The position numbers and the translations under genes are program-made. The notes beneath the pieces are model-generated. The model saw nothing but the letters and a program-made list of their open reading frames with translations, searched no databases and was not told where the DNA came from. Of a stretch of DNA of 64,000 nt, positions 1 to 64,000 are shown piece by piece. Numbering within the stretch: the first letter of the stretch is position 1; every line of letters starts with the position of its first letter. The DNA is taken from the NCBI RefSeq assembly GCF_003815715.1, contig NZ_CP033922.1, positions 186,001 to 250,000 on the forward strand, written 5' to 3'. This stretch comes from Chryseobacterium sp. G0162 (GTDB lineage Bacteria; Bacteroidota; Bacteroidia; Flavobacteriales; Weeksellaceae).

Positions 1-345
1 AGTTATTTGTCTTTGGAGTACATTTCAAAAAGATTTTTTGAAAAAATTATAACACTAGTTTTTTGAACTTATACATTTTACCATCAAGTCTCAAAAGTTC
101 TTAAAACCTTAAGCTTACTTTAGAAAATTTTAAATGATGCTGCAAGAAGAACACACTAGTTTGTTTTGAAAATCTAAGATTTTCATGGATATGCAACAGA
201 ATATCAAAAATTTAATATTCTCCTCCTTTAATGGAGTTACAGATTGATAGGCACTTTCTTTCTACCTTTCTCACAAAAAACTACAAAATAATCTTGTATT
301 GCATTACCTAAAACTGATATTTTTGAATATTAGAATTCATCTTTT
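1..345. other. Intergenic region upstream of the Crp/Fnr gene
   Basis: I see no convincing gene in this 345-base AT-rich stretch. It holds two related words, CACTAGTTTTTTGAA at 53-67 and CACTAGTTTGTTTTGAA at 154-170, an 8-bp stem hairpin at 167-185, and a promoter-like element just before the first gene. It probably carries the regulatory region of that gene. Confidence 0.5.
294..325 (+). promoter_or_regulatory. Putative promoter of the Crp/Fnr-type regulator
   Basis: A TTG at 294-296 is followed after 21 bases by TATTTTTG at 318-325, which fits the Bacteroidota -33/-7 pattern (TTG, TAnnTTTG). Transcription would begin about 6 bases downstream, giving a leader of roughly 15 bases before the ATG at 346. 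The pattern is seen; promoter activity is inferred. Confidence 0.45.
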
Positions 346-909
346 ATGAATATAGACCAGATTCTTGACCAGATTTATACACTCCCTGAAGACTCGAAAA
401 ATAGTTTAAAAACCTATATCTCTGAAGTTTCCCATCCCAAAGGATACTGTTTGATGGAAGCAGATAAGGTTATCCCTTACGTTTATTTTATCCGTAAAGG
501 AATTGCCCGTGCCTACTCTTCTACTTCAGATAATGATATTACGTTCTGGTTCGGCAGTGAAGGTCAGTGCGTCCTTTCTATGAAAAGTTATGTGGAAGAT
601 AAACCAGGTTATGAAAGCATTGAACTACTGGAAGACTGTGATCTGTACAGACTTGAAACCGAAAATCTCAAAAAACTGTTTAATGAGGATATTCATATTG
701 CCAATTGGGGTAGAAAGCTGGCGGAATTGGAAATGATAAAATCTGAAGAGCTGATTATCTCAAGACAATTTAAAACCTCACTGGAACGGTATAAAGATAT
801 TATCCAGTATCAACCGGAGTTACTCAAAAGAGTTCAGCTTGGATATATTGCCTCCTACCTTGGAATTACACAGGTGAGTCTGAGCAGAATCCGTGCGGAG
901 ATTAAGTAA
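346..909 (+). CDS. Crp/Fnr family transcriptional regulator
   Basis: A 187-residue protein with the Bacteroidota type of Crp/Fnr layout. A cNMP-binding-like beta-barrel covers about residues 20-115 (FIRKGIARAYSS and the GYESIELLEDC stretch), then a long helix, then a compact C-terminal helix-turn-helix at about residues 163-187 (LGYIASYLGITQVSLSRIR). Proteins of this type are cytoplasmic one-component regulators, but many in this phylum do not keep cAMP-binding residues, so the ligand is unknown. The gene stands alone, with its own promoter-like element upstream. It could control the SMR exporter 340 bases downstream, but nothing in the sequence shows that. The family is clear; the regulon is not. 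Confidence 0.85.
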   Translation: MNIDQILDQIYTLPEDSKNSLKTYISEVSHPKGYCLMEADKVIPYVYFIRKGIARAYSSTSDNDITFWFGSEGQCVLSMKSYVEDKPGYESIELLEDCDLYRLETENLKKLFNEDIHIANWGRKLAELEMIKSEELIISRQFKTSLERYKDIIQYQPELLKRVQLGYIASYLGITQVSLSRIRAEIK

Positions 910-1248
910 AAATTATGTTTAAGGATAGAAGCGTTTTAAGTTTTGGCTAAAGCCAGAGGAAAGCTAATTTATATTGAAAGCAGACTAAAGTCCGCTCCTA
1001 TTCACATTATGGTGTATGTGATAGCAATATTGATGATTATTTATTGAAATAAAAACAAGCAGCTAACAGCTTTTATCTAAAAAGCCCTCATGAATTAAGC
1101 AACAGAACATCATCCATTCTAACTACTATAACACCTCTATTCCAGTTCCCAACCTCCGGCCTACTTCCTAAAAAAACTCATTTTTTAACAATTGTAAAAT
1201 TTTTTCTCCGTTCAATTTCTGAAATTTGTAACAGAAAAATTTTAAAAA
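910..1248. other. Gene-free stretch with a hairpin-pair repeat
   Basis: No coding sequence is supported in these 339 bases. The stretch contains a two-hairpin element (see the repeat at 943-997). Just before the SMR gene is GAAATTTG at 1221-1228, one base off a TAnnTTTG -7 box, without a well-spaced TTG. I looked for a guanidine riboswitch because the downstream gene is Gdx-like and saw none. Confidence 0.4.
943..997. repeat. REP-like intergenic element with two small hairpins
   Basis: The words GGCTAAAGCC (945-954) and GACTAAAGTC (983-992) each form a short stem around AA. They are about 28 bases apart, and the second is followed by CGCTCCTATT. From memory, pairs of this kind (GGCTAAAGCC ... 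GGACTAAAGTCC, GCTCCTATT) are dispersed between genes in Chryseobacterium genomes. Only one copy is seen in this window, so the repeat status rests on recall. Confidence 0.4.
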
Positions 1249-1581
1249 ATGAATTGGATAATATTAGTTATCGCAGGATTATTTGAGGTTGCCTTTGCCT
1301 CTTGTTTAGGAAAGGCAAAAGAAACATCAGGGACGGAAATGTATCTTTGGTACACCGGTTTTCTGATAACGATGACTATCAGTATGCTTCTTCTGATCAA
1401 AGCTACGCAAACATTACCTATTGGTACTGCTTATGCGGTATGGACAGGAATTGGAGCGGTAGGAACAGCTTTAATGGGAATTATCTTCTTTAAAGACCCT
1501 GTAAGTTTCTGGAGAGTATTTTTTATTGTAACACTTATTGGATCAGTTGTAGGTTTAAAAGCTGTTTCTTCATCACATTAA
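1249..1581 (+). CDS. sugE: SMR family exporter, Gdx/SugE-like
   Basis: A 110-residue inner-membrane protein with four predicted transmembrane helices, the full length for small multidrug resistance proteins. It has the essential membrane glutamate at residue 13 (AGLFEVAFA) and the segment GTAYAVWTGIGAVG with Trp65. That segment is typical of the SugE/Gdx branch, which exports guanidinium and small quaternary ammonium ions by proton antiport as a dual-topology dimer. No paired SMR gene lies next to it, which fits a homodimer. A bidirectional-looking terminator follows at 1618-1651. The SMR family is certain; guanidinium as the substrate is inferred from the signature. Confidence 0.85.
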   Translation: MNWIILVIAGLFEVAFASCLGKAKETSGTEMYLWYTGFLITMTISMLLLIKATQTLPIGTAYAVWTGIGAVGTALMGIIFFKDPVSFWRVFFIVTLIGSVVGLKAVSSSH

Positions 1582-1617
1582 GATAAAAATATAAACTTCT
1601 ATCTATATTTAAAAATG

Positions 1618-1651
1618 AAACCGCCTTCGTTATGAAGACGGTTTTGTTTTG
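1618..1651 (+). terminator. Terminator between the SMR exporter and the methyltransferase gene
   Basis: An 11-bp stem (AAACCGCCTTC at 1618-1628 with GAAGACGGTTT at 1634-1644, one G-T wobble) has a 5-base loop and is followed by TGTTTT. Read from the minus strand, the hairpin is followed by CATTTTT, so it could serve both convergent genes. Confidence 0.75.
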
Positions 1652-1693
1652 ATTATATTTCAGAATGCTCTGCTTCTTACTTTATATTTCTTA

Positions 1694-2461
1694 TTATTTT
1701 TTGAAGACTAAGGGTAAGATTTCATTGCTTCTTAACCCATATTTCTTTATTTCTTCTTCTGAAAATTTCTGCGAATAGAAATTGATATCTGTTTCAAATC
1801 CTGCATTTCTTAAACGGTCAAAATAATCCATTCCGTACCAGCGTACATGATCGTATTGACCAAAATGTTTCTGGCGTTCTTTCGGATCTTTGATGGTAAA
1901 ATCTTCATAGGTTGTTGCCAGTGAATTTTTCATCGGAACCTGAAGAATTCCCCATCCTCCGGGTTTCATTACCCTGTACAATTCGCTCATTGCTTTTGCA
2001 TCGTCTTCAATGTGTTCCAGAACATGGTTACAGAAAACAATATCAAAGCTGTCGTTCTCGAAAGGTAAATCAAGAATATCAGCCTTCACATCTACAATAG
2101 GAGAATATAAGTCTGCCGAAATATAATTCAGATTACTCATTCTCTTGAATTTTCTCAAAAATTCCTGTTCGGGAGCAATATGTAGTACTTTATAATTTTT
2201 AATGAAAAAATCGGTTTCGTTCTGAAGATACAGCCACATCTGGCGATGTCTCTCCAGACTCAAGGTTCCCGGAGAAAGAGCATTCTCTCTTTGTTTCCCA
2301 TAGCCATAAGGCAAAAACTTTCGATATGACCTTCCATCAATGGGATCATAAAACTCATCTCCTTTGAAAAACTGATAAATAAGCGGTCTTGCCCAAATGC
2401 TCATTTTAATAAGCATGGGACGTGGAATTTTATTCAGTAAAAGCTTAGTTATCTTCTTCAT
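1694..2461 (-). CDS. Class I SAM-dependent methyltransferase
   Basis: A 255-residue cytoplasmic protein. The central Rossmann part runs from KVLHIAPEQ (about 93-101, the site of motif I, without the usual DxGxG) through SADLYSP, ADILDLPF and FDIVFCNHVLEHIED to the post-motif MKPGGWGILQVPM, a pattern of Methyltransf_11-type enzymes. The N-terminal 80 residues are basic and include a FYDPIDGRSYRKFLPYGYG segment. The substrate cannot be told; similar proteins are often called glycolipid or small-molecule methyltransferases without proof. The start codon overlaps the stop of map by one base (TAATG), which suggests translational coupling. Confidence 0.8.
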   Translation of the reverse strand: MKKITKLLLNKIPRPMLIKMSIWARPLIYQFFKGDEFYDPIDGRSYRKFLPYGYGKQRENALSPGTLSLERHRQMWLYLQNETDFFIKNYKVLHIAPEQEFLRKFKRMSNLNYISADLYSPIVDVKADILDLPFENDSFDIVFCNHVLEHIEDDAKAMSELYRVMKPGGWGILQVPMKNSLATTYEDFTIKDPKERQKHFGQYDHVRWYGMDYFDRLRNAGFETDINFYSQKFSEEEIKKYGLRSNEILPLVFKK

Positions 2462-3270
2462 TAAAAATCCAGTTGGAAAGGCTTCTCTTCGTCACTTACG
2501 ATCCCTAACGCTTCGTATACATAATCAAATGTAGAAAGCAATACCGGCTTACCATTGATTACCGCTACATCGTGCTCAAAATGCGCAGATGGCAGGTTAT
2601 CTAAAGTAGTTACCGTCCAGCCATCATTATGGAATTTTACTTTTTCAGTTCCAAGGTTAATCATCGGTTCAATAGCAATGGCTAAACCGTCTTTAATCAC
2701 CTTTCCACTTCCTTGTTTTCCATAGTTAGGAACCTGTGGATCTTCGTGCATCTGTCTTCCTAAACCATGTCCTACAAGCTCTCTTACGACACCATATCCT
2801 TCTTTTTCACAATGTGCCTGGATAGCATGAGAGATATCTCCGATTCTTTTTCCTCTGATACATTGCTCAATCCCTTTATAAAGAGATTCTTTCGCAACTT
2901 TCAACAACTTTTTAACTTCCGGCTTTACTTCTCCGATTTCAAAAGTATAGGCATGATCTCCCACAAATCCGTTAAGGATCACTCCACAGTCTACGGAAAG
3001 AACATCTCCTTCTTTTACCACTTCATTATTCGGAAAACCGTGAACTACCTGCTCATTAGGAGAAATACAAAGAGAGTTCGGGAAACCTCCGTATCCTAAA
3101 AATGCAGGTTGTGCACCATGATCTTTAATAAAATCGTGTGCTAACTTATCCAAATATAAAGTTGTAATTCCCGGTTTAATTTCTTTTGCCAACATTCCCA
3201 ATGTTTTAGAAACCAATCGGGCGCTCTCCTTCATCAGACGCAGTTCGTCTATTGTTTTTAATTGAATCAT
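2461..3270 (-). CDS. map: Methionine aminopeptidase, type I
   Basis: A 269-residue cytosolic metallopeptidase that removes the initiator methionine from nascent proteins. The five metal ligands of the pita-bread fold are visible: Asp94 (SVDCGV), Asp105 (GDHAYTF), His168 (GHGLGR), Glu201 (AIEPMI) and Glu232 (FEHDVAV). The substrate-binding His77 is also present (VVHGFP). There is no type II insertion and no N-terminal zinc-finger extension. The gene is upstream of and overlaps the methyltransferase gene by one base. The space in front of it (3271-3356) is made of degenerate ATGTATTAAT-like words and contains no clear promoter. Confidence 0.97.
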   Translation of the reverse strand: MIQLKTIDELRLMKESARLVSKTLGMLAKEIKPGITTLYLDKLAHDFIKDHGAQPAFLGYGGFPNSLCISPNEQVVHGFPNNEVVKEGDVLSVDCGVILNGFVGDHAYTFEIGEVKPEVKKLLKVAKESLYKGIEQCIRGKRIGDISHAIQAHCEKEGYGVVRELVGHGLGRQMHEDPQVPNYGKQGSGKVIKDGLAIAIEPMINLGTEKVKFHNDGWTVTTLDNLPSAHFEHDVAVINGKPVLLSTFDYVYEALGIVSDEEKPFQLDF

Positions 3271-3356
3271 TGTATTAATTTACCAATGTATTAATGTATC
3301 AGTGTATCCATATTGATCGATAAATTGGTACACTGTTAAATTGTTATATTTTTATT

Positions 3357-3788
3357 TTACCAGAAAAGTCCTTTTTTCTTTTCTTTTTTAAGTTTTGAAT
3401 AAGCCAAAACTTCTCCTCCTTCTACACGGAATTCTATTCTTTCCTGAATAATATTGTAGATTTCACCCCATCCCGGGAACCCACCAATATTTCTGTCATC
3501 AATGAACCAGTCTGCATCTAATTTTCTCGATTGATTTGCGGAATCAAAAACCTCTCCTTCGAAGCTTGAATTCACTGCATAAAATTCCAATCCGTTCTTT
3601 TTGCAGAATTCTACTGCTTCATCTAACGTTTTTCCGTGTCTGTATGTCCAAAGAATAAGCCTAAATCCTTCTGCCTGTAATCTTTTCAAGGTCTCGAAAG
3701 CGAAGATCTTTGCCTTTCCAATTCCTGGGTAAGCATCATCAACAATAGTTCCGTCAAAGTCAACAGCAATCTTTTTATTATTTAACAT
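3357..3788 (-). CDS. BT0820-family HAD-type hydrolase
   Basis: A 143-residue HAD-superfamily protein. Motif I is DFDGT, with Asp10 as the nucleophile and Asp12 as the acid/base. A Thr in the LILWTYR segment fits motif II, and WFIDDRNIGG carries the motif IV acidic pair. There is no large cap domain. It matches the small C0-type proteins named after Bacteroides BT0820, which are probable cytoplasmic phosphatases of unknown substrate. It has its own promoter-like element (3810-3838), then an 86-base gap before map. The family assignment is firm; a specific reaction cannot be given. Confidence 0.85.
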   Translation of the reverse strand: MLNNKKIAVDFDGTIVDDAYPGIGKAKIFAFETLKRLQAEGFRLILWTYRHGKTLDEAVEFCKKNGLEFYAVNSSFEGEVFDSANQSRKLDADWFIDDRNIGGFPGWGEIYNIIQERIEFRVEGGEVLAYSKLKKEKKKGLFW

Positions 3789-3809
3789 TTTGTTCTTTTT
3801 TTAGCTTTG

Positions 3810-3838
3810 CAAAGATAAGAAATAAAAAAGAGTGCCAA
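3810..3838 (-). promoter_or_regulatory. Promoter of the BT0820-type hydrolase gene
   Basis: On the minus strand, TTG (3836-3838) is followed after 18 bases by TATCTTTG (3810-3817), a full TAnnTTTG match about 21 bases before the start codon. The TTG lies inside the terminator hairpin of the upstream desaturase gene. Confidence 0.6.
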
Positions 3839-3852
3839 ATAGAAAGGCACTC
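3824..3852 (-). terminator. Terminator of the acyl-ACP desaturase gene
   Basis: Read on the minus strand, GAGTGCC (3852-3846) pairs with GGCACTC (3836-3830) across a 9-base loop and is followed by TTTTTTATT, a standard intrinsic terminator 36 bases after the desaturase stop. Confidence 0.85.
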
Positions 3853-3887
3853 AATACTTTTATAATTTAAAATAATAATATGGGCTA

Positions 3888-4865
3888 CTAGCTCTTAACC
3901 CAGTTAAACTGGAACTGAAGATCCGGAGTAGAAACTCTGTCTGTAATCTTCTGTAGTCTTGAAGGAAGCTTCATCAGGTATTCCTGAGCTTTTTCTGCTT
4001 TTTCTGTAAGACCTTTTACGTGCTCAATCTTCCATTCATCCAACAGATCTTTCATAATGTTGATATAATCCTGACCGGTATATACCATACATCTTTGTGC
4101 TGCATCTGAGAAGTGTCCCCAAAGTTCACCTGCCTTCTGTCCTGATTGTCTCATCAGGTGAGCAGGCATTACAATCTTCTTGCGCATCATATCTTCGAAA
4201 GCAAGAATCATTTCTGATGGATCTATTTCAAGGATTTTAGCTACGAAATGCTTGTAAGCTTTTGCGTGTCTCGCTTCGTCTGCTGCAATTACACCGCACA
4301 TTTTAGCTAATTTTCCGTTTCCGGATTGTTTTGCTAATGTTCCTACTCTTCTGTGAGAGATATTGGTTGCTGTTTCCTGGAAACTTGTATAAATGAAATT
4401 TCTGTATGGGTCCATGCTTGTTCCCAAGTCGAATCCATCATTAATAAGATATTGAGTGGTAATTTCTACCTCCCTCATATTTACTCTACCACACAGGTAA
4501 AGGTATTTGTTTAATAAATCTCCGTGCCTGTTCTCTTCTGCAGTCCAAGCTCTTACCCAGTTTGCCCAGCCTACTTTTTCTTCCTGATTAATTCCGTCAA
4601 CCCCCATTAACCAAGACTCATAAGAAGGAAGAGCTTCTTCTGTGATACAGTCTCCAATCAAGGTTACAAAAAGGTCGTAAGGCATTTCACGGGCAAAAGT
4701 CTGAATTTCTTCAAGATCATGTTTAAATTCATCGCTTGAAGGATCTGGTAAATAATCAGAAGGCTGCCAAATTTTTTCAATTGGCGTTAAAAATTTATCA
4801 AGAAAAGAACCTACTTCCTTTTCCAATAATCCCATTACTTCTTTCCTAACAAGCTTTTGATACAT
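3888..4865 (-). CDS. Acyl-[acyl-carrier-protein] desaturase
   Basis: A 325-residue soluble di-iron desaturase that would introduce a cis double bond into ACP-bound fatty acids, using O2 and electrons from ferredoxin. The di-iron ligands are visible as two helical pairs: Glu83 and EENRH (110-114), and Glu164 with His171 (ETATNISH) and DEARH (196-200). The protein has the plant-type/actinobacterial FA_desaturase_2 fold and no membrane helices. It is a single-gene unit with a TATCTTTG -7 box at 4889-4896 and a terminator at 3824-3852. A ferredoxin gene elsewhere in the window (59496-59846) is a possible electron donor, which is only a guess. Confidence 0.92.
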   Translation of the reverse strand: MYQKLVRKEVMGLLEKEVGSFLDKFLTPIEKIWQPSDYLPDPSSDEFKHDLEEIQTFAREMPYDLFVTLIGDCITEEALPSYESWLMGVDGINQEEKVGWANWVRAWTAEENRHGDLLNKYLYLCGRVNMREVEITTQYLINDGFDLGTSMDPYRNFIYTSFQETATNISHRRVGTLAKQSGNGKLAKMCGVIAADEARHAKAYKHFVAKILEIDPSEMILAFEDMMRKKIVMPAHLMRQSGQKAGELWGHFSDAAQRCMVYTGQDYINIMKDLLDEWKIEHVKGLTEKAEKAQEYLMKLPSRLQKITDRVSTPDLQFQFNWVKS

Positions 4866-4888
4866 TTTTATATTCAGTTTTTAATTAG

Positions 4889-4896
4889 CAAAGATA
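4889..4896 (-). promoter_or_regulatory. -7 box of the desaturase gene
   Basis: The minus strand reads TATCTTTG, a perfect TAnnTTTG box, 24 bases before the start codon. I did not find a well-spaced TTG -33 element. Confidence 0.5.
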
Positions 4897-4960
4897 TGAT
4901 TTATTTATTATTTAACGCATAATAAAGTATGCAACTCATACCTTATCTGACATAAATCAT

Positions 4961-4993
4961 AAAAAAATGCCGATATACAAGTATAACGGCATT
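4961..4993 (-). terminator. Terminator of gpmI
   Basis: On the minus strand AATGCCG pairs with CGGCATT, extended by a GTATA/TATAC inner stem around an AA loop. The hairpin is followed by a run of seven T. It lies 23 bases after the gpmI stop codon. Confidence 0.85.
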
Positions 4994-5015
4994 ATTATAA
5001 CAATATTATTGAATT

Positions 5016-6557
5016 TTAACTAACTAAAATATCTCCTGTCATTGCATTTGGTATTTCAACCCCCATTACATTAAGGATTGTAGGGGCTACATCACCCAGT
5101 TTTCCTGGTTTTAAGTTCCATGTACGGTCTTTATCCATGACAATGAAAGGGACCAGATTGGTTGAGTGTTGAGTATTAGGAGTTCCATCAGGATTCAGCA
5201 TAACATCTGAATTTCCGTGGTCAGCCAGAATAAATACGGCATATCCGTTTTCATAGGCTGCTGTAGCTACTTTTTCAATACATGCATCTACTGTTTCTGC
5301 AGCTTTTACAGCGGCTTCAAATACTCCTGTATGGCCTACCATATCTGTATTCGCAAAATTCAGACATACAAAATCTGCAGTTCCTTGCTCCAGTTCCGGA
5401 ACAATCGCATTGGTAATGTCGTAAGCGGACATTTCAGGTTTTAAATCATATGTAGGAACGTCTTTTGGACTCGGACATAACAGTCTTTTTTCTCCATTGA
5501 ATTCTTCTTCTCTTCCTCCTGAGAAGAAGAAAGTAACGTGAGGATATTTTTCTGTTTCAGCAATTCTGATCTGGGTTTTCCCGTTATTCTCCAAAACTTC
5601 CCCCATTGTTTCTGTTAATACATTTTCATCAAATACCACCTGAACATTCTGGAATGTTTTATCATAGTTGGTCAACGTAATATAATTAAGGTTAAGTTTC
5701 TTCATTGAGTATTCAGGAAAGTCTTTCTGTGAAAGTACTTCTGTAATTTCTCTTCCTCTGTCTGTACGGAAGTTGAAGCAGATTACCACATCATTATCGA
5801 TAATTTTTGCTACCGGAACAACGTTTCCTGTAGCGGTTGTATTGACTAAAATGATAGGTTTAAGGAATTCATCTGTCACATTATTGTCATATGAATCTTT
5901 GATCGCTGCTAATGCATCGGTTGTTTCGAATCCAATTCCTTCCACAAGTGCATCATAAGCCAATTTCACACGTTCCCATCTCTTATCTCTGTCCATTGCG
6001 TAGTATCTTCCTACAACAGTAGCCAGTTTTCCGGTAGTTGCTTCCATATGGTTCTGAAGTTCTTCAATGAAGCCTAATCCGGAATGCGGATCGCAGTCTC
6101 TTCCGTCTGTAAATGCATGTACAAAAACATTTTCATTTAACCCAAATTCTTTGGCTGCAGTCAATAATCCTTTCAGGTGATTGATATGTGAGTGTACTCC
6201 TCCATTGGAAACCAGTCCTATAAAGTGTACTTTTTTGTTTTCTTTTTTAGCATAATCAAAAGCATCCTGAATCACTTTTTCCTGTCCCAGGGTTCCGTTT
6301 TCAACAGCCATATTCAGTTTTACCAGATTTTGGTAAACGACTCTTCCGGCTCCAAGGTTCATATGGCCTACTTCAGAATTTCCCATCTGTCCTGCAGGAA
6401 GACCAACCGCTAAACCGCTTGCTTCAAGAGTAGTGTGTGGAAATTTTTGGTAGCAGCTATCTATAAATGGTGTGTTTGCTTTGTCTATGGCAGAAACTTC
6501 AGGGTTTGTTCCTAGTCCCCATCCGTCAAGGATTGCTAATATTGCTTTTTTTGACAT
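5016..6557 (-). CDS. gpmI: 2,3-bisphosphoglycerate-independent phosphoglycerate mutase
   Basis: A 513-residue cytosolic glycolytic enzyme that interconverts 3- and 2-phosphoglycerate, using two Mn2+ and a phosphoserine intermediate. The N-terminal DGWG (Asp11) and C-terminal ADHGNSD segments form the alkaline-phosphatase-like metal site. The catalytic Ser61 lies in MGNSEVGHMNLGAGR. Other family landmarks are HAFTDGRDCDPHSG, GRYYAMDRDKRWER and NFRTDRGREIT. Length and motifs are standard. It has its own TAAATTTG -7 box and a strong terminator. Confidence 0.98.
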   Translation of the reverse strand: MSKKAILAILDGWGLGTNPEVSAIDKANTPFIDSCYQKFPHTTLEASGLAVGLPAGQMGNSEVGHMNLGAGRVVYQNLVKLNMAVENGTLGQEKVIQDAFDYAKKENKKVHFIGLVSNGGVHSHINHLKGLLTAAKEFGLNENVFVHAFTDGRDCDPHSGLGFIEELQNHMEATTGKLATVVGRYYAMDRDKRWERVKLAYDALVEGIGFETTDALAAIKDSYDNNVTDEFLKPIILVNTTATGNVVPVAKIIDNDVVICFNFRTDRGREITEVLSQKDFPEYSMKKLNLNYITLTNYDKTFQNVQVVFDENVLTETMGEVLENNGKTQIRIAETEKYPHVTFFFSGGREEEFNGEKRLLCPSPKDVPTYDLKPEMSAYDITNAIVPELEQGTADFVCLNFANTDMVGHTGVFEAAVKAAETVDACIEKVATAAYENGYAVFILADHGNSDVMLNPDGTPNTQHSTNLVPFIVMDKDRTWNLKPGKLGDVAPTILNVMGVEIPNAMTGDILVS

Positions 6558-6576
6558 TTTGTAAAACTTTAGTACA

Positions 6577-6584
6577 CAAATTTA
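6577..6584 (-). promoter_or_regulatory. -7 box of gpmI
   Basis: The minus strand reads TAAATTTG, a full TAnnTTTG match 20 bases before the ATG at 6557. A -33 TTG at the usual distance is not obvious. Confidence 0.45.
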
Positions 6585-6646
6585 TTGAATTTCCGATGAA
6601 TAGACGAATTTGAAACCTCCAATTTTATACCACTCTCATAGTCAAG

Positions 6647-6673
6647 ACCCTACCCTTGAAACAAGGCCAGGGT
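6647..6673. repeat. Intergenic hairpin with internal loop
   Basis: ACCCT (6647-6651) and CCTTG (6654-6658) pair with CAAGG (6662-6666) and AGGGT (6669-6673), separated by 2-base internal loops and an AAA tip. No T run follows on either strand, so it is not a standard terminator. It lies between the zincin-like gene and gpmI. Confidence 0.4.
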
Positions 6674-6739
6674 TTGTAATTTGGTAATATCTGGCAGATC
6701 TTACATATATCATTATCTTGATTTAATTTTCCAATACGA

Positions 6740-7669
6740 TTATTCTTTAAAAAAGTCTTCGAATTTCATATTGTTTTTCTTAGTGTATTCTTTGATATAG
6801 GAATCCAGGAAACCACTTTCTTTTAAGAACTTTAAAGGATCTGTAATATGTAAAATATCCTGAACCGCTTTATGTTTATCTAGCTGTTTATTGAAATAGG
6901 CCTCACTAATCTTATATCCCATCCAATATCCTAGGTCATTGGGACGGTCGTCCTTTTTAGTAGTTCCGTAAAGCCAATCCATAGGACTGCTTGTTTTTAA
7001 TACGGTTACGAATTCTCTGTATAATGCATCAGAATGAGCCTCACCATATTGATAAAATGGGCTGTTATTCGTCTCTCCTGAGACCAGTTCACTGATAAAA
7101 TCTGCACTTCCTTCCATAAGGCAGTATTTCAGTAAATTATCTTTCCCTTTAATGTCTTGCTGAAAATGAACCAATTCATGAGAAATAAGGCCAACAATTC
7201 CATCCAGGTTTCTAAGGTTTTCTGTTCCAATCATCACTCCGTCATTAGTAAAAGTCCCACCAGTGTTGAATCTTCCGTATACAAAATAGATTGGTGGAAA
7301 TTTAGCTTGAGGATACCAATATTTCATTCCACTGTAAATAGATCGGATTCTTTTTTCTTTTTGCTTTAATCCTGACAATACATTACGGCTTTCCAGATAA
7401 TCTGCTTTTCTCTTTTTTACCATCGTATATAAGGAATCAGCATTGATGATTCGGTTTTCCGTAAAACCCTTCACTCCAGGAGAACCATTTTTCATATAGT
7501 CTATAAAAGGATTTTGTTTTGAGGTATCCATTTTATCAAATGCTTTCCAGAAGTTTTCGGTATCTTTTGTTTCAAAAACAGCACCCAAAGGATCTGTAGA
7601 AAAACCGGTTTGAGCGTTTGTCATCCCGAAGGTCAAAAGTAAGGCAGCAAGGATATGATGAGTCTTCAT
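6740..7669 (-). CDS. Secreted zincin-like protein, GldB/DUF2268-related
   Basis: A 309-residue protein with a signal peptide (hydrophobic residues 6-19, ending TNAQ). It contains a zinc metallopeptidase signature, HELVH at 164-168, and a downstream glutamate at about residue 186 (LMEGSADFISE) that could be the third ligand. The arrangement resembles DUF2268 and GldB-like proteins, which are predicted Zn-dependent proteases of the periplasm or cell surface. Without a lipobox it is not an evident GldB lipoprotein, so I do not call it a gliding gene. A TATTTTTG -7 box lies 23 bases before the start (7692-7699). Protease activity is predicted from the motif only. Confidence 0.7.
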   Translation of the reverse strand: MKTHHILAALLLTFGMTNAQTGFSTDPLGAVFETKDTENFWKAFDKMDTSKQNPFIDYMKNGSPGVKGFTENRIINADSLYTMVKKRKADYLESRNVLSGLKQKEKRIRSIYSGMKYWYPQAKFPPIYFVYGRFNTGGTFTNDGVMIGTENLRNLDGIVGLISHELVHFQQDIKGKDNLLKYCLMEGSADFISELVSGETNNSPFYQYGEAHSDALYREFVTVLKTSSPMDWLYGTTKKDDRPNDLGYWMGYKISEAYFNKQLDKHKAVQDILHITDPLKFLKESGFLDSYIKEYTKKNNMKFEDFFKE

Positions 7670-7691
7670 ATTAGTTTTTAAAATTAACGAT

Positions 7692-7699
7692 CAAAAATA
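7692..7699 (-). promoter_or_regulatory. -7 box of the zincin-like gene
   Basis: The minus strand reads TATTTTTG, matching TAnnTTTG, 23 bases before the start codon at 7669. No clear -33 element was found. Confidence 0.4.
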
Positions 7700-7817
7700 T
7701 GAAAAATTGCCCCTCATTTAAATTTGAAAACATATTTTTCAGCATCAAACTTTCCTATTCTTCTAAAAAGGTTTATAATTTCAGAAACAGTTCTTTTATA
7801 AATCCATAAATCTTTTT

Positions 7818-7825
7818 TAATTTTG
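7818..7825 (+). promoter_or_regulatory. -7 box immediately before the SUI1-family gene
   Basis: TAATTTTG, a perfect TAnnTTTG box, ends only four bases before the ATG at 7830. With the normal box-to-start distance of this sigma factor class, transcription would begin at or within a base or two of the ATG, giving a leaderless mRNA. The -33 TTG is not clear. Confidence 0.5.
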
Positions 7826-7829
7826 CGGT

Positions 7830-8153
7830 ATGGATTTACGTGATCAATTGAAGAATCTTTTTCCTGAACATGAAGAGCAGGATTTTGAAATGCCTGAAGA
7901 AGAATTCAAGCAGAAAGAACCTTTAGTGTGCAAATTTGAGAAGAAGGGAAGAAATGGTAAGCCTGTAACCATTGTTGAAGGCTGGGAAGGGAGTGAGGAG
8001 GACCTTAAAAAAATCTCAAAGAAAATAAAAACCACCTTAGGAATAGGCGGTTCTGAAAAGGACGGAACGATTATCATCCAGGGAGATAACCGTGATAAAA
8101 TAATGGCTATCCTTAAAGATATGGGTTATAAAACCAAACGTGTTGGCGGATAG
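7830..8153 (+). CDS. SUI1/eIF1-like translation factor (YciH family)
   Basis: A 107-residue cytoplasmic protein. An acidic N-terminal 30 residues (EHEEQDFEMPEEEF) precede a SUI1 domain at about 33-105, with VTIVEGWEG, LKKISKKIKTTLGIGGSEKDGTI and GDNRDKIMAILKDMGYK. These correspond to the eIF1/YciH fold, which in archaea and eukaryotes checks start-codon choice on the small ribosomal subunit; in bacteria the role is uncertain. The gene stands alone between minus-strand genes. Its -7 box nearly touches the ATG, so it may be translated from a leaderless message, which would be notable for an initiation factor homologue. Confidence 0.88.
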   Translation: MDLRDQLKNLFPEHEEQDFEMPEEEFKQKEPLVCKFEKKGRNGKPVTIVEGWEGSEEDLKKISKKIKTTLGIGGSEKDGTIIIQGDNRDKIMAILKDMGYKTKRVGG

Positions 8154-8155
8154 GT

Positions 8156-9055
8156 TTAGAAATAAACCTGGGTTTCCGGCAGTAACGTTTTTAATTTTTC
8201 AATTTTAGATTTTTCTATAGGATTTCCTGTAAGAATCAAAGTTTTCAGGTTTTTAAGCTGGCTGATTTCTACAGGAATATCTTTCAGTTTATTGTTGGCC
8301 AGATTCATACTGACAATCTTCTTTAATCCTTTTATTCTGGATGAAATTTGTGTGATATTATTGTCACTTATGTTCAGAAATTCAAGTTCTTCAGCTTTAA
8401 ACAAGTTCTCCGACAGTGTGACAATGGCATTCTGCTGCAATTCAAGATATTTAATTTTTTTGGGAAACGAGAGACTTCCTATGTCATTGATCTGGTTATT
8501 GGCCAGGTTTAAAAACTTTAGATTTTTAATCTGATACAACCGGTCAGCGATAAAACTAATCTGATTTCCCTGTAAATTTATTTCTTCTAAAGTGGAAATT
8601 TCCATCAATGCCTCAGGAAATGTATTAAGGTTATTGGCATCAAAATGAACAACTTTCAGATTTTGCAGCTTTGCAATATTGGGATTGATACTGGTTAGAC
8701 TGTTCAGATTCATAGAAAATGTAGTCAACTTTTTAAGCTGGCTAATTTCATCCGGAATATACTTGATGCTGTTTTCATTTACATTCAAAAATTCCAGTTC
8801 TTTCAGTGTAAAAAGCTCCTTATCCATTCTTTCAAACTTATTCGCCATCATATTTAGAAAGAATAATGAATCCAGTTTTACAATCTGAGGAGGAAGATTA
8901 AACAATCCTTTTTCTCTGAAACTCATGCTGTAAACAGCTTTTTTACTATTCAGAGCATCTTCAATATTGGTAAAAGTAGGATATTTAACAGGATCAATCT
9001 GAGCGCTGACCTGAGAAAGTGATAAAATGGAAATGAGTAAAAAAAACTTTTTCAT
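8156..9055 (-). CDS. Secreted leucine-rich-repeat protein
   Basis: A 299-residue protein with an N-terminal signal peptide (FFLLISILSLSQVSAQ) followed by about nine or ten leucine-rich repeats of 22-24 residues in the LxxLxxLxLxxNxL pattern (for example LEFLNVNENSIKYIPDEI and LKFLNLANNQINDI). There is no lipobox, no transmembrane anchor and no T9SS sorting domain, so it is probably periplasmic or released. Repeats of this type bind proteins, but the partner is unknown. Its stop codon lies two bases from the convergent SUI1 gene with no terminator between them. Confidence 0.8.
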   Translation of the reverse strand: MKKFFLLISILSLSQVSAQIDPVKYPTFTNIEDALNSKKAVYSMSFREKGLFNLPPQIVKLDSLFFLNMMANKFERMDKELFTLKELEFLNVNENSIKYIPDEISQLKKLTTFSMNLNSLTSINPNIAKLQNLKVVHFDANNLNTFPEALMEISTLEEINLQGNQISFIADRLYQIKNLKFLNLANNQINDIGSLSFPKKIKYLELQQNAIVTLSENLFKAEELEFLNISDNNITQISSRIKGLKKIVSMNLANNKLKDIPVEISQLKNLKTLILTGNPIEKSKIEKLKTLLPETQVYF

Positions 9056-9149
9056 ACGAAGACGTTTATAATTTTTTAAAGGCCATATTGAATTGCATCA
9101 TCTTAATCTGTACTTGTCTTTGCAAATCATAGCGATTTCATCAACAGAA

Positions 9150-9182
9150 AATGCCTGCCAGTCACTTTCGTTACCAGCAGGC
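9150..9182 (-). terminator. Terminator of the PhoX-like gene
   Basis: On the minus strand GCCTGCTGG pairs with CTGGCAGGC (two G-T wobbles), followed by ATTTTCTG. It lies 17 bases past the stop of the PhoX-like gene and probably ends the two-gene peroxidase/PhoX unit. Confidence 0.65.
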
Positions 9183-9198
9183 AGAATGATTAATAATT

Positions 9199-11364
9199 TT
9201 ACTTCTTTAAAAGTTTTACCGTTTTCTGGAATCCTCCTTCTGCTTCAATATTCAGAATTAAAACACGAGATCCTTCCAATTGTGAGGTAAAGTCAAGGTC
9301 TAATGCCTTGTTCACTCCATTGAATTTCTTAGTATAAACAATTTTACCATCTATACTATAAGCGGTTACCGAAATATCTTTTAAGCCTTTTGGCGAATTG
9401 ATCTTCACCATTCCTGAAGTAGGATTCGGAGCTACCGTTACTGTATTTTCAGCGGTTATATTTTCAATAGTTCCCAGTGTTCCTTGGGTTCCTAAGTTAT
9501 CTTTAAGAGCAATGACAACCGTTGCGGATTTCCCTCTGTAATCAATAGTATTTCCTGTAGCATCAACATCTGTAGAAATGGTAGAATTCGGATGCTGAAC
9601 AGAGAAGAAACCAAATTTATGATCCGGAGTAAACGTTAATCCTGTAGGTTCAGATCCTGCCGGCATAGAAGCAAATAGTTTTACTTTTGGATTGGCCTGT
9701 GTATGATCCGGAGCAATGACCCAGATATAGTTTTTACCCCCATCCTGAAGTACCCAAAGGTTTCCAAGTTCATCAAAAGTAAGGTTGTCATTTCCATCTC
9801 CCCACGATTCAGATTTTGTTCCCTGTGCGGTTTCAAAAGAGTATACAGAATTAGCACCTCCTACGAATGTTTCCACCTGAGAACCTGTAGTTCCGTCATC
9901 CTTTAAACGATATACCCTGTCTAATCCTTTTGCCGTAAAATAAATTTTACCATCCAATGGGCTTATATCTACATCTTCTACTCCATTAAATCTTGTTCCT
10001 CCTAATGATTGAGCAAGGTTTGCGGTGTTATTTTGGTCTGCTTTTGTTTTATTAGGCACTGGAATCCATGTTGCTGTAGTTCCCGCCGGATCTCCTGCTG
10101 CTGTTAATCCCTGATCTAATTTTAATACATAAAGATTCCCGGAAGAAAGGTTATTTGGAGTATCCATTACATATTTATACACCATGTGAGTTCCTCCATC
10201 TTCTCCATAATATGCAGTAGTTCCAGCACTATTAATCACCACATTTTCATGGTTCATGATTCCCATTTGCCAAAGTTTACCTTTAGAACCGTCAGCATTT
10301 TTAGAAATAACCTGTGCTGTTGCAGGATCAATTTCTACAAGCCATCCATAGTCTTTATATCCGTCTCCATTTGCATCATTAGAGGTTACAGATTCTTCTG
10401 CTGTTATGACAGTTCCCCAGGGAGTAATTCCTCCTGAACAGTTTCTGATCGTCTGCACCAAGCTAGGATCTGAGAAACTTACGGCTCTTGATCTTGTTAA
10501 CTGCCAAAGTTTTGTACCAGCATTATAATTAACCTCAGCCATGGTAACACCACCAGGGTTTGTTTCGTGGTTTACTGAAAGATATCCATTTGTACTACTT
10601 CCTGATTTGGCTACGTAAGCTGTAAAGTCGTTCTGGCCTCCTACCAATCCGCCACCTTCAGTATAATTATCGCCTTCCTTCAGGATAAGCTGGTATTTAT
10701 GTTCTGCAGGAATGATAAGTTTACCAGTCTGTGCAGTAGGTACAATAGAAGTAAAACAGCTGATATGTGATCCGTTGCACACTACAGGTGTAGGTGTGCT
10801 GGTAGATGTTGTTTTCAGATAAGCATCAATTCTAAGATCTGAACTGGTTACACTTCTATTATGCAATTCAACAGAAATTCTGTTAACTCCGTTTATGAAT
10901 TTTGATTTTGGAATAGAAAAAATATTATATACATTCTCTGCAGCCCCATCAATGGTTGTACTGGACAAAGTATTGAATGTAATGACTCCGGCAGGCATAT
11001 TATCTCTTACTACTTCCACCCCGTTAAGATACACTACAATACCGTCGTCTCTCATTACTCCAAGCTCCATATTATCGGAAAGTGTGGATAAGTTTACATT
11101 AAAATCTTTTGCAAAATATGCTGTAACCAATCCGGTAGCCCCTCCATGAATGGTAGTAGTAACAGGATCACCATATCCTAATGGTGCATTACCAACAGGC
11201 CATGAAGAGATGTCATAGTTTTGAGTTTTCCATGCATCCGGTTGTGCCTGATCCAGATCTTTGTAGCTCCAGGACGTTCCTTTATCAAAAATAATGGTCT
11301 GTGCCTGAATAGTTGACCCGGCAAGCAGAGCTAAAGCTCCAATTGTTAGTAGTTTTTTCTTCAT
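9199..11364 (-). CDS. T9SS-secreted PhoX/DUF839 family protein
   Basis: A 721-residue multidomain secreted protein. It has a signal peptide (KKKLLTIGALALLAGSTIQAQ), then a beta-rich N-terminal module to about residue 185 (LGYGD, MRDDGIVVYLNGVEV, NRISVELHNR) like those on surface phosphoesterases. The DUF839/PhoX-like region follows (about 215-625; CFTSIVPT, TAEESVTSNDANGDGYKDYGWLVEID, GVEDVDISPLDGKIYFTAKG). A C-terminal T9SS sorting domain follows (TVAPNPTSGMVKIN to the end). PhoX enzymes are Ca/Fe-dependent phosphatases, but activity here is unproven. I chose the ATG at 11364 because the longer reading adds nine residues before the signal peptide. It lies 285 bases downstream of the peroxidase gene, with a palindrome between them. 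Confidence 0.8.
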   Translation of the reverse strand: MKKKLLTIGALALLAGSTIQAQTIIFDKGTSWSYKDLDQAQPDAWKTQNYDISSWPVGNAPLGYGDPVTTTIHGGATGLVTAYFAKDFNVNLSTLSDNMELGVMRDDGIVVYLNGVEVVRDNMPAGVITFNTLSSTTIDGAAENVYNIFSIPKSKFINGVNRISVELHNRSVTSSDLRIDAYLKTTSTSTPTPVVCNGSHISCFTSIVPTAQTGKLIIPAEHKYQLILKEGDNYTEGGGLVGGQNDFTAYVAKSGSSTNGYLSVNHETNPGGVTMAEVNYNAGTKLWQLTRSRAVSFSDPSLVQTIRNCSGGITPWGTVITAEESVTSNDANGDGYKDYGWLVEIDPATAQVISKNADGSKGKLWQMGIMNHENVVINSAGTTAYYGEDGGTHMVYKYVMDTPNNLSSGNLYVLKLDQGLTAAGDPAGTTATWIPVPNKTKADQNNTANLAQSLGGTRFNGVEDVDISPLDGKIYFTAKGLDRVYRLKDDGTTGSQVETFVGGANSVYSFETAQGTKSESWGDGNDNLTFDELGNLWVLQDGGKNYIWVIAPDHTQANPKVKLFASMPAGSEPTGLTFTPDHKFGFFSVQHPNSTISTDVDATGNTIDYRGKSATVVIALKDNLGTQGTLGTIENITAENTVTVAPNPTSGMVKINSPKGLKDISVTAYSIDGKIVYTKKFNGVNKALDLDFTSQLEGSRVLILNIEAEGGFQKTVKLLKK

Positions 11365-11562
11365 TTTAATTTGATTTATTAGACCTTGCAAAACTATTTT
11401 TTAAAGATGATCTTCCTGTTAATAGGATTTTAAATATCGACAGGAGAATATTAACTAATTTAAAACCTAATGTTAAGGGGATTAAGTTTCTGTTAAATTG
11501 CGGAATGTCTTCTTTATGATGCATGAATTGTTATGGTGAATATTCTTATTCCATACACAAGA

Positions 11563-11595
11563 AAACCTAACAGGTTTTAGAAACCTGTTAGGTTT
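11563..11595. repeat. Perfect 15-bp inverted repeat (AAACCTAACAGG type)
   Basis: AAACCTAACAGGTTT (11563-11577) and its exact complement AAACCTGTTAGGTTT (11581-11595) flank a TAG loop. From memory, this palindrome type is scattered between genes in many Flavobacteriaceae. On the minus strand it is followed by TTTCTTG, so it could also attenuate transcription between the peroxidase and the PhoX-like gene. Confidence 0.65.
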
Positions 11596-11649
11596 AAATT
11601 AGATATCCAAGAAAAAGCTATAGCTCAACTTCTGTATCCCGAAACTCTT

Positions 11650-13479
11650 CTACTTTGCTTTACTCACATCTGTAAGTGCATTCAGAAAGGCAATTATTTG
11701 GTTCATTTCCGTTTGGGTAAGATTTAGTTTATCCGGAGCCAGTGTCTGGTTTTTCATCTTGAGCCCCAATCCTTCCCCTCCGCCTTCATTATAGAAATCA
11801 AGAACTTCTTCTAAAGTATTGAATGCTCCATTATGAAAATAAGGTTTTGTAAGGGCAATATTTCTTACAGTAACGGTTTTGAAAGAGTAATCATAAATCC
11901 ATGATTTTTCTTTTTTCACAGGACTGTTTCCTCTTCCCAAATCCTGATCCAGTTCTATAGGAAGTTTTTTAATAGGTTGAGTAGTCACACCCAGCACTTC
12001 AGATTCGTTTTCATTAAAAAATGGTGGGACCAACCCCGAAAAATGAGGTGCAAAATGGCAGGTTGCACAATTCGCTTTTCCCATAAACAGGTTGAATCCT
12101 TTTTTCACCTCTTCCGAAACATCTTTTTCATTTCTCATGAAACGGTCAAAATCACTATCAAAAGAATATAAGGATGCAACGTAGGAGCTTACAGCTTTTG
12201 AAAAATTTTCTTTATTAATTTTCCCATCTTTAAAAGCGGTACGGAATGCTTTTTTATATTCAGGTTTTGTTTTTAACTTTTGAATGATACTTTCGTAGCT
12301 TGTATTAAACTCATCTGCGTTATAAATCACATGTTCAGCCTGCTGTTCAAGATAAAAAGCACGCAGGTCATAAAAAAATCTTTTGGCAAAAACGGCATTG
12401 TATAAAGACGGTGAATTCCTCAATACTGTTTTACCCTCCACGTTACTTGCCGACTTAGCTTTAAGGTCTGTAAAAGCATTTTCCTGAAGATGGCATGTTG
12501 CACAGCTCATTTTCTCATTACCACTTAAATTCTGGTCATAGAAAATCGATTTTCCAAGATTACGGAGATCCTGATTATCTTCTGAAGATTTCAGTAATGT
12601 ATAAAAATAAGGATCTAAAAAATCACTGCTAAAAAGGTTTTTATTATTGATATTCCAGCCTGAGAATTCTTTCAGATCATCAGGTCTGCCATCCCACCTT
12701 CCTAATTCTTCATACAAAGGCTGAATATATTTTTTATAAAACTCAATTCTATCAAAGGTTTCAAAATCTCTACTTTTTGAAAGATAACGGATAGCCTCTG
12801 TTAATATCTGATTTGCTTTTTGGGTATTATAATTTTTGAAATAAGCATCATCATTGATATATTTTTGCATTCCTGAAAGGGCATGACTGGCTTCTTCAGA
12901 AATATTCAATGAGCCCGGAGTGTCAAAACCTGTTACTCCCAGAGAATAGATCCTGATCAATTCTATACGCAATGGCAATGTTTTGTTGTTTCCTTTACTC
13001 ATCCCGTTTTTCATAGCACTCAGATAAAAGCCTGAATAACTGTTGTATAAAAAATCGGTAATTGTTTTGATCTTTTCTTTCTCATCTCCTGCTTCTTCAG
13101 AAAATATCAATTCATCTAAAACCTGTAGTCCTTCCGGCGGAAGTGTATAAGCTGATGTGCCCGCAGCTTCAATATGAAACAAAGGAGCTGCATTGAGGTG
13201 AGACTTGGTGAATTCGGGATAATGATAGGCAATATAAAATTCTATTTCCTTAAATGAATTTCTTGTGTTCCTTAATGATTCCTGCAGCTCTTCAAGGGAA
13301 ATACGATCTTCAGAGAAATTATGGACATCTGACTTCAGCTGTTCAAGCTTCCCTTTAAAATCAGATAATCCTTTATTAATAACTGTATTCTCACTTACTT
13401 TTCCTTTGTAAACAGGATTAAAAGACATTACTGCAAATCCTATCAAAAGGATGACAACAAGCAGTGGATAAGATCTCAT
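11650..13479 (-). CDS. Di-haem cytochrome c peroxidase with extra N-terminal helical domain
   Basis: A 609-residue exported protein (single hydrophobic N-terminal segment, residues 4-19). The C-terminal half (about 300-605) is a bacterial cytochrome c peroxidase/MauG domain with two haem sites, CATCH at 326-330 and CATCH at 471-475. It also has the family landmarks RNSPSLYNA, FYDLRA, and TVRNIALTKPYFHNGA. The first 290 residues are an additional, mainly helical region with short motifs (EIEFYIAYHYPEF, PLFHIEAAG) that faintly recall imelysin-type iron-regulated proteins; that comparison is my inference. It would act in the periplasm on H2O2 or another oxidant. It has a good promoter upstream, and a PhoX-like T9SS protein follows downstream. 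Confidence 0.9.
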   Translation of the reverse strand: MRSYPLLVVILLIGFAVMSFNPVYKGKVSENTVINKGLSDFKGKLEQLKSDVHNFSEDRISLEELQESLRNTRNSFKEIEFYIAYHYPEFTKSHLNAAPLFHIEAAGTSAYTLPPEGLQVLDELIFSEEAGDEKEKIKTITDFLYNSYSGFYLSAMKNGMSKGNNKTLPLRIELIRIYSLGVTGFDTPGSLNISEEASHALSGMQKYINDDAYFKNYNTQKANQILTEAIRYLSKSRDFETFDRIEFYKKYIQPLYEELGRWDGRPDDLKEFSGWNINNKNLFSSDFLDPYFYTLLKSSEDNQDLRNLGKSIFYDQNLSGNEKMSCATCHLQENAFTDLKAKSASNVEGKTVLRNSPSLYNAVFAKRFFYDLRAFYLEQQAEHVIYNADEFNTSYESIIQKLKTKPEYKKAFRTAFKDGKINKENFSKAVSSYVASLYSFDSDFDRFMRNEKDVSEEVKKGFNLFMGKANCATCHFAPHFSGLVPPFFNENESEVLGVTTQPIKKLPIELDQDLGRGNSPVKKEKSWIYDYSFKTVTVRNIALTKPYFHNGAFNTLEEVLDFYNEGGGEGLGLKMKNQTLAPDKLNLTQTEMNQIIAFLNALTDVSKAK

Positions 13480-13492
13480 GAATTTTTAGCGG

Positions 13493-13520
13493 CAAAACTA
13501 TTAATCTGATATTATCTCAA
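13493..13520 (-). promoter_or_regulatory. Promoter of the peroxidase/PhoX unit
   Basis: On the minus strand TTG (13518-13520) is followed after 17 bases by TAGTTTTG (13493-13500), a complete -33/-7 pair that ends 14 bases before the ATG at 13479. Confidence 0.65.
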
Positions 13521-13708
13521 TTTTAATAGCAGATTAAATAATGTTTATATTTTTGATATAATATTTTTCACTAATTTTAAACCCCGAAAATCAGATTCAT
13601 TATTCTTTAAGGAACGGTTTATTCTAAATACCGGTAAAATAATGGCGAGAGGTTATTGGGAGAGGATTTTTTTAATTAAATTCAACACATCAAAACTAAA
13701 ATAGAAGT

Positions 13709-14191
13709 ATGAAAACAAAACTATTGTTTGCTGTTGCAGCAAGTTTCCTTTCGCTTACTGCATTTTCACAAAAGAAAAAGCAAGCAGAAAAATCTGCAAA
13801 ACAACAGGAAATGGCTATATACGCTGAGAAAAAAGGAAATGACTATTATCTGATCCGTCTGGAACAGGATAAAGCAGTACCCAATGTGTATGTATATTCT
13901 AACGGAATCACCAAACCTTATAAAAACTATGGAGAACTTAAAGACGTTGTTATGGAATTTCCAGGAATGATGTCTTCTAATAATTCAACCAAAGAAGAAT
14001 TGGTTTCTGTTCTTAAAAAAGATAATCATTTTTATGAAATTACTTCACAGAGAAAGGATCCGAAAAACTTTGAAAAAACTGTTGTTACCGTATATGAGAT
14101 AATGGACGGTCAAAAAAGGATTGTTGAAGAATATGATTCTATTTACCAACTTATGGCTTCCCCTTATAAAGAAGCAATTTTCATTAATTAA
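13709..14191 (+). CDS. Hypothetical secreted protein
   Basis: A 160-residue protein that I do not recognise. A signal peptide is clear (KLLFAVAASFLSLTAFSQ), followed by a lysine-rich stretch (KKKQAEKSAKQQE) and a mixed alpha/beta region without cysteines, lipobox or known motif. It is probably periplasmic. It is followed after 19 bases by the nucleoside phosphorylase gene in the same direction, so the two may be cotranscribed, but nothing links it to nucleoside metabolism beyond position. Confidence 0.6.
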   Translation: MKTKLLFAVAASFLSLTAFSQKKKQAEKSAKQQEMAIYAEKKGNDYYLIRLEQDKAVPNVYVYSNGITKPYKNYGELKDVVMEFPGMMSSNNSTKEELVSVLKKDNHFYEITSQRKDPKNFEKTVVTVYEIMDGQKRIVEEYDSIYQLMASPYKEAIFIN

Positions 14192-14210
14192 AAACAAAAA
14201 AATATAAATT

Positions 14211-15065
14211 ATGCTAAACAAACTTGCTGCTTCAGAACTTATTCTGAATGAAGACGGAAGTGTATACCACTTGAATCTTTTACCTGAAGATATTGCTGAT
14301 AAAATTATTCTTGTGGGTGACCCGGACAGAGTAGCAAAGGTTTCAAAATACTTTGACACCGTAGAAATCAAAAAAAATAAAAGAGAATTTTACACGCATA
14401 CAGGAACGCTTCGTGGGGAAAGAATCACAGTAATGTCTACGGGTATCGGAACAGAAAACATCGATATCGTAATGAACGAACTGGATGCCTTAGTAAACAT
14501 CGATCTTAAAAATAAGGAATTCAAAACAGAGCACAAAGCCCTTGAATTATTCCGTATGGGAACCTGTGGAAGTGTAAATCCTGATGTACAGGTTGATAAT
14601 ATGCTGGTTACCCAAAACGTAGTAGGATTAGATGGTTTAATGCACTTCTACCAAGACTACAGCTTTGAGAATGAGTTTTCAAAAAGCTTCATGGAGAGAT
14701 TTCCTTATGAAAAAATCAAACCTATGTTGTACTTCTCAGACTGGGCAGAAGAAATGGGTGAATATTACAAAGATGCCAAATACCACGGAAATACGGCTAC
14801 ATTCCCGGGATTCTATGCTCCCCAGGGAAGACAGCTTCGTCTAAAGGCGGTAGATGACCAATTCCTTGAAACACTGAACGACCTTGGAGTTACAAACTTT
14901 GAAATGGAAACTTCCGCGATCTATGCATTTTCAAAACTATTAGGACACAAAGCTATTACCGTAAATAACGTAGTGGCTAACAGAAGACGTGGAGAGTTCT
15001 CTACAGACCACCACAATTCTGAGAAAAACCTTATTACCTGGGTTCTTGACAGAATTATTAAATAA
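14211..15065 (+). CDS. Nucleoside phosphorylase (uridine/purine phosphorylase superfamily)
   Basis: A 284-residue cytosolic enzyme of the PNP/UDP superfamily, which splits nucleosides with phosphate to free base and ribose-1-phosphate. The phosphate-binding GDPDR segment sits at about 33-37, followed by STGIGTENIDIVMNELDAL and FRMGTCGSV. The nucleoside-binding FEMETSAIYAFSKLLG then precedes the C-terminal NVVANRRRGEF. The E-M-E triad is typical of uridine phosphorylase-like members, but the base specificity cannot be read from sequence. It is followed after 6 bases by an unknown protein gene, so the two are probably one transcript. Confidence 0.88.
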   Translation: MLNKLAASELILNEDGSVYHLNLLPEDIADKIILVGDPDRVAKVSKYFDTVEIKKNKREFYTHTGTLRGERITVMSTGIGTENIDIVMNELDALVNIDLKNKEFKTEHKALELFRMGTCGSVNPDVQVDNMLVTQNVVGLDGLMHFYQDYSFENEFSKSFMERFPYEKIKPMLYFSDWAEEMGEYYKDAKYHGNTATFPGFYAPQGRQLRLKAVDDQFLETLNDLGVTNFEMETSAIYAFSKLLGHKAITVNNVVANRRRGEFSTDHHNSEKNLITWVLDRIIK

Positions 15066-15071
15066 ATATTT

Positions 15072-15584
15072 ATGGGACAGGACATCACTTGCTTGATCAC
15101 CGATCAACCTCTTGAATTGGATAAAGACATTGTTCATTTTAAGATCAGAGATGTCCTGTTTGTTCCTTTCGACATTATGGGCTCTTCTATTTCCTGGTTG
15201 ATTGAAGATGCTTACCAATATGAAACAGCGCAAGATCTATTTAGCTATTTCAAGCAATATCAACCTGATGATCTGATCTTATGGGATACAGATGAAAAAC
15301 ACACCGTTTTAGATATCATAAAACTCATTGAAGATCATGATATCAGGAATTTCATCATTGAACACACTGCAGATTTTGCCAGCATGCCAATGGATGATTA
15401 TTTTCTGGCCGTATTGGATGGTAAAATCATAAAAGATTCCATTGTTTTTGATGAAAATGATTTTTCTAAAATGAACTACGCTAATATTGAAAAATACCGC
15501 GAAAAAATTGGACTTAATTTCAACTGGATAGGAATGGATAAATTTCATGCCTATAGTTTTGCGGAAAAGGAATATTTTAGATAA
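15072..15584 (+). CDS. Conserved hypothetical protein coupled to the nucleoside phosphorylase
   Basis: A 170-residue acidic cytoplasmic protein of no family I recognise. It has no signal peptide or membrane segment. It starts 6 bases after the phosphorylase stop. An early Cys7 (DITCLITDQ) lies before a D/E-rich mixed alpha/beta body, with segments such as DDLILWDTDEKHTVLDIIKLIEDHDIRNF. A strong terminator follows within 40 bases, so phosphorylase plus this gene form the end of one operon. A role in nucleotide or base handling is suggested only by this neighbour. Confidence 0.6.
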   Translation: MGQDITCLITDQPLELDKDIVHFKIRDVLFVPFDIMGSSISWLIEDAYQYETAQDLFSYFKQYQPDDLILWDTDEKHTVLDIIKLIEDHDIRNFIIEHTADFASMPMDDYFLAVLDGKIIKDSIVFDENDFSKMNYANIEKYREKIGLNFNWIGMDKFHAYSFAEKEYFR

Positions 15585-15618
15585 ACAATGGAATAGTGTA
15601 TGCTGATTCTATTAAATA

Positions 15619-15652
15619 AAATCCTCCGGAGATTATCCCGGAGGATTTTTTA
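15619..15652 (+). terminator. Terminator of the nucleoside phosphorylase operon
   Basis: AAATCCTCCGG (15619-15629) pairs perfectly with CCGGAGGATTT (15638-15648) and is followed by TTTTA. It begins 35 bases after the last stop codon. Confidence 0.85.
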
Positions 15653-15707
15653 TAGGTCAATATTTAAAAAAACATTTGGCTAATCATATTTATCATACCT
15701 AATAATT

Positions 15708-15740
15708 AAAAAGAAAAGACCTCCAAAACCGGAGGTCTTT
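15708..15740 (-). terminator. Terminator of the YadA-head-like gene
   Basis: Read on the minus strand, AAAGACCTCC pairs with GGAGGTCTTT across a 6-base loop and is followed by TCTTTTTAATT. It begins 39 bases after the stop codon of the minus-strand gene. Confidence 0.85.
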
Positions 15741-15778
15741 AACACCATATCAACTATAATAAAAATTTATTATCAAAT

Positions 15779-17053
15779 TTAAAACTCATTAATCATCACA
15801 TAAAAATGACTTGAGTAGAGACTGTTTGCACTTCCTGAAATATTGGTAAGATTAATTACAATACTTGAAGTGGAAGTCATTCTTGGATTAGAAATCGAAA
15901 ACGTTGAATTCCCCGCAAAATCTCCGGCAGGTGAAACCACTACAACGGCTCTTGTTGAACCTGGCTGAAACCCTGATGGAACAGCAATTTCCAGTGTAGC
16001 AGATTTTCCCGGAGGCATATTATTAATGGAAACACCGGGCCATACTTCAAAACTGATCTGGTTTTTCTGTACACTCCCTTTTTCTCCAAGTTTATACTGT
16101 CCGTTCACATCTAATCTTGCAGAAGTATTCGGAGCCCCCGTGCCAATGCCTACATTTGCATTATTATTCCCCAACACTATAGCATTGGCCTGTGAGGTAG
16201 TTGCTCCATATCCTATCGCAGTTGAAAATTGTCCCAGAGCATTTGCTTCTGATCCTACTGCTGTAGAGTTTTCTTTATTGGTAACTGTGTTATATCCTAA
16301 AGCAGTTTCACTGTTTGTATTTGTTTTTGCATTATATCCCACTGCAATAGATTGAAAACCTCCTGCTGAGGCATTATTACCAATCGCTGTGGATTCATTT
16401 TTACTGGTTTGGGCATTGTACCCAATAGCTGTTGACTTAAAAGCTCCTGCTGTTGATTTATTTCCTATAGCCAAGGCATCATTCGCAGTAACTGCTGCTG
16501 CACTACCAATGGAAATCCCCTGAAATGCAGAGCTTGAACTTCCAATGGCAATTCCGTTCTGACCAGCGTTCGCTCCCAATCCGAAACTTACAGAGTTATC
16601 TACTCCTAATCTTCCCGCTGTGGCAGCATTGACTTTAAAGACCAGGTCATCCATAGTTTTTGTACCTAAAGATAAAGTAGTATTGGCTCCACTGTATGTT
16701 CCGGCATTCTCTCCTATTGTGTTCCATCCGGTGCCATCATTACCTTTATTAGTGCTGGCAGACGTTGAAAGTTTATTCCATTTGGAAGCAAACCAATAAT
16801 AAAATCCAGCTTCTGTTAATCCAGCTTTACCGTTATTCCATACAATAAGGCCATCTGCGGGAGAAGGCACTGTAGCAACATCCGTATCTGAGGTCAAAGC
16901 AATACTTGGAAGAAGTACTCCTTTATCTTTAGCACTTACATGAAGCATAGCAGAGGTATCAGGACTTGGAGTACCAATACCAACCTGAGCATATATAAAA
17001 AGTGAAAAGAGTAAAAAGAGAAGACTAAATCTTAATTTATAATTTCCTTGCAT
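15779..17053 (-). CDS. Surface protein with YadA-type head repeats
   Basis: A 424-residue secreted protein. A signal peptide (LRFSLLFLLFSLFIYAQ) leads to the segment VGIGTPSPDTSAMLHV, which is common at the start of Bacteroidota fibre-like proteins. Then about ten 14-16-residue repeats with the AIG-x-x-A/S-x-A core (residues 165-310, for example STAIGYNAQTS and SIAVGYNAKTN) form a YadA-like left-handed beta-roll. After them come NVGIGTGAPNTSARLDVNGQYKLG and a C-terminal beta-sandwich. There is no YadA membrane anchor and no obvious T9SS domain, so how it stays on the surface is unclear. I use the ATG at 17053 rather than the GTG one codon earlier. Adhesion is inferred from the repeats. Confidence 0.75.
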   Translation of the reverse strand: MQGNYKLRFSLLFLLFSLFIYAQVGIGTPSPDTSAMLHVSAKDKGVLLPSIALTSDTDVATVPSPADGLIVWNNGKAGLTEAGFYYWFASKWNKLSTSASTNKGNDGTGWNTIGENAGTYSGANTTLSLGTKTMDDLVFKVNAATAGRLGVDNSVSFGLGANAGQNGIAIGSSSSAFQGISIGSAAAVTANDALAIGNKSTAGAFKSTAIGYNAQTSKNESTAIGNNASAGGFQSIAVGYNAKTNTNSETALGYNTVTNKENSTAVGSEANALGQFSTAIGYGATTSQANAIVLGNNNANVGIGTGAPNTSARLDVNGQYKLGEKGSVQKNQISFEVWPGVSINNMPPGKSATLEIAVPSGFQPGSTRAVVVVSPAGDFAGNSTFSISNPRMTSTSSIVINLTNISGSANSLYSSHFYVMINEF

Positions 17054-17073
17054 CACCTATGTTTTTGGAGGTG

Positions 17074-17101
17074 CAAATATACAAACTTTTTAATAAAACA
17101 A
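17074..17101 (-). promoter_or_regulatory. Promoter of the YadA-head-like gene
   Basis: On the minus strand TTG (17099-17101), a 17-base spacer and TATATTTG (17074-17081) make a full Bacteroidota promoter, 21 bases before the start codon. Confidence 0.7.
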
Positions 17102-17309
17102 TACTTTTATTATAAATTTAATAATTTAAAACACTCTGATGTGACTAAAACAATTCATACTCACACAAAGATGAAAAATACTCCCTTACAATACCTTACA
17201 TATCTATTTATCCATTCATGTTTTGGCAATCAAAAGGATACCTCAATGAAAACCAGATATTACACTTTCAATAAAAAACATCACAAAAAATTGAATAAAA
17301 TACAATTTA

Positions 17310-17867
17310 TCACCTTCTAAGGAAACAAGTTTCTATATGGTCATTGACCATACCTGTTGCCTGCATATGGGCATAAATAACTGTTGAGCCAACGAATTTA
17401 AATCCTCTTTTCTTCAGATCTTTGGAAATTATATCCGAAACTTCTGTGGTTGCGGGGATATCCGCTAAAGTTTTTGGGGTATTATCAATGGGAATTCCCC
17501 CAATAAATCCCCAGATATATTTTGAAAAGCTTCCAAATTCTTTCTGAACTTCTATAAATTTTTGAGCATTGGTTATTGTAGCTAATATTTTAAGTCTGTT
17601 TCTAATAATTCCTGAATTATTCATCAACTCTTCTATTTTCTTTTCAGAATAATCAGCGATTTTATGATAATCAAAATGATCAAATGCTTTTCTGAAATTT
17701 TCTCTTTTAGAAAGGATGGTATACCAGCTCAAACCTGCCTGAAAACTTTCGAGAATAAGGAATTCAAAAATAGTTTCATCATCGTAAACGGGCTTTCCCC
17801 ACTCTTCATCATGGTATTTCCTGTAAAGATCATCTTTTTCACACCACCCGCAACGCATTTTTTCCAT
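17310..17867 (-). CDS. tag: DNA-3-methyladenine glycosylase I
   Basis: A 185-residue cytosolic base-excision repair enzyme that removes 3-methyladenine from alkylated DNA. The N-terminal RCGWCEKDDLYRKYHDEEWG holds the first zinc-snap ligands (Cys and His17-equivalent). The ESFQAGLSWYTILSKRENFRKAFDHFD helix-hairpin-helix region and GFKFVGSTVIYAHMQATGMVNDHIETC supply the base pocket and the second His/Cys pair. The start is the ATG at 17867; a longer reading begins with a TTG and adds only three residues. It is a single gene, with no clear promoter box. Confidence 0.95.
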   Translation of the reverse strand: MEKMRCGWCEKDDLYRKYHDEEWGKPVYDDETIFEFLILESFQAGLSWYTILSKRENFRKAFDHFDYHKIADYSEKKIEELMNNSGIIRNRLKILATITNAQKFIEVQKEFGSFSKYIWGFIGGIPIDNTPKTLADIPATTEVSDIISKDLKKRGFKFVGSTVIYAHMQATGMVNDHIETCFLRR

Positions 17868-18005
17868 AATTATCAAATTTTGTAGGATAAAGGTAAGGTT
17901 GATTTATAAAAATATAACAAAAGATTATGAAAAGTTTAACAAAGCCATCTGATTTTAGGAATGGTTATTGTTTATTCAATACTACCAAACCAAATTTATA
18001 CTATT

Positions 18006-18305
18006 ATGAACAATTCAGATTATAACAAAGCGGAAAATGCAGTAAACAATGTAGAAAATTCTTTACAGAATGCATCGGACAAAGCCAAATGGAAAATCAA
18101 TGAATTGGCAGACAGAGCCAAAGACTATATTAATGAAAAAAGAAATAATGACGAAGAAGCCAAACAGGAAGACTGGTTGGACAGGGTAAAAGCTAATGTA
18201 TCCGATGCATGGGAAGATATTAAGGATAAAGCGGATGAAGCGTGGGAAAAAACAAAAGATGCAGCAGAGGATGTGAAGGCAGAATGGAATAAGAAAACGA
18301 ATTAA
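18006..18305 (+). CDS. Small charged helical stress-type protein
   Basis: A 99-residue, highly charged protein rich in Lys, Asp, Glu, Ala and Trp. It consists of amphipathic helices with repeated segments such as DKAKWKINELADRAKDYINEKR and WEDIKDKADEAWEKTKDAAEDVKAEW. It has no signal peptide. The composition resembles CsbD/YtxH or LEA-type stress proteins, but I see no diagnostic motif. The ATG at 18006 is chosen because the 15 residues that precede it in a longer reading (from 17961) are unlike the rest and read through intergenic-looking DNA. A terminator follows at 18335-18370. Function is unknown; desiccation or general stress is a guess. Confidence 0.6.
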   Translation: MNNSDYNKAENAVNNVENSLQNASDKAKWKINELADRAKDYINEKRNNDEEAKQEDWLDRVKANVSDAWEDIKDKADEAWEKTKDAAEDVKAEWNKKTN

Positions 18306-18334
18306 AATTTCAGTCATATAAATATTTTCAAGAA

Positions 18335-18370
18335 AATGGGGTCTTATAATTGATAAGGCTCCATTTTTAT
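18335..18370 (+). terminator. Terminator after the small charged protein gene
   Basis: A 13-bp stem, AATGGGGTCTTAT (18335-18347) with ATAAGGCTCCATT (18353-18365), includes two wobble pairs and a 5-base loop. It is followed by TTTATTAT. Confidence 0.75.
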
Positions 18371-18393
18371 TATGTCATAACCACAATTATTGC

Positions 18394-18401
18394 TACATTT
18401 G
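18394..18401 (+). promoter_or_regulatory. -7 box of fabI
   Basis: TACATTTG matches TAnnTTTG and ends 24 bases before the fabI ATG. The expected -33 position falls on the tail of the preceding terminator and has no TTG. Confidence 0.5.
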
Positions 18402-18425
18402 TATTTCAATAAACATTAAAAAATT

Positions 18426-19235
18426 ATGTCATACGGTTTACTTAAAGGCAAAAAGGGAATTATATTTGGAGCCCTTAATGAACAATCTATCGCATGGAAA
18501 GTTGCTGAGAGATGTCATGAGGAAGGTGCAGAATTCATCTTATCTAATGCTCCTATCGCTTTGAGAATGGGAGAACTTAATGGTTTAGCTGAAAAAACAG
18601 GTTCTGAAGTGATTGCTGCAGATGCTACTTCTATAGAAGATCTTGAGAAACTTTTTGATGCTGCTGTTGCAAAATTTGGTAAAATCGACTTTATCCTTCA
18701 TTCCATCGGAATGTCTATCAACGTAAGAAAAGGAAAACATTATACGGAAATGAATTACGATTGGTTGGAAAAAGGCTGGGATATTTCAGCAGTTTCTTTC
18801 CATAAAGTAATGCGTGTGGCTTGGGAGAAAGACTGTATGAATGAATGGGGAAGCATCCTGGCACTTACTTATATTGCAGCTCAGAGAACATTCCCGGACT
18901 ACAACGATATGTCTGATAACAAAGCTTATCTGGAAAGTATCGCAAGAACTTTCGGAAATTACTGGGGAGAAAGAAAAGTACGTGTTAACACGGTTTCTCA
19001 GTCTCCAACAATGACCACTGCAGGTAGCGGTGTGAAAGGTTTCGGAGGATTCCTTGGTTACGCTGAAGACATGTCTCCACTAGGAAATGCTACAGCTCTT
19101 GAATGTGCAGACTATTGTGTAACTTTATTCTCTGATCTTACTAAAAAAGTAACGATGCAGAATCTTTTCCATGATGGAGGATTCAGCAGTTCAGGGGTTA
19201 CTCAGAAAGTGATTGGTAAATATGATGCTGAATAA
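18426..19235 (+). CDS. fabI: Enoyl-[acyl-carrier-protein] reductase (NADH), FabI type
   Basis: A 269-residue cytosolic enzyme of type II fatty acid synthesis that reduces trans-2-enoyl-ACP. It is an atypical short-chain dehydrogenase. The nucleotide-binding start is GLLKGKKGIIFGALNEQSIAWKVA, with AADATS and LHSIGMS later. The catalytic YNDMSDNK (Tyr-x6-Lys) and the substrate-loop region SQSPTMTTAGSGVKGFGGF follow. The C-terminal NLFHDGGFSSSGV is standard. It is a single gene with its own -7 box. The hairpin downstream may serve both this gene and the convergent glucanase operon. Confidence 0.96.
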   Translation: MSYGLLKGKKGIIFGALNEQSIAWKVAERCHEEGAEFILSNAPIALRMGELNGLAEKTGSEVIAADATSIEDLEKLFDAAVAKFGKIDFILHSIGMSINVRKGKHYTEMNYDWLEKGWDISAVSFHKVMRVAWEKDCMNEWGSILALTYIAAQRTFPDYNDMSDNKAYLESIARTFGNYWGERKVRVNTVSQSPTMTTAGSGVKGFGGFLGYAEDMSPLGNATALECADYCVTLFSDLTKKVTMQNLFHDGGFSSSGVTQKVIGKYDAE

Positions 19236-19261
19236 TAGCATTTACTATATGATAAAATAAA

Positions 19262-19290
19262 GATCGGCGGCCTCTACGAGGCCGCCGATC
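19262..19290. terminator. Bidirectional hairpin between fabI and the glucan operon
   Basis: GATCGGCGGCCTC (19262-19274) and its perfect complement (19278-19290) enclose a TAC loop, a 13-bp G+C-rich stem unusual in this AT-rich DNA. On the minus strand it is followed by TTTATTTTATC, so it best ends the polysaccharide operon. On the plus strand the T run is weak. Confidence 0.8.
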
Positions 19291-19316
19291 CTGCTTAAAA
19301 TAATGTTAATATGATG

Positions 19317-20756
19317 TTATAAAATTACGGTTTGTATAGAGTGTGCCGGGGCATTTAGCTTAGCTGCCATCCCTTCAATCCAAAGATTTGTTTCGATATC
19401 ATTATCGGAATCATTCATAATCACAGTAACAAGCTGACCGTTTTCATTCATAAAAGCAGAAGATGTCAATGCCGCTCTGTTGGAAGATGAGCCTATCCTT
19501 TGAGCATTAGGTTTGATGTATTTTGAAACGTGTCCGATGTAGTAATACTCATAAGTATAAAATACCTCTCCTGTTTTCGTATCGGCAATGATAGGAGCAA
19601 AACAAAAGTTTCCTTTATGGTTGGGGCCTCCGGTTTCATCCAGAAGAATATTCCAGTCTGTCCATAAAGCATTTCCTTTATTAAAATCGTTCAGCATATT
19701 TTTGCTGTACAGTTCACCAAGACTTACATCGTAAATCCTGTCCATAGCAAACTGTTCTTTACAACCTTCCGTGAAAGCAAGGAACTTATCCGGAAAAGCT
19801 CTGTGGGTTTCTGCGAGGTTATCAAATAGCTGAGTTTTATTATTCCAGGTTTCATACCAGTGATAGCCGATTCCATGAGCATACTTTGAAGTTTCAGGAT
19901 CACCAAGTGTGGTAGTTGCTCTTTGATAGATCAGGTCTCTGTTGTGATCCCAGATCATTACTTTTTTATCTTTATACCCGTTTTTCCAAAGGGTTGGACC
20001 GAGGTGGTTTTTCAAAAACTCCCCTTCTTCTTCAGCAGTATAAATACATGATTCCCAGGATTGGGTCGCCATAGGTTCATTCTGAACGGTTAACCCCCAA
20101 ACATTAATTCCTCTTTTTTCGTATTCTTTAATGAATTTAATATAATAATCTGCCCAGGTCTGATAATATTGGTTTTCCAATCTCCCTCCTTTGTATAAAC
20201 TTTTATTGGACTTCATCCAGGCCGGTGGGCTCCATGGGGAGAAATAAAATGTAAAATTGTTTCCGATTGCCTTCTGAGCTTCCTTAATCATTGGAATTTT
20301 ATACTTTTCGTCATGAGCAAGGTTGAATGTTTTCAAAGAAGTATCATGATCTTCTACATAGGTATAGGAATCACTGGAGAAGTCACAAGAGTTCATATTG
20401 GTACGCACCACAGTGTATCCCAATCCATTTTTCCCAAAATAAGCCTCCAGAATTTCTTTTTGTTTGTTTTTTGGCATTTTATAAAATGTCTCTGCGGATG
20501 CATCCGTAATAGCCCCTCCAATTCCGATCAGCTTTTGATATTTAAAACCAGGAGCTACAAAAATACAGGCTTCCGTTTCTTTGGGCTGTCCGAACTGCTC
20601 AAATTTTACGGGACCTTTATCTACCATTCTTTCATTCACTTTAGAGTTGGTAACAATGACCTTAGCTGTTTTTCCTTCATGCTTTTTCCAATAATTCTGG
20701 GCATTGACATTGATGGCAATCCCGATTACAAAACAACTTACAATTAGTTTTCTCAT
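19317..20756 (-). CDS. GH30 family glycoside hydrolase (probable beta-1,6-glucanase)
   Basis: A 479-residue exported enzyme with a signal peptide (LIVSCFVIGIAINVNAQ), no lipobox, and therefore probably periplasmic. The GH30 (alpha/beta)8 barrel shows IGIGGAITDASAE near the N-terminus, FYFSPWSPPAWMKSN, the acid/base Glu in VQNEPMA and the nucleophile Glu in AFTEGCKE. A short C-terminal beta domain follows. GH30 members of this type are glucosylceramidase-like beta-1,6-glucanases. The context with GH16 and GH3 supports action on beta-1,6 branches of laminarin-like glucan. It is the last gene of the SusC/D operon, 37 bases after GH16. Confidence 0.88.
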   Translation of the reverse strand: MRKLIVSCFVIGIAINVNAQNYWKKHEGKTAKVIVTNSKVNERMVDKGPVKFEQFGQPKETEACIFVAPGFKYQKLIGIGGAITDASAETFYKMPKNKQKEILEAYFGKNGLGYTVVRTNMNSCDFSSDSYTYVEDHDTSLKTFNLAHDEKYKIPMIKEAQKAIGNNFTFYFSPWSPPAWMKSNKSLYKGGRLENQYYQTWADYYIKFIKEYEKRGINVWGLTVQNEPMATQSWESCIYTAEEEGEFLKNHLGPTLWKNGYKDKKVMIWDHNRDLIYQRATTTLGDPETSKYAHGIGYHWYETWNNKTQLFDNLAETHRAFPDKFLAFTEGCKEQFAMDRIYDVSLGELYSKNMLNDFNKGNALWTDWNILLDETGGPNHKGNFCFAPIIADTKTGEVFYTYEYYYIGHVSKYIKPNAQRIGSSSNRAALTSSAFMNENGQLVTVIMNDSDNDIETNLWIEGMAAKLNAPAHSIQTVIL

Positions 20757-20793
20757 GATTTTTTTGTTTGTGGACCGTATGTCCTCTTTTTCA

Positions 20794-21603
20794 TTATTTA
20801 TTTTGATAGACTCTTACATAGTCTATATAATACTTTTGTGGAAAGATATTCTCATCTATTCCCTCTTTTCCGCCCCAGAAACCGCCTACTGCCAGATTTA
20901 AAATGATAAAATAAGGCTGGTCAAAAGGCCATGCTTCATAGGTTTTTTCTTTATTTTCATATGTGAAAAATTTCCGATCATCAATATAAACCTCTATCTT
21001 TTCCGGTGTCCAATCTGCTTTATACACATGGAATTTTTCGCTTACATCTTTTACCATCAAAGTATCTGTCTTCTGAGTTCCCAGAATATGATTGTATTTT
21101 TTAGTATGTACCGAAGCATGGATGTATCCTGGATTAAATCCTACATGTTCCATAATGTCAAGTTCACCATCATCCGGCCATTTTTTCATATTTTCACTCA
21201 TCATCCAGATCGCCGGCCATGTTCCCCGGCCCTTCGGAAGCTTTGCACGCACTTCTATCGTTCCATATTGAAAAGAAAATTTTCCTTTGGTTAAAAGTCT
21301 GGCAGAAGTGTATGCATTATTTTCCCAATTTTCTTTTTTAGCTTCAATAACAAGGTTTCCATTTTCCATACGGGCATTTTCCAGTCTGTTTTTGGTATAA
21401 AACTGAGCTTCATCATTTCCATAGCCATTACCACCCACATCGTAGTTCCATTTTAGTGAATCCGGATGGCCTTTTCCGTTAAATTCATCACTCCAGATCA
21501 GTTTTCTCCCGGAATCTGCTTTATTGGAAGCACAATTCGACACAAATAAGGCTAATATTCCTGCTGCACAAAATTGAATGGTATTTCGAAATTTAATATT
21601 CAT
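20794..21603 (-). CDS. GH16 family beta-glucanase lipoprotein (laminarinase-like)
   Basis: A 269-residue lipoprotein. The signal peptide ends in the lipobox LFVSNC, with Cys at about 24. The catalytic core shows the GH16 signature ELDIMEH within DGELDIMEHVG (nucleophile and acid/base glutamates, with the assisting Asp between), plus WSDEFNG, WPAIWMMSEN and a C-terminal YIDYVRVYQN strand typical of laminarinases. It would act on the outside or the inner face of the outer membrane as an endo-beta-1,3-glucanase that feeds oligosaccharides to SusC/D. It lies 76 bases after GH3 in the operon. Confidence 0.93.
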   Translation of the reverse strand: MNIKFRNTIQFCAAGILALFVSNCASNKADSGRKLIWSDEFNGKGHPDSLKWNYDVGGNGYGNDEAQFYTKNRLENARMENGNLVIEAKKENWENNAYTSARLLTKGKFSFQYGTIEVRAKLPKGRGTWPAIWMMSENMKKWPDDGELDIMEHVGFNPGYIHASVHTKKYNHILGTQKTDTLMVKDVSEKFHVYKADWTPEKIEVYIDDRKFFTYENKEKTYEAWPFDQPYFIILNLAVGGFWGGKEGIDENIFPQKYYIDYVRVYQNK

Positions 21604-21679
21604 ATTGTTAGTTTTTGCTAAAGCCTCTTTATTTCTTTAGTTTATTGTGACCAGGCCAAAGCCCGATCTTACTAAATAT

Positions 21680-23902
21680 TTATTTCACCCAATTAATTCT
21701 TTTAGTTTGTACATTCTGAGAGTTGGTTCCCACCATAATATCAAACTCACCTGCTTCCCAGTCAAAATTCAGTTCGTCATCAAAAAATTTCAGATCTTCA
21801 GGAGTTAATGTAAATTCTACTTTTTTAGCTTCTCCTTTCTTAATGAATATTTTTTTAAATCCTTTTAATTCTTTTACAGGTCTTACTACTTTTCCAAAAA
21901 GATCTCTTATGTAAAGCTGCACCACTTCCTCACCATCATATTTCCCGGTATTGGAAACTGTAACATTTATGGTCAATCTCTGATTTCCTTTCAGGTTTTC
22001 AGAACTCAAAACCATATCGGAATAGACAAAATTTGTATAGCTTAACCCAAATCCAAATGGAAATTTCGGATCGTTGTCAAGATCGATATATGCTGAAACA
22101 TAATTTCTGTCCGTATTATTTTTTGCAGGTCTTCCCGTATTATAGTGATTATAATACACTGGAATCTGCCCTTCAGTTCTCGGGAAAGTCATAGGAAGCT
22201 TTCCACCAGGATTTACGGTTCCAAAAAGAATATCGGCAATAGAATTTCCCGCTTCTGTTCCCAGCCACCAGGTATAAACAATAGCCGGAATATGGTCTGC
22301 CGCCCAGTTGAAAATCAAAGATCTTCCTGCATTAATCATGAGCACAATTGGTTTTCCTGTTTTGGCAATTTCTTTCAACAAATCTTCCTGTACTCCGGAA
22401 AAGCCAATAGTACTTCGGCTTTTTGCTTCACCACTCATCGCATGTCCCTCTCCTAAAGTCATAATCACCACATCTGCTTTTCTGGCGGTCTCTATTGCTT
22501 CTGCAAACATCGTTTTGTCCTGATCATCTACATTGCAGCCTTTTGCATATAATAAGGTAGAGTTTTTATCGAGCTGATTTCTAATTCCATCAAACTGTGA
22601 AACAATTCGTTGGGTATCATCTTTAAAAGCAATAGACCAAAACCCATGATTGGCTACGGTTTCCTTTCCAAACGGACCAATCAAAGCCACTGTTTTTACT
22701 GTTTTTGAAAGCGGAAGGATATTGTCCTTATTTTTAAGGAGAACGATACTTTTAGACCCGAATTCCCTTCCGAATTTTCTGTTTTCCTGGTTATTAGTTT
22801 GTTCTTTTTGTCTTTTTTCATTGCTGAATCGGTAAGGATCGTCGAAAAGCCCCATCTCGAATTTTTTGGTTAAAATTCTTCCTGTGGCATCATCTACTAG
22901 TTTAGGATCAACTTTTCCTTCTTTAACAAGTTTCGGTAGTTCTGCCATATATACCCTGCTTTCCATATCCATATCACTGCCTCCCTGAATTGCTTTTTCA
23001 GCGGCTTCAGCACCATCTTTTGCATATCCGTGAGGAATCATCTCCCCAATACTGCCCCAGTCCGAAACCACAAAACCTTTATAATTCCATTTTCCTTTTA
23101 ATAAATTTCTTTGGATATATTGATTGGCAGTAGCTGGAATTCCATTGATGTCATTGAAAGAGTTCATAAACGTAGCCACTCCTGCTTCGGCAGCAGCTTT
23201 GAAGGGCGGAAGATAAGTTTCATTCAATTGCCTAAGGCTCATGTCAACAGAATTATAATCTCTGCCGCCTACCGCTGCACCATAGGCTGCAAAATGTTTT
23301 GCACAAGCCATAACCGCATCAAGATTTCCTAATCCTTTCCCCTGAAATCCTTTAATTCTTGCCAATCCGATTTGAGTTCCCAGATAAGTATCTTCTCCTG
23401 AACCCTCCATCACTCTTCCCCACCTAGGATCTCTGGCAATATCTACCATCGGGGCAAAAGTCCAGTGAATACCATAAGCAGAGGCTTCTGTAGCAGCAAT
23501 TCTTTCTGATTTTTCTATCATTCCCAGATCCCAACTTGCAGCCTGTCCAATATTAACAGGAAAAGTAGTTCTGTATCCATGAATAACATCTTGTCCGAAC
23601 AATAAAGGAATTTTCAATCGGGATTGCATGGCCAACTTCTGAAATGCTCTGGTTTCTTCTGCTCCGGCAACATTCAGCATAGAGCCCACTTTTCCCTTTT
23701 TTATTTCTTCTAACACTGCAGCTGAATTAGAATGTTGAGGCCCTGTGGCATATTCAAATCCACTATATTGCACCATCTGCCCTACTTTTTCTTCCAGTGT
23801 CATTTTAGACAAAAGCTCTGCGACTTTCTGATCTGTTGTTTTCTGTCCGTAGACATTCATTCCAAGTGCTGAGAATGCCAGTAAGAAATAAACTCTTTTC
23901 AT
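21680..23902 (-). CDS. GH3 family beta-glucosidase (BglX-like)
   Basis: A 740-residue periplasmic enzyme with a signal peptide (VYFLLAFSALGMNVYGQ). The GH3 N-terminal barrel includes GQDVIHGYRTTFPVN, AKHFAAYGAAVGGRDYN and the nucleophile Asp in FVVSDWGSI. The C-terminal domain has IMTLGEGHAMSGEAKSRSTI and KLPMTFPRTEGQIPVYYNHYNTGRP. A terminal Fn3-like domain (VTVSNTGKYDGEEVVQLYI to the end) completes the common BglX architecture. It removes terminal glucose from beta-linked oligosaccharides, here probably beta-1,3/1,6-gluco-oligosaccharides. It is spaced 10 bases from the preceding GH30. Confidence 0.95.
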   Translation of the reverse strand: MKRVYFLLAFSALGMNVYGQKTTDQKVAELLSKMTLEEKVGQMVQYSGFEYATGPQHSNSAAVLEEIKKGKVGSMLNVAGAEETRAFQKLAMQSRLKIPLLFGQDVIHGYRTTFPVNIGQAASWDLGMIEKSERIAATEASAYGIHWTFAPMVDIARDPRWGRVMEGSGEDTYLGTQIGLARIKGFQGKGLGNLDAVMACAKHFAAYGAAVGGRDYNSVDMSLRQLNETYLPPFKAAAEAGVATFMNSFNDINGIPATANQYIQRNLLKGKWNYKGFVVSDWGSIGEMIPHGYAKDGAEAAEKAIQGGSDMDMESRVYMAELPKLVKEGKVDPKLVDDATGRILTKKFEMGLFDDPYRFSNEKRQKEQTNNQENRKFGREFGSKSIVLLKNKDNILPLSKTVKTVALIGPFGKETVANHGFWSIAFKDDTQRIVSQFDGIRNQLDKNSTLLYAKGCNVDDQDKTMFAEAIETARKADVVIMTLGEGHAMSGEAKSRSTIGFSGVQEDLLKEIAKTGKPIVLMINAGRSLIFNWAADHIPAIVYTWWLGTEAGNSIADILFGTVNPGGKLPMTFPRTEGQIPVYYNHYNTGRPAKNNTDRNYVSAYIDLDNDPKFPFGFGLSYTNFVYSDMVLSSENLKGNQRLTINVTVSNTGKYDGEEVVQLYIRDLFGKVVRPVKELKGFKKIFIKKGEAKKVEFTLTPEDLKFFDDELNFDWEAGEFDIMVGTNSQNVQTKRINWVK

Positions 23903-23912
23903 ACTTATTCGG

Positions 23913-25337
23913 TTAAAAAATATAAGTTGCGGCAGATTGCCCAGGAATGTTTACTGTAGCGATCTTTCCGGCAAATTTAATATTAAAATTTTCAATTTCT
24001 TTACTATCGTTCTGAACAATCAGCACCGTTTTTCCGGTTGGAGTTTTGAATGCTGCAGTTGATAAATATTTTGTCTGGGTTGAAGCAATACGTTGAGATC
24101 CTGCAGGTACAAACTTAGAGGCATGTGCTACAATATAATAGGCAACATTCCTGGTAAAATTCTCATTGTTTGCAATGGTTATTGCCCCTTTACATTCCGT
24201 ACATCCACCGTCTGTATGGGGACCATATTTTGAATCATTAGCCAGGTTCCATTCCAGAGCTATTCTGCTCCAGTTTCTCATGGATCCGATAATTACATTC
24301 TTCATGTGCCAGTTCAGGTCTTCATTGAAAGTTCCTTTTGAACCTGTCCACTGCTCAGTAAAATAGAGATTCTTATCCGGGAAGGCATTATGTACTGTAC
24401 TTAATGCTGAAATATCACCTTCATATAAATGAAAAGCGGAACCGTCAATATATTGATAGGCTTCAGGATCTTTTAAAATATCAAGAGCATACTCAGGTTT
24501 GTTACAATTATGATCGTATACAACAATCTTCGTTTTGACATTGTTTTCTTTAAAAACAGGTCCTAAATACCCCTTAATAAAATCTCTCTGTTTTTCTGAT
24601 GGCATATACAAACTCGGATTATTTCCCGGATGTAAAGGTTCATTCTGAGGAGTGATGGCATCAATAGTAATTCCTTCATTATGCATTCCCTGAATATACT
24701 TTACAAAGTAGCGGGCATACGTTTCATAAAATTCAGGTTTTAAACTCCCTCCTTTTGTCTTTCCGTTATCTTTCATCCAAACCGGGGCTGACCACGGAGC
24801 TGCAATAATTTTAATCTTAGGATTGATAGCTAAAATTTCCTTCAACATAGCAATCAGAGCTTTATCTTTTGCTAAACTAAACTTGGAAAGAGAAACATCA
24901 GTCTGCCCTTCCGGAAGATCATCATAGGAAAAAACTTCCCCATCAAGATCTGAAGCTCCAATGCTTACTCTCAGATAGCTAATGGAAATAGAATTTTTAT
25001 CGTTTCCAAAAAGTTCATTCAACAGATCCTTTCTTTTCGCTGGAGATAAACGGTTAATCACCTCAACACTCCCTCCTGTCAATGTATATCCGAAACCATC
25101 AACATATTGAAACTTTTGGGTATCATCAATTTCAATATTCTGAAGGCTATTAGATGTATTTACAAATCTGATGGGGGTCTGAAACTGTAACCTTACACTT
25201 TCATCTCCTTTAGTAAGCCAGTAATTCACTTCATTTCCTTTATTCTGAGTAACTGAGGTACACGATAAAGGAAAAAGTACCACACCGCAAAGCAGTGCAG
25301 TACCTTTAAAGAAACTATATAAGTTGTGAAACTCCAT
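23913..25337 (-). CDS. GH30 family glycoside hydrolase lipoprotein (GH30_3-like)
   Basis: A 474-residue lipoprotein (lipobox FPLSC, Cys about 26). The GH30 barrel shows VDGFGYTLTGGS, APWSAPVWMKDN, the acid/base Glu in TPQNEPLHPGNNPS and the nucleophile Glu in YFTEQWTG. These segments resemble endo-beta-1,6-glucanases (GH30 subfamily 3). With the periplasmic GH30 at 19317-20756, the locus has one predicted surface and one predicted soluble enzyme, so the target probably has many beta-1,6 linkages. It starts two bases after susD. Subfamily assignment is by eye. Confidence 0.88.
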   Translation of the reverse strand: MEFHNLYSFFKGTALLCGVVLFPLSCTSVTQNKGNEVNYWLTKGDESVRLQFQTPIRFVNTSNSLQNIEIDDTQKFQYVDGFGYTLTGGSVEVINRLSPAKRKDLLNELFGNDKNSISISYLRVSIGASDLDGEVFSYDDLPEGQTDVSLSKFSLAKDKALIAMLKEILAINPKIKIIAAPWSAPVWMKDNGKTKGGSLKPEFYETYARYFVKYIQGMHNEGITIDAITPQNEPLHPGNNPSLYMPSEKQRDFIKGYLGPVFKENNVKTKIVVYDHNCNKPEYALDILKDPEAYQYIDGSAFHLYEGDISALSTVHNAFPDKNLYFTEQWTGSKGTFNEDLNWHMKNVIIGSMRNWSRIALEWNLANDSKYGPHTDGGCTECKGAITIANNENFTRNVAYYIVAHASKFVPAGSQRIASTQTKYLSTAAFKTPTGKTVLIVQNDSKEIENFNIKFAGKIATVNIPGQSAATYIF

Positions 25338-25339
25338 AT

Positions 25340-26893
25340 TTAATATCCCGGATTTTGGTGCAACGCTGTATTCGGCAATTCATTAAACGGAATGGGTAAA
25401 ATTTCATTTTTACCAGCTTTAAATCCTTTGAACGCAAGCTTTATAGGAGCATCACCCCATCTTACAAGATCAAACCATCGGTGTCCTTCACCGGCAAGTT
25501 CTCTCCTTCTTTCATCTTTTATTGCCTGCATAGAAACCGGAACCGAGCTTAATCCTACCCTTGCTCTTACCGCATCCAATAAAGCCTGAGCTCTCGCTCC
25601 TGATCCTCCCAAAGCCTCTGCCTCCATAAGATAGGTGTCAGCTAATCTTATGGCTACATAATTTTGTCTGAAGTTGAGTTCCGCTGCTCCGGGAAGTGAA
25701 CTTTTCAAATCATTGGTAGGTAAATATTTATTTAAAAAATATCCGGTATCTGAAAATGCAGGGCTATAAGTAACCTTATCCTCTGCTAACAACGGTTTCA
25801 TATTAAAAATAGTTGCATTCATTCGCGGGTCATCCTGCATAAAATTAAACAGGTCTTCAGTCACTGTATTAAATGCCCACCCCGGATATAAATCAGGAGC
25901 ATCATTATCTTTAATCTTTTTGTTAATGGAATAAGAACGGGGTCCCAGCATTGCATTGATAGAGTTTCCTTCATCTTTTCCCTGTCCCCAGAAACCCCAG
26001 TCAGAATTCCCTTTGTTGGTATGCATAACTTCCAGAATAGATTCCGTTGAAAACTTATAAGGATCTACCGTTTCTGGCCCTACTTTAAATAAATCTCCAT
26101 AATTTGCTACCAATTTGTATCCATATTGGCTGGTACCTCCCGGTGTACCGTTCACCTGTTCAAATTGTGCTGCGGCTTCCGGCATTTTCTTATCATAAAG
26201 ATAGATCTTTCCTAATATTGCTCTGGCTGTTCCCTGTGTAACTCTTCCTCTATCATTACCCGTAGCTATTAACATAAGATCAGGAAGTGCAGCAATGATA
26301 TCGTTTTCTATCTGCGTATAGACTTCGCCTGGTTTTGCCTGTGGAATGTTCCAATAATCATCATCAAATTTTACACTCTTAAGAACCAAAGGAATATTTC
26401 CAAACATCCTTACCAATTCAAAGTAATATAAAGACCTTAAAACCTTTGCTTCGGCACTGTATCGTTTTTTGAGACCTTCATCCATATTCGCTCCGGACAC
26501 TCTCTCCATTAAAAGATTGGCACGTGCTATACCCTGATAATAATCTCTCCAATAGCTTGCAGGCATTGTATTAGGGTTTAGTGAATAATTATTGATTCCC
26601 TGAATACCTGCCCCGTCATTAGAATTTCCACCTCCGGAATAAAAATCATCAGATCCGGCATTAAAAAAGGTAACTGTATTCTCAAATCCCCCGGAATATT
26701 TTCTTAAAATATCATATACAGAAACCAGTGCACTAAATGACTGTCTCTCATTCTGAAAATAAGTCTCTGTTTTAAAAGCTCCTGAATTCTGTACCTCATC
26801 CAGATAAGAACCACTACAAGCAATATTGCTAAAGCTCAGACCTGCCAAAAAAGTTACAGCAAGCCCTTTATATATAAAACTTTTATTTTTCAT
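25340..26893 (-). CDS. SusD/RagB family glycan-binding lipoprotein
   Basis: A 517-residue outer-membrane lipoprotein (lipobox SNIAC, Cys about 26). It has the SusD-like helical TPR fold, including NLLMERVSGANMDEGLKKRYSAEAKVLRSLYYFELVRMFGNIPLV and the C-terminal RRRELAGEGHRWFDLVRWG and EILPIPFNEL. SusD forms a lid over the SusC transporter and binds the oligosaccharide. It lies 11 bases after susC. The sugar is inferred from the co-operonic beta-glucanases. Confidence 0.95.
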   Translation of the reverse strand: MKNKSFIYKGLAVTFLAGLSFSNIACSGSYLDEVQNSGAFKTETYFQNERQSFSALVSVYDILRKYSGGFENTVTFFNAGSDDFYSGGGNSNDGAGIQGINNYSLNPNTMPASYWRDYYQGIARANLLMERVSGANMDEGLKKRYSAEAKVLRSLYYFELVRMFGNIPLVLKSVKFDDDYWNIPQAKPGEVYTQIENDIIAALPDLMLIATGNDRGRVTQGTARAILGKIYLYDKKMPEAAAQFEQVNGTPGGTSQYGYKLVANYGDLFKVGPETVDPYKFSTESILEVMHTNKGNSDWGFWGQGKDEGNSINAMLGPRSYSINKKIKDNDAPDLYPGWAFNTVTEDLFNFMQDDPRMNATIFNMKPLLAEDKVTYSPAFSDTGYFLNKYLPTNDLKSSLPGAAELNFRQNYVAIRLADTYLMEAEALGGSGARAQALLDAVRARVGLSSVPVSMQAIKDERRRELAGEGHRWFDLVRWGDAPIKLAFKGFKAGKNEILPIPFNELPNTALHQNPGY

Positions 26894-26904
26894 GTTATTA
26901 TGTA

Positions 26905-29820
26905 TTAAAATTGAATGTTTGCCCCCAGTAAGAATGTTCTTGCCTGTGGATAGTAAGCTCTGTCAACTCCGATAATATCTTGTTCAGAATTATTTCTTCC
27001 TGCAATTTCCGGATCATATCCAGTATATTTTGTAAAAGTGAAAAGGTTTTCTCCGGTGATATATAATCTCACTTTACTCATTCCAAATCGGCTGGTAACG
27101 TCTTGAGGAAGTGTATACCCCAACTGAATAATTTTTATACGTACATAATCTCCTTTCTGAAGGTAATAGTTAGACATCCATGAATAATTATGGTTAGGAT
27201 CATCCCTGGTCACTCTCGGACTTGTATTGGTAGAACCCTCTCCTGTCCATCGGTCTAAAATCTTTGTCTGATAATTCGCGTCAAGAATATCCAGTCTTCT
27301 TAATCCCTGGAAAATTTTGTTGCCAGCTTGCCCTTGAGCAAATATCATGAAATCAAAGTTTTTATAATTCATATTAACGGTAAGCCCAAAGGTATATTTT
27401 GGGATAGAACTTCCTAAATTCATTTTGTCTTCTTCATCAATTTTACCATCACCGTTATTATCCTGCCAGATAAAATCTCCTGGTTTAGCATTAGGCAACA
27501 GCTTACCACCACTAGCATTTACATAGGCATCAATTTGCGCCTGATTTTGAAACACACCACTGTAGGTCTGTCCGTAAAAAGATCCGTAAGGCTGCCCTAC
27601 CGCGACTCTTGATACAGCTCCCATCGTCTGGAAAGAGGCAAGATTGAAATAATCAATATCATTCTCTAATCGCAAAACTTTGTTTTTGATTGTTGCAAAA
27701 TTTCCGTTTACAGATATACTGAAGTCTTCCCAATTCTTTTTATATCCCAATTCGAGTTCCAATCCCGAGTTTTCCATATCCCCTACGTTTGACCAAGGTA
27801 AATTAGGAACCCCTACATAACCGGGAATGTTAATCTGTCTTAAAATATCAGTCGTTTTCTTCTTATACCAATCTGCGGTAAGAGTGAAATTATTGAATAG
27901 CTTAAAGTCTGCAGCAATATTCAGCTGGCTGGTTTGTTCCCATTTCAGATTTGGGTTTTCCAATGTGCTTGGAGCATATCCTATAATGATATTATTTCCT
28001 GAATTGGTATAGTTACTTCCTGAAACCATAAAACTTGCGAATCTGAAGTTCTCCATTTCATCATTTCCTAAAACACCATATCCTCCTCTTAGTTTCAAGC
28101 TATTAATCACCTTATTTTCTGGCCAGAAATCTTCTTTATGCGCATTCCATCCTAAAGACATAGACGGGAAAGTTCCCCAATGCTGGTTGGTGGCAAATTT
28201 TGAAGACCCATCTCTACGAATGGTTCCTGTAAATAAATATTTATCAGCATAATCATAAATAATTCTACCAAAATAAGAAGCTTTACGGGTTTGAATCCCA
28301 TCCCATCCTTTGGCTGTAATATCATCCTGAGGAATATCAAAATTAAAAGAAGCATCCTGCCAGCTATCAATAGGTAAATTACTGTAAGTTAAGCTGGCCC
28401 CACCTGATACATTATATCGATATACTCCTTGTCCTATCAAAATGCTTAAGTTGTGATCCCCAAATTTATTCTGATAGGTCAATGTATTTTCCATGCTCCA
28501 TTCAAACTTATTTTCATCCACTTTGTTCAGACTGTTGAAACCTGTATTTCTGTAGTTGGGGCTTAAATAATATTTAGGAGTAAAGGTGCGGCTTCCCCAA
28601 TACGATTTTTTACCATTTAAACTTGACTTGAAGGTAAAATGGTCAAGAAACTTAAGCTCAGCAAAAACATTTCCTACAAAATCATCAGACCAGTTGTAAT
28701 TTCCCTGCTGAATGGAACGAAAAGCTCTTGGGTTCGTCATTTCATTGTTTACATACCGCGAAATCCCGTACGGATTACCATTGGGATCACGAATGATATA
28801 AGGATCTGTGTAACCACTTGGATCTACCTTCGACCAATCTGTAACCACTTCCGGTGTAATTGGATCCAGGTTCACTGCAGAAGCTAAAGGCCCTCCATAT
28901 TCTTCATTAGCACTTACTCCCTGAGATTTGGTATGAGTATAAGCAAACGTTTGTCCTAACGTTAAATAATCTGTAACCTTGTGAGTGGAATTGAATCTGG
29001 CATTGATTCTTTTATAGTAGGATATATCAGTCATTACAATACCCGTCTGATCAAAATATCCAAACGATGTATAATAGCTTGATTTATCATTGCCTCCGGT
29101 AATACTTACTTCATGAGAGGATTTTTCTCCTGTTCCAAAAATAGTATCCTGCCAGTTTGTACCTTTTCCAAATGATTCAGGATTGGTGAAACGTGGGGCC
29201 TGTCCATCATTTACAAAACCTTCATTAATAATTTTTGCATACTGAGTGGCATCCAGAAGGTCCAATTTTTTAGACGCATTTGAGAACCCATAAAATCCAT
29301 TATAAGAAAGTACCAGTTTCCCTTTTTTCCCTTTTTTTGTGGTAACCAGAATTACCCCTTTTGCAGCAGAAACTCCATAGATTGCGGATGATGCCCCGTC
29401 TTTCAACACTTCAATACTTTCTATGTCAGATTGGTTAAGCCACCCGATATTATCCACTACAATACCATCTACTACCCATAACGGACTATTACTTCCGGCT
29501 CCAAAACTGGTAATACCACGGACTCGAACCGTTGCAGCAGCACCGGGCTGCCCGGAATTGGTAACGACAGAAACCCCTGCAGCCCTTCCCTGTAATACCT
29601 GTTCCGGCTTACCGGTTGGAATGTTTTCTATGTCACTCGCTTTAATACTTGCGATAGCTCCGGTTACATTAGACTTCTTCTGAGTTCCGTAACCAATGAC
29701 TACAATCTCATCTATTTTATTCTCTTTAGAAAGCGTGTCCTTTTTTGTCTGGCCACTGAAGTTAGCCGTAAAATAGAGGACGGCGATCACTCCTAAATTT
29801 CTCGATATTCTTACATTCAT
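26905..29820 (-). CDS. SusC/RagA family TonB-dependent outer-membrane transporter
   Basis: A 971-residue TonB-linked porin. After the signal peptide comes the TonB-box segment IDEIVVIGYGT (36-46). The plug follows (VLQGRAAGVSVVTNSGQPGAAATVRVRGITS in two stretches, SDIESIEVLKDGASSAIYG), then the 22-strand barrel ending in ARTFLLGANIQF. It lacks the N-terminal CarboxypepD_reg-like domain that most SusC proteins carry before the plug, so the plug begins almost directly after the signal peptide. It is the first gene of the glucan operon, facing the MFS/Nudix pair across a 178-base regulatory space. Confidence 0.95.
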   Translation of the reverse strand: MNVRISRNLGVIAVLYFTANFSGQTKKDTLSKENKIDEIVVIGYGTQKKSNVTGAIASIKASDIENIPTGKPEQVLQGRAAGVSVVTNSGQPGAAATVRVRGITSFGAGSNSPLWVVDGIVVDNIGWLNQSDIESIEVLKDGASSAIYGVSAAKGVILVTTKKGKKGKLVLSYNGFYGFSNASKKLDLLDATQYAKIINEGFVNDGQAPRFTNPESFGKGTNWQDTIFGTGEKSSHEVSITGGNDKSSYYTSFGYFDQTGIVMTDISYYKRINARFNSTHKVTDYLTLGQTFAYTHTKSQGVSANEEYGGPLASAVNLDPITPEVVTDWSKVDPSGYTDPYIIRDPNGNPYGISRYVNNEMTNPRAFRSIQQGNYNWSDDFVGNVFAELKFLDHFTFKSSLNGKKSYWGSRTFTPKYYLSPNYRNTGFNSLNKVDENKFEWSMENTLTYQNKFGDHNLSILIGQGVYRYNVSGGASLTYSNLPIDSWQDASFNFDIPQDDITAKGWDGIQTRKASYFGRIIYDYADKYLFTGTIRRDGSSKFATNQHWGTFPSMSLGWNAHKEDFWPENKVINSLKLRGGYGVLGNDEMENFRFASFMVSGSNYTNSGNNIIIGYAPSTLENPNLKWEQTSQLNIAADFKLFNNFTLTADWYKKKTTDILRQINIPGYVGVPNLPWSNVGDMENSGLELELGYKKNWEDFSISVNGNFATIKNKVLRLENDIDYFNLASFQTMGAVSRVAVGQPYGSFYGQTYSGVFQNQAQIDAYVNASGGKLLPNAKPGDFIWQDNNGDGKIDEEDKMNLGSSIPKYTFGLTVNMNYKNFDFMIFAQGQAGNKIFQGLRRLDILDANYQTKILDRWTGEGSTNTSPRVTRDDPNHNYSWMSNYYLQKGDYVRIKIIQLGYTLPQDVTSRFGMSKVRLYITGENLFTFTKYTGYDPEIAGRNNSEQDIIGVDRAYYPQARTFLLGANIQF

Positions 29821-29840
29821 ATACAGCTATTTGTTTTAAT

Positions 29841-29853
29841 TCTCAAATTGAGA
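29841..29853. promoter_or_regulatory. 13-bp palindrome, candidate operator of the glucan locus
   Basis: TCTCAAATTGAGA is symmetric around its central base and lies 20 bases upstream of susC in the space shared with the divergent MFS/Nudix genes. On the minus strand the same site contains TCAATTTG, one base off a -7 box, so a protein bound here could block or position susC transcription. The symmetry is seen; the role is inferred. Confidence 0.4.
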
Positions 29854-29939
29854 CAATAAAAATATATTTTTTTTCAATTAATTAACATTATATTAATAAA
29901 TATTTTGAAATTTCGTTTATTATTGAGGGTTAAAAGCCA

Positions 29940-29947
29940 TATCTTCG
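29940..29947 (+). promoter_or_regulatory. Weak -7 box of the MFS/Nudix unit
   Basis: TATCTTCG differs from TAnnTTTG by one base and lies 52 bases before the MFS start codon. A TTG at 29923-29925 is only 14 bases upstream, which is short. Confidence 0.3.
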
Positions 29948-29998
29948 CATCAATTATTCACAAAAAGCTCTAAAAATTCAATAAAGTTAACTCCCGAA

Positions 29999-31192
29999 AT
30001 GACCGCTAAGCTTTCTAAAATTTCTCTTCCGTTAAAACTGACCTTCCTTATTTTCTCTATGGTGCTAAACTGTATGGGACTTATTATTCTTCAGCTTGCA
30101 GATACCAATATCACCTATGGAGAGCTCGGATTTTTGGAATCTTTTAAAGATCTTCCTATTGCATTTATCTCTCTGTTTGCCGTGAGCTTTATCAATAAAA
30201 CAGGATCAAAAAGAGCATTGATTGCTGCTTTGGCTATCGTAGGATTTTGTTCTTGCCTGCTTCCTTTTATAGAAGAATTTTGGTTTTATAAAGTATGGTT
30301 TGCTATTATCGGAGCTTGTTTTGCAATTGGGAAAATATGTGTATTCGGAATCATCAGAAATAATATTTCGGATGAAAAATCTTTAGCCAAAACGATGAAC
30401 AGTGTGGAAGCGTCCTTTATGATAGGGATCTTTGCAGTAAATACAGGTTTTGGATGGCTCATCTCCAGCCAGTATTCTGAATTCTGGAGATTTGGATTTC
30501 TGTTGATTGCCGCCTTATCAGCTGTAACCATATTCCTACTTTCAAAAGCAGAAATAACAGAATCTAAGCCATCGGAAAGCAAAAGTATTTTCGTTGAATT
30601 ATCCGGATTCACAACCCCTGTGGTTGCTTTATTTCTTGCCGTGATCTTCTTTATTGTTTTTGTAGAACAAGGATTCAATTCGTGGCTTCCCTCTTTTTAT
30701 AAGAACCATCTGAAAGTGAATTCATTTTTTGCACTCCAGGCAACCTCCTTCCTATCCCTTTTCTCCTATGCAGGAAGAACCGTTACTGCTAATATTATCC
30801 GTAGATTTTCACTATCAAAATATTATATCACATGCATATCCCTTATTATTGCTTTATTGCTTGTAATTTTAGGAATTCAGTATTTTGATTCTGAAGATTC
30901 TAAAATGATTCTCTTTCTGTTTCCAGTGATAGGATTATTTCTGTCACCACTCTATCCGGTTGTCAATTCAAAAATGATTGCTTTAGTAGATAAGGAAAAG
31001 ATCAATCTGTTTACCTCTCTTATTGTTATTTTCTCTTCTCTGGGAAGTTCCGTGAGCTCCATTATTATGGCTATACTCTTTGGAAAGCAGCTATTAAACT
31101 TTTATCCATTATATATTTTATGCTCTGTAATTCTTCTTTTTGTGATTAGTTTGATATATTTTAACGTCTCAAAAAGAAAATATAGAAAATAG
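29999..31192 (+). CDS. Sugar MFS transporter
   Basis: A 397-residue inner-membrane protein with twelve predicted transmembrane helices and the major facilitator layout. A cytoplasmic loop after helix 2 reads NKTGSKRA, and a longer charged loop separates helices 6 and 7 (SKAEITESKPSESKS). The C-terminal tail is basic. Its place between the beta-glucan operon and a Nudix-type regulator suggests uptake of glucose or a gluco-oligosaccharide released in the periplasm. The exact MFS subfamily and substrate cannot be read from the sequence. The regulator gene follows after 16 bases. Confidence 0.85.
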   Translation: MTAKLSKISLPLKLTFLIFSMVLNCMGLIILQLADTNITYGELGFLESFKDLPIAFISLFAVSFINKTGSKRALIAALAIVGFCSCLLPFIEEFWFYKVWFAIIGACFAIGKICVFGIIRNNISDEKSLAKTMNSVEASFMIGIFAVNTGFGWLISSQYSEFWRFGFLLIAALSAVTIFLLSKAEITESKPSESKSIFVELSGFTTPVVALFLAVIFFIVFVEQGFNSWLPSFYKNHLKVNSFFALQATSFLSLFSYAGRTVTANIIRRFSLSKYYITCISLIIALLLVILGIQYFDSEDSKMILFLFPVIGLFLSPLYPVVNSKMIALVDKEKINLFTSLIVIFSSLGSSVSSIIMAILFGKQLLNFYPLYILCSVILLFVISLIYFNVSKRKYRK

Positions 31193-31208
31193 TTTTATTT
31201 TTACAACC

Positions 31209-31997
31209 ATGAAAATCAAAGACACAAAAAGTAAAGAAACACTTCAGGAACTGATCGACACCAAGGATTTCGTTGCTCATATTTCTGTAGACTGTACGAT
31301 ATTCGGATTTCACAATAACATTCTGAAAGTATTGTTATTGAAGTATCACGATCTGGATCTGTGGTCGCTCCCAGGTGGTTTTGTTTTCAATGATGAGGAT
31401 CTTAGGGAAGCTGCAGAACGGGTTTTGTACGAACGAACCCATCTTAAAGATTTGTTTTTAAAACAATTCCATACGTTTGGAAGGATTGACCGTACAGAAA
31501 ATAATGTTCACCAAATCCTTCTTAGAAATAAAGGGATAGAAGTACCGGAAGATCACTGGATCTTTCAAAGATTTATTACGGTAGGCTATTGCAGCCTTAT
31601 CGATTTTTCATTGACCAATACTTTTCCGGATGCTTTTAATGAAAGCTGTGAATGGTTTGAAGTGAACAATCTTCCCAAGATGGCTTTCGACCACGACAGG
31701 ATCATAGAAACAGGGCTGGAATACCTTAGAATGAATATCAATACCGAAGTAGCAGCCAGTAACCTTCTTCCTGAAAAATTTACCATGAAGGATCTTCAGG
31801 CTCTTTATGAAACTATTTTAGGGCAGAAATTCAGAAGAAATAATTTCCAACGAAAAATATTAAGCCTCAATATTCTTGACAGATTAGAAAAACTATACGA
31901 CGGTTCTGCTAATAAAGCTCCGTACCTTTATAAATTTAAAACTGAGGTACACAATGCCACTAATCAGTACCCTATCTCCAACGATGAGGTAACTTAA
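31209..31997 (+). CDS. Nudix-domain transcriptional regulator (NrtR/AraR-like)
   Basis: A 262-residue cytoplasmic protein. The Nudix domain spans about 22-160 and a winged-helix domain about 175-245 (LPEKFTMKDLQALYETILGQKFRRNNFQRKIL). The Nudix box at 56-79 (GGFVFNDEDLREAAERVLYE) keeps the first glycines and a glutamate, but loses the REUxEE core: RVLYER stands where catalytic glutamates belong. Such proteins use the domain to sense a sugar or nucleotide and repress or activate nearby genes, as in NrtR and the Bacteroides arabinose regulator. It therefore probably controls the flanking MFS and glucan operon through the palindrome at 29841-29853. Confidence 0.85.
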   Translation: MKIKDTKSKETLQELIDTKDFVAHISVDCTIFGFHNNILKVLLLKYHDLDLWSLPGGFVFNDEDLREAAERVLYERTHLKDLFLKQFHTFGRIDRTENNVHQILLRNKGIEVPEDHWIFQRFITVGYCSLIDFSLTNTFPDAFNESCEWFEVNNLPKMAFDHDRIIETGLEYLRMNINTEVAASNLLPEKFTMKDLQALYETILGQKFRRNNFQRKILSLNILDRLEKLYDGSANKAPYLYKFKTEVHNATNQYPISNDEVT

Positions 31998-32125
31998 AAT
32001 GTTAATTTTATCCCTTAAACAGGAAAAAAAAGCATTATCTCTTTGAAAACCAGTCTTTAGATAAGTTTTCAAAAAAATTTCTCAAACACCACGAAAAATG
32101 TTATTTTTAACAAAATCAAAAAATC

Positions 32126-33304
32126 ATGTCATATTATCCTCTTACAAGCATCCCTGATTATTATGGAATTGATGCTTTACTTACTGAAGAACACAAACTG
32201 ATCCGCCAATCTATCAGAGACTGGGTTGAAAGTTTTGTAATGCCGCAGATAGATCAGGCAGCTCAAAATCATACAGATCTTCCCGGTCTTATGAGAGAAC
32301 TAGGAAAAATAGGAGCATTAGGTCCATATATTCCGGTTGAGTATGGTGGTTCCGGATTAGATCAGATATCTTATGGTCTTATTATGCAGGAGTTGGAAAG
32401 AGGAGATTCTGCAGTTCGTTCTGCAGCTTCTGTACAGAGTTCTTTGGTTATGTTTCCCATTAATGAGTTCGGTTCTGAAGAGCAAAAGAAAAAATACCTT
32501 CCAAAGCTTGCTGCAGGAGAAATGATTGGTTCTTTTGGATTAACCGAGCCTAACCATGGTTCTGATCCGAGTTCTATGGAGACTTATATCAAAAATATGG
32601 GCGATCATTATCTTTTGAATGGGGCTAAAATGTGGATCACGAATTCTCCGCTTTGCGACATTGCAGTGGTATGGGCAAAGAATGAGGAAGGAAAAATACA
32701 GGGAATAATCGTTGAAAGAGGAATGGAAGGATTCACTACTCCGGAAACACACAATAAATGGAGTTTAAGAGCTTCAAAAACCGGAGAATTGGTATTCAAT
32801 GACGTAAAAGTTCCTAAAGAAAACCTACTTCCGGGAGTGACAGGGCTAAAAGGTCCTTTATCTTGTCTGAACTCTGCCAGATACGGAATTTCATGGGGAG
32901 TAATCGGAGCAGCTATTGACTGCTACTGTACAGCTGTTCAGTATTCTAAAGAGAGAAAGCAGTTTGGTAAGCCTATCGGTTCTTACCAGCTTCAACAGAA
33001 AAAATTAGCTGAATTCTTAACTGAGATTACAAAAGCGCAGTTACTATGTCTTCAATTAGGAAACCTTAAAAATGAACATAAGGCAACTCCAGCACAAATT
33101 TCAATGGCTAAACGTAACAACGTAAAAATGGCGATTGACATTGCAAGAGAATCAAGACAGATTCTGGGAGGAATGGGTATCATGGGGGAATTCCCGATGA
33201 TGAGACATGCTGCCAATCTGGAGTCTGTTATTACTTATGAAGGAACTCATGACGTTCATTTGTTAATCACCGGTTTAGATATTACAGGTATCAACGCTTT
33301 CTAA
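32126..33304 (+). CDS. Acyl-CoA dehydrogenase, glutaryl-CoA dehydrogenase-like
   Basis: A 392-residue flavoenzyme. FAD-binding and substrate segments are GSFGLTEPNHGSDPSSMET, WITNSPLCDIAVVWAK, and ERKQFGKPIGSYQLQQKKLA. The catalytic base is Glu372 in ITYEGTHDVHLLITG. The overall pattern, including TEPNHGSDPSSMET and the GLDITGINAF tail, is that of glutaryl-CoA dehydrogenase, which oxidises and decarboxylates glutaryl-CoA to crotonyl-CoA in lysine and tryptophan breakdown. It stands alone with a terminator at 33326-33354. No ETF gene is nearby. Glutaryl-CoA as substrate is likely but not proven. Confidence 0.9.
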   Translation: MSYYPLTSIPDYYGIDALLTEEHKLIRQSIRDWVESFVMPQIDQAAQNHTDLPGLMRELGKIGALGPYIPVEYGGSGLDQISYGLIMQELERGDSAVRSAASVQSSLVMFPINEFGSEEQKKKYLPKLAAGEMIGSFGLTEPNHGSDPSSMETYIKNMGDHYLLNGAKMWITNSPLCDIAVVWAKNEEGKIQGIIVERGMEGFTTPETHNKWSLRASKTGELVFNDVKVPKENLLPGVTGLKGPLSCLNSARYGISWGVIGAAIDCYCTAVQYSKERKQFGKPIGSYQLQQKKLAEFLTEITKAQLLCLQLGNLKNEHKATPAQISMAKRNNVKMAIDIARESRQILGGMGIMGEFPMMRHAANLESVITYEGTHDVHLLITGLDITGINAF

Positions 33305-33325
33305 GAAAAGTAAAATATAAAACTG

Positions 33326-33354
33326 AGAGTCTGGTCTTTGGATCAGGCTCTTTT
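33326..33354 (+). terminator. Terminator of the acyl-CoA dehydrogenase gene
   Basis: AGAGTCTGGTC (33326-33336) pairs along all 11 positions (two wobbles) with GATCAGGCTCT (33341-33351) around a TTTG loop, followed by TTTATTTTA. Confidence 0.8.
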
Positions 33355-33410
33355 ATTTTACTCACCTTCCAGAGAATTTAATATTCAATGAATAATTGTT
33401 ATTGTCCGAA

Positions 33411-33418
33411 TATTTTTG
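33411..33418 (+). promoter_or_regulatory. -7 box of the secreted alpha/beta hydrolase gene
   Basis: TATTTTTG matches TAnnTTTG and places the transcript start near 33424. This excludes the upstream in-frame TTG at 33396 as a start codon and supports the ATG at 33465. A -33 TTG at normal spacing is absent. Confidence 0.5.
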
Positions 33419-33464
33419 TGAATTTATTAAAGTTATTACCTTAACACTATTAAAAAATCACTAT

Positions 33465-35420
33465 ATGAAGAAAATAACAACTTTTTTAATAGGACTTACA
33501 GCTCCATTCTACTTTGCTCAACAGGCAGGAGACCTTGTAAGCGCCGAACAGAAACTGGATTTAACGCCGCAGGGAGTTATTAATTTTATTGCCAATAATC
33601 TTGGTGAACAAAATGCTCCGGACTTTGTAAATTATCTGAATGGTTTCAATGTGGGTTTAAAAGGATATAAAATAACCTATTATACCAAAAATGAAAACAA
33701 TATTCTTGTAAAAGCAACAGGTCTCCTGATGTATCCTAATGTCAATATGAAACTTTCCACCGTAGTTTCTGACCACGGAACTACTGATAGCAGGCATAAT
33801 GTTCCTTCCAATTTTAAAGGAACCCTGACAGCTGGATTTGTTGTAGAACTTTCTTATGTTCTCAACGGCTACATTTTAATGGCTCCCGATTATGTAGGAA
33901 TGGGTGACGGAGATGGTGTACATCCTTATGTAGATTATGCTACTGAAGCGGGTGCTACGATTGATTTTGTTACTGCAGCTAATAAAGCACTGACCCAATT
34001 GGGAGTAAAACGGTATGATGAATATTTCTTAGCAGGCTATTCACAAGGGGCTCATGCAGCAATGTCTACTCTAAAAAGGCTGAACGTTTCCAATCCCGGC
34101 AACCTGAAATTTAAGTATGCTTATATGGGAGACGGACCTTACGACATGTCGGAAACCACTTTAAAGAAAGGTGTTTTAGAAAAAGATATTTATCCGTTTA
34201 GTTCCTTCCTGGCCAATGTTCTTCACAGCTGTAACAATACAGGATATAAAACATATACTAATGATATTTCGGAAGTTATTTCCGCAGAATATCTTGACAA
34301 ATACAATTATCATGTTGTTCAGGACAACGGAGGTCTGCTGTGGGGACCGTTTCTATGGAGAAAAATGTTCACAACCAATTTTGTGAATGATGTGACCAAT
34401 AATCCCAATCATAAATTCAGACAATGTCTGAAACCTAAAGATGTATACGACTGGTATAATAAAACTCCTATGACGCTAGGCCATTCTACAGTAGATTTAG
34501 CCATTCCACCTGAAAATACTTCCAAAACTATTGATGTACAACGTGGTTATTATGCATGGTGGGATCTGAATAAATATAAACTGGACTCTTTCTACTGGGG
34601 ACCTATCGGGCATGTAGGAGGTACTGTTCCATTTGTTCTGGCTTCTAATGCTAAATTCAACACCTTAAGAAGCGGCGGTCTTTTTAATCAATGGGCTGTA
34701 GTGGGATCTATTTTTGGAAAACAGTCAACAGCATCTTCATCAGAAACGCCTACTCTATTTTCCTCCCAGATAAAACCTGACCTCGGAAATATGCAGTTGA
34801 TTGAAGTTACTGATTTCAATACAGAAAATGCTAGCAGCAGATCAGCAAATGATCGTAGCTTAACCACTTTAAAAGATGGTGTATATCTGTTAAAAGTATC
34901 GGAAAACCATAAGGATAAAATGCTTCCATACATCAAGAATACTCCTAAAGAAGTGGCTGAAAATGAAGTTGTACAATCGGAAAACAATTCAGTTTTAAAA
35001 TTAAAGATTGATGAGAACGAACTTTCAGCGGTTCATATTTTTGATGAAAATAAAAATCTGGTTCAAACCATTTCCAAAGATCAGTATCAGGAAAACAATG
35101 GCATTAACTTACAAGATCTGGATGCACAGAAATATACATTCGAAATAGTGACCTCCTATTATAATCTGCAGTTCAATAAAAATATTGGAAGTAACAAACT
35201 GGAAAACAGTACAGATATCTTTGCTCAGAACAAACAGATCAGAGCCAGAGCTAATAATAATATTAAAAATATCAGCATATACAGTATCTCAGGAACTTTA
35301 CTCCTTCAGCAGGATGTGAATTCGCAGCAATTCGAATCAAAAAACATGGAACAGGGAGTTTATGTAGTACAAATGACTCTTTCCAATGGAAAAACAATCA
35401 ATAAAAAAGTTAAACTATAG
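33465..35420 (+). CDS. T9SS-secreted alpha/beta hydrolase (lipase-like)
   Basis: A 651-residue secreted protein with a signal peptide (ITTFLIGLTAPFYFAQ). The hydrolase core spans about 60-420, with SDHGTTDS, LMAPDYVGMGDG and the nucleophile Ser193 in GYSQGAHAAM. It resembles secreted lipases and DAP-type esterases, with HVGGTVPFV a candidate for the catalytic His region. A beta-rich linker (about 440-580) and a C-terminal T9SS sorting domain (ISIYSISGTLLLQQ to KKVKL) follow. It is probably released at or anchored to the cell surface. The start is set by the signal peptide and the -7 box. Substrate (lipid or peptide ester) is unknown. Confidence 0.82.
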   Translation: MKKITTFLIGLTAPFYFAQQAGDLVSAEQKLDLTPQGVINFIANNLGEQNAPDFVNYLNGFNVGLKGYKITYYTKNENNILVKATGLLMYPNVNMKLSTVVSDHGTTDSRHNVPSNFKGTLTAGFVVELSYVLNGYILMAPDYVGMGDGDGVHPYVDYATEAGATIDFVTAANKALTQLGVKRYDEYFLAGYSQGAHAAMSTLKRLNVSNPGNLKFKYAYMGDGPYDMSETTLKKGVLEKDIYPFSSFLANVLHSCNNTGYKTYTNDISEVISAEYLDKYNYHVVQDNGGLLWGPFLWRKMFTTNFVNDVTNNPNHKFRQCLKPKDVYDWYNKTPMTLGHSTVDLAIPPENTSKTIDVQRGYYAWWDLNKYKLDSFYWGPIGHVGGTVPFVLASNAKFNTLRSGGLFNQWAVVGSIFGKQSTASSSETPTLFSSQIKPDLGNMQLIEVTDFNTENASSRSANDRSLTTLKDGVYLLKVSENHKDKMLPYIKNTPKEVAENEVVQSENNSVLKLKIDENELSAVHIFDENKNLVQTISKDQYQENNGINLQDLDAQKYTFEIVTSYYNLQFNKNIGSNKLENSTDIFAQNKQIRARANNNIKNISIYSISGTLLLQQDVNSQQFESKNMEQGVYVVQMTLSNGKTINKKVKL

Positions 35421-35459
35421 CATCAATCCTTTTTATATATCATTTTCAAGTTAATTTTG

Positions 35460-35485
35460 GCACTCCAGCAATGGAGTGCTTTTTT
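35460..35485 (+). terminator. Terminator of the alpha/beta hydrolase gene
   Basis: GCACTCCA (35460-35467) pairs perfectly with TGGAGTGC (35472-35479) around a GCAA loop and is followed by six T. Confidence 0.9.
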
Positions 35486-35895
35486 GATCAACCAACTATT
35501 TTATTTACAATAATTTATCTTCCACAGATTACACGAATTTCCAAGGCGTTTACGATAATTTAAGCCATTAAGCTTCTGTTTAAGGATTAAGAAAAGTGAA
35601 GATCATAGCTAAAAACTATTGGTTAAGCTACCTTCCCTGTCATCTTTGATGAAACTTAATTTTACTTAAAATCTTATTAGGTCATAATGGTTTAAATTTA
35701 TGCTATTCTTTAACAAAAACACCTCATTCTGTAAAGAATAATTCTAACAATAAAAATTAGAAATACAATTTCACAACTTTCATATGAAATAAAAATAAAA
35801 CACTATTAAACAACAACATACACCAAAACAAACCTAATTTTTAAGATCAAAAAATGATAAAATCAATAAAGCAAGTAAACTGATTTTTATCAATT

Positions 35896-35914
35896 ATTTT
35901 AAATTATTCTAAAT
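35896..35914. promoter_or_regulatory. Fur-box-like palindrome before the TonB operon
   Basis: ATTTTAAATTATTCTAAAT is an imperfect 19-bp palindrome: 7 of 9 base pairs are symmetric around 35905. It matches at 17 of 19 positions the pattern ATTTAGAATTATTCTAAAT, which I recall upstream of iron-regulated genes in flavobacteria. It covers the area just upstream of the -33 position of the operon promoter, a usual place for repression. Fur binding is inferred. Confidence 0.5.
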
Positions 35915-35942
35915 AAAATTAGTAATCTTATCTGTGGCCTCC

Positions 35943-35950
35943 TACCTTTG
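35943..35950 (+). promoter_or_regulatory. -7 box of the TonB-DUF4876 operon
   Basis: TACCTTTG matches TAnnTTTG and ends 18 bases before the ATG at 35969. The -33 position shows only a TTA (35919-35921), so the promoter may need an activator or may be weak when the nearby palindrome is occupied. Confidence 0.5.
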
Positions 35951-35968
35951 CCGGAAGAATAATGCCAG

Positions 35969-38761
35969 ATGGTACCAAACGATCCTCGATTCCCTTTTAA
36001 AACACAAATTTTCACATTTTTATTTCTCACTGCATTTTCAACAGCTCAATCGCAAGACCGGTCTGCGACTGTTTCATTTGAAATAAAAAATAATCATTCT
36101 GAACCAGCAGCCGATTCAGAAATTAAAATTCTATCCGCTAAAACTATATACTCCGCCTCTACCAACGATAAAGGTGTTGCAGTTATTTCTGTTATCCCCG
36201 GTCAGTATACTATTGAAATTCATAAAAATAATATCGTTCAATATTCTGGTAAGATTACCATCACAAAACCTGAAGTATTTACCTTTTCACTGGCAGACAA
36301 AATCAATTCTATTGAAGAAGTGATTATTACAGCCAAAGAAAGTAAGGGGCTAACTTCATCTTCTGTCATCAATCAGCGTGCTATGCAGCATTTGCAGCCT
36401 TCCAGTTTTACAGATCTTCTGGAACTTCTTCCGGGAGGACGATCCGGAGACCCAGTTCTGAATCAGGTGAATAAAATAACGCTTCGTGAAACAGGTAACC
36501 CTGGCAATGATTACAATACTTCTGCCATGGGAACTACATTTCTGGTAGATGGTGCTCCATTGAACTCCGGGGCTAACCTTCAATATACCTATGATTTTTT
36601 AGACAAGAGCAATAACGGACTGAAAAGACGGCTCAATCTAACAAGCGGTGTAGATATGCGAAGCATTTCAACAGACCAGATTGAAAAAGTGGAGATTCTG
36701 CGTGGGATTCCTTCAGTAATTTACGGAAATCTTACCTCCGGAATTGTTAAAATCACCAATAAATCAGGATATACCCCATGGAAATCCAGATTTAAAGCAG
36801 ACGGTTACAGTAAATTATTTGCTATTAGCAAGGGATTTGAAGATAAGGAGCAAAACCTAAAAATCAATGCCGGAATTGATTATCTGAATGCTAAATCTGA
36901 TCCAAGAGACCAGCTGGAAAACTATAAAAGAATTACAGCCAATTTTGCTTTAGCAAAAGAAAAACAACGCAATCATGGCATATTCAGATGGCAGACCCAT
37001 TTGAGTTATACAGGTTCACTGGATGGTTCAAAGACCGATCCGGATGTAGATCTATCTCAATTAAATTCATATGAAGTCAACAATCATCTGGTAAGCCTTT
37101 CGAATGTATTTAATTACACAAAAACAGAACCTTCTTTTTACAGATCAACAGAGATTCAGGCAACCGTCAATCAAAGATTCGACAAAATAAAACAAACCAA
37201 ATTTATCCAGTTGGAAAACGCCACTGCTTTCCCACTTTCAAGAACTGAGGGTGAATACGATGGTTATTATCCTGAAGCTCGATACATTTCAGACTATACG
37301 GTAGATGGTAAACCGCTTGATATTTTTGTGAAAATGGTTAATAATTTCCAATGGAATTTTAAAGCTATAAAAAATGAAATCAACACAGGATTCGACTGGC
37401 AATTAAGCAAAAACTGGGGTCAGGGACAATTATTTGATGTTTATAAGCCTATAGATCCTAAAGCAACCTTCAGACCACGCGCCTATCGTGATGTTCCGGC
37501 CTATTCTACTTCTGCCTTGTTTTTAGAAACGATCAGCACGGCAAATCTTGGTCAGCATCAGCTGGCATTAGCATTGGGATTAAGAGGAAACTCAATGCTG
37601 AATCTTCCTACTCAGTTTAAAATGAACGGAAAAGTATATCTGGACCCAAGAATCAACCTTCAATGGAATCTTCCGGAATTCAGCCTGATGCATAAAAAGG
37701 CTCAACTTGCATTAACATTAGGCTATGGTAAACAGAGTTTATTCCCGGACCTTAATCTGCTATACCCGGAATTGATTTATAAAGATATCCAGCAACTCAA
37801 TTATTTCCATTCTAATCAGAATTATAGAAGAGTGAACTATAAAACGATGATCTATAATCCTCAGAACCCGGAAATAGAGCCTGCTGTCAATGAAAAGTTT
37901 GAGGCAAGGATCGATTTTAGCCTTGGGCTTCATCAATTATCCGTAACTGTTTTTAAGGAAAAGATGCACAACGCATTCCGGTCTATGAATGAATATGCTG
38001 GCTATCAATATAAAAAATACGATACCTCTGCTCTTAACCACGAAACCATAACTTCTCCACCAGATGTCAACACACTTCCCTATCAGCTTATAACAGAAAA
38101 CTTCATGTATTCTGCCCAGCGAAATGGAAGTAAAATAGACAAGGAAGGGGTGGAATTTCAATATTCTTCCAACAGAATACCTGCCATTAATACAAGATTT
38201 ACATTGAGTGGTGCCTGGTTTCGTACAAAATATGGGAACAGCCTGCCAGCCTACAAAAGACCTGATCTATTGATTAACGGGAGACCTTATCCTTATCTTG
38301 GTCTTTATAATGGAATGGAGCCTAATTCTGTAAACGAAATACTGAATACAAATCTGATGATGGATACCTACATTCCAAAGTTAGATCTGATCTTCTCTAC
38401 CTCTTTCCAGTTTTCATGGTATTCGATGAGAAAACTAGATCCGATGAACGGAATTCCAAGCCATTATGTAGATCAAAACGGTAATATATTCCCATTCGAC
38501 CCTGGTACAGCCAGAGAAACCATTCTTGAAAGATTGATTATTGCTCAGAATGGGGACCGGTATAACGCTACCAGAAGACCATTGGAAGCCAATCTTAATC
38601 TTAAGGTAACCAAAAGCTTCAGAAATAAGACTGTTATCGTTTCCATGTTTGCCAACAGACTTTTCAGTTATTACGCTCCTTATAGCGTTAATGGATTTAC
38701 GATCAACAGAAAAGGGACTTATGATCCGTATTTCGGGATGGAGATCAATTTCAATTTATAA
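35969..38761 (+). CDS. TonB-dependent receptor of the DUF4876/peroxidase operon
   Basis: A 930-residue outer-membrane receptor with a signal peptide (residues 10-28, ending TAQSQ). A CarboxypepD_reg-like domain follows at about 30-110 (YSASTNDKGVAVISVIPGQYTIEI), then a TonB-box-like SIEEVIITAKES (112-123). The plug (DLLELLPGGRSGDPVLNQVNKITLRE in two parts, IEKVEILRGIPSVIYGNLTSGIVKI) leads to a barrel ending in GMEINFNL. It is not SusC-like and has no SusD partner. It is the first of four tightly spaced genes ending with a di-haem peroxidase, behind a Fur-like box, which points to an iron- or haem-related ligand. The ligand itself is unknown. Confidence 0.92.
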   Translation: MVPNDPRFPFKTQIFTFLFLTAFSTAQSQDRSATVSFEIKNNHSEPAADSEIKILSAKTIYSASTNDKGVAVISVIPGQYTIEIHKNNIVQYSGKITITKPEVFTFSLADKINSIEEVIITAKESKGLTSSSVINQRAMQHLQPSSFTDLLELLPGGRSGDPVLNQVNKITLRETGNPGNDYNTSAMGTTFLVDGAPLNSGANLQYTYDFLDKSNNGLKRRLNLTSGVDMRSISTDQIEKVEILRGIPSVIYGNLTSGIVKITNKSGYTPWKSRFKADGYSKLFAISKGFEDKEQNLKINAGIDYLNAKSDPRDQLENYKRITANFALAKEKQRNHGIFRWQTHLSYTGSLDGSKTDPDVDLSQLNSYEVNNHLVSLSNVFNYTKTEPSFYRSTEIQATVNQRFDKIKQTKFIQLENATAFPLSRTEGEYDGYYPEARYISDYTVDGKPLDIFVKMVNNFQWNFKAIKNEINTGFDWQLSKNWGQGQLFDVYKPIDPKATFRPRAYRDVPAYSTSALFLETISTANLGQHQLALALGLRGNSMLNLPTQFKMNGKVYLDPRINLQWNLPEFSLMHKKAQLALTLGYGKQSLFPDLNLLYPELIYKDIQQLNYFHSNQNYRRVNYKTMIYNPQNPEIEPAVNEKFEARIDFSLGLHQLSVTVFKEKMHNAFRSMNEYAGYQYKKYDTSALNHETITSPPDVNTLPYQLITENFMYSAQRNGSKIDKEGVEFQYSSNRIPAINTRFTLSGAWFRTKYGNSLPAYKRPDLLINGRPYPYLGLYNGMEPNSVNEILNTNLMMDTYIPKLDLIFSTSFQFSWYSMRKLDPMNGIPSHYVDQNGNIFPFDPGTARETILERLIIAQNGDRYNATRRPLEANLNLKVTKSFRNKTVIVSMFANRLFSYYAPYSVNGFTINRKGTYDPYFGMEINFNL

Positions 38762-38781
38762 CAATTTCAAACCAATAAGTT

Positions 38782-40002
38782 ATGTTAAAACAATTATTTA
38801 GAACACTATTACTATTGTGTGCTGTATTAAGTCTTGCGGCATGTTCGTCAGATTCCGATGCCCCTGAAACTCAGGCACAAACTACGTTAAACCTTCAGCT
38901 GAAAGTAGTTCCGGAAAACATTCAGGTCAAAGAATATAAAACTCTTACGATAAGCTTTAAGGAATTGAATACCGGTTTTACAGCTACTGAGGTGCTTAAA
39001 AACACCAATTCTCTGAAAAAGGTTCTTCCAACGGGAACTTATAATATTACTGTGGAAGGAAGCATTATCTATACTGATAATTCGGTGGCCATAGAAGCAA
39101 AAGTAGGTGGAGTTCAGACCAGTGTTGTCATCAATGGCACTGAACAGACCAAAATTATTGACATTTCAATGAAAGCAGGAAGCAGCGACCTTATCCTTGA
39201 AGAAGTATTCTTTACGGGAACTAAAACTCCACAAGGAGCCATGTATTTTGGTGACCAATATTTTAAAATAACCAATAATACAGACAAAACATTATATGCT
39301 GACGGGATGTTGCTGATACAATCTGCATTTATGACGAATGAAAAGCAGGATTACAGTCCTAATATTATGGGAACCACATTTTCTGCCGGAGCCATCATCA
39401 GAATTCCAGGAAATGGAACAACGTATCCGGTATTACCTGGAGCCTCTATTATCATTGCAGAAGATGCCATTAATCATAAAGAATTCAATCCGTCATCCAT
39501 CAATTTATCTCACGCTAATTTCCAGATCTTCAAGGAAGACTCTGATGATATTGATAATCCTGCAGTCCCTAAAATGGTAAATGTATTTGAAAAAATGGTG
39601 ATCCACACGCAGGGATATTATGCTTACGCTTTAGCACGTATGCCACAGGGAATGACCAATGAGTCATTAATCAGTCAGAACTCATACACTTATACTTACA
39701 ATCTTACTTTCGAAGGAGATGTTTATCCTATGGACGGAACAGCTGTTAAAATTCCGAACGAATGGATCACAGATGCAGTGAACTTAAGTGTACAGGATTC
39801 TTTCCTATGGTTGGTTACTTCTCCTTCTTTAGACATGGGATGGACCTCAGTAACATCTTTTGATGGTGATAAAAACCGTTTTGGAAAAGCAGTCCGCAGA
39901 AAAGTTATCGGAAAAAATGCAGAAGGTAAAGACATCTTAAAAGATACCAATAACTCCACCGCAGATTTTGAACATGGTGTAAAACCGTCATTATTCAACT
40001 AA
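38782..40002 (+). CDS. DUF4876 domain lipoprotein
   Basis: A 406-residue lipoprotein with lipobox LAAC (Cys about 21). The body is beta-rich: an N-terminal sandwich-like part (LNLQLKVVPENIQVKEYKTLTISFKE) and then the DUF4876 region (LILEEVFFTGTKTPQGAMYFGDQYFKI, split here for length). The latter has conserved aromatic and glycine positions and a C-terminal FGKAVRRKVIGKNAEGKDI. It has no enzyme motif and no CxxCH. It lies 20 bases after the receptor gene and one base before the next, so it is surely cotranscribed. By analogy with SusD and other receptor-partner lipoproteins it may capture the ligand at the cell surface; that role is inference. Confidence 0.8.
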   Translation: MLKQLFRTLLLLCAVLSLAACSSDSDAPETQAQTTLNLQLKVVPENIQVKEYKTLTISFKELNTGFTATEVLKNTNSLKKVLPTGTYNITVEGSIIYTDNSVAIEAKVGGVQTSVVINGTEQTKIIDISMKAGSSDLILEEVFFTGTKTPQGAMYFGDQYFKITNNTDKTLYADGMLLIQSAFMTNEKQDYSPNIMGTTFSAGAIIRIPGNGTTYPVLPGASIIIAEDAINHKEFNPSSINLSHANFQIFKEDSDDIDNPAVPKMVNVFEKMVIHTQGYYAYALARMPQGMTNESLISQNSYTYTYNLTFEGDVYPMDGTAVKIPNEWITDAVNLSVQDSFLWLVTSPSLDMGWTSVTSFDGDKNRFGKAVRRKVIGKNAEGKDILKDTNNSTADFEHGVKPSLFN

Positions 40003-40003
40003 A

Positions 40004-41518
40004 ATGAAACATTTTCAATCCATACTGATCCTGCCTGCTCTTTTTCTTGGTTCTGAAATATATGGTCAGGACAATGATACAATCATGAAGAAGATTCGTG
40101 AGGAGTATAGCTATGAAAGGCTACTCAAAAACGACATCAACACCAATCCGGCCAATAGGTTGGGCTCAAGGAAGTATCAGATTACAGTTTTTAATATATT
40201 CACCCAAAACAATGATACTCCCAATGAAATCCAGCAAAAGGGCAAAGGAAAAAATCTCTGGGGTGCAGAAGCACGTACCCACCAGATATTGGATCCGAAA
40301 ACTGTAGTTTGGGGGAATGCTTCTTATTCACAAGGAAAAAACAAGCAGGTAGTATGGAATGAAAATGCTGATTATGACATCATTTACCCTTACGTAGCAG
40401 CAGACAGTGTGGGGGGCGACATGAAGTTTGAAAATTATGCATTTTCAGGGGGATATTCTAAGAAAATCAATTCATATACCCTGGGGATTACGGGAAGTTA
40501 CAGCGCTAGTTTGAGCTATCGTGATATTGATCCGAGGCCTAAGAATACTTCTGCTACCTTTTCATTGGCTCTGGGAGTTAATAAAATGATGTTTGAAAAG
40601 TTTAAAATCGGAGCTTATGTGGAAGCTGAAAAATATACCCAAAAGCATTATCTGAGTTTTGTAAGCAATCAGGGATTTCCAATGATCTACAATATGAACG
40701 GTCTGGGAAACTATAATGAACTGCTTTCAGGAAAACTTCGTCAGGCGTATTATGAGGGTTGGACTTATGGTGGTGGTTTACAAATTTTTGAAGCAGAAAA
40801 CAGATCATGGTATCTTACTGCGGGAATCAAGAAACTGAATCTTGATAAGCTTCTGACCGAATATGCAGATCTTAATGCCTCCAAAATTGATGAACAACAA
40901 TTTAATTTTTCATTAGGAAAGTTTTTTGAAACAGACAGAATCTCCTGGGGACTTTCTGTCATCGGAAACCATACCAACAGAAAAGGAACTGAGAACTTAT
41001 TTCTTAATGACAATTCAAGGAATTATATACAAATTGGTTCTGCAGAAAAATACACCCATCAGATAACCAATCTGGTATTAAAAGGGCTCTTAACAATGGA
41101 ACATCAAGATGCAAAATCGTCCCTGATTCCTTTCTTCGGATGGATTCAGGAAAAAGAAAAGTATAACACTCCTCTTTCTATCATTGATTTAAATAAACTG
41201 GTCTACGGCGCAGATTTTCAATGGCTGAAAACATTCACAGACAAACTTGCACTTTCTATTTCTGCGGGAGTTTCTGTAACGGATGTCTATAAAAAAAATT
41301 CGGTCTTCAATATTTCCGGAAAACCTGCTATTCAGCAAATGCTACAGGAAAATTACAAATATCAGTCTTCTGACATCTGGCAGGCCAAACTTGATCTTAA
41401 TTTTCATTTCAACGCTCCGGTTATTAAGAATGCTTATGTAGGGGGTAAAATGATGTACAGTAATTTCCAAAATGGTAACAATATGCTTTTTGCAGCAACC
41501 ATAGGAGGTATTTTTTAA
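40004..41518 (+). CDS. DUF6850 family outer-membrane beta-barrel protein
   Basis: A 504-residue protein with a signal peptide (SILILPALFLGSEIYGQ). Alternating aromatic strands fill most of the chain (YSLGITGSY-like and WYLTAGIKKLNL), and it ends in a C-terminal FAATIGGIF typical of outer-membrane barrels. It has no plug and no TonB box, so it is not a second receptor. Its place directly after the DUF4876 lipoprotein (one intergenic base), and before a peroxidase (9 bases), suggests a dedicated outer-membrane component of the same system. I recall DUF4876 and DUF6850 genes occurring together in Bacteroidota; function is unknown. Confidence 0.75.
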   Translation: MKHFQSILILPALFLGSEIYGQDNDTIMKKIREEYSYERLLKNDINTNPANRLGSRKYQITVFNIFTQNNDTPNEIQQKGKGKNLWGAEARTHQILDPKTVVWGNASYSQGKNKQVVWNENADYDIIYPYVAADSVGGDMKFENYAFSGGYSKKINSYTLGITGSYSASLSYRDIDPRPKNTSATFSLALGVNKMMFEKFKIGAYVEAEKYTQKHYLSFVSNQGFPMIYNMNGLGNYNELLSGKLRQAYYEGWTYGGGLQIFEAENRSWYLTAGIKKLNLDKLLTEYADLNASKIDEQQFNFSLGKFFETDRISWGLSVIGNHTNRKGTENLFLNDNSRNYIQIGSAEKYTHQITNLVLKGLLTMEHQDAKSSLIPFFGWIQEKEKYNTPLSIIDLNKLVYGADFQWLKTFTDKLALSISAGVSVTDVYKKNSVFNISGKPAIQQMLQENYKYQSSDIWQAKLDLNFHFNAPVIKNAYVGGKMMYSNFQNGNNMLFAATIGGIF

Positions 41519-41527
41519 GTAAAAAAC

Positions 41528-42664
41528 ATGAAATTTTCAGATATTAAATTAATACTGCTGATAGGCGTAATTGCTCTATTTTGCATGCAACATACTTTAC
41601 GAACCTACACTACAGATTATGGAGAGGTGGCAGCACAATACAAAAAACCTATACAGTATTGGCCTAAACCTTCCATAGATGGAGATGTCAACTGGAAAGA
41701 ATTTGAAGCAATAGAATGGGATTCCAATTATTATGAAACTCAGGAGCTTCCTGAGGTAATGCTGGGAAAAAAACTGTTCTTTGACCCGAAATTATCCTCA
41801 TCAAGTCAGGTTTCATGCAGCAGCTGCCATAATCCTGAATTAGGCTGGAGTGACGGGCAGGAAGTGGCATTAGGAAACGACCATCTGTTGGGAAAAAGAA
41901 ATACACAGTCCCTTTATAATATTGCAGACAGAGCTTCTTATTTCTGGGATGGAAGAGCTAAAACGCTGGAAGAACAACTTGTTGGTCCCATCTCTGCTCA
42001 CAACGAAATGAATATGAAACCGGAAAAACTGGCCGGGAAACTTTCAAAATATAAGGAATACAAACAACTTTTCAAGGATGTTTATCATACAGATAAGATT
42101 ACGTTTAACCAAATTGCCAGTGCCCTGGCTACTTTCCAGCGTACTCTCAGAAGCCAGCCGAGTAAACTGGATAAATTCATTAAAGGAGATCACAAAGCCA
42201 TGAGTGATAAGGAAATCTATGGGATGCACCTGTTTCGTACTAAGGCAAGATGTATGAATTGTCATTACGGTAAATATCTGACTGATGAATCATTTCACAA
42301 CATAGGACTCACTTATTACCAACGTGAATATGAAGACCTTGGGCTTTATCATATTACCAACAATCCCAATGATGTAGGCAAGTTTAAAACTCCTTCTTTA
42401 AGAGATCTGAATTACACCGCTCCTTGGATGCACAACGGATTAATGGATGATCTGCATGGAGTTGTTAATTTATACAATAGCGGAATGCAAATGATTAACC
42501 CCAGTCCTGAAGAAAAGAAGGCTGATCCTAAATTTCCGGTCACCGATCAAAGGATGAAGGCATTACAGCTCAATAATGAGGAGATAGATGCCATTGTGGC
42601 TTTTCTGAAAAGCATGTCAGGAAGTTATTATAAAATGCCGAGACCTGAAATTCCAAGACAATAA
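41528..42664 (+). CDS. Di-haem cytochrome c peroxidase of the TonB-DUF4876 operon
   Basis: A 378-residue exported or membrane-anchored protein (hydrophobic residues 7-20). Two haem attachment sites are CSSCH (97-101) and CMNCH (242-246), with the family segments LGKKLFFDPKLS, RNTQSLYNIA, YFWDGRAKTLEEQ and FKTPSLRDLNYTAPWMHNG. It has the usual CcpA/MauG length and lacks the large N-terminal domain of the other peroxidase at 11650-13479. It would reduce H2O2 or oxidise a bound substrate in the periplasm. As the last gene of an iron-box-controlled receptor operon it could process a haem- or iron-bound ligand or guard against peroxide during import. Confidence 0.92.
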   Translation: MKFSDIKLILLIGVIALFCMQHTLRTYTTDYGEVAAQYKKPIQYWPKPSIDGDVNWKEFEAIEWDSNYYETQELPEVMLGKKLFFDPKLSSSSQVSCSSCHNPELGWSDGQEVALGNDHLLGKRNTQSLYNIADRASYFWDGRAKTLEEQLVGPISAHNEMNMKPEKLAGKLSKYKEYKQLFKDVYHTDKITFNQIASALATFQRTLRSQPSKLDKFIKGDHKAMSDKEIYGMHLFRTKARCMNCHYGKYLTDESFHNIGLTYYQREYEDLGLYHITNNPNDVGKFKTPSLRDLNYTAPWMHNGLMDDLHGVVNLYNSGMQMINPSPEEKKADPKFPVTDQRMKALQLNNEEIDAIVAFLKSMSGSYYKMPRPEIPRQ

Positions 42665-42687
42665 ATTGGGCTAAAAGCTGGAAGAAG

Positions 42688-42733
42688 GAGGCTGGAAGTT
42701 ACGATGAACAAATGACTTCCGGCAGCCTTTTTT
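42688..42733 (+). terminator. Terminator of the TonB-DUF4876-peroxidase operon
   Basis: AGGCTG with AAGT on one arm and ACTT with CAGCCT on the other form a two-part stem around a loop of about 15 bases, followed by TTTTTT. It lies 23 bases after the peroxidase stop. Confidence 0.6.
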
Positions 42734-42823
42734 CATTAATTTAAAGGGGGTAAGCAGCATCTTCCCTAATCTTTTGGCTTCCTTACCTTAAAACAATCTC
42801 CAGCTTCTGGGTTCCTTACTCTC

Positions 42824-45190
42824 TTAAAACTTAAACCCGATACTGAAATAGATTCTGGAAAAATCAAGTTGGTTATTTCTGGAAATATTAAGATTAATAG
42901 GACCTATAAGGGATTCATAGCCAAGATTGACTCCATATCCGAACATTTCGAAACTGTCATTAAAAGGAGAAAACTCTTCACTCACTTTTCCATAACTGAA
43001 TGAAGGGGTTATGTATAATCTCTTCATAATTCTATACTGAAGGGATATTCCTGTTTTAGCTACAGAGTTCATAGGAAGCTCTTTCTGGCGAAGTCCATTA
43101 AATTCAGGATTTAACAAATCATAATTGTACTCACTTCCTCCTAAATTGTATTTCTGGTTCAGAAAAAAGTAAGGTATTGTGTCTTCTCTGTATGAACCAA
43201 AGCTTGTTCCAAGGAACAGATTTACCTTTGCTGCCAATCTTCTTGTAATAGGATAGGCAAAGTTTTCATTCAGCGTAAATGATACCAGGTTCTTAGGGAC
43301 AAAATAATCAGGGTTCTTAGGGTTTAAGATGGGATACAACTGAGGCTGTACTACTTGCAGATCATACAACTTATATTCATCTCCAAAATACAATCTTGTG
43401 CTTACCTGAAGATGATTCCCTTTGGTAGAAAAGTATCTCTTGTTCAGGTTATTCTGCTCAAATTTAAGAAATGCGTTAAAATTACTGTGATTATAAAGCT
43501 TTTTGCTAAAAATATCTGCCCTTGCCTGATCTATTTTATCCAGCAAAGTATACATTCTTTCCGTGCTAAATTCTGTTCCTAAAGAAATAAAAGCATTAGG
43601 GTTGATATTATAATTTAAAGCTACTTTTCCTGTGATATTTCTATAAATGTGGTTAGGAAATTTTGTGGTGTAATCTTCATCATCATATCCCAATGTTCTA
43701 AATGTTAAATCATTACTTTTAAGATGAACCATTTTAGCTTCAAGATCGATCCACCAATGGTCACCGCTTCCCAAAAAACGCTGGTAAGCCAGCCTTGCCT
43801 TAAAACGCTCTGAAATATCGATAGTAGCCAGGAACCTTGATCTGTTTGCCAGGATATTCCGGTACGTATAATTTACAATAATCCCCACCGACTGCTCTGT
43901 ATCATAATGAAGAGCCAACTTAAAAGCTCCTTTCTTAGCTTTTTTAACGAAAATATTCATTGTAAGTCCATCGCCCTCATTGGTATAAGTGTAATAAACT
44001 TTTTCGTATTGACGCACTCCAAACACTCTGTCTATTGCTTCATTGACGGTTTTCACATCATAATACTTCCCTTCCGTCAGCCCAAGTTCCTTTTTAATCA
44101 CAGCAATTTCTACTTCATCGCTAAGCGGAGTTCCGTTTTCCTCGTTAAAGGTAAATTTTGTGGTAGGAAGCTTTACTTCCTCAATTTTTTCATGTTCATA
44201 CTTGATCCCTAATCTTTTCTGAGCTTCTGCCAATGCAACAAATTCAGGGAGATGCTTCCTGGCTTCTACTTCTCCTATTTTAATGATCCTTCTGAACCTT
44301 GCAAAGTCTTTTGTGGTGATATCCCCCAACGGGTCTACAAAGTCAACCAGAATGTTGGATAAAGCCTTCTGATGCTTAAAATCCTCTACAGAACGGATGG
44401 CATGCGTCTGGTAGATCATTTTCATAGGATTTTCAATCTCTTTTTTGGTAAAAAGCCTGAATCCGGTATAGCCACCGATAACGAAATCTGCTCCCATCTG
44501 ACGAACTTCATTAGCCGGATAATTCCGGTCTAATCCGCCATCAACTAATAACTTTCCATCAATATACACCGGAGCAAAAGCTGCAGGAATAGCCAAAGTA
44601 GAACGAATAGCCAAGGGAAGAGATCCCTTCTTCTGCATAATCAGCCCTCCGTTTTCAATATCTGAAGAAGTAAGCTCTACAGGAATCCTCAATTTACTGA
44701 AATCATTGATATGTTTTGCGTTAAAGGTTAGCGTATTCAAGACCTCCCCCATATACTGCCCTTCAATGTAGGAACTGGGAAGCGTTGGAACTCCTTTTAC
44801 GACCGGAAATTCAAGAATATATTTATCATACTCATCCTTCTCACTGATATTCACTTTGCTGTAGGGGATTTTATTGCTCAGAATCCTGTTCCAGTCTACT
44901 TTGTAAATAGTTTTCTTCAGTTCGTCGGCATTATATCCCATTGCATACAAACCTCCCAAAATCCCCCCCATACTGGTTCCGGTAATATAATCTACCTTAA
45001 TTCCTAAGGAATCTATCATTTTCAAAATTCCAATGTGAGCAAATCCTTTGGCACCCCCTCCACTCAGAGCCAAACCAAATTTGGTGTCCTTCGTTACATT
45101 TTGTAATCTGATATTCAGAGAGTCGTTAATCTGTTGGGATTTAAGAAAAAGAGAAAAAATGACAGTTCCCAAAAGCAGGAATTTTTTCAT
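42824..45190 (-). CDS. Patatin-like phospholipase with POTRA and outer-membrane barrel (PlpD type)
   Basis: A 788-residue protein with a signal peptide (FLLLGTVIFSLFLKSQ). The patatin domain has the oxyanion loop GGGAKG (44-49), the nucleophile Ser73 in GTSMG and the catalytic Asp217 in DGG. It is followed by a POTRA-like segment (about 340-420, KKELGLTEGKYYDVKTVNEAIDRV in part) and a 16-strand-type barrel ending in YFSIGFKF, with terminal Phe. This is the architecture of type Vd autotransporters, which place a lipase domain at the surface or leave it in the periplasm. The ATG at 45190 is chosen because it begins the signal peptide; the longer reading adds 16 unlikely residues. Confidence 0.9.
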   Translation of the reverse strand: MKKFLLLGTVIFSLFLKSQQINDSLNIRLQNVTKDTKFGLALSGGGAKGFAHIGILKMIDSLGIKVDYITGTSMGGILGGLYAMGYNADELKKTIYKVDWNRILSNKIPYSKVNISEKDEYDKYILEFPVVKGVPTLPSSYIEGQYMGEVLNTLTFNAKHINDFSKLRIPVELTSSDIENGGLIMQKKGSLPLAIRSTLAIPAAFAPVYIDGKLLVDGGLDRNYPANEVRQMGADFVIGGYTGFRLFTKKEIENPMKMIYQTHAIRSVEDFKHQKALSNILVDFVDPLGDITTKDFARFRRIIKIGEVEARKHLPEFVALAEAQKRLGIKYEHEKIEEVKLPTTKFTFNEENGTPLSDEVEIAVIKKELGLTEGKYYDVKTVNEAIDRVFGVRQYEKVYYTYTNEGDGLTMNIFVKKAKKGAFKLALHYDTEQSVGIIVNYTYRNILANRSRFLATIDISERFKARLAYQRFLGSGDHWWIDLEAKMVHLKSNDLTFRTLGYDDEDYTTKFPNHIYRNITGKVALNYNINPNAFISLGTEFSTERMYTLLDKIDQARADIFSKKLYNHSNFNAFLKFEQNNLNKRYFSTKGNHLQVSTRLYFGDEYKLYDLQVVQPQLYPILNPKNPDYFVPKNLVSFTLNENFAYPITRRLAAKVNLFLGTSFGSYREDTIPYFFLNQKYNLGGSEYNYDLLNPEFNGLRQKELPMNSVAKTGISLQYRIMKRLYITPSFSYGKVSEEFSPFNDSFEMFGYGVNLGYESLIGPINLNISRNNQLDFSRIYFSIGFKF

Positions 45191-45527
45191 GAGACAGCCT
45201 GTTTTTATGTGTATAAAAAATTCACAGTAAATATACAATTATACCGTAAAAGCTGCTAAAAAACATTATCTATTTCCTTATTGAAGAAGAATGTAAAAAA
45301 AATATCGCCAAAAATACTTTTCATTAATATTATTTTTGGGAAAAATAGAAAGTTGTTTTTATAATAATTTAAGATACTTATTTACAATTTTACACCATTC
45401 ATTGGTTACATCGAATCTTCGATTTCTAATACAGAATGACAAAGCAAATAACTTAATTTTAAAGCAAAAGTCTATTAAGCATATTCTTTTGGCAAGGTCG
45501 CTGGCTAAGATAAAAGATTGTATAAGC
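45191..45527. other. Intergenic region with a degenerate dispersed-repeat remnant
   Basis: No gene is supported in these 337 AT-rich bases, which separate two minus-strand genes. At 45410-45440 the words TCGAATCTTCGATTTC and ACAGAATGAC resemble a decayed copy of a flavobacterial intergenic element also seen at 56812-56883. A near -7 box (TATATTTA, minus strand) lies before the patatin gene. An open frame at 45336-45749 overlaps the nuclease gene and is not believed to be real. Confidence 0.4.
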
Positions 45528-48215
45528 CTAATAAGACTTTATTGTTTCCACAAAATTGATATCAGGATTCAGGATTTCCAGAATAAGACTTTTAACAGAT
45601 CTCATTGCATCATCAATATCTCCCTTATCAAACACCAAAGGAACCATTCCTTTTTTAGCTTCTGCAAAACTCCAGATACCGGTTTCAATCGGAAAGCCCC
45701 AGAATTCCGGAAGATGCTGTATCACATAATGATAAATACAAAGCTGTAGCGCCTGTTTTCTATCACTGTTATGGAAATACCCTTCTACATTATCCTCATC
45801 AATTTTTACGTGGAGGTTTTTAATTTTAGCCGTTTTATAATCAATAATCCTTAATGTCCCATTCAGTTTATCAATTCTGTCAATAAATCCTAAGAACGAA
45901 ATTTTATCATTTCCATCGAGGTAAAATTCTACATTTTCGAACTTTCTTTCGATGTCAATGATCTCTAATTTATTGCCTTGTTTAACCAGATCCAGATCAT
46001 GATTCAGAACGTTTTCAATTACTTTTTTCGCAATCGCCTTGTGGATATAGTTCATCCCTTTTTCATAGAACTCCGGCTGGTGCTTCAGCTTCTCAATGGC
46101 AATATTAATATACTCATCTATTGCTTTAACTGACTTCTCTAAATCACTTTCTTTTAAAACCTTACCCTTCAATACTTCATAAACTTCTTGAAGTGTATAA
46201 TGCACTAAATTTCCATAATTTTTCACCGACAGTTCCTCTTCAATTTCGTCTGACTCAGAAGTGTTTAAGATCTTAGATAAGTAAAAATCAATGGGATTGT
46301 AAAGGTAGCTTGTTAGGTGGGAAGCTGATACCTTCTCCTTCCATTTCTGAAGTTTTTGTCTTACAATTTCCGTCTTGGAAATCTCTATAGGTTTTGTAAT
46401 AATGGGCTCTGAAGAATTCTCAATAATCAAGTGTTCAATCTCATGGGAACTTTCCATTTCGATCTGGGTAATAAAACGGCTCTTTTCCCCCGTATTCACT
46501 CCCGAACTTAATGCATTGTACAACAAATGAACATTTTTCGCATCCTGAATCAGCCTGTAAAAGTGATAGGCATAAATACTGTCATTTTCCAAAAACGTAT
46601 GAAGATCAAAAAATCTTCTGATATCAAAAGGAATGTAAGTATTCTGTGAATTTCCCAATGGAAGTTTCCCTTCATTGACCGAAAGCAGAATCACATTTTC
46701 AAAATTCAGAAGACGTGTTTCCAGCAATCCCATAATCTGCAACCCTCTTAATGGCTCACCCTGAAAATCGATACTTTCAGAATTGATATGCTGGTTGATG
46801 AGAATTTCCAGCGTTTCCATTTTAATCTCGATATTATACGGAGTCAATTGGTTTTTAATAATCCTGAAGGCATTCTCGAAATGAGATACATTTTCATATT
46901 GAATATCATCTATTTCCAACCACTTCACCTGATGACAAAACGATATCAGAATATCCAGATAAGCATTCGTGCTTGCAGCTTTTTGCAGAAGACCAAAGTA
47001 AGATAACTCTCCAAGAAGTTCATTCAAAAGCTTTTTAGAAATATAAACGATATTTCTTTCTTCTATCTTTGCTTTAAAATCATTGATGATTAGCTCATCT
47101 TTGGCTGATTTCGGAAGCTCTTCAAGAATAGGAAATACATCCCTGTAGTAATACGAAGTTTTATTCTTTTCCAGCTGTTTTTGCAGGTAGAAAAGTCGTT
47201 TTACAGCATTGGAAAAAGACAGGTTCTTCAATGGGAACCCCATCGTGATATTCAGGTTGTCTACTCCATGCATCACATCCAAACTCGCAGGAAGAAGGTT
47301 CTCATCCAGCAAAACTACCGCTGTATTTGAGTAAGTCTTATTATTGATTTCCTTAAAGATCTCCGGCAACACTTTAGTTTGCGTTACATTTCCGGAAACT
47401 TCATATACTTTGATCTTTTTAGGTTGGTTAAAGTCATCTTCTATCCATTGGAAAGCCCTGCTATCATCAAATTCTTTCCATGTCTTATGATTTCTGAGGA
47501 ATTTTCCGGCCTCCTGTCTTTCATCGTTAAAGTAATAACGGTCTGCCTGAAAAAAGCACTGAGCTTTATTCCACCGCAAAAGACTTCTTACCAATTTTTC
47601 TTCAACCGGCGTAAAGGCGTTAAATCCGCAAAAAACAAAATGCTCCGAGGTATTCTTCGCAAAGTCTGAGATACTCGCTTTAGCAGCCTCGTGAATCATT
47701 CCTGAAGTCGCCCAGTTCTTTTCCTGTAACCTGTTTTTTAATTCGGGAAGAAAAACATTCATGTTCTGCCAGAAATTAAGAAACTTCTTTCTGGGTACAT
47801 CATCATCTTCACCCAGGTTCTGGGCCCATTCTTTAATCCTTTCCTCATCAAACATGTACTGTAAAACCGCCTGGTCACTATCTGAAAACTTCAGAATATC
47901 ATCCCAATCCTTCTGCAGGGTTGGAAACCACTTCAAAAAGTCAGAGAAATTATCTCTGGGGATCAGGTTCAGGCTTCGGTACACATCGAATGAAAAAAGC
48001 CAAAGCGGAATTCCCTGGATAACCTGTTTGTCAGCAATAGAGTTAATCAGTTCCTCGATGGTAAAAAAGTTGGGAAGAAATCCGGAATAGTTGTTTTCCT
48101 CCAGAATCTGTCTGATAAATACAATCGGACGTTTTCCGGGCAGGATGATGTTAAACGCAGACAGATCTGTGTTTTGTGCCAACAGTTCGTGAATGATCTT
48201 ATTGAGGAATTTCAA
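45528..48215 (-). CDS. AddB-like PD-(D/E)XK nuclease family protein
   Basis: An 895-residue cytoplasmic protein with the layout of AddB-type recombination nucleases. A long, divergent helicase-like N-terminal part (FIILPGKRPIVF-like start, VILLSVNEGKLPLGNSQNTYIPFDIRRFF) lacks a clear Walker A motif. The C-terminal nuclease domain has GNLVHYTLQEVYE, GFIDRID (Asp779) and IDYKTAK (Asp792, Lys794). Paired with an AddA helicase it would process double-strand ends, but no AddA gene is in the window. Its start overlaps the DUF922 gene by four bases (ATGA). It lacks the cysteine set of iron-sulfur AddB enzymes. Confidence 0.82.
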   Translation of the reverse strand: MKFLNKIIHELLAQNTDLSAFNIILPGKRPIVFIRQILEENNYSGFLPNFFTIEELINSIADKQVIQGIPLWLFSFDVYRSLNLIPRDNFSDFLKWFPTLQKDWDDILKFSDSDQAVLQYMFDEERIKEWAQNLGEDDDVPRKKFLNFWQNMNVFLPELKNRLQEKNWATSGMIHEAAKASISDFAKNTSEHFVFCGFNAFTPVEEKLVRSLLRWNKAQCFFQADRYYFNDERQEAGKFLRNHKTWKEFDDSRAFQWIEDDFNQPKKIKVYEVSGNVTQTKVLPEIFKEINNKTYSNTAVVLLDENLLPASLDVMHGVDNLNITMGFPLKNLSFSNAVKRLFYLQKQLEKNKTSYYYRDVFPILEELPKSAKDELIINDFKAKIEERNIVYISKKLLNELLGELSYFGLLQKAASTNAYLDILISFCHQVKWLEIDDIQYENVSHFENAFRIIKNQLTPYNIEIKMETLEILINQHINSESIDFQGEPLRGLQIMGLLETRLLNFENVILLSVNEGKLPLGNSQNTYIPFDIRRFFDLHTFLENDSIYAYHFYRLIQDAKNVHLLYNALSSGVNTGEKSRFITQIEMESSHEIEHLIIENSSEPIITKPIEISKTEIVRQKLQKWKEKVSASHLTSYLYNPIDFYLSKILNTSESDEIEEELSVKNYGNLVHYTLQEVYEVLKGKVLKESDLEKSVKAIDEYINIAIEKLKHQPEFYEKGMNYIHKAIAKKVIENVLNHDLDLVKQGNKLEIIDIERKFENVEFYLDGNDKISFLGFIDRIDKLNGTLRIIDYKTAKIKNLHVKIDEDNVEGYFHNSDRKQALQLCIYHYVIQHLPEFWGFPIETGIWSFAEAKKGMVPLVFDKGDIDDAMRSVKSLILEILNPDINFVETIKSY

Positions 48216-48748
48216 GGGGCTTGGTAGCTTTTAAGGTTTTCTAATTCTTGAGAGATGGCCAGATTATATTCTGTTTGTTTTTCTTCATTCATTCCATGAC
48301 GGGTATCCCTGTCATAGGCCATCTGAAAGTTTTTGTACTCTTTGGATATCGAGTTATAAATAGATTTAAATAATCTATCGTAATCACCGGAATTCCTGAT
48401 ATTTTCAGCAACAGCCTTCCTGAATTTTCTTACAAAAAGCTCCGCAATATCAAAGTGTTTCTGCTCATGCAATAAAATATAATCATTGATCTTTTTGACG
48501 TCTTTCCAGGATTTATCTTCACTGAATATCGTCTTTATTTCAATGGTTACTGGAGACTTTGGATTGGAGGATTTCACTACAGAATATTCCCAACCACAAT
48601 TGGTATAAGCTGCAACATCCGGATTGTTTTTTCTGTTGACAGGACTTTTAAAATTGTCCCATACCAGCTTTTGCCCTTCCTGCCAGATAATTTTCTGTCC
48701 AAACACTGCATTTGCCACCAATAGACAGAATACAAAAGTCAATTTCAT
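48212..48748 (-). CDS. DUF922 family secreted protein (putative metalloprotease)
   Basis: A 178-residue protein with a signal peptide (FVFCLLVANAVFGQ). The DUF922 region begins with KLVWDNFKSP, contains AAYTNCGWEY and carries HEQKH (about 92-96, in LLHEQKHFDIAELFVRK), a zincin-type HExxH. It is probably a periplasmic zinc-dependent protease, but no activity is known to me. It overlaps the nuclease gene by four bases downstream and the lipoprotein gene by one base upstream, so the three form a tight operon. The reason for coupling an AddB-like nuclease to two exported proteins is not apparent. Confidence 0.8.
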   Translation of the reverse strand: MKLTFVFCLLVANAVFGQKIIWQEGQKLVWDNFKSPVNRKNNPDVAAYTNCGWEYSVVKSSNPKSPVTIEIKTIFSEDKSWKDVKKINDYILLHEQKHFDIAELFVRKFRKAVAENIRNSGDYDRLFKSIYNSISKEYKNFQMAYDRDTRHGMNEEKQTEYNLAISQELENLKSYQAP

Positions 48749-49152
48749 TATTTCACTACAATCGTTTTTGTAATCCAGTTATTTCCTCCGTTCCAGAAAG
48801 TAAAAGTATATTTCCCTATCTTTTGTGGATTAAAATTTATCTGATTAACCGCTGAGTAACTTTTTTGAGCACAAGGACCATTACTAATGTACTTATAAGC
48901 AGTAACCGTTCTTTCAAAATCACCGTTATGAATATAATCATATCCATAAAACCCCTGGCACTGAGATGAATAGGTAGAATAAGTTTTTATTCGCTGTATC
49001 GCAAAGACATCCATGGTGTCATTGGTAATTTTTACACTGTCTATTTTGACCTTATCAATAGATTCTATGGTCTGATAATCATCATCATTACATGAAATCA
49101 ATACAAAGCCAAACAATAATGCTGAAAATCCAATATTTAGAAACTTTTTCAT
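48748..49152 (-). CDS. Hypothetical lipoprotein
   Basis: A 134-residue lipoprotein with a clear lipobox (FVLISC, Cys about 21) followed by acidic NDDDYQ. The remainder is beta-rich with two further cysteines (SSQCQGFYGYD and NGPCAQKSY) that could form a disulfide. I do not recognise the family. The ATG at 49152 is preferred because it begins directly with MKKFL and the signal sequence; an upstream reading adds eight residues. Its stop overlaps the start of the DUF922 gene by one base (TAATG type). Confidence 0.65.
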   Translation of the reverse strand: MKKFLNIGFSALLFGFVLISCNDDDYQTIESIDKVKIDSVKITNDTMDVFAIQRIKTYSTYSSQCQGFYGYDYIHNGDFERTVTAYKYISNGPCAQKSYSAVNQINFNPQKIGKYTFTFWNGGNNWITKTIVVK

Positions 49153-49214
49153 AATCTTTAATTTTCTGATTACCAATACATATTTAGCAAAAATTATTCT
49201 TTATTCCAAGAAAA

Positions 49215-49850
49215 TCAGGAATTAAAATTACCCTTTGATAGATAAACTACTTTTTTAGTGTCAAAAAACTCTTCCTCAAAATAGTTTTTCAGGCTGAAAA
49301 TTTCACATTTAAGTCCGGCAAGTTCTTCAGCAAGATCTCCACCTTTCAAATATAAAATTCCATTATGTTTAGGGTTAAATTGTTCTTTTTCAAATTTTCC
49401 CTTCAGCCATCTTAAAAATTCAGGCATCTGAGTGACCGCTCTGCTGACTATAAAGTGAAATTTTTCTTTTAATTTCTCTGCTCTTCCGTGGATGGCTGTT
49501 ACATTTTTCAACCCCACTCCTTCCGCTACAGCATTTACTACACTGATTTTCTTCCCTATGGAATCAATAAGAGTAAATTGTGTTTCAGGAAACAGAATTG
49601 CCAATGGAATTCCCGGAAAACCACCTCCGGTACCAATATCCAACACTTTCGTTCCAGGAGCAAATTCCATCACTTTAGCAACTCCTAACGAGTGAAGAAT
49701 ATGCTTTTCATACAACGATTCCATATCTTTTCTGGAAATTACGTTGATCTTTTCATTCCATTCATGGTACAGGGTTTCCAGTTTTGCAAACTGTTCTAGC
49801 TGTGTCTCGGTAAGATCCGGAAAATATTTTAATAGTAACGATGTAGACAT
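49215..49850 (-). CDS. rsmG: 16S rRNA (guanine-N7) methyltransferase RsmG
   Basis: A 211-residue cytosolic enzyme that methylates N7 of G527 (E. coli numbering) in 16S rRNA; loss gives low-level streptomycin resistance in many bacteria. SAM-binding VLDIGTGGGFPGIPLAI, FTLIDSIGKKISVV and ATVEHGRAEKL-like (here AIHGRAEKL), with FIVSRAVTQ, are diagnostic. The N-terminal YHEWNEKINVISRKDMESLYEKHILHSL, given in part, is also typical. The ATG at 49850 is used because a full promoter (49869-49898) lies between it and the next possible start upstream. Confidence 0.96.
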   Translation of the reverse strand: MSTSLLLKYFPDLTETQLEQFAKLETLYHEWNEKINVISRKDMESLYEKHILHSLGVAKVMEFAPGTKVLDIGTGGGFPGIPLAILFPETQFTLIDSIGKKISVVNAVAEGVGLKNVTAIHGRAEKLKEKFHFIVSRAVTQMPEFLRWLKGKFEKEQFNPKHNGILYLKGGDLAEELAGLKCEIFSLKNYFEEEFFDTKKVVYLSKGNFNS

Positions 49851-49868
49851 GTGAATTATTATAATCTG

Positions 49869-49898
49869 CAAAAGTAAGTTTTTATTGGCTTTATTCAA
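49869..49898 (-). promoter_or_regulatory. Promoter of rsmG
   Basis: On the minus strand TTG (49896-49898), a 19-base spacer and TACTTTTG (49869-49876) form a complete promoter, 18 bases before the ATG at 49850. It fixes the rsmG start. Confidence 0.7.
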
Positions 49899-49934
49899 AT
49901 TTTCAGAAAGAGTATATCAAAAAATAACGCCATT

Positions 49935-50780
49935 TTATTTTGAATTTTCTTTTTCAATAGGATTGTTACTTTTCTTAAGCAACCTTGCCAATTCCGCATC
50001 TTCATTTCCCTTACCCGCTTTTTTAATTTGCCCCATATCCAATTGAGTAGCATACCCATCTTTCAATTGCACACCCATCTTTCCGGTTTGCCTGTCTATG
50101 TTGATACTTTCAATATCTTCAGGACTGAATGTCTCATTTTTCAGAAGTTTCCGGTATTCCTGATCAGACATCTTTTTATTGTTTTTAGGAACAAAACTAA
50201 ATATAGAATTCACTTTTTTCACCTGAATCATATTAAAAACATGATGATTATCCATATCTTTAATCCTTATCACGAGCCCTGGAAGGGCATTGAATTTGTA
50301 AGGCCCATCGCTGATAGGATACTCTTTGGAGAACCATGCTTCCCACTCTCTTCCTTTGTATTGGGCAATCGCTTTCTGACAATCTATTCCATTGATCTTT
50401 AAAAACTCTTTCTGTACAGACCATTTTGGAACTTCGCGATCCGCAATAACAAGATTTGCAGTTTTATATTTATCATATAAATTAGCTTCTCTTTTTGAAT
50501 AGTCTTTTTCAACGATATACCCTAAGTTTCTATCATAATTTTTGCTCTTAAATAACATCTTAAGATCTTTGTCTGCCTGATAAATAGAATCTCTTTCATA
50601 TTTCACTGCATTATAAAAATAAGATTTCTTTCCGTCTGAATCCAGATTCATATAATCTGTAATATAAGAATCTTCATTATCAATATCTGATTTCATTTTG
50701 TATTCATACACAAAACGATAATTCTGGGCAGACACACTGCAGACTAATGCCAGAAATAAAAGAGTATAGATTTTTTTCAT
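49935..50780 (-). CDS. GLPGLI family protein
   Basis: A 281-residue exported protein with a signal peptide (IYTLLFLALVCSVSAQ). The family signature appears as ALPGLV within KFNALPGLVIRIKDM, preceded by EWEAWFSKEYPISDGPY. The second half is basic and ends in a polar tail (KKSNNPIEKENSK). GLPGLI proteins are periplasmic, common in Bacteroidota and often linked to TonB receptors, but no function is established and no receptor lies next to this one. The ATG at 50780 starts the signal peptide; a longer reading adds 15 residues. Confidence 0.85.
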   Translation of the reverse strand: MKKIYTLLFLALVCSVSAQNYRFVYEYKMKSDIDNEDSYITDYMNLDSDGKKSYFYNAVKYERDSIYQADKDLKMLFKSKNYDRNLGYIVEKDYSKREANLYDKYKTANLVIADREVPKWSVQKEFLKINGIDCQKAIAQYKGREWEAWFSKEYPISDGPYKFNALPGLVIRIKDMDNHHVFNMIQVKKVNSIFSFVPKNNKKMSDQEYRKLLKNETFSPEDIESINIDRQTGKMGVQLKDGYATQLDMGQIKKAGKGNEDAELARLLKKSNNPIEKENSK

Positions 50781-50926
50781 AGAGTTAAGTTTTTGATTAA
50801 ACAGTACTTTCAAGACAAATTGCATAAAAAAAGAACATTAACTCCAAATATAATAAATCCTTTTAAACCTGATAAAAATCTTTAAACCTGCCCTCTTTTT
50901 ATTACTTCTGCAAGGCCTTTTTATTA

Positions 50927-50934
50927 TATATTTG
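50927..50934 (+). promoter_or_regulatory. -7 box of the aspartate aminotransferase gene
   Basis: TATATTTG matches TAnnTTTG. The upstream in-frame TTG at 50932 lies inside this box, so translation must begin at the ATG at 50953. Confidence 0.6.
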
Positions 50935-50952
50935 TTAAAATTCAAAAAATAC

Positions 50953-52146
50953 ATGGACAAACTTTCAGATAGAGTAAAAAGACTAGGATACTCACAGACT
51001 TTTGTAATGTCTAATAAAGCAAGGGAAATGAAAGCGAACGGAATTGATGTTATCAGCTTGACCCTTGGTGAACCGGATTTTGATGTTCCGGATAATATCA
51101 AACAGGCAGCATTCGATGCCATCAATCAGAACTACAGTCACTACTCTCCTGTTCCGGGATTTCTGGAACTGCGTGAAGCGATTGCCTATAAGTTAAAAAG
51201 AGACAACAATCTGGAATACAAACCAACACAGATTTGTGTTTCAAATGGTGCAAAACAGGCTATTTTAAATGTTTTAGCAGCGATTATCAATGATGATGAT
51301 GAGGTTTTACTTCCAGCTCCTTATTGGGTAAGCTACGATGAAATGGTTAAAATGATGGGGGGAACTTCTGTAATGCTTCCCACTTCTTATGTTACAGATT
51401 TCAAAGTAACTGCTGAACAACTTGAAGAAGCGATTAACGATAAAACAAAAGCCATCCTTTTCAGTTCACCATGTAACCCATCAGGAGGATATTACACGTA
51501 TGATGAATTGAAATCTATTGCTAAAGTGGTTGCTAAATATCCTCATATAACCATTATTTCAGATGAAATCTATGAGTTCATCAATTATGAAACAAAAACA
51601 ACTTCCATTGCCCAGTTCCCTGAGGTTTATGAGCAAACTGCCGTAATCAACGGGATGTCAAAAGCTTTTGCAATGACCGGCTGGAGAATCGGATATTCTG
51701 CATGTCCGGAATGGCTGGCTAAAGCTTGTGAAAAAGTACAGGGACAAATGACAAGCGGAGCTAATACTGTAGCTCAAAGAGCTTCCATTGTTGCTTTAAA
51801 AACCGATCCATCAGAATACAGATACATGATTGATGCTTTCAAAAAAAGAAGAGATCTTGTATATGAGCTTATCAAGGAAATTCCAGGGTTCAAAGTATTA
51901 CTTCCAAAGGCTGCTTTCTATTTCTTCCCGGACATTTCACATTACATCGGTAAAACACTGAATGGAACAGAAATCAAAAACTCTGATGATTTCGCCATGT
52001 TTTTATTGGAGAACGCTCACGTAGGATGCGTTGGAGGATTCTCTTTTGGAAGTCCGGAATGTATCAGATTCTCTTATGCAGCATCTGAAGAAGAATTAAG
52101 AGAAGCAATGAAGCGAATCAAAGATTTGTTAGAGCAATTCAACTAA
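50953..52146 (+). CDS. Pyridoxal-phosphate aminotransferase, aspartate aminotransferase type
   Basis: A 397-residue cytosolic class I aminotransferase. Landmarks are SLTLGEPDFDVPDNI, VSNGAKQAILN, FSSPCNPSGGYYTYDEL, ISDEIYEFINY and the Schiff-base lysine in NGMSKAFAMTGWRIGY, with the carboxylate-binding Arg near the end (ECIRFSYA). This is subgroup Ib, typical of aspartate or aromatic aminotransferases of Gram-positives and Bacteroidota. It interconverts aspartate/oxaloacetate with 2-oxoglutarate/glutamate. The M16 peptidase gene follows after 35 bases. Confidence 0.94.
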   Translation: MDKLSDRVKRLGYSQTFVMSNKAREMKANGIDVISLTLGEPDFDVPDNIKQAAFDAINQNYSHYSPVPGFLELREAIAYKLKRDNNLEYKPTQICVSNGAKQAILNVLAAIINDDDEVLLPAPYWVSYDEMVKMMGGTSVMLPTSYVTDFKVTAEQLEEAINDKTKAILFSSPCNPSGGYYTYDELKSIAKVVAKYPHITIISDEIYEFINYETKTTSIAQFPEVYEQTAVINGMSKAFAMTGWRIGYSACPEWLAKACEKVQGQMTSGANTVAQRASIVALKTDPSEYRYMIDAFKKRRDLVYELIKEIPGFKVLLPKAAFYFFPDISHYIGKTLNGTEIKNSDDFAMFLLENAHVGCVGGFSFGSPECIRFSYAASEEELREAMKRIKDLLEQFN

Positions 52147-52181
52147 AAATCAAAAAACTAAAATAAAACACAGCCATACCA

Positions 52182-55121
52182 ATGAATTTGTTTAAAAAAT
52201 TAACAATCGTTACCAGTATTGCAGCAGCAAGTTTTGCAGGCCATGCTTTTGGACAGGACTATCAATGGAAGGAAGCAACTTCCAATGGATACAAATATAA
52301 GTTTGTCACCAATGACCCTACCGCCGCAAGATATTATACTTTAAAGAACGGATTAACGGTTATCTTAAGTCCAACCAACAAAGAACCGAGAATCCAAACG
52401 TATATTGCTACCAAAGCAGGAAGCAAAACCGATCCCGCAGATCACACAGGTCTTGCTCATTACCTGGAACATATGCTTTTCAAAGGAACGAATCAGTTCG
52501 GATCTAAAGACTGGGCGAAGGAAAAACCTCTTTTAGACCAGATTGATGCTCTTTATGAGAAATACAACCAGACCAAAGACGAAGCTACGAGAAAAGAAAT
52601 CTACAAAGAAATTGACAGGGTTTCCGGAGAAGCTGCCAAATACGCGATTGCCAATGAATATGACAAAATGATGGCTGGTATGGGTGCTGACGGATCAAAC
52701 GCTTTCACCTCTTTTGAACAAACAGTATACACGGAAGACATCCCTTCTAATGTTATGGATAAATTTCTGGCTTTGCAGTCAGAGAGATTTAGAGAGCCCA
52801 TTCTCAGATTATTCCATACAGAACTAGAAGCCGTATATGAGGAGAAAAACAGAACGCTTGATGATGATGGAGACAAGGTGTATGATATGATGTTTGCTAA
52901 TCTTTTCCCTAATAACAATTATGGGAAGCAGACTACCATCGGAACCATTGAGCATTTGAAAAACCCTTCTCTGCACGCGATCAGAGATTATTATAACAAT
53001 TATTATGTTCCCAACAACATGGGAATCATCATGTCGGGAGATTTCAATCCGGATGAAGCTATTGCCAAGATTGACAAAGCTTTCTCTTATATGAAATCTA
53101 AACCGGTTCCGGAATACAAAGTAGGACAGGAAAAAGCGATTACCTCTCCAGTCATAAAAGAAGTGGTAGGACCTGACTCTGAAAGTGTAATGCTTGGTTT
53201 CAGATTTCCCGGTGCTTCAACAAAAGATGCAAGACTATTAAATTTTGTAGGCAGCATGCTGACCAACGGGCAAGCTGGATTAATTGATCTTGATCTGGTG
53301 AAAAAACAAAAATTACTCGGAGCTTTTGCTTATCCTTATACCCTGAAAGATTATTCGGTATTACTTCTGCAAGGAAAACCAACTGAAGGACAGTCTTTGG
53401 ATGAAGTAAAAAATCTTCTTCTTCAGGAAATCGATAAACTAAGAAAAGGAGAATTCTCTGATGACCTTATTCAGTCTATCGTAAACAACGAAAAAAAGAA
53501 TACGATTCAAAAGGATGAAAAATATTCTTCAAGAGCAAGCATCTTAATGGATGAATTCACTTCTGAAGTAGATCATAAAGCCAACCTGGAGTATATTGAA
53601 GAAATCTCTAAGCTTACCAAGAAAGACATTATGGACTTCGTTTCCAAATATCTTCAAAACAACAATTATGTAGCGGTTTATAAGAAAAAAGGAGAAGATA
53701 AGAACATTGTCAAGGTTGACAAACCAACTATCACCCCTGTTTCTGTAAACAGAGAAGACCAATCCTCTTTTCTTAAGAAGATTGATGAGATGCCTGAAAA
53801 AGCAATCGCTCCGGTATGGTTAAACTACAACAAGGATATTGCTAAAAATAAATTAGGTGACGTAGAGGTTCTTTCTGTAAAAAATACAGACAATGCTCTC
53901 TTCAGAATGTACTACCACTTTGATTCCGGAAAATGGAACAATAAGATGCTTCCATTAGCTGCAGAGTACCTTCAATACCTGGGAACCAATGATAAGTCAT
54001 CGGAAACTATTAGCAGAGAATTCTATAAACTTGCATCAAGCTTTAAAGTAAGTGCAGGGAACGAGGAAACTTATGTTTCTCTGGAAGGTTTGAATGAAAA
54101 CTTCGATAAAACGATTGCTTTATTTGAAGATCTGATTAAAAACTGTAAAGCAGACCAGGCAGCATTAGATGCGTACAAAGCAAGACTTAAGAAAGCCAGA
54201 GCCAACGCAAAGCAGAATAAAGCCACCATCATGGCCGGATTAAGAAGCTACGCTCAATATGGAGCACAGAATCCGTTCAACAATGTTTTAAGTGATTCTG
54301 AACTTGATGCTTTGAAAGCTGAAGACCTTGTGAATATCCTTCATGATCTATTCAACTTCAAACATAGAGTTTTGTATTATGGACCTAAAACCGGAGCTGA
54401 GACGGTAGCTTCTTTAAAACCTATTCATAAACTTCCTTCAGCGCTTAAGGAACTTCCAAAGACAAAAACCTTTGAACAGATCCCGACAGATAAGAACAAA
54501 GTTCTATTTGCTCATTACGACATGGTACAGGCTGAAATTTTCTGGGCAAGAAACTCTGAACAGTACAACGCCGGTATTACCCCTACAGTAAGTTTATTCA
54601 ATAACTATTTCGGAGGCGGAATGGGATCTATTGTTTTCCAGACGATCAGAGAGTCTAAAGCACTAGCCTATTCTACTTATTCCTATTTTGCTCTTCCAAG
54701 TAAGAAAGCAGATAAAAACTCTATTATGGCGTATGTGGGGACTCAGGCTGATAAATTCAACGAAGCTTCTTCTGCCATGAATGAACTCCTGACTACCCTT
54801 CCAAAGTCTGAGCAATTGTTTGAAACAGCCAAAAGCGGATTGAAAAAAACAATCGCATCTGAAAGAATTTCTCAGGATGGTATCATTTTCTCTTATCTGA
54901 AAGCCCAAAGACTTGGAAATAACGCTGATATAAGAAAGAATGTCTACGAACAGGCACCTAAATTGTCATTTGCAGACATCAACACTTTCCATGATAACGA
55001 GATGAAAAACAAAAACTACACCTATTGTATCGTGGCATCACAAGACAAAGTAAATGAAGCCGATATGCAGAAATTAGGAGAGATTAAAAAACTCAATTTA
55101 ACTGAAATATTTGGTTATTAA
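52182..55121 (+). CDS. M16 family zinc metallopeptidase (pitrilysin type)
   Basis: A 979-residue exported protein (signal peptide about 1-24, ending HAFGQ). It is a full-length, two-lobe pitrilysin-like protein. The inverted zinc motif HYLEH is at 93-97 in GLAHYLEHMLFKGT, with the distal glutamate in ELEAVYEEKNR. The second M16 module (about 530-979) has GGGMGSIVFQTIRESKALAYSTYSYF and no zinc motif, as usual for the inactive half. It is probably a periplasmic peptidase of small peptides. It is followed by a strong terminator and may be cotranscribed with the aminotransferase gene. Confidence 0.94.
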   Translation: MNLFKKLTIVTSIAAASFAGHAFGQDYQWKEATSNGYKYKFVTNDPTAARYYTLKNGLTVILSPTNKEPRIQTYIATKAGSKTDPADHTGLAHYLEHMLFKGTNQFGSKDWAKEKPLLDQIDALYEKYNQTKDEATRKEIYKEIDRVSGEAAKYAIANEYDKMMAGMGADGSNAFTSFEQTVYTEDIPSNVMDKFLALQSERFREPILRLFHTELEAVYEEKNRTLDDDGDKVYDMMFANLFPNNNYGKQTTIGTIEHLKNPSLHAIRDYYNNYYVPNNMGIIMSGDFNPDEAIAKIDKAFSYMKSKPVPEYKVGQEKAITSPVIKEVVGPDSESVMLGFRFPGASTKDARLLNFVGSMLTNGQAGLIDLDLVKKQKLLGAFAYPYTLKDYSVLLLQGKPTEGQSLDEVKNLLLQEIDKLRKGEFSDDLIQSIVNNEKKNTIQKDEKYSSRASILMDEFTSEVDHKANLEYIEEISKLTKKDIMDFVSKYLQNNNYVAVYKKKGEDKNIVKVDKPTITPVSVNREDQSSFLKKIDEMPEKAIAPVWLNYNKDIAKNKLGDVEVLSVKNTDNALFRMYYHFDSGKWNNKMLPLAAEYLQYLGTNDKSSETISREFYKLASSFKVSAGNEETYVSLEGLNENFDKTIALFEDLIKNCKADQAALDAYKARLKKARANAKQNKATIMAGLRSYAQYGAQNPFNNVLSDSELDALKAEDLVNILHDLFNFKHRVLYYGPKTGAETVASLKPIHKLPSALKELPKTKTFEQIPTDKNKVLFAHYDMVQAEIFWARNSEQYNAGITPTVSLFNNYFGGGMGSIVFQTIRESKALAYSTYSYFALPSKKADKNSIMAYVGTQADKFNEASSAMNELLTTLPKSEQLFETAKSGLKKTIASERISQDGIIFSYLKAQRLGNNADIRKNVYEQAPKLSFADINTFHDNEMKNKNYTYCIVASQDKVNEADMQKLGEIKKLNLTEIFGY

Positions 55122-55127
55122 AATAAC

Positions 55128-55156
55128 AAAAAGCCCTGGTTTCAGGGCTTTTTATT
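55128..55156 (+). terminator. Terminator of the M16 peptidase gene
   Basis: AAAAAGCCCTG pairs with CAGGGCTTTTT around GTTT and is followed by ATTT. It begins seven bases after the stop codon. Confidence 0.92.
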
Positions 55157-55202
55157 TAACAACACATCAAAAACAATTATAGATTTTATTTATCAAAAAC
55201 TA

Positions 55203-55234
55203 TTTGTTCGATAGATAAAACTTCTCTATATTTG
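55203..55234 (+). promoter_or_regulatory. Promoter of the peroxiredoxin gene
   Basis: TTTG (55203-55206), a 20-base spacer and TATATTTG (55227-55234) are a textbook Bacteroidota promoter, 32 bases before the ATG. It is the best promoter match in the window and fits a highly expressed gene. Confidence 0.8.
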
Positions 55235-55266
55235 CATCAGAAATTTAAATATAAAAACAGAAAATT

Positions 55267-55899
55267 ATGTCTTTAGTAGGAAAAAAATTCCCGAATTTAA
55301 CAATCGACGCAATGTCTGAAATGGGTGACGATTTAAGAATCAACATCCTTGAAGAAGCTACTAACAACCAACAAAAAGTTCTTTTGTTCTGGTACCCTAA
55401 AGATTTCACTTTCGTATGCCCTACTGAGCTTCACGCTTTTCAGGAAGCTTTAGGTGAATTCGAAAAAAGAAACACTAAAGTAATTGGTGCTTCTTGTGAT
55501 ACAAACGAAGTACACTTCGCTTGGTTAAACACACCAAAAGATAACGGAGGTATTGAAGGAGTAACTTACCCACTTTTAGCTGATACTCACAGACAATTAG
55601 CAAACACTTTAGGAATTGTAGATCAGGATTTCGAATACAATGAAGAAGGAGAAGAAGTATTCACAGGTTCTAACGTAACTTACAGAGCAACTTACCTTAT
55701 CGACGAAACTGGAAAAATCTTCCACGAAGCGGTAAATGACATGCCTCTAGGTAGAAACGTAAAAGAATTCTTAAGATTAATTGACGCTTACACTCACGTT
55801 CAAAAACACGGTGAAGTATGTCCTGCAAACTGGGAAGAAGGTAAAGATGCTATGAAAGCAGACAGAACTTCTACAGCAGAATACTTAGCTAAGAACTAA
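55267..55899 (+). CDS. Typical 2-Cys peroxiredoxin
   Basis: A 210-residue cytosolic peroxidase that reduces H2O2 and organic peroxides. The peroxidatic Cys51 is in FTFVCPTELHAFQ and the resolving Cys185 in HGEVCPANWEEG, with catalytic Arg in NVTYRATYLID. It belongs to the AhpC/Prx1 subfamily. No ahpF gene is near. A thioredoxin-like protein lies 126 bases downstream and is a plausible reductant. The codon choice is unusually uniform, as expected for a highly expressed gene, and the promoter is strong. A 15-bp inverted repeat separates it from the thioredoxin gene. Confidence 0.96.
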   Translation: MSLVGKKFPNLTIDAMSEMGDDLRINILEEATNNQQKVLLFWYPKDFTFVCPTELHAFQEALGEFEKRNTKVIGASCDTNEVHFAWLNTPKDNGGIEGVTYPLLADTHRQLANTLGIVDQDFEYNEEGEEVFTGSNVTYRATYLIDETGKIFHEAVNDMPLGRNVKEFLRLIDAYTHVQKHGEVCPANWEEGKDAMKADRTSTAEYLAKN

Positions 55900-55915
55900 T
55901 ATAATGTGTTAATTT

Positions 55916-55971
55916 GAAAATGAGATAATTTGAAAATTAATCTCAGAATGGTTAAAAATTATCTCATTTTC
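55916..55971. repeat. Perfect 15-bp inverted repeat between peroxiredoxin and thioredoxin genes
   Basis: GAAAATGAGATAATT (55916-55930) and its exact complement (55957-55971) enclose 26 bases. The surrounding DNA is built from AATTTGAAAAT-like words that recur on both sides up to the thioredoxin start. It may attenuate or stabilise the transcript between the two genes; similar simple-word hairpins are known to me from Chryseobacterium intergenic DNA. Confidence 0.6.
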
Positions 55972-56025
55972 TCCTTTACAAAGCATTAGCACATTTTCAA
56001 ATTAACAAATTTTCAAATTACAATC

Positions 56026-56334
56026 ATGTACACAGAATTAACCGAAGATACATTACAGAATATCGTAAACGACAACGAAAAAGTAGTTGTTCAATATGGC
56101 GCAACATGGTGCGGAAACTGCAGAATTATGAAGCCAAAATTCAAAAAATTAGCATCTGAGAACGAATCTATTCCTTTCTTATATGTAGATGCTGAGAAAC
56201 TTCCTGAAAGCAGAAAATTAGCAAAAGTAGACAACTTACCTACATTCGCTATCTTTAAAAATGGTGAATTGGTAAACCAGGTTCAATCTAACCAGGCTGA
56301 AAGTTTAATTAACCTTTTTAACGAATTAGCATAA
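56026..56334 (+). CDS. Thioredoxin-family protein with WCGNC active site
   Basis: A 102-residue cytosolic thioredoxin fold. The active site is WCGNC (28-32), where classical thioredoxin has WCGPC, with cis-proline in NLPTFAIF. There is no signal peptide. Asn in place of Pro should raise or shift the redox potential, suggesting a specialised reductant. Its place behind the peroxiredoxin and overlapping the DUF6952 gene by one base suggests that it recycles the peroxiredoxin. That function is inference; the thioredoxin fold is certain. Confidence 0.88.
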   Translation: MYTELTEDTLQNIVNDNEKVVVQYGATWCGNCRIMKPKFKKLASENESIPFLYVDAEKLPESRKLAKVDNLPTFAIFKNGELVNQVQSNQAESLINLFNELA

Positions 56335-56582
56335 TGAAATTACCAGTAATCAGACAATTCTACCAGAATCAGACTCCTGAGAACCTAGAAAAAACATTAG
56401 AAGTTCTTGAAAGCTTCTGCGAATTCAGAGGAACAAGTGACGAGGATTTAAATGTTGCAGGAGAACTTATTACCAACATTTGCGGAGCTTTGGAGGTTCA
56501 CGCTAACGTACAAAACGGAATGAGCGAAAAAGATGCTTTAAACTCTTTTGCACAAAAGGTTTTAGGATCTATTGATAAGTAG
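56334..56582 (+). CDS. DUF6952 family small protein
   Basis: An 82-residue acidic cytoplasmic protein, probably all-helical. The segments KLPVIRQFYQNQTPENLEKTLEVLESF and ELITNICGALEVHANVQNGMSEKDALNSFAQKVLG (each cited in part) match what I remember as DUF6952. There is no catalytic motif; Cys residues occur at about 30 and 45. It starts on the last base of the thioredoxin stop codon (TAATG), so it is translationally coupled. A role in peroxide defence is suggested by the coupling only. Confidence 0.7.
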   Translation: MKLPVIRQFYQNQTPENLEKTLEVLESFCEFRGTSDEDLNVAGELITNICGALEVHANVQNGMSEKDALNSFAQKVLGSIDK

Positions 56583-56757
56583 TTTTTATCATTTAATATT
56601 CTATAAAAACACAAAAGATCTGAGGTTTTCCTCAACACCATACTTCCCTATTCTTTACCTCTTACTCTACTTTCTTATCTGAAACAAAACTCCGGCAGCT
56701 TACCCAAGCCTACCGAAGTGATATTCAGTATTGAATAGTTAAAGAATATCCAATAAA

Positions 56758-56786
56758 ATCCCGGTGAAATGTCATCAGGATTTTTT
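56758..56786 (+). terminator. Terminator-like hairpin downstream of the DUF6952 gene
   Basis: ATCCCGGTGA (56758-56767) pairs with TCATCAGGAT (56772-56781, one mismatch and one wobble) and is followed by a T run. It is 176 bases beyond the DUF6952 stop, far for a simple terminator, but no gene intervenes. Confidence 0.6.
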
Positions 56787-56811
56787 GGGTTCACGGCTTA
56801 TTACAATTATC

Positions 56812-56883
56812 TTCATTCCGACGAAAGAGAACCCTAAACATTGCTTCGATTCTTCATTTTACTCCGTACTTCCAGAATGACAC
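56812..56883. repeat. Decayed dispersed intergenic element
   Basis: The words TTCATTCCGACGAAAGAGA and CTTCCAGAATGACAC flank GCTTCGATTCTTC. From memory this resembles an intergenic element frequent in Chryseobacterium (ATTCCGACGAAAGAGGAATC ... TTCAGAATGAC). A second remnant with ATCTTCGATTTC and AGAATGAC is at 45410-45440. Confidence 0.35.
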
Positions 56884-57130
56884 ACCGCAATAAATTGAGA
56901 TAAGTACATCCATTTAAATGCTAATTTCCTAGTGTTCTTTCGCACCAATTTACGATGGTTTTGATGTTGAATTTTGACCTATCCTTGACAAGGATCGTAA
57001 AGTCTAATCCTCGAATATTGAATCATAGGTTCAATACAGTCAAAAAAAATTAAGAATACTTTTCAAATCGGCTCTATCTGCAAAATCTGCGAGAGTAATA
57101 AAAACCTTCCCAACATCAGATTTCGGAATA

Positions 57131-57160
57131 AAAAAATCCTGATGAAAAAAATCACCAGGA
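57131..57160 (-). terminator. Terminator of the Bax-inhibitor-1 gene
   Basis: On the minus strand TCCTGGTGA pairs along its length (one wobble) with TCATCAGGA and is followed by TTTTTTTATT. It begins 31 bases after the stop codon. Confidence 0.8.
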
Positions 57161-57190
57161 CTATTATTTAATACTAATTAGATATTCGAA

Positions 57191-57880
57191 TTAGCTTCTT
57201 CTACTCATCAGAATATTCAGGATATACCAGAATAAAAGCATAATAGAAGCAAAAAGCTGTAATGCTGCCCCCACATACTGATTCGTAGCATAAGAGTCTT
57301 TCAGCTTACTGGTTTGATATAAAATCGCTGCAGAAGCAAGAATGACCATTCCTACAGAGAACCACAATCCAAGATTAAATCCAAAAGCCATTCCTCCAAC
57401 AATTAATCCGATTGAAATAAATCCTCCGATAATGATAATATTTCTTAAAAAAGAAAAATCTCTCTTGGAAGTAAAAGCAACCGCAGAAATACCTGCAAAC
57501 ATTGCTACCGTTAAAGTAGCTGCCTGGAAGATGATATTAGCACCGCCAGCAATATTAGTAGCTATAAAAAGCAATGGTAAAAAAATCACCGCCTCTAGTA
57601 CAATATAAAACCCTAACCCAAGATACTGAGTAGACTGACTTTGCGAAAGTGACCATTTAGAGGCTAAAATAGAAGCCAGCCAGAAAACACCGATAATCAA
57701 CAGCCAGGTGAATCTTCCACTGAACATCATTGCGATAATCTCTGCAGGTACAGTCTTCAACAAAATAGTCTCAACTCCAATAAATGCAAGAATTGATAAT
57801 GCAACATGCAAATAGGTCTTCTTGTAAAAATTCGCTTTCTCCACTTCCGAAGAATGAGCGACTAAAACATCTGTCATCAT
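57191..57880 (-). CDS. Bax inhibitor-1/YccA family membrane protein
   Basis: A 229-residue inner-membrane protein with seven predicted transmembrane helices, the standard number for UPF0005/BI-1 proteins. The final helices contain ASAAILYQTSKLKDSYATNQYVGAALQLFASI (in part), whose aspartate-containing segment is a family mark of pH-sensitive Ca2+ leak channels such as BsYetJ. In bacteria these proteins associate with FtsH or leak calcium, but no partner is seen here. A second ATG directly follows the first. It is a single gene with its own terminator. Confidence 0.88.
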   Translation of the reverse strand: MMTDVLVAHSSEVEKANFYKKTYLHVALSILAFIGVETILLKTVPAEIIAMMFSGRFTWLLIIGVFWLASILASKWSLSQSQSTQYLGLGFYIVLEAVIFLPLLFIATNIAGGANIIFQAATLTVAMFAGISAVAFTSKRDFSFLRNIIIIGGFISIGLIVGGMAFGFNLGLWFSVGMVILASAAILYQTSKLKDSYATNQYVGAALQLFASIMLLFWYILNILMSRRS

Positions 57881-57907
57881 AGTTAATATTTTTTTATTAA
57901 TCGAAAT

Positions 57908-58354
57908 TTATTTATCCTTTTTAACAGGCAATACGCCCAGAATCTTCCCATCATCTTCAAATACAACACTTATCACTTCTTTTGACGAAGAATCTCCGGC
58001 ATATTTGTATTTAATATTAGGGTGACTGACACCATCCATCGTTACATAATAGCCTACTTTTAAAATCTCAAGTTTTTTATTGGGATCAATACCATCCCTT
58101 ACTTTTTTAAGAACATCTTCTGTGACAATTTCCTTTACCTTATCAGCAAGCGTTTCGTTCACCGTTTTATAATCCGAAGATTGCAAAGCGGTAATAAACT
58201 TCTGAAAATTATCATTATAAATATTGACTTTATCCTTACTTATGGTAGCCGGCTGTTCTTTCTTCTGATTGTTCTCAACCTTCAGCCCTGTGACTTTCTG
58301 AGCAAACATTACCTGTGTGCCAACAATCGCCAGACCTAAAAATATTTTTTTCAT
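57908..58354 (-). CDS. Hypothetical secreted protein
   Basis: A 148-residue exported protein (signal peptide KKIFLGLAIVGTQVMFAQ). After a lysine/glutamine-rich linker (VENNQKKEQPATISKDK) comes an NTF2/SnoaL-like alpha+beta region (about 45-145: FITALQSSDYKTVNETLADKV ... VISVVFEDDGKILGVLPVK). The assignment to that fold is by eye and weak. There are no cysteines. It lies 27 bases upstream of the Bax-inhibitor gene on the same strand and might be cotranscribed. Function is unknown. Confidence 0.6.
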   Translation of the reverse strand: MKKIFLGLAIVGTQVMFAQKVTGLKVENNQKKEQPATISKDKVNIYNDNFQKFITALQSSDYKTVNETLADKVKEIVTEDVLKKVRDGIDPNKKLEILKVGYYVTMDGVSHPNIKYKYAGDSSSKEVISVVFEDDGKILGVLPVKKDK

Positions 58355-58401
58355 AGTATTCGTTTTGTAATTGGGTGAAATAGTGATGGAAGATACGAAA
58401 A

Positions 58402-59436
58402 TCAGACCAGTTCTAAAAACTTCATCGTATCCACATTGTCTGCATAAGTATCCAGACCCGGATTTTGCGCTTCACCAAAAGAAATTGAGTTTAATCTTAA
58501 CTCTTCTTTAGCTACTACACACTGAATATTTTCATCGTTTTCAGCGATAAAGTTTTTAACATCATCCAATGATTCGTATCGGCTGAAATTAATCACAGAA
58601 AGCGGACTGAACAACTTATCATCTTCTTTCAGCATCACGAAGTTGTTATCCCAGAATTTCTCCAGATTCAAAAGATAAACAGCTCTGTTATAATCATAAT
58701 TATTAGCATATTTATTATGATTGATAATATCCTTGAACCCTAAAAAGTTTTCAAACAATCTGTCGATCACAAAATCCTGAGGAATGAAAATCCTCGTTAC
58801 ATTTCTGCATCCCAATCCAAAATATTGGAAAATATCTTTTGCTAAAAGCTGGAGTTCTTCATCAGTTTCATCTCCTTTCAAAACAGCAACAGAAGTTCTG
58901 TTTTTACGGATAATACTCAAATGATTTTTAAAATAATACTCAAGATATCTTGCGGTATTATTACTTCCGGTAGCAATAACGGCATCAAAATTCTCTAATT
59001 TCTCTACAAATTCAAACTGAACCTCGCCTCCGGAAAATTCCTTCCACTTTTTTAATAAGAACGGAATCAAATATTGATCCTTAGATGACAGCTTAATTAA
59101 AGGGATATGATTACTGAGCACAACAGAAATCACGTCATGAAACCCTACCAAAGGAATATTTCCGGCTAAAATCAATCCTACTCTCTTGGAAATTTTAGAG
59201 ATTGAATAATTTTTAAGCCAGTTTTTAATATTTTCTTCCGTAAGAAGATCCGACCATTGTTGCAAAGCAAATTTCTGATTATCAACCGTAAACCACGGAT
59301 TTCCTATTTCAGATTTCTTTAATAATAATTCAATATTTACATCATCTTCATTGTGATCTTCCGTTTTCCTCGATAAAAACGCCTTTATATAATCACTTAA
59401 TTTAATAAGTCCTAAAACTTGATTTTCGGTATTCAT
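58402..59436 (-). CDS. Acyl-CoA reductase, LuxC-like
   Basis: A 344-residue cytosolic protein of the LuxC/aldehyde-dehydrogenase superfamily. The nucleotide-binding part has LILAGNIPLVGFHDVISVVLS and VIATGSNNTARYLEYYF. The likely catalytic cysteine is in YFGLGCRNVTRIFIP. LuxC enzymes reduce acyl-CoA or acyl groups to aldehydes with NADPH. The gene is divergent from a ferredoxin gene, with their -7 boxes facing each other in a 59-base space. In flavobacteria this pair is, from memory, conserved next to serC-serA. Its physiological substrate is unknown. Confidence 0.82.
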   Translation of the reverse strand: MNTENQVLGLIKLSDYIKAFLSRKTEDHNEDDVNIELLLKKSEIGNPWFTVDNQKFALQQWSDLLTEENIKNWLKNYSISKISKRVGLILAGNIPLVGFHDVISVVLSNHIPLIKLSSKDQYLIPFLLKKWKEFSGGEVQFEFVEKLENFDAVIATGSNNTARYLEYYFKNHLSIIRKNRTSVAVLKGDETDEELQLLAKDIFQYFGLGCRNVTRIFIPQDFVIDRLFENFLGFKDIINHNKYANNYDYNRAVYLLNLEKFWDNNFVMLKEDDKLFSPLSVINFSRYESLDDVKNFIAENDENIQCVVAKEELRLNSISFGEAQNPGLDTYADNVDTMKFLELV

Positions 59437-59464
59437 AATTACTTTAAAATTGGGGAATATTTTG

Positions 59465-59472
59465 TAATTTTG
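59465..59472 (+). promoter_or_regulatory. -7 box of the ferredoxin gene
   Basis: TAATTTTG matches TAnnTTTG, 23 bases before the ATG. No -33 TTG at the normal distance. Confidence 0.45.
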
Positions 59473-59474
59473 TG

Positions 59475-59482
59475 CAAATTTA
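59475..59482 (-). promoter_or_regulatory. -7 box of the acyl-CoA reductase gene
   Basis: The minus strand reads TAAATTTG, a full TAnnTTTG match, 38 bases before the start codon at 59436. It is only two bases from the opposing ferredoxin -7 box, so the two start sites overlap. Confidence 0.45.
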
Positions 59483-59495
59483 AAAAAAATTAGCG

Positions 59496-59846
59496 ATGGC
59501 TATTAAAATAACTGATGAATGCATTAATTGTGGGGCTTGTGAACCGGAATGTCCAAACAATGCAATATATGAAGGAGCTGTAGATTGGAAAGCTTCTGAT
59601 GGAACGTCTCTTCAAGGGACGATTACAATGCCGTCAGGACTTACTGTAGATGCAGATGCAGCACAGGAGCCAGTAAGTGATGATGTTTATTTTATCGTAA
59701 CTGACAAATGTACTGAATGTAAAGGTTTCCATGAAGAGCCACAGTGTGCAGCAGTATGTCCGGTAGACTGCTGTGTTCCGGATGAAGACCATGTAGAATC
59801 TGAAGAAGCACTGCTTAATAAAAAAGCATTCTTACACGGCGAATAA
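59496..59846 (+). CDS. Ferredoxin with two 4Fe-4S clusters
   Basis: A 116-residue acidic cytosolic electron carrier. The first cluster motif is CINCGACEPECP and the second CTECKGFHEEPQCAAVCPVDCC (split: C-x2-C-x8-C-x3-C-P). An acidic insert of about 45 residues separates them, longer than in clostridial-type ferredoxins but typical of the alpha-proteobacterial/Bacteroidota 4Fe-4S dicluster type. It would pass low-potential electrons, possibly to the divergent acyl-CoA reductase or the acyl-ACP desaturase. A strong terminator follows at 59855. Confidence 0.93.
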   Translation: MAIKITDECINCGACEPECPNNAIYEGAVDWKASDGTSLQGTITMPSGLTVDADAAQEPVSDDVYFIVTDKCTECKGFHEEPQCAAVCPVDCCVPDEDHVESEEALLNKKAFLHGE

Positions 59847-59854
59847 AAATAATT

Positions 59855-59886
59855 CCGTCTCATCATCTGTGAGGCGGCTTTTTTTG
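59855..59886 (+). terminator. Terminator of the ferredoxin gene
   Basis: CCGTCTCA (59855-59862) pairs with TGAGGCGG (59870-59877, one wobble) around a 7-base loop and is followed by CTTTTTTTG. Confidence 0.85.
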
Positions 59887-59959
59887 ATCAAAACCCAACC
59901 TAACCAAAAAAATAAAGCGACAGGAATTTAAATTTCTAAAGCAACCAAAAAATAAAAAT

Positions 59960-61024
59960 ATGAACAAAAAGCACAACTTCAGCGCAGGGCCATGTATCTT
60001 ACCACAAGAGGTATTTGAAAAATCAGCACAGGCAATCTTGGACTTTAACGGTATCGGATTATCTCTTCTTGAAATTTCGCACAGAAGTAAAGATTTCGTT
60101 GCAGTAATGGACGAAGCACGTGCAATTGTAAAAAGACTGATGAACCTGGGTGATGATTATGAGGTACTTTATTTAGGAAGCGGAGCAAGTATGCAGTTTG
60201 CGATGGTGCCTTACAATCTAATGAAAGTAGGCGGAAAAGCAGCTTATCTTGATACAGGAACATGGGCAGCCGGAGCCATCAAAGAAGCAAAAAAACTAGG
60301 AACTGTAGATGTAGTGGGCTCTTCAAAAGAAGAAAACTATTCTTTCATTCCTAAAAATTATACGGTAGGTTCGGAATACGATTATTTCCACTGTACCTCC
60401 AACAATACAATTTATGGAACTCAGATGAAATCATTTCCTGAAGTGGACACCCTGATGGTGTGTGACATGAGTTCTGATATTTTCTCAAGACAACTTGATT
60501 TTTCAAAATTTGACTTAATCTATGCCGGAGCTCAGAAAAATATGGGACCTGCAGGAGTTACTTTAGTCGTTATCAAAAAAGAAATCCTTGGAAAAACAGG
60601 AAGAGAAAATATGCTGTCTATGCTTGATTATTCTCAGCATATTTCCAAAGAGTCAATGTACAATACTCCACCGGTATTTCCTATCTATGCATCTCTGTTA
60701 ACACTACAATACCTTGAAAACAATGGTGGAATTGCAGCAGCAGAACAGAGAAATGAAGCCAAAGCTAAGCTTTTATATGATGAAATTGACAGCAATCCAT
60801 TATTTGAAACGTTCTGCGTGAAAGAAGACCGTTCATTAATGAATGTTTCTTTCAAAATTACAGATGAAAGTAAAAAAGAGGAGTTTGATAATGCATGGAA
60901 AGCTGCAGGAATCAGTGGACTTAACGGTCACAGAAGCCTTGGTGGCTACAGAGCCAGTTTATATAATGCCTTACCTATTGAAAGCGTACAGGTATTGGTG
61001 GATGTAATGAAATCTATCAAATAA
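59960..61024 (+). CDS. serC: Phosphoserine aminotransferase
   Basis: A 354-residue cytosolic PLP enzyme that makes 3-phosphoserine from 3-phosphohydroxypyruvate and glutamate, and also acts in pyridoxal-phosphate synthesis. It shows the NFSAGPCILPQEV start, SLLEISHRSKDF, YLGSGASMQF, the cofactor lysine in YAGAQKNMGPAGV and the C-terminal NGHRSLGGYRASLYNALP. It is the first of the serC-serA-DUF1015 run, but 124 bases with a 19-bp inverted repeat separate it from serA. Confidence 0.97.
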   Translation: MNKKHNFSAGPCILPQEVFEKSAQAILDFNGIGLSLLEISHRSKDFVAVMDEARAIVKRLMNLGDDYEVLYLGSGASMQFAMVPYNLMKVGGKAAYLDTGTWAAGAIKEAKKLGTVDVVGSSKEENYSFIPKNYTVGSEYDYFHCTSNNTIYGTQMKSFPEVDTLMVCDMSSDIFSRQLDFSKFDLIYAGAQKNMGPAGVTLVVIKKEILGKTGRENMLSMLDYSQHISKESMYNTPPVFPIYASLLTLQYLENNGGIAAAEQRNEAKAKLLYDEIDSNPLFETFCVKEDRSLMNVSFKITDESKKEEFDNAWKAAGISGLNGHRSLGGYRASLYNALPIESVQVLVDVMKSIK

Positions 61025-61043
61025 TTTAAGCATTTAAAAATTC

Positions 61044-61134
61044 AAAGATTGAAAGATTTAAAAACAGTTAATTTAAATTTATTAATTTGCACCCCAGTTT
61101 TAAAATTTTGAAATATTTAAATCTTTCAATCTTT
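61044..61134. repeat. Perfect 19-bp inverted repeat between serC and serA
   Basis: AAAGATTGAAAGATTTAAA (61044-61062) and its exact complement (61116-61134) enclose 53 bases in the 124-base space between the two genes. It is made of simple A/T-rich words, like the element at 55916-55971. It could act as a processing or attenuation hairpin inside the operon. No T run follows. Confidence 0.65.
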
Positions 61135-61148
61135 AAATCCAATAACAC

Positions 61149-62114
61149 ATGAAAGTTTTAGCAAACGATGGAATCTCAAAAGCAGGAGAACAGGCTTTAA
61201 AAAACGCCGGAATTGAAATTCTGGACAATAGAGTAGCCCAAGATCACGTTATTAATTTTATCAACGATAATAATGTAGATGTTCTTCTTGTAAGAAGCGC
61301 CACAAAAGTAAGGCAAGACCTGATTGATGCCTGTCCGGGACTTAAGATCATAGGTCGTGGCGGTATTGGAATGGATAATATTGATGTTGAATATGCAAAA
61401 AGTAAGGGGATTAAAATAATCAATACCCCAACAGCATCTTCAAAATCTGTTGCTGAGTTGGTTTTTGGACACTTCATCGCATTAGCCAGATTCCTTCACG
61501 AATCAAACAGACTGATGCCTTTGGAAGGAGAAACTCATTTCAATGCCATGAAAAAGTCATTCAGCAATGCTTATGAACTTTCAGGAAAAACATTAGGAGT
61601 AATCGGCTTTGGAAGTATTGGCCAGGAAGTCGTAAAAATAGGAATCGCATTAGGGATGAAAATACAGGTTCTGACAAGAAGCCCAAAAACAGAAGTTCTT
61701 ACTTTGAATTTCTTTGACGGGCAGTCGGTAAACTTTGAAATCACTTCCACCAATGATATGGACGCTTTCCTTAAAGAATCAGATTTCATCAGCATCAATA
61801 CCCCAAAAACGAATGAGTACATTATAGACACCCCACAATTTGAAAAAATGAAAGATGGAGTTTATATTGTAAATACTGCAAGAGGCGGTGTGATAAATGA
61901 AGTGACACTAATTGATTTTATCGAGTCAGGAAAAGTAGCAGGAGCTGCATTGGACGTTTTTGAAAGCGAGCCCAATCCTGAACTTCCTTTACTGATGAAT
62001 CCCGCACTCTCACTCTCTCCTCATGTAGGCGGGAATACGGTAGACGCGCAAGAGAAAATCGGTATCGAACTTGCAGAACAAATTATTAAGCTACAAAAAG
62101 AAACTATAAGATAA
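61149..62114 (+). CDS. serA: D-3-phosphoglycerate dehydrogenase (short form)
   Basis: A 321-residue cytosolic D-2-hydroxyacid dehydrogenase that oxidises 3-phosphoglycerate to 3-phosphohydroxypyruvate, the first step of serine synthesis. It has the Rossmann GFGSIG (153-158) and the catalytic trio Arg245 (TARGGVIN), Glu274 (FESEPNP) and His292 (PHVGG). The C-terminal ACT and intervening domains of long SerA forms are absent, so serine feedback by ACT binding is not expected. It is followed after 2 bases by the DUF1015 gene. Confidence 0.95.
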   Translation: MKVLANDGISKAGEQALKNAGIEILDNRVAQDHVINFINDNNVDVLLVRSATKVRQDLIDACPGLKIIGRGGIGMDNIDVEYAKSKGIKIINTPTASSKSVAELVFGHFIALARFLHESNRLMPLEGETHFNAMKKSFSNAYELSGKTLGVIGFGSIGQEVVKIGIALGMKIQVLTRSPKTEVLTLNFFDGQSVNFEITSTNDMDAFLKESDFISINTPKTNEYIIDTPQFEKMKDGVYIVNTARGGVINEVTLIDFIESGKVAGAALDVFESEPNPELPLLMNPALSLSPHVGGNTVDAQEKIGIELAEQIIKLQKETIR

Positions 62115-62116
62115 AT

Positions 62117-63361
62117 ATGCCTGTTTTTAAACCTTTCCGTGGAATAAGACCTCACAGAGATTTTGAGGATACTTTCCCTACCCATCCACTGGATAATTTT
62201 ACCCAGGAAGAAATAGCAGAAAAAGCTCAAGTTGAAAATACTTACATCAACATGATAAAGCCCTATGTTGTAAGTAAATCTAAGGATGTAGACCGAAATC
62301 TGAGAAAGATCCGTTCCACATTTGAAGAACTTCTGGACGAAAAGAAACTCGTTCAGGATAATTCTGCATATTATCTTTATGAACAAATATATCCTAACAA
62401 GCAAATTTTCAGAGGACTTTTAGGTCTTGCCAGTATTGAAGATTTCTGGAATGGAAAAATCAAAAGGCACGAAAGTACCATTCCTCAGAAAAAAGAAAAG
62501 CTGGCTCATTACCTTGAAAAAGTAAATCTTCAGGCTGAACCAGTATTGCTAACCTACCCTGCCAACTCGAAAATTGAGTTGTTGATGAACCATGAAGAAA
62601 AGAATGTTCCAATTTTCAATCATATAGATACAATTGGAATCAGACATAAAATCTGGAGAATAGACAACCGTTTGAAACTTCAACAGTTTAAAGAAGTCAT
62701 CGATCAGATTGATTCATTCTACATTGCTGACGGACACCATAGAATTGGTTCCACAGCATTGAATGCAAAAAAACATAAGGATAAAAACAAAAGACACAAC
62801 GGTACAGAGCTTTATAATTTTGTGTACAGCTTTATTGTTTCAAACCAATCGATCAAGATTCACGACTACAACAGAATCTTACACGATCTGAATGGCCTTT
62901 CCACTGAACAATTCCTGAAAGAACTTGAACAGTATTTCCTAATTCACGAAAAAGGAGAAACATCATACTTCCCTTCCCAGAAATTCCATATTTCAATGTA
63001 TCTGGATGGTAAGTTCTACTCTCTTCACGTAAAGCACGACCTTCGCTCTAAAGAAATGTCTTTAGATAACCTGGATCACCATTTATTGGATAAATATATT
63101 TTTAAAGGTATTTTAAAAATAGAAGATCCGGATAGCTCTGATCTGATTTCTTACGTAAAAGGGACTTCTAATATCAGCGGAATTAATATTTTAAAAGAAA
63201 AGGTAGACAGCGGAGAAGGAAAAGCCGGCTTCGGAATTTATCCTGTAAGTTTTAATGATATGATTAAAATTTCAGACTTAAAATTAAGCATGCCTCCAAA
63301 ATGTACATTCATTGAGCCAAAATTGATTACAGCACTGTTAATGTACGATATGAAACCTTAA
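62117..63361 (+). CDS. DUF1015 family protein linked to serine synthesis
   Basis: A 414-residue cytoplasmic protein. The N-terminal FKPFRGIRPHRDFEDTF (3-20), HESTIP (118-123) and ADGHHR (204-209) are the landmarks of DUF1015. The DGHHR-type motif recalls ParB/sulfiredoxin-fold nucleotide-binding proteins, including free serine kinases; that comparison is my inference. It starts two bases after the serA stop, so it is coupled to serine synthesis, and no serB gene is in the window. It may act on phosphoserine or serine. It lacks a HAD phosphatase motif. The association is strong, the reaction unknown. Confidence 0.8.
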   Translation: MPVFKPFRGIRPHRDFEDTFPTHPLDNFTQEEIAEKAQVENTYINMIKPYVVSKSKDVDRNLRKIRSTFEELLDEKKLVQDNSAYYLYEQIYPNKQIFRGLLGLASIEDFWNGKIKRHESTIPQKKEKLAHYLEKVNLQAEPVLLTYPANSKIELLMNHEEKNVPIFNHIDTIGIRHKIWRIDNRLKLQQFKEVIDQIDSFYIADGHHRIGSTALNAKKHKDKNKRHNGTELYNFVYSFIVSNQSIKIHDYNRILHDLNGLSTEQFLKELEQYFLIHEKGETSYFPSQKFHISMYLDGKFYSLHVKHDLRSKEMSLDNLDHHLLDKYIFKGILKIEDPDSSDLISYVKGTSNISGINILKEKVDSGEGKAGFGIYPVSFNDMIKISDLKLSMPPKCTFIEPKLITALLMYDMKP

Positions 63362-63416
63362 TAAATTCCTATTTTTTTCCTACTTTTATCATTGGAAAAA
63401 GAAAGGTAAATAAAAA

Positions 63417-64000
63417 ATGAAAAAAATATTCATTATACTTCCACTCTTTTTGAGTGGATTTTTATTTTCTCAAAAAAAAATCCCCAAAAAGCCTGCTGGC
63501 AGAACAGCAATTCCTGTAAAATTAAATTATCACGATGAATTTAAAAAGATCTCAGACGAGGTTATGACCAACGGTAGGGCTTATGAAAATCTTGGAGAAC
63601 TCACAAAAGGTATCGGGCCACGTTTCAGTGCCACTCCCGGTTATACAAAAGCAGTAGAATGGGCTGAAAAAAAATTCAAGGAAATTGGCATTAATATGAT
63701 CTGGAGGCAGGAAGCCAAAGCTCCGGTCTGGATCAGAGGAAAAGAATCCTTACAGATAAAAGTAGAAAATGGAGATTGGAAGAACATCAGAATGCTTTCT
63801 TTCGGAAACTCTGAAGGAACAGGTGGAAAAGATCTGACAGGCGAAATTGTTTTAATTAACTCTACCTCAGAACTTAATGCAATGTCTGTAGGTCAGTTAA
63901 AAGACAAAATAGTTTTCGTGAATGTTCCTATGGATCCGAAAATCATTAACACCAGTGACTCCTATTTACAGACCGCAAAATCAAAATTAATTTCTGCTTC
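63417..64000 (+). CDS. M28-like metallopeptidase, N-terminal part (cut by window edge)
   Basis: An open frame of 194 codons that runs off the end of the window. A signal peptide (IFIILPLFLSGFLFSQ) is followed by KKIPKKPAG and the M28 start-like region: LTKGIGPRFSATPGYTKAVEWAEKKFKEIGI (in part), then a protease-associated-domain-like segment (TGEIVLINSTSEL ... LKDKIVFVNVPMD). The zinc-binding part would lie beyond 64000. The layout is that of secreted M28 aminopeptidases, with a PA domain inserted before the catalytic domain. It starts 56 bases after the DUF1015 stop. The family call is probable but cannot be confirmed without the rest. Confidence 0.7.
   Translation, partial: MKKIFIILPLFLSGFLFSQKKIPKKPAGRTAIPVKLNYHDEFKKISDEVMTNGRAYENLGELTKGIGPRFSATPGYTKAVEWAEKKFKEIGINMIWRQEAKAPVWIRGKESLQIKVENGDWKNIRMLSFGNSEGTGGKDLTGEIVLINSTSELNAMSVGQLKDKIVFVNVPMDPKIINTSDSYLQTAKSKLISA

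Follow-up and report, generated by a model that had tools for sequence, protein, structure and literature searches.

A Chryseobacterium operon that may represent a Bacteroidota-wide, iron-repressed TonB-dependent import cassette

The operon, its Fur-type box and probable iron control

We analysed a window of Chryseobacterium sp. G0162 DNA, the whole stretch being 64,000 nt of NZ_CP033922.1, and all coordinates are positions in this window. A plus-strand run at 35969-42664 encodes a TonB-dependent receptor (TBDR), a DUF4876 lipoprotein, a DUF6850 barrel and a di-haem enzyme (Table 1). ORF coordinates and Pfam matches bore out an earlier note on this DNA, which had described these four genes with gaps of 20, 1 and 9 bases. 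The single terminator that it placed behind them was likewise found: the hairpin folds with -28.6 kcal/mol (z -6.75), a value equalled by none of 200 shuffles, and was missed by a consensus scan that covers loops of 3-8 only. According to Pfam, the product of the upstream neighbour (33396-35420) is lipase-like and carries a T9SS sorting tail; behind this gene, at 35459-35480, lies a terminator-like site of a kind no more frequent here than in shuffles. Together with the opposite-strand orientation of the gene downstream of the di-haem gene, this site suggests that the transcription unit consists of these four genes. A second complete cassette lies elsewhere in the genome (5.28 Mb, one contig).

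Table 1 Features of the operon (window coordinates)
Feature	Position	Strand	Basis
Fur-type box ATTTTAAATTATTCTAAAT (putative)	35896..35914	.	Palindrome; conserved in close orthologues
TAnnTTTG promoter box TACCTTTG (candidate)	35943..35950	+	Sequence match
TonB-dependent receptor (TBDR), 930 aa	35969..38761	+	Pfam Plug 45.2 bits, E 1.5e-11
DUF4876 lipoprotein (PF16215), 406 aa, Cys21 conserved	38782..40002	+	Pfam 193.3 bits vs gathering 27.9
DUF6850 (PF21012) outer-membrane beta-barrel, 504 aa	40004..41518	+	Pfam 262.5 bits vs gathering 27
Di-haem enzyme, predicted MauG/MbnH type, 378 aa	41528..42664	+	Pfam CCP_MauG 179.2 bits, E 1e-52
Intrinsic terminator, hairpin and T run	42679..42735	+	Folding energy

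The 19-bp palindrome that had been noticed near a Fur-type site ahead of the promoter is indeed there. It is identical to its own reverse complement at 14 of 19 positions and is the sole site in the window within three mismatches of ATTTWGAATNATTCWAAAT; the candidate promoter matches TAnnTTTG, which we take to be the Bacteroidota -7 promoter consensus. Among 11 orthologous promoters the 19-mer is identical in eight and one base off in three (L038, L081 and L084), and its position, about 73 bases ahead of the start codon, is kept in close orthologues. More widely, 50 of 124 cassette upstream regions came within four mismatches of ATTTAGAATNATTCTAAAT, compared to 2.1% of shuffled regions. Most of these were from Pedobacter and Flavobacteriia; of the Bacteroidales upstream regions, L140 alone reached four mismatches.

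In the genome itself, a relaxed box pattern gave 35 sites, compared to 6 for a reversed control pattern. We inspected the neighbouring genes at 26 of the 34 other sites and ran Pfam on ten of them, which gave four TonB receptors, one HmuY, a siderophore-interacting protein (SIP), a PepSY_TM protein, a radical SAM protein, a fumarase and a T9SS-sorted protein; on reading its sequence, the radical SAM protein is probably HemN. The receptor gene of the second cassette is also preceded by a Fur-type box. The one perfect match in the genome precedes a gene not obviously connected with iron, as do further sites, and three sites fall inside genes. Because the box stands before several iron genes, we infer from this regulon coherence that it is probably a Fur site. 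At the level of sequence, box conservation and regulon coherence thus support the earlier idea of an iron-box-controlled TonB operon.

Published expression data on related loci point the same way. The accessible part of PMC10434189 reports that in low iron BT3625-33 and BT1933-39 of B. thetaiotaomicron are ~37-128-fold and 3.5-7.4-fold higher, respectively, and PG1019-22 of P. gingivalis 20.8-214.5-fold higher. Like the operon studied here, BT3625-BT3633, BT1933-BT1939 and PG1019-PG1022 combine a TBDR with DUF4876. The products listed include PepSY, an ABC ATPase and DUF4857 in BT3625-33 and a HEAT-repeat protein in BT1933-39; in contrast to our operon, the table rows of that source name no peroxidase, and give some products merely as hypothetical (PMC10434189). 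In a different strain of P. gingivalis, a DUF4876 gene has a log2 change of -5.42 according to the portion available of a hemin-availability study (PMC10470040). The accessible sections of an Elizabethkingia iron transcriptome (PMC7221216) name no gene that matches the cassette, the word 'peroxidase' is absent from the available main text of a Riemerella paper (PMC5429918), and the part seen of a Flavobacterium paper (PMC6610971) offered no connection to the cassette. Iron control is thus published for Bacteroidales cassettes despite the near-absence of the Fur-type consensus upstream of them.

A conserved trio with an exchangeable last gene

The neighbourhood search across Bacteroidota that the earlier note had proposed showed conserved linkage. 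In a family set of 246 genomes, 93 had DUF4876 and 94 had DUF6850 over the cut-off. Of the 117 DUF4876 matches in these genomes, two of which (G207) are fragments of one gene, 116 had a DUF6850 match over the cut-off (10 sub-cut-off rows excluded) within 3 kb downstream on the same strand. At least 109 had a di-haem gene within 5 kb, counting matches listed to E 1.2e-90, and eight had none nearby among the matches listed. In a phylum set of 296 genomes, DUF4876 and DUF6850 were each over the cut-off in 29, with 27 genomes common to both. We also drew gene maps of 139 loci, which gave 141 cassettes, 133 of them non-redundant; in 125 of those, the sequence reaches 1.2 kb or more past the core. 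These are not a random sample: L032-L051, L052-L071 and L156-L175 are sets of 20 hand-picked from three listings, and L077-L155 are the best 79 of at least 490 relatives. Receptor and DUF6850 occurred together in 120 of the 125; the five exceptions were L041, L042, L102, L110 and L150, four of which include loci broken or cut by a contig end. The gaps between genes in the mapped loci are mostly below 35 bases. TBDR-DUF4876-DUF6850 is therefore a conserved unit whose order recurs across the phylum, and the view of DUF4876 as a receptor partner gains support from its being the receptor's constant neighbour. We found no paper among the open-licence literature that describes this unit or the exchangeable slot after it.

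Behind the trio lies a slot that holds one of four alternative modules, an arrangement that is new here. Across the 125 cassettes it held a MauG-type di-haem gene in 53, an M16 peptidase in 19, an ABC/PepSY/DUF4857/OB-fold-like set in 17 and a HEAT/C25-like protein in 9, with no recognised module in 27; these counts exclude DUF4876 pieces below 200 aa, and a single one of four marker proteins sufficed for the ABC set to be scored. No cassette had two modules within 4.5 kb downstream on the same strand (0/125). The HEAT-repeat protein is ~730 aa long, and Peptidase_C25 matches appeared in two of eight scanned, both sub-cut-off, so 'C25-like' is a lead only. A DUF4920 protein lies beside the divergent di-haem cassettes L035 and L039; compared with a 194-aa protein of the Bacteroides-type set, it gave an HHalign probability of 14.5%, from only two DUF4920 rows.

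Module choice largely tracks lineage, with classes that we assigned by hand from record titles (one reads merely 'bacterium'). The di-haem gene was present in 33 of 34 named non-duplicate Flavobacteriia/Sphingobacteriia cassettes, the exception being Capnocytophaga L094. In the 34 named Bacteroidales-type cassettes we instead counted 19 M16, 7 ABC, 8 without a module and no di-haem gene, and a further order-wide set of 18 gave 9 ABC, 6 HEAT, 3 without a module and again no di-haem gene. The earlier note had placed all four genes in one system; across these sets the di-haem gene is an exchangeable module outside the core. Well-supported branches of a receptor tree (117 rows, FastTree, local support; the program flagged uneven letter make-up and long branches such as L068) require no fewer than 4 changes for di-haem, 6 for M16, 6 for ABC and 3 for HEAT, which indicates that the modules have been exchanged and not merely inherited. 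It may be that module choice reflects oxygen rather than cargo.

The trio itself resembles known receptor systems in part. XusABC, HmuYR and SusCD are likewise pairs of a TBDR with a surface lipoprotein; in contrast to these, the lipoprotein here is of another family, and the cassette adds DUF6850 and the processing module. Searching PDB sequences with a profile of 27 cassette receptors (E 0.01), we found 9gbc_A (residues 7-150) and the SusC homologue 8aa4 (12-114) as the two best rows, mainly over the N-terminal domain, and ferric enterobactin receptors aligned with the plug (110-261, E 5.6e-11). A viral fold library matched mostly generic outer-membrane barrels. The AlphaFold model of DUF6850 is a barrel (pLDDT 88.7), as the earlier note had proposed. 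That note also knew of no described function for either DUF: the literature as far as it was accessible likewise gave none, but DUF4876 has a crystal structure (4q1z, BT_1938) and lies in the iron-repressed loci described above, in the part seen of PMC10434189.

The plug similarity, the putative Fur-type control and the cassettes without any module would all suit an ordinary receptor operon for a siderophore or haem, with the di-haem gene as a passenger. Indeed, the 27 of 125 cassettes without a module and the 8 of 117 matches without a di-haem gene among the matches listed indicate that this gene is not essential. We nevertheless judge a passenger very improbable, given the linkage in at least 109 of 117 matches and the short gaps. 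The same gene type also recurs in distant families, in four of the 19 phylum-wide cassettes counted outside the family of Chryseobacterium (L054, L064, L065 and L068), and haem is served by a separate HmuY locus. That locus carries the same box type. Of the iron- or haem-containing ligand proposed earlier, haem is thus the less favoured form, though still conceivable.

The di-haem enzyme

The last protein carries CxxCH haem motifs at residues 97 and 242, and its Y316 aligns with position 294 of the MauG chain and with the corresponding Tyr of MbnH. MauG Tyr294 is an axial haem ligand, whereas in bacterial cytochrome c peroxidase (bCCP) the aligned site holds a Met, the distal ligand of the C-terminal haem. 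By alignment, then, the protein has the MauG/MbnH traits, two CxxCH motifs and a second-haem Tyr, and the Tyr was present in all 22 cassette copies compared (the window and 21 loci). Judged from these residues, it is apparently not a Met-ligated peroxidase of the bCCP kind but of MauG/MbnH type. In contrast to MauG and MbnH themselves, it misses both NCBIfam cut-offs (MauG 220.3 bits against 443.85, MbnH 205.1 against 362.85), and no known MADH partner was found here. The Tyr also occurs at the aligned site in two of three non-cassette CCP_MauG proteins of the genome, the third having Phe, and so marks a broad clade and is not specific to the cassette. An N-terminal WPxP motif was found in four aligned cassette copies and is absent from the three CCP_MauG paralogues; its Trp, W45, is invariant in 22 cassette copies.

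The earlier note had called this protein a di-haem peroxidase that uses periplasmic peroxide. The di-haem part stood, but with a Tyr at the second-haem position plain peroxide use is only one option. As peroxide defence, the protein would clear periplasmic H2O2 where iron enters, and anaerobes, meeting little peroxide, would do without it. The lineage pattern fits, with the gene in 33 of 34 Flavobacteriia/Sphingobacteriia and 0 of 34 Bacteroidales-type cassettes, and the best-scoring PDB chains are di-haem peroxidases (residues 74-319 at most). We nonetheless consider this explanation unlikely: all 22 copies compared have Tyr and not Met at the second haem site, and peroxide defence leaves unexplained why M16, ABC or HEAT proteins can replace the di-haem gene in its position, none of them having been seen alongside it.

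MauG and MbnH are enzymes that oxidise partner proteins. Since they are the best NCBIfam matches, and since MbnH is the best PDB match of the C-terminal part (from residue 231), the enzyme could instead act in an MbnH/MbnP-like maturation, modifying a residue such as Trp of DUF4876, the receptor or DUF6850 to create a metal or ligand site. Candidate partners are encoded adjacent to it. We looked for residues found at 90% in cassettes with the enzyme versus 40% in those without; no Trp tracked enzyme presence in 42 DUF4876, 40 DUF6850 and 38 receptor sequences, and only D136, Y350 and K448 separated the two groups. This result, and the presence of the trio without the di-haem enzyme in many genomes, make such maturation quite improbable.

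Possible cargo processing and the comparison with Fus

On our best reading, the locus is a copy of a TonB-dependent import cassette that iron represses and that occurs throughout Bacteroidota. Iron shortage would lift Fur and turn the operon on. The receptor and the surface lipoprotein DUF4876 would then bind an iron-bearing ligand, import being driven by TonB energy, and DUF6850, a second outer-membrane barrel that is nearly always co-encoded, would assist at the outer membrane. The last gene would handle the cargo as a processing module. In aerobic lineages this would mostly be the MauG-type di-haem enzyme, presumably periplasmic, which might oxidise or alter the ligand or its iron centre and so release iron; anaerobic lineages often have in its place an M16 peptidase, a HEAT/C25-like protein or an ABC/PepSY set. 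A slot that may be occupied by a protease, by a MauG-type enzyme or by a set of transporter proteins points to cargo processing. The parts of this reading differ in strength. The cassette very probably imports iron. That the di-haem enzyme acts on the imported ligand is a tentative proposal, a little short of an even chance, and so is the reading as a whole, that of a TonB importer under Fur control with a last gene for processing the imported iron ligand; we prefer it to its rivals. A protein or peptide as the ligand is somewhat unlikely.

FusD, an ABC protein, belongs to the Fus system together with FusA and FusC. In the sections available of Grinter et al. (PMC6793856), Fus and YddB/PqqL are iron-controlled TBDR operons with a processing gene, M16 in some members and cytochrome c peroxidase in others, and so resemble the cassette with its probable iron control. 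FusA-like proteobacterial loci often encode the M16 protease FusC, and multiple such loci without FusC encode a cytochrome c peroxidase, for which the authors suggest release of the iron cofactor without proteolysis (PMC6793856). That M16 and a di-haem protein alternate here too, in another phylum and an apparently different receptor family, hints more strongly than anything else at cargo processing by the di-haem enzyme. The same sections report that PqqL did not cleave the tested ferredoxins and globins, and that growth in iron-limited LB was not sustained by PqqL/YddB (PMC6793856), which leaves the Fus-type model, as far as that text goes, unproven outside Pectobacterium. In contrast to Fus, the di-haem gene takes the M16 place in our operon, and an M16 gene occurs in 19 of the 125 related cassettes; the cassette almost always includes DUF4876 and DUF6850, and the surveyed Fus-like loci are from Proteobacteria, not Bacteroidota, in the portion seen. 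Kinship of the receptor with FusA or YddB was considered: no such chain was listed for the receptor profile at E 0.01, a search that remote kin may escape, and descent from Fus is thus unsupported.

A bolder hypothesis is that Bacteroidota own a phylum-wide Fus counterpart, built on an apparently unrelated receptor family, which imports an iron-bearing protein or peptide, and that aerobes swapped M16 for a MauG-type enzyme that frees iron by oxidation rather than proteolysis, an exchange like that in Proteobacteria. We hold this to be decidedly unlikely. The preferred reading of a cassette with a cargo-processing last gene nonetheless joins DUF4876 and DUF6850, families without a described function, in one phylum-wide unit that occurs in environmental bacteria as well as in gut and oral Bacteroidales. 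It makes the reason for a di-haem enzyme in an iron operon a testable question, and the peroxidase/M16 alternation of Fus-like loci gives it an echo across phyla.

The M16 proteins of the cassettes share ~30-91% identity with three reference copies and ~21-27% with the generic M16 peptidase of the window (52182-55121), both over long alignments, and thus appear to be a separate family from it. With this low identity, we rejected the window's own M16 peptidase as a partner acting in trans. The M16 gene starts within 150 bases of the core end in 17 of the 19 M16 cassettes, and lies further away in L142 (1.9 kb) and L149 (3.9 kb). The M16 frame of L141 begins 147 bases within the core, the M16 of L154 is fragmented, and one di-haem cassette, L095, is broken.

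Di-haem genes within and outside the cassette

The MauG/MbnH-type di-haem enzyme encoded by the last gene of the window cassette also has close homologues apart from the cassette. Among genomes of the same family, G018, G055, G103, G112, G149, G161, G203, G223 and G224 encode a close di-haem homologue and have no DUF4876 match, and in G149 a DUF6850 remnant adjoins this gene. Genomes G004 and G048 carry a cassette that is missing the di-haem gene, with the close homologue lying ~0.8 and ~1.8 Mb away, respectively. The Chryseobacterium sp. G0162 genome itself encodes five CCP_MauG proteins, including an additional one in the window (table).

Variant and broken cassettes

DUF4876 genes occur in tandem at loci L043, L044 and L094, two or three per cassette. 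At L055, where the cassette has no module in its slot, genes that by eye look peroxiredoxin-like and Dps-like follow immediately 3'. All four cassette genes of L095, from Chryseobacterium sp. E1, are broken into several frames, which could reflect either decay or poor assembly.

Other genes of the window

GH30 and GH3 enzymes are encoded together with a TonB receptor and a SusD-like protein in what looks like a polysaccharide utilisation locus, and the window also encodes a Bacteroidota protein bearing YadA-head repeats.

Coordinates of additional features in the window and in cassette loci L035, L039 and L055
Feature	Location	Strand	Remarks
Additional CCP_MauG protein	window 11650-13479	-	609 aa; long N-terminal part
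YadA-head repeat protein	window 15779-17056	-	
GH30/GH3, TonB receptor, SusD-like	window 21680-29820	-	
M16 peptidase	window 52182-55121	+	979 aa; outside the cassette M16 family
DUF4920-type protein	L035:3974-4456	-	behind di-haem gene of divergent cassette; Pfam
DUF4920-type protein	L039:3080-3562	-	behind di-haem gene of divergent cassette; by similarity
Peroxiredoxin-like and Dps-like genes	L055:8430-9646	+	names by eye
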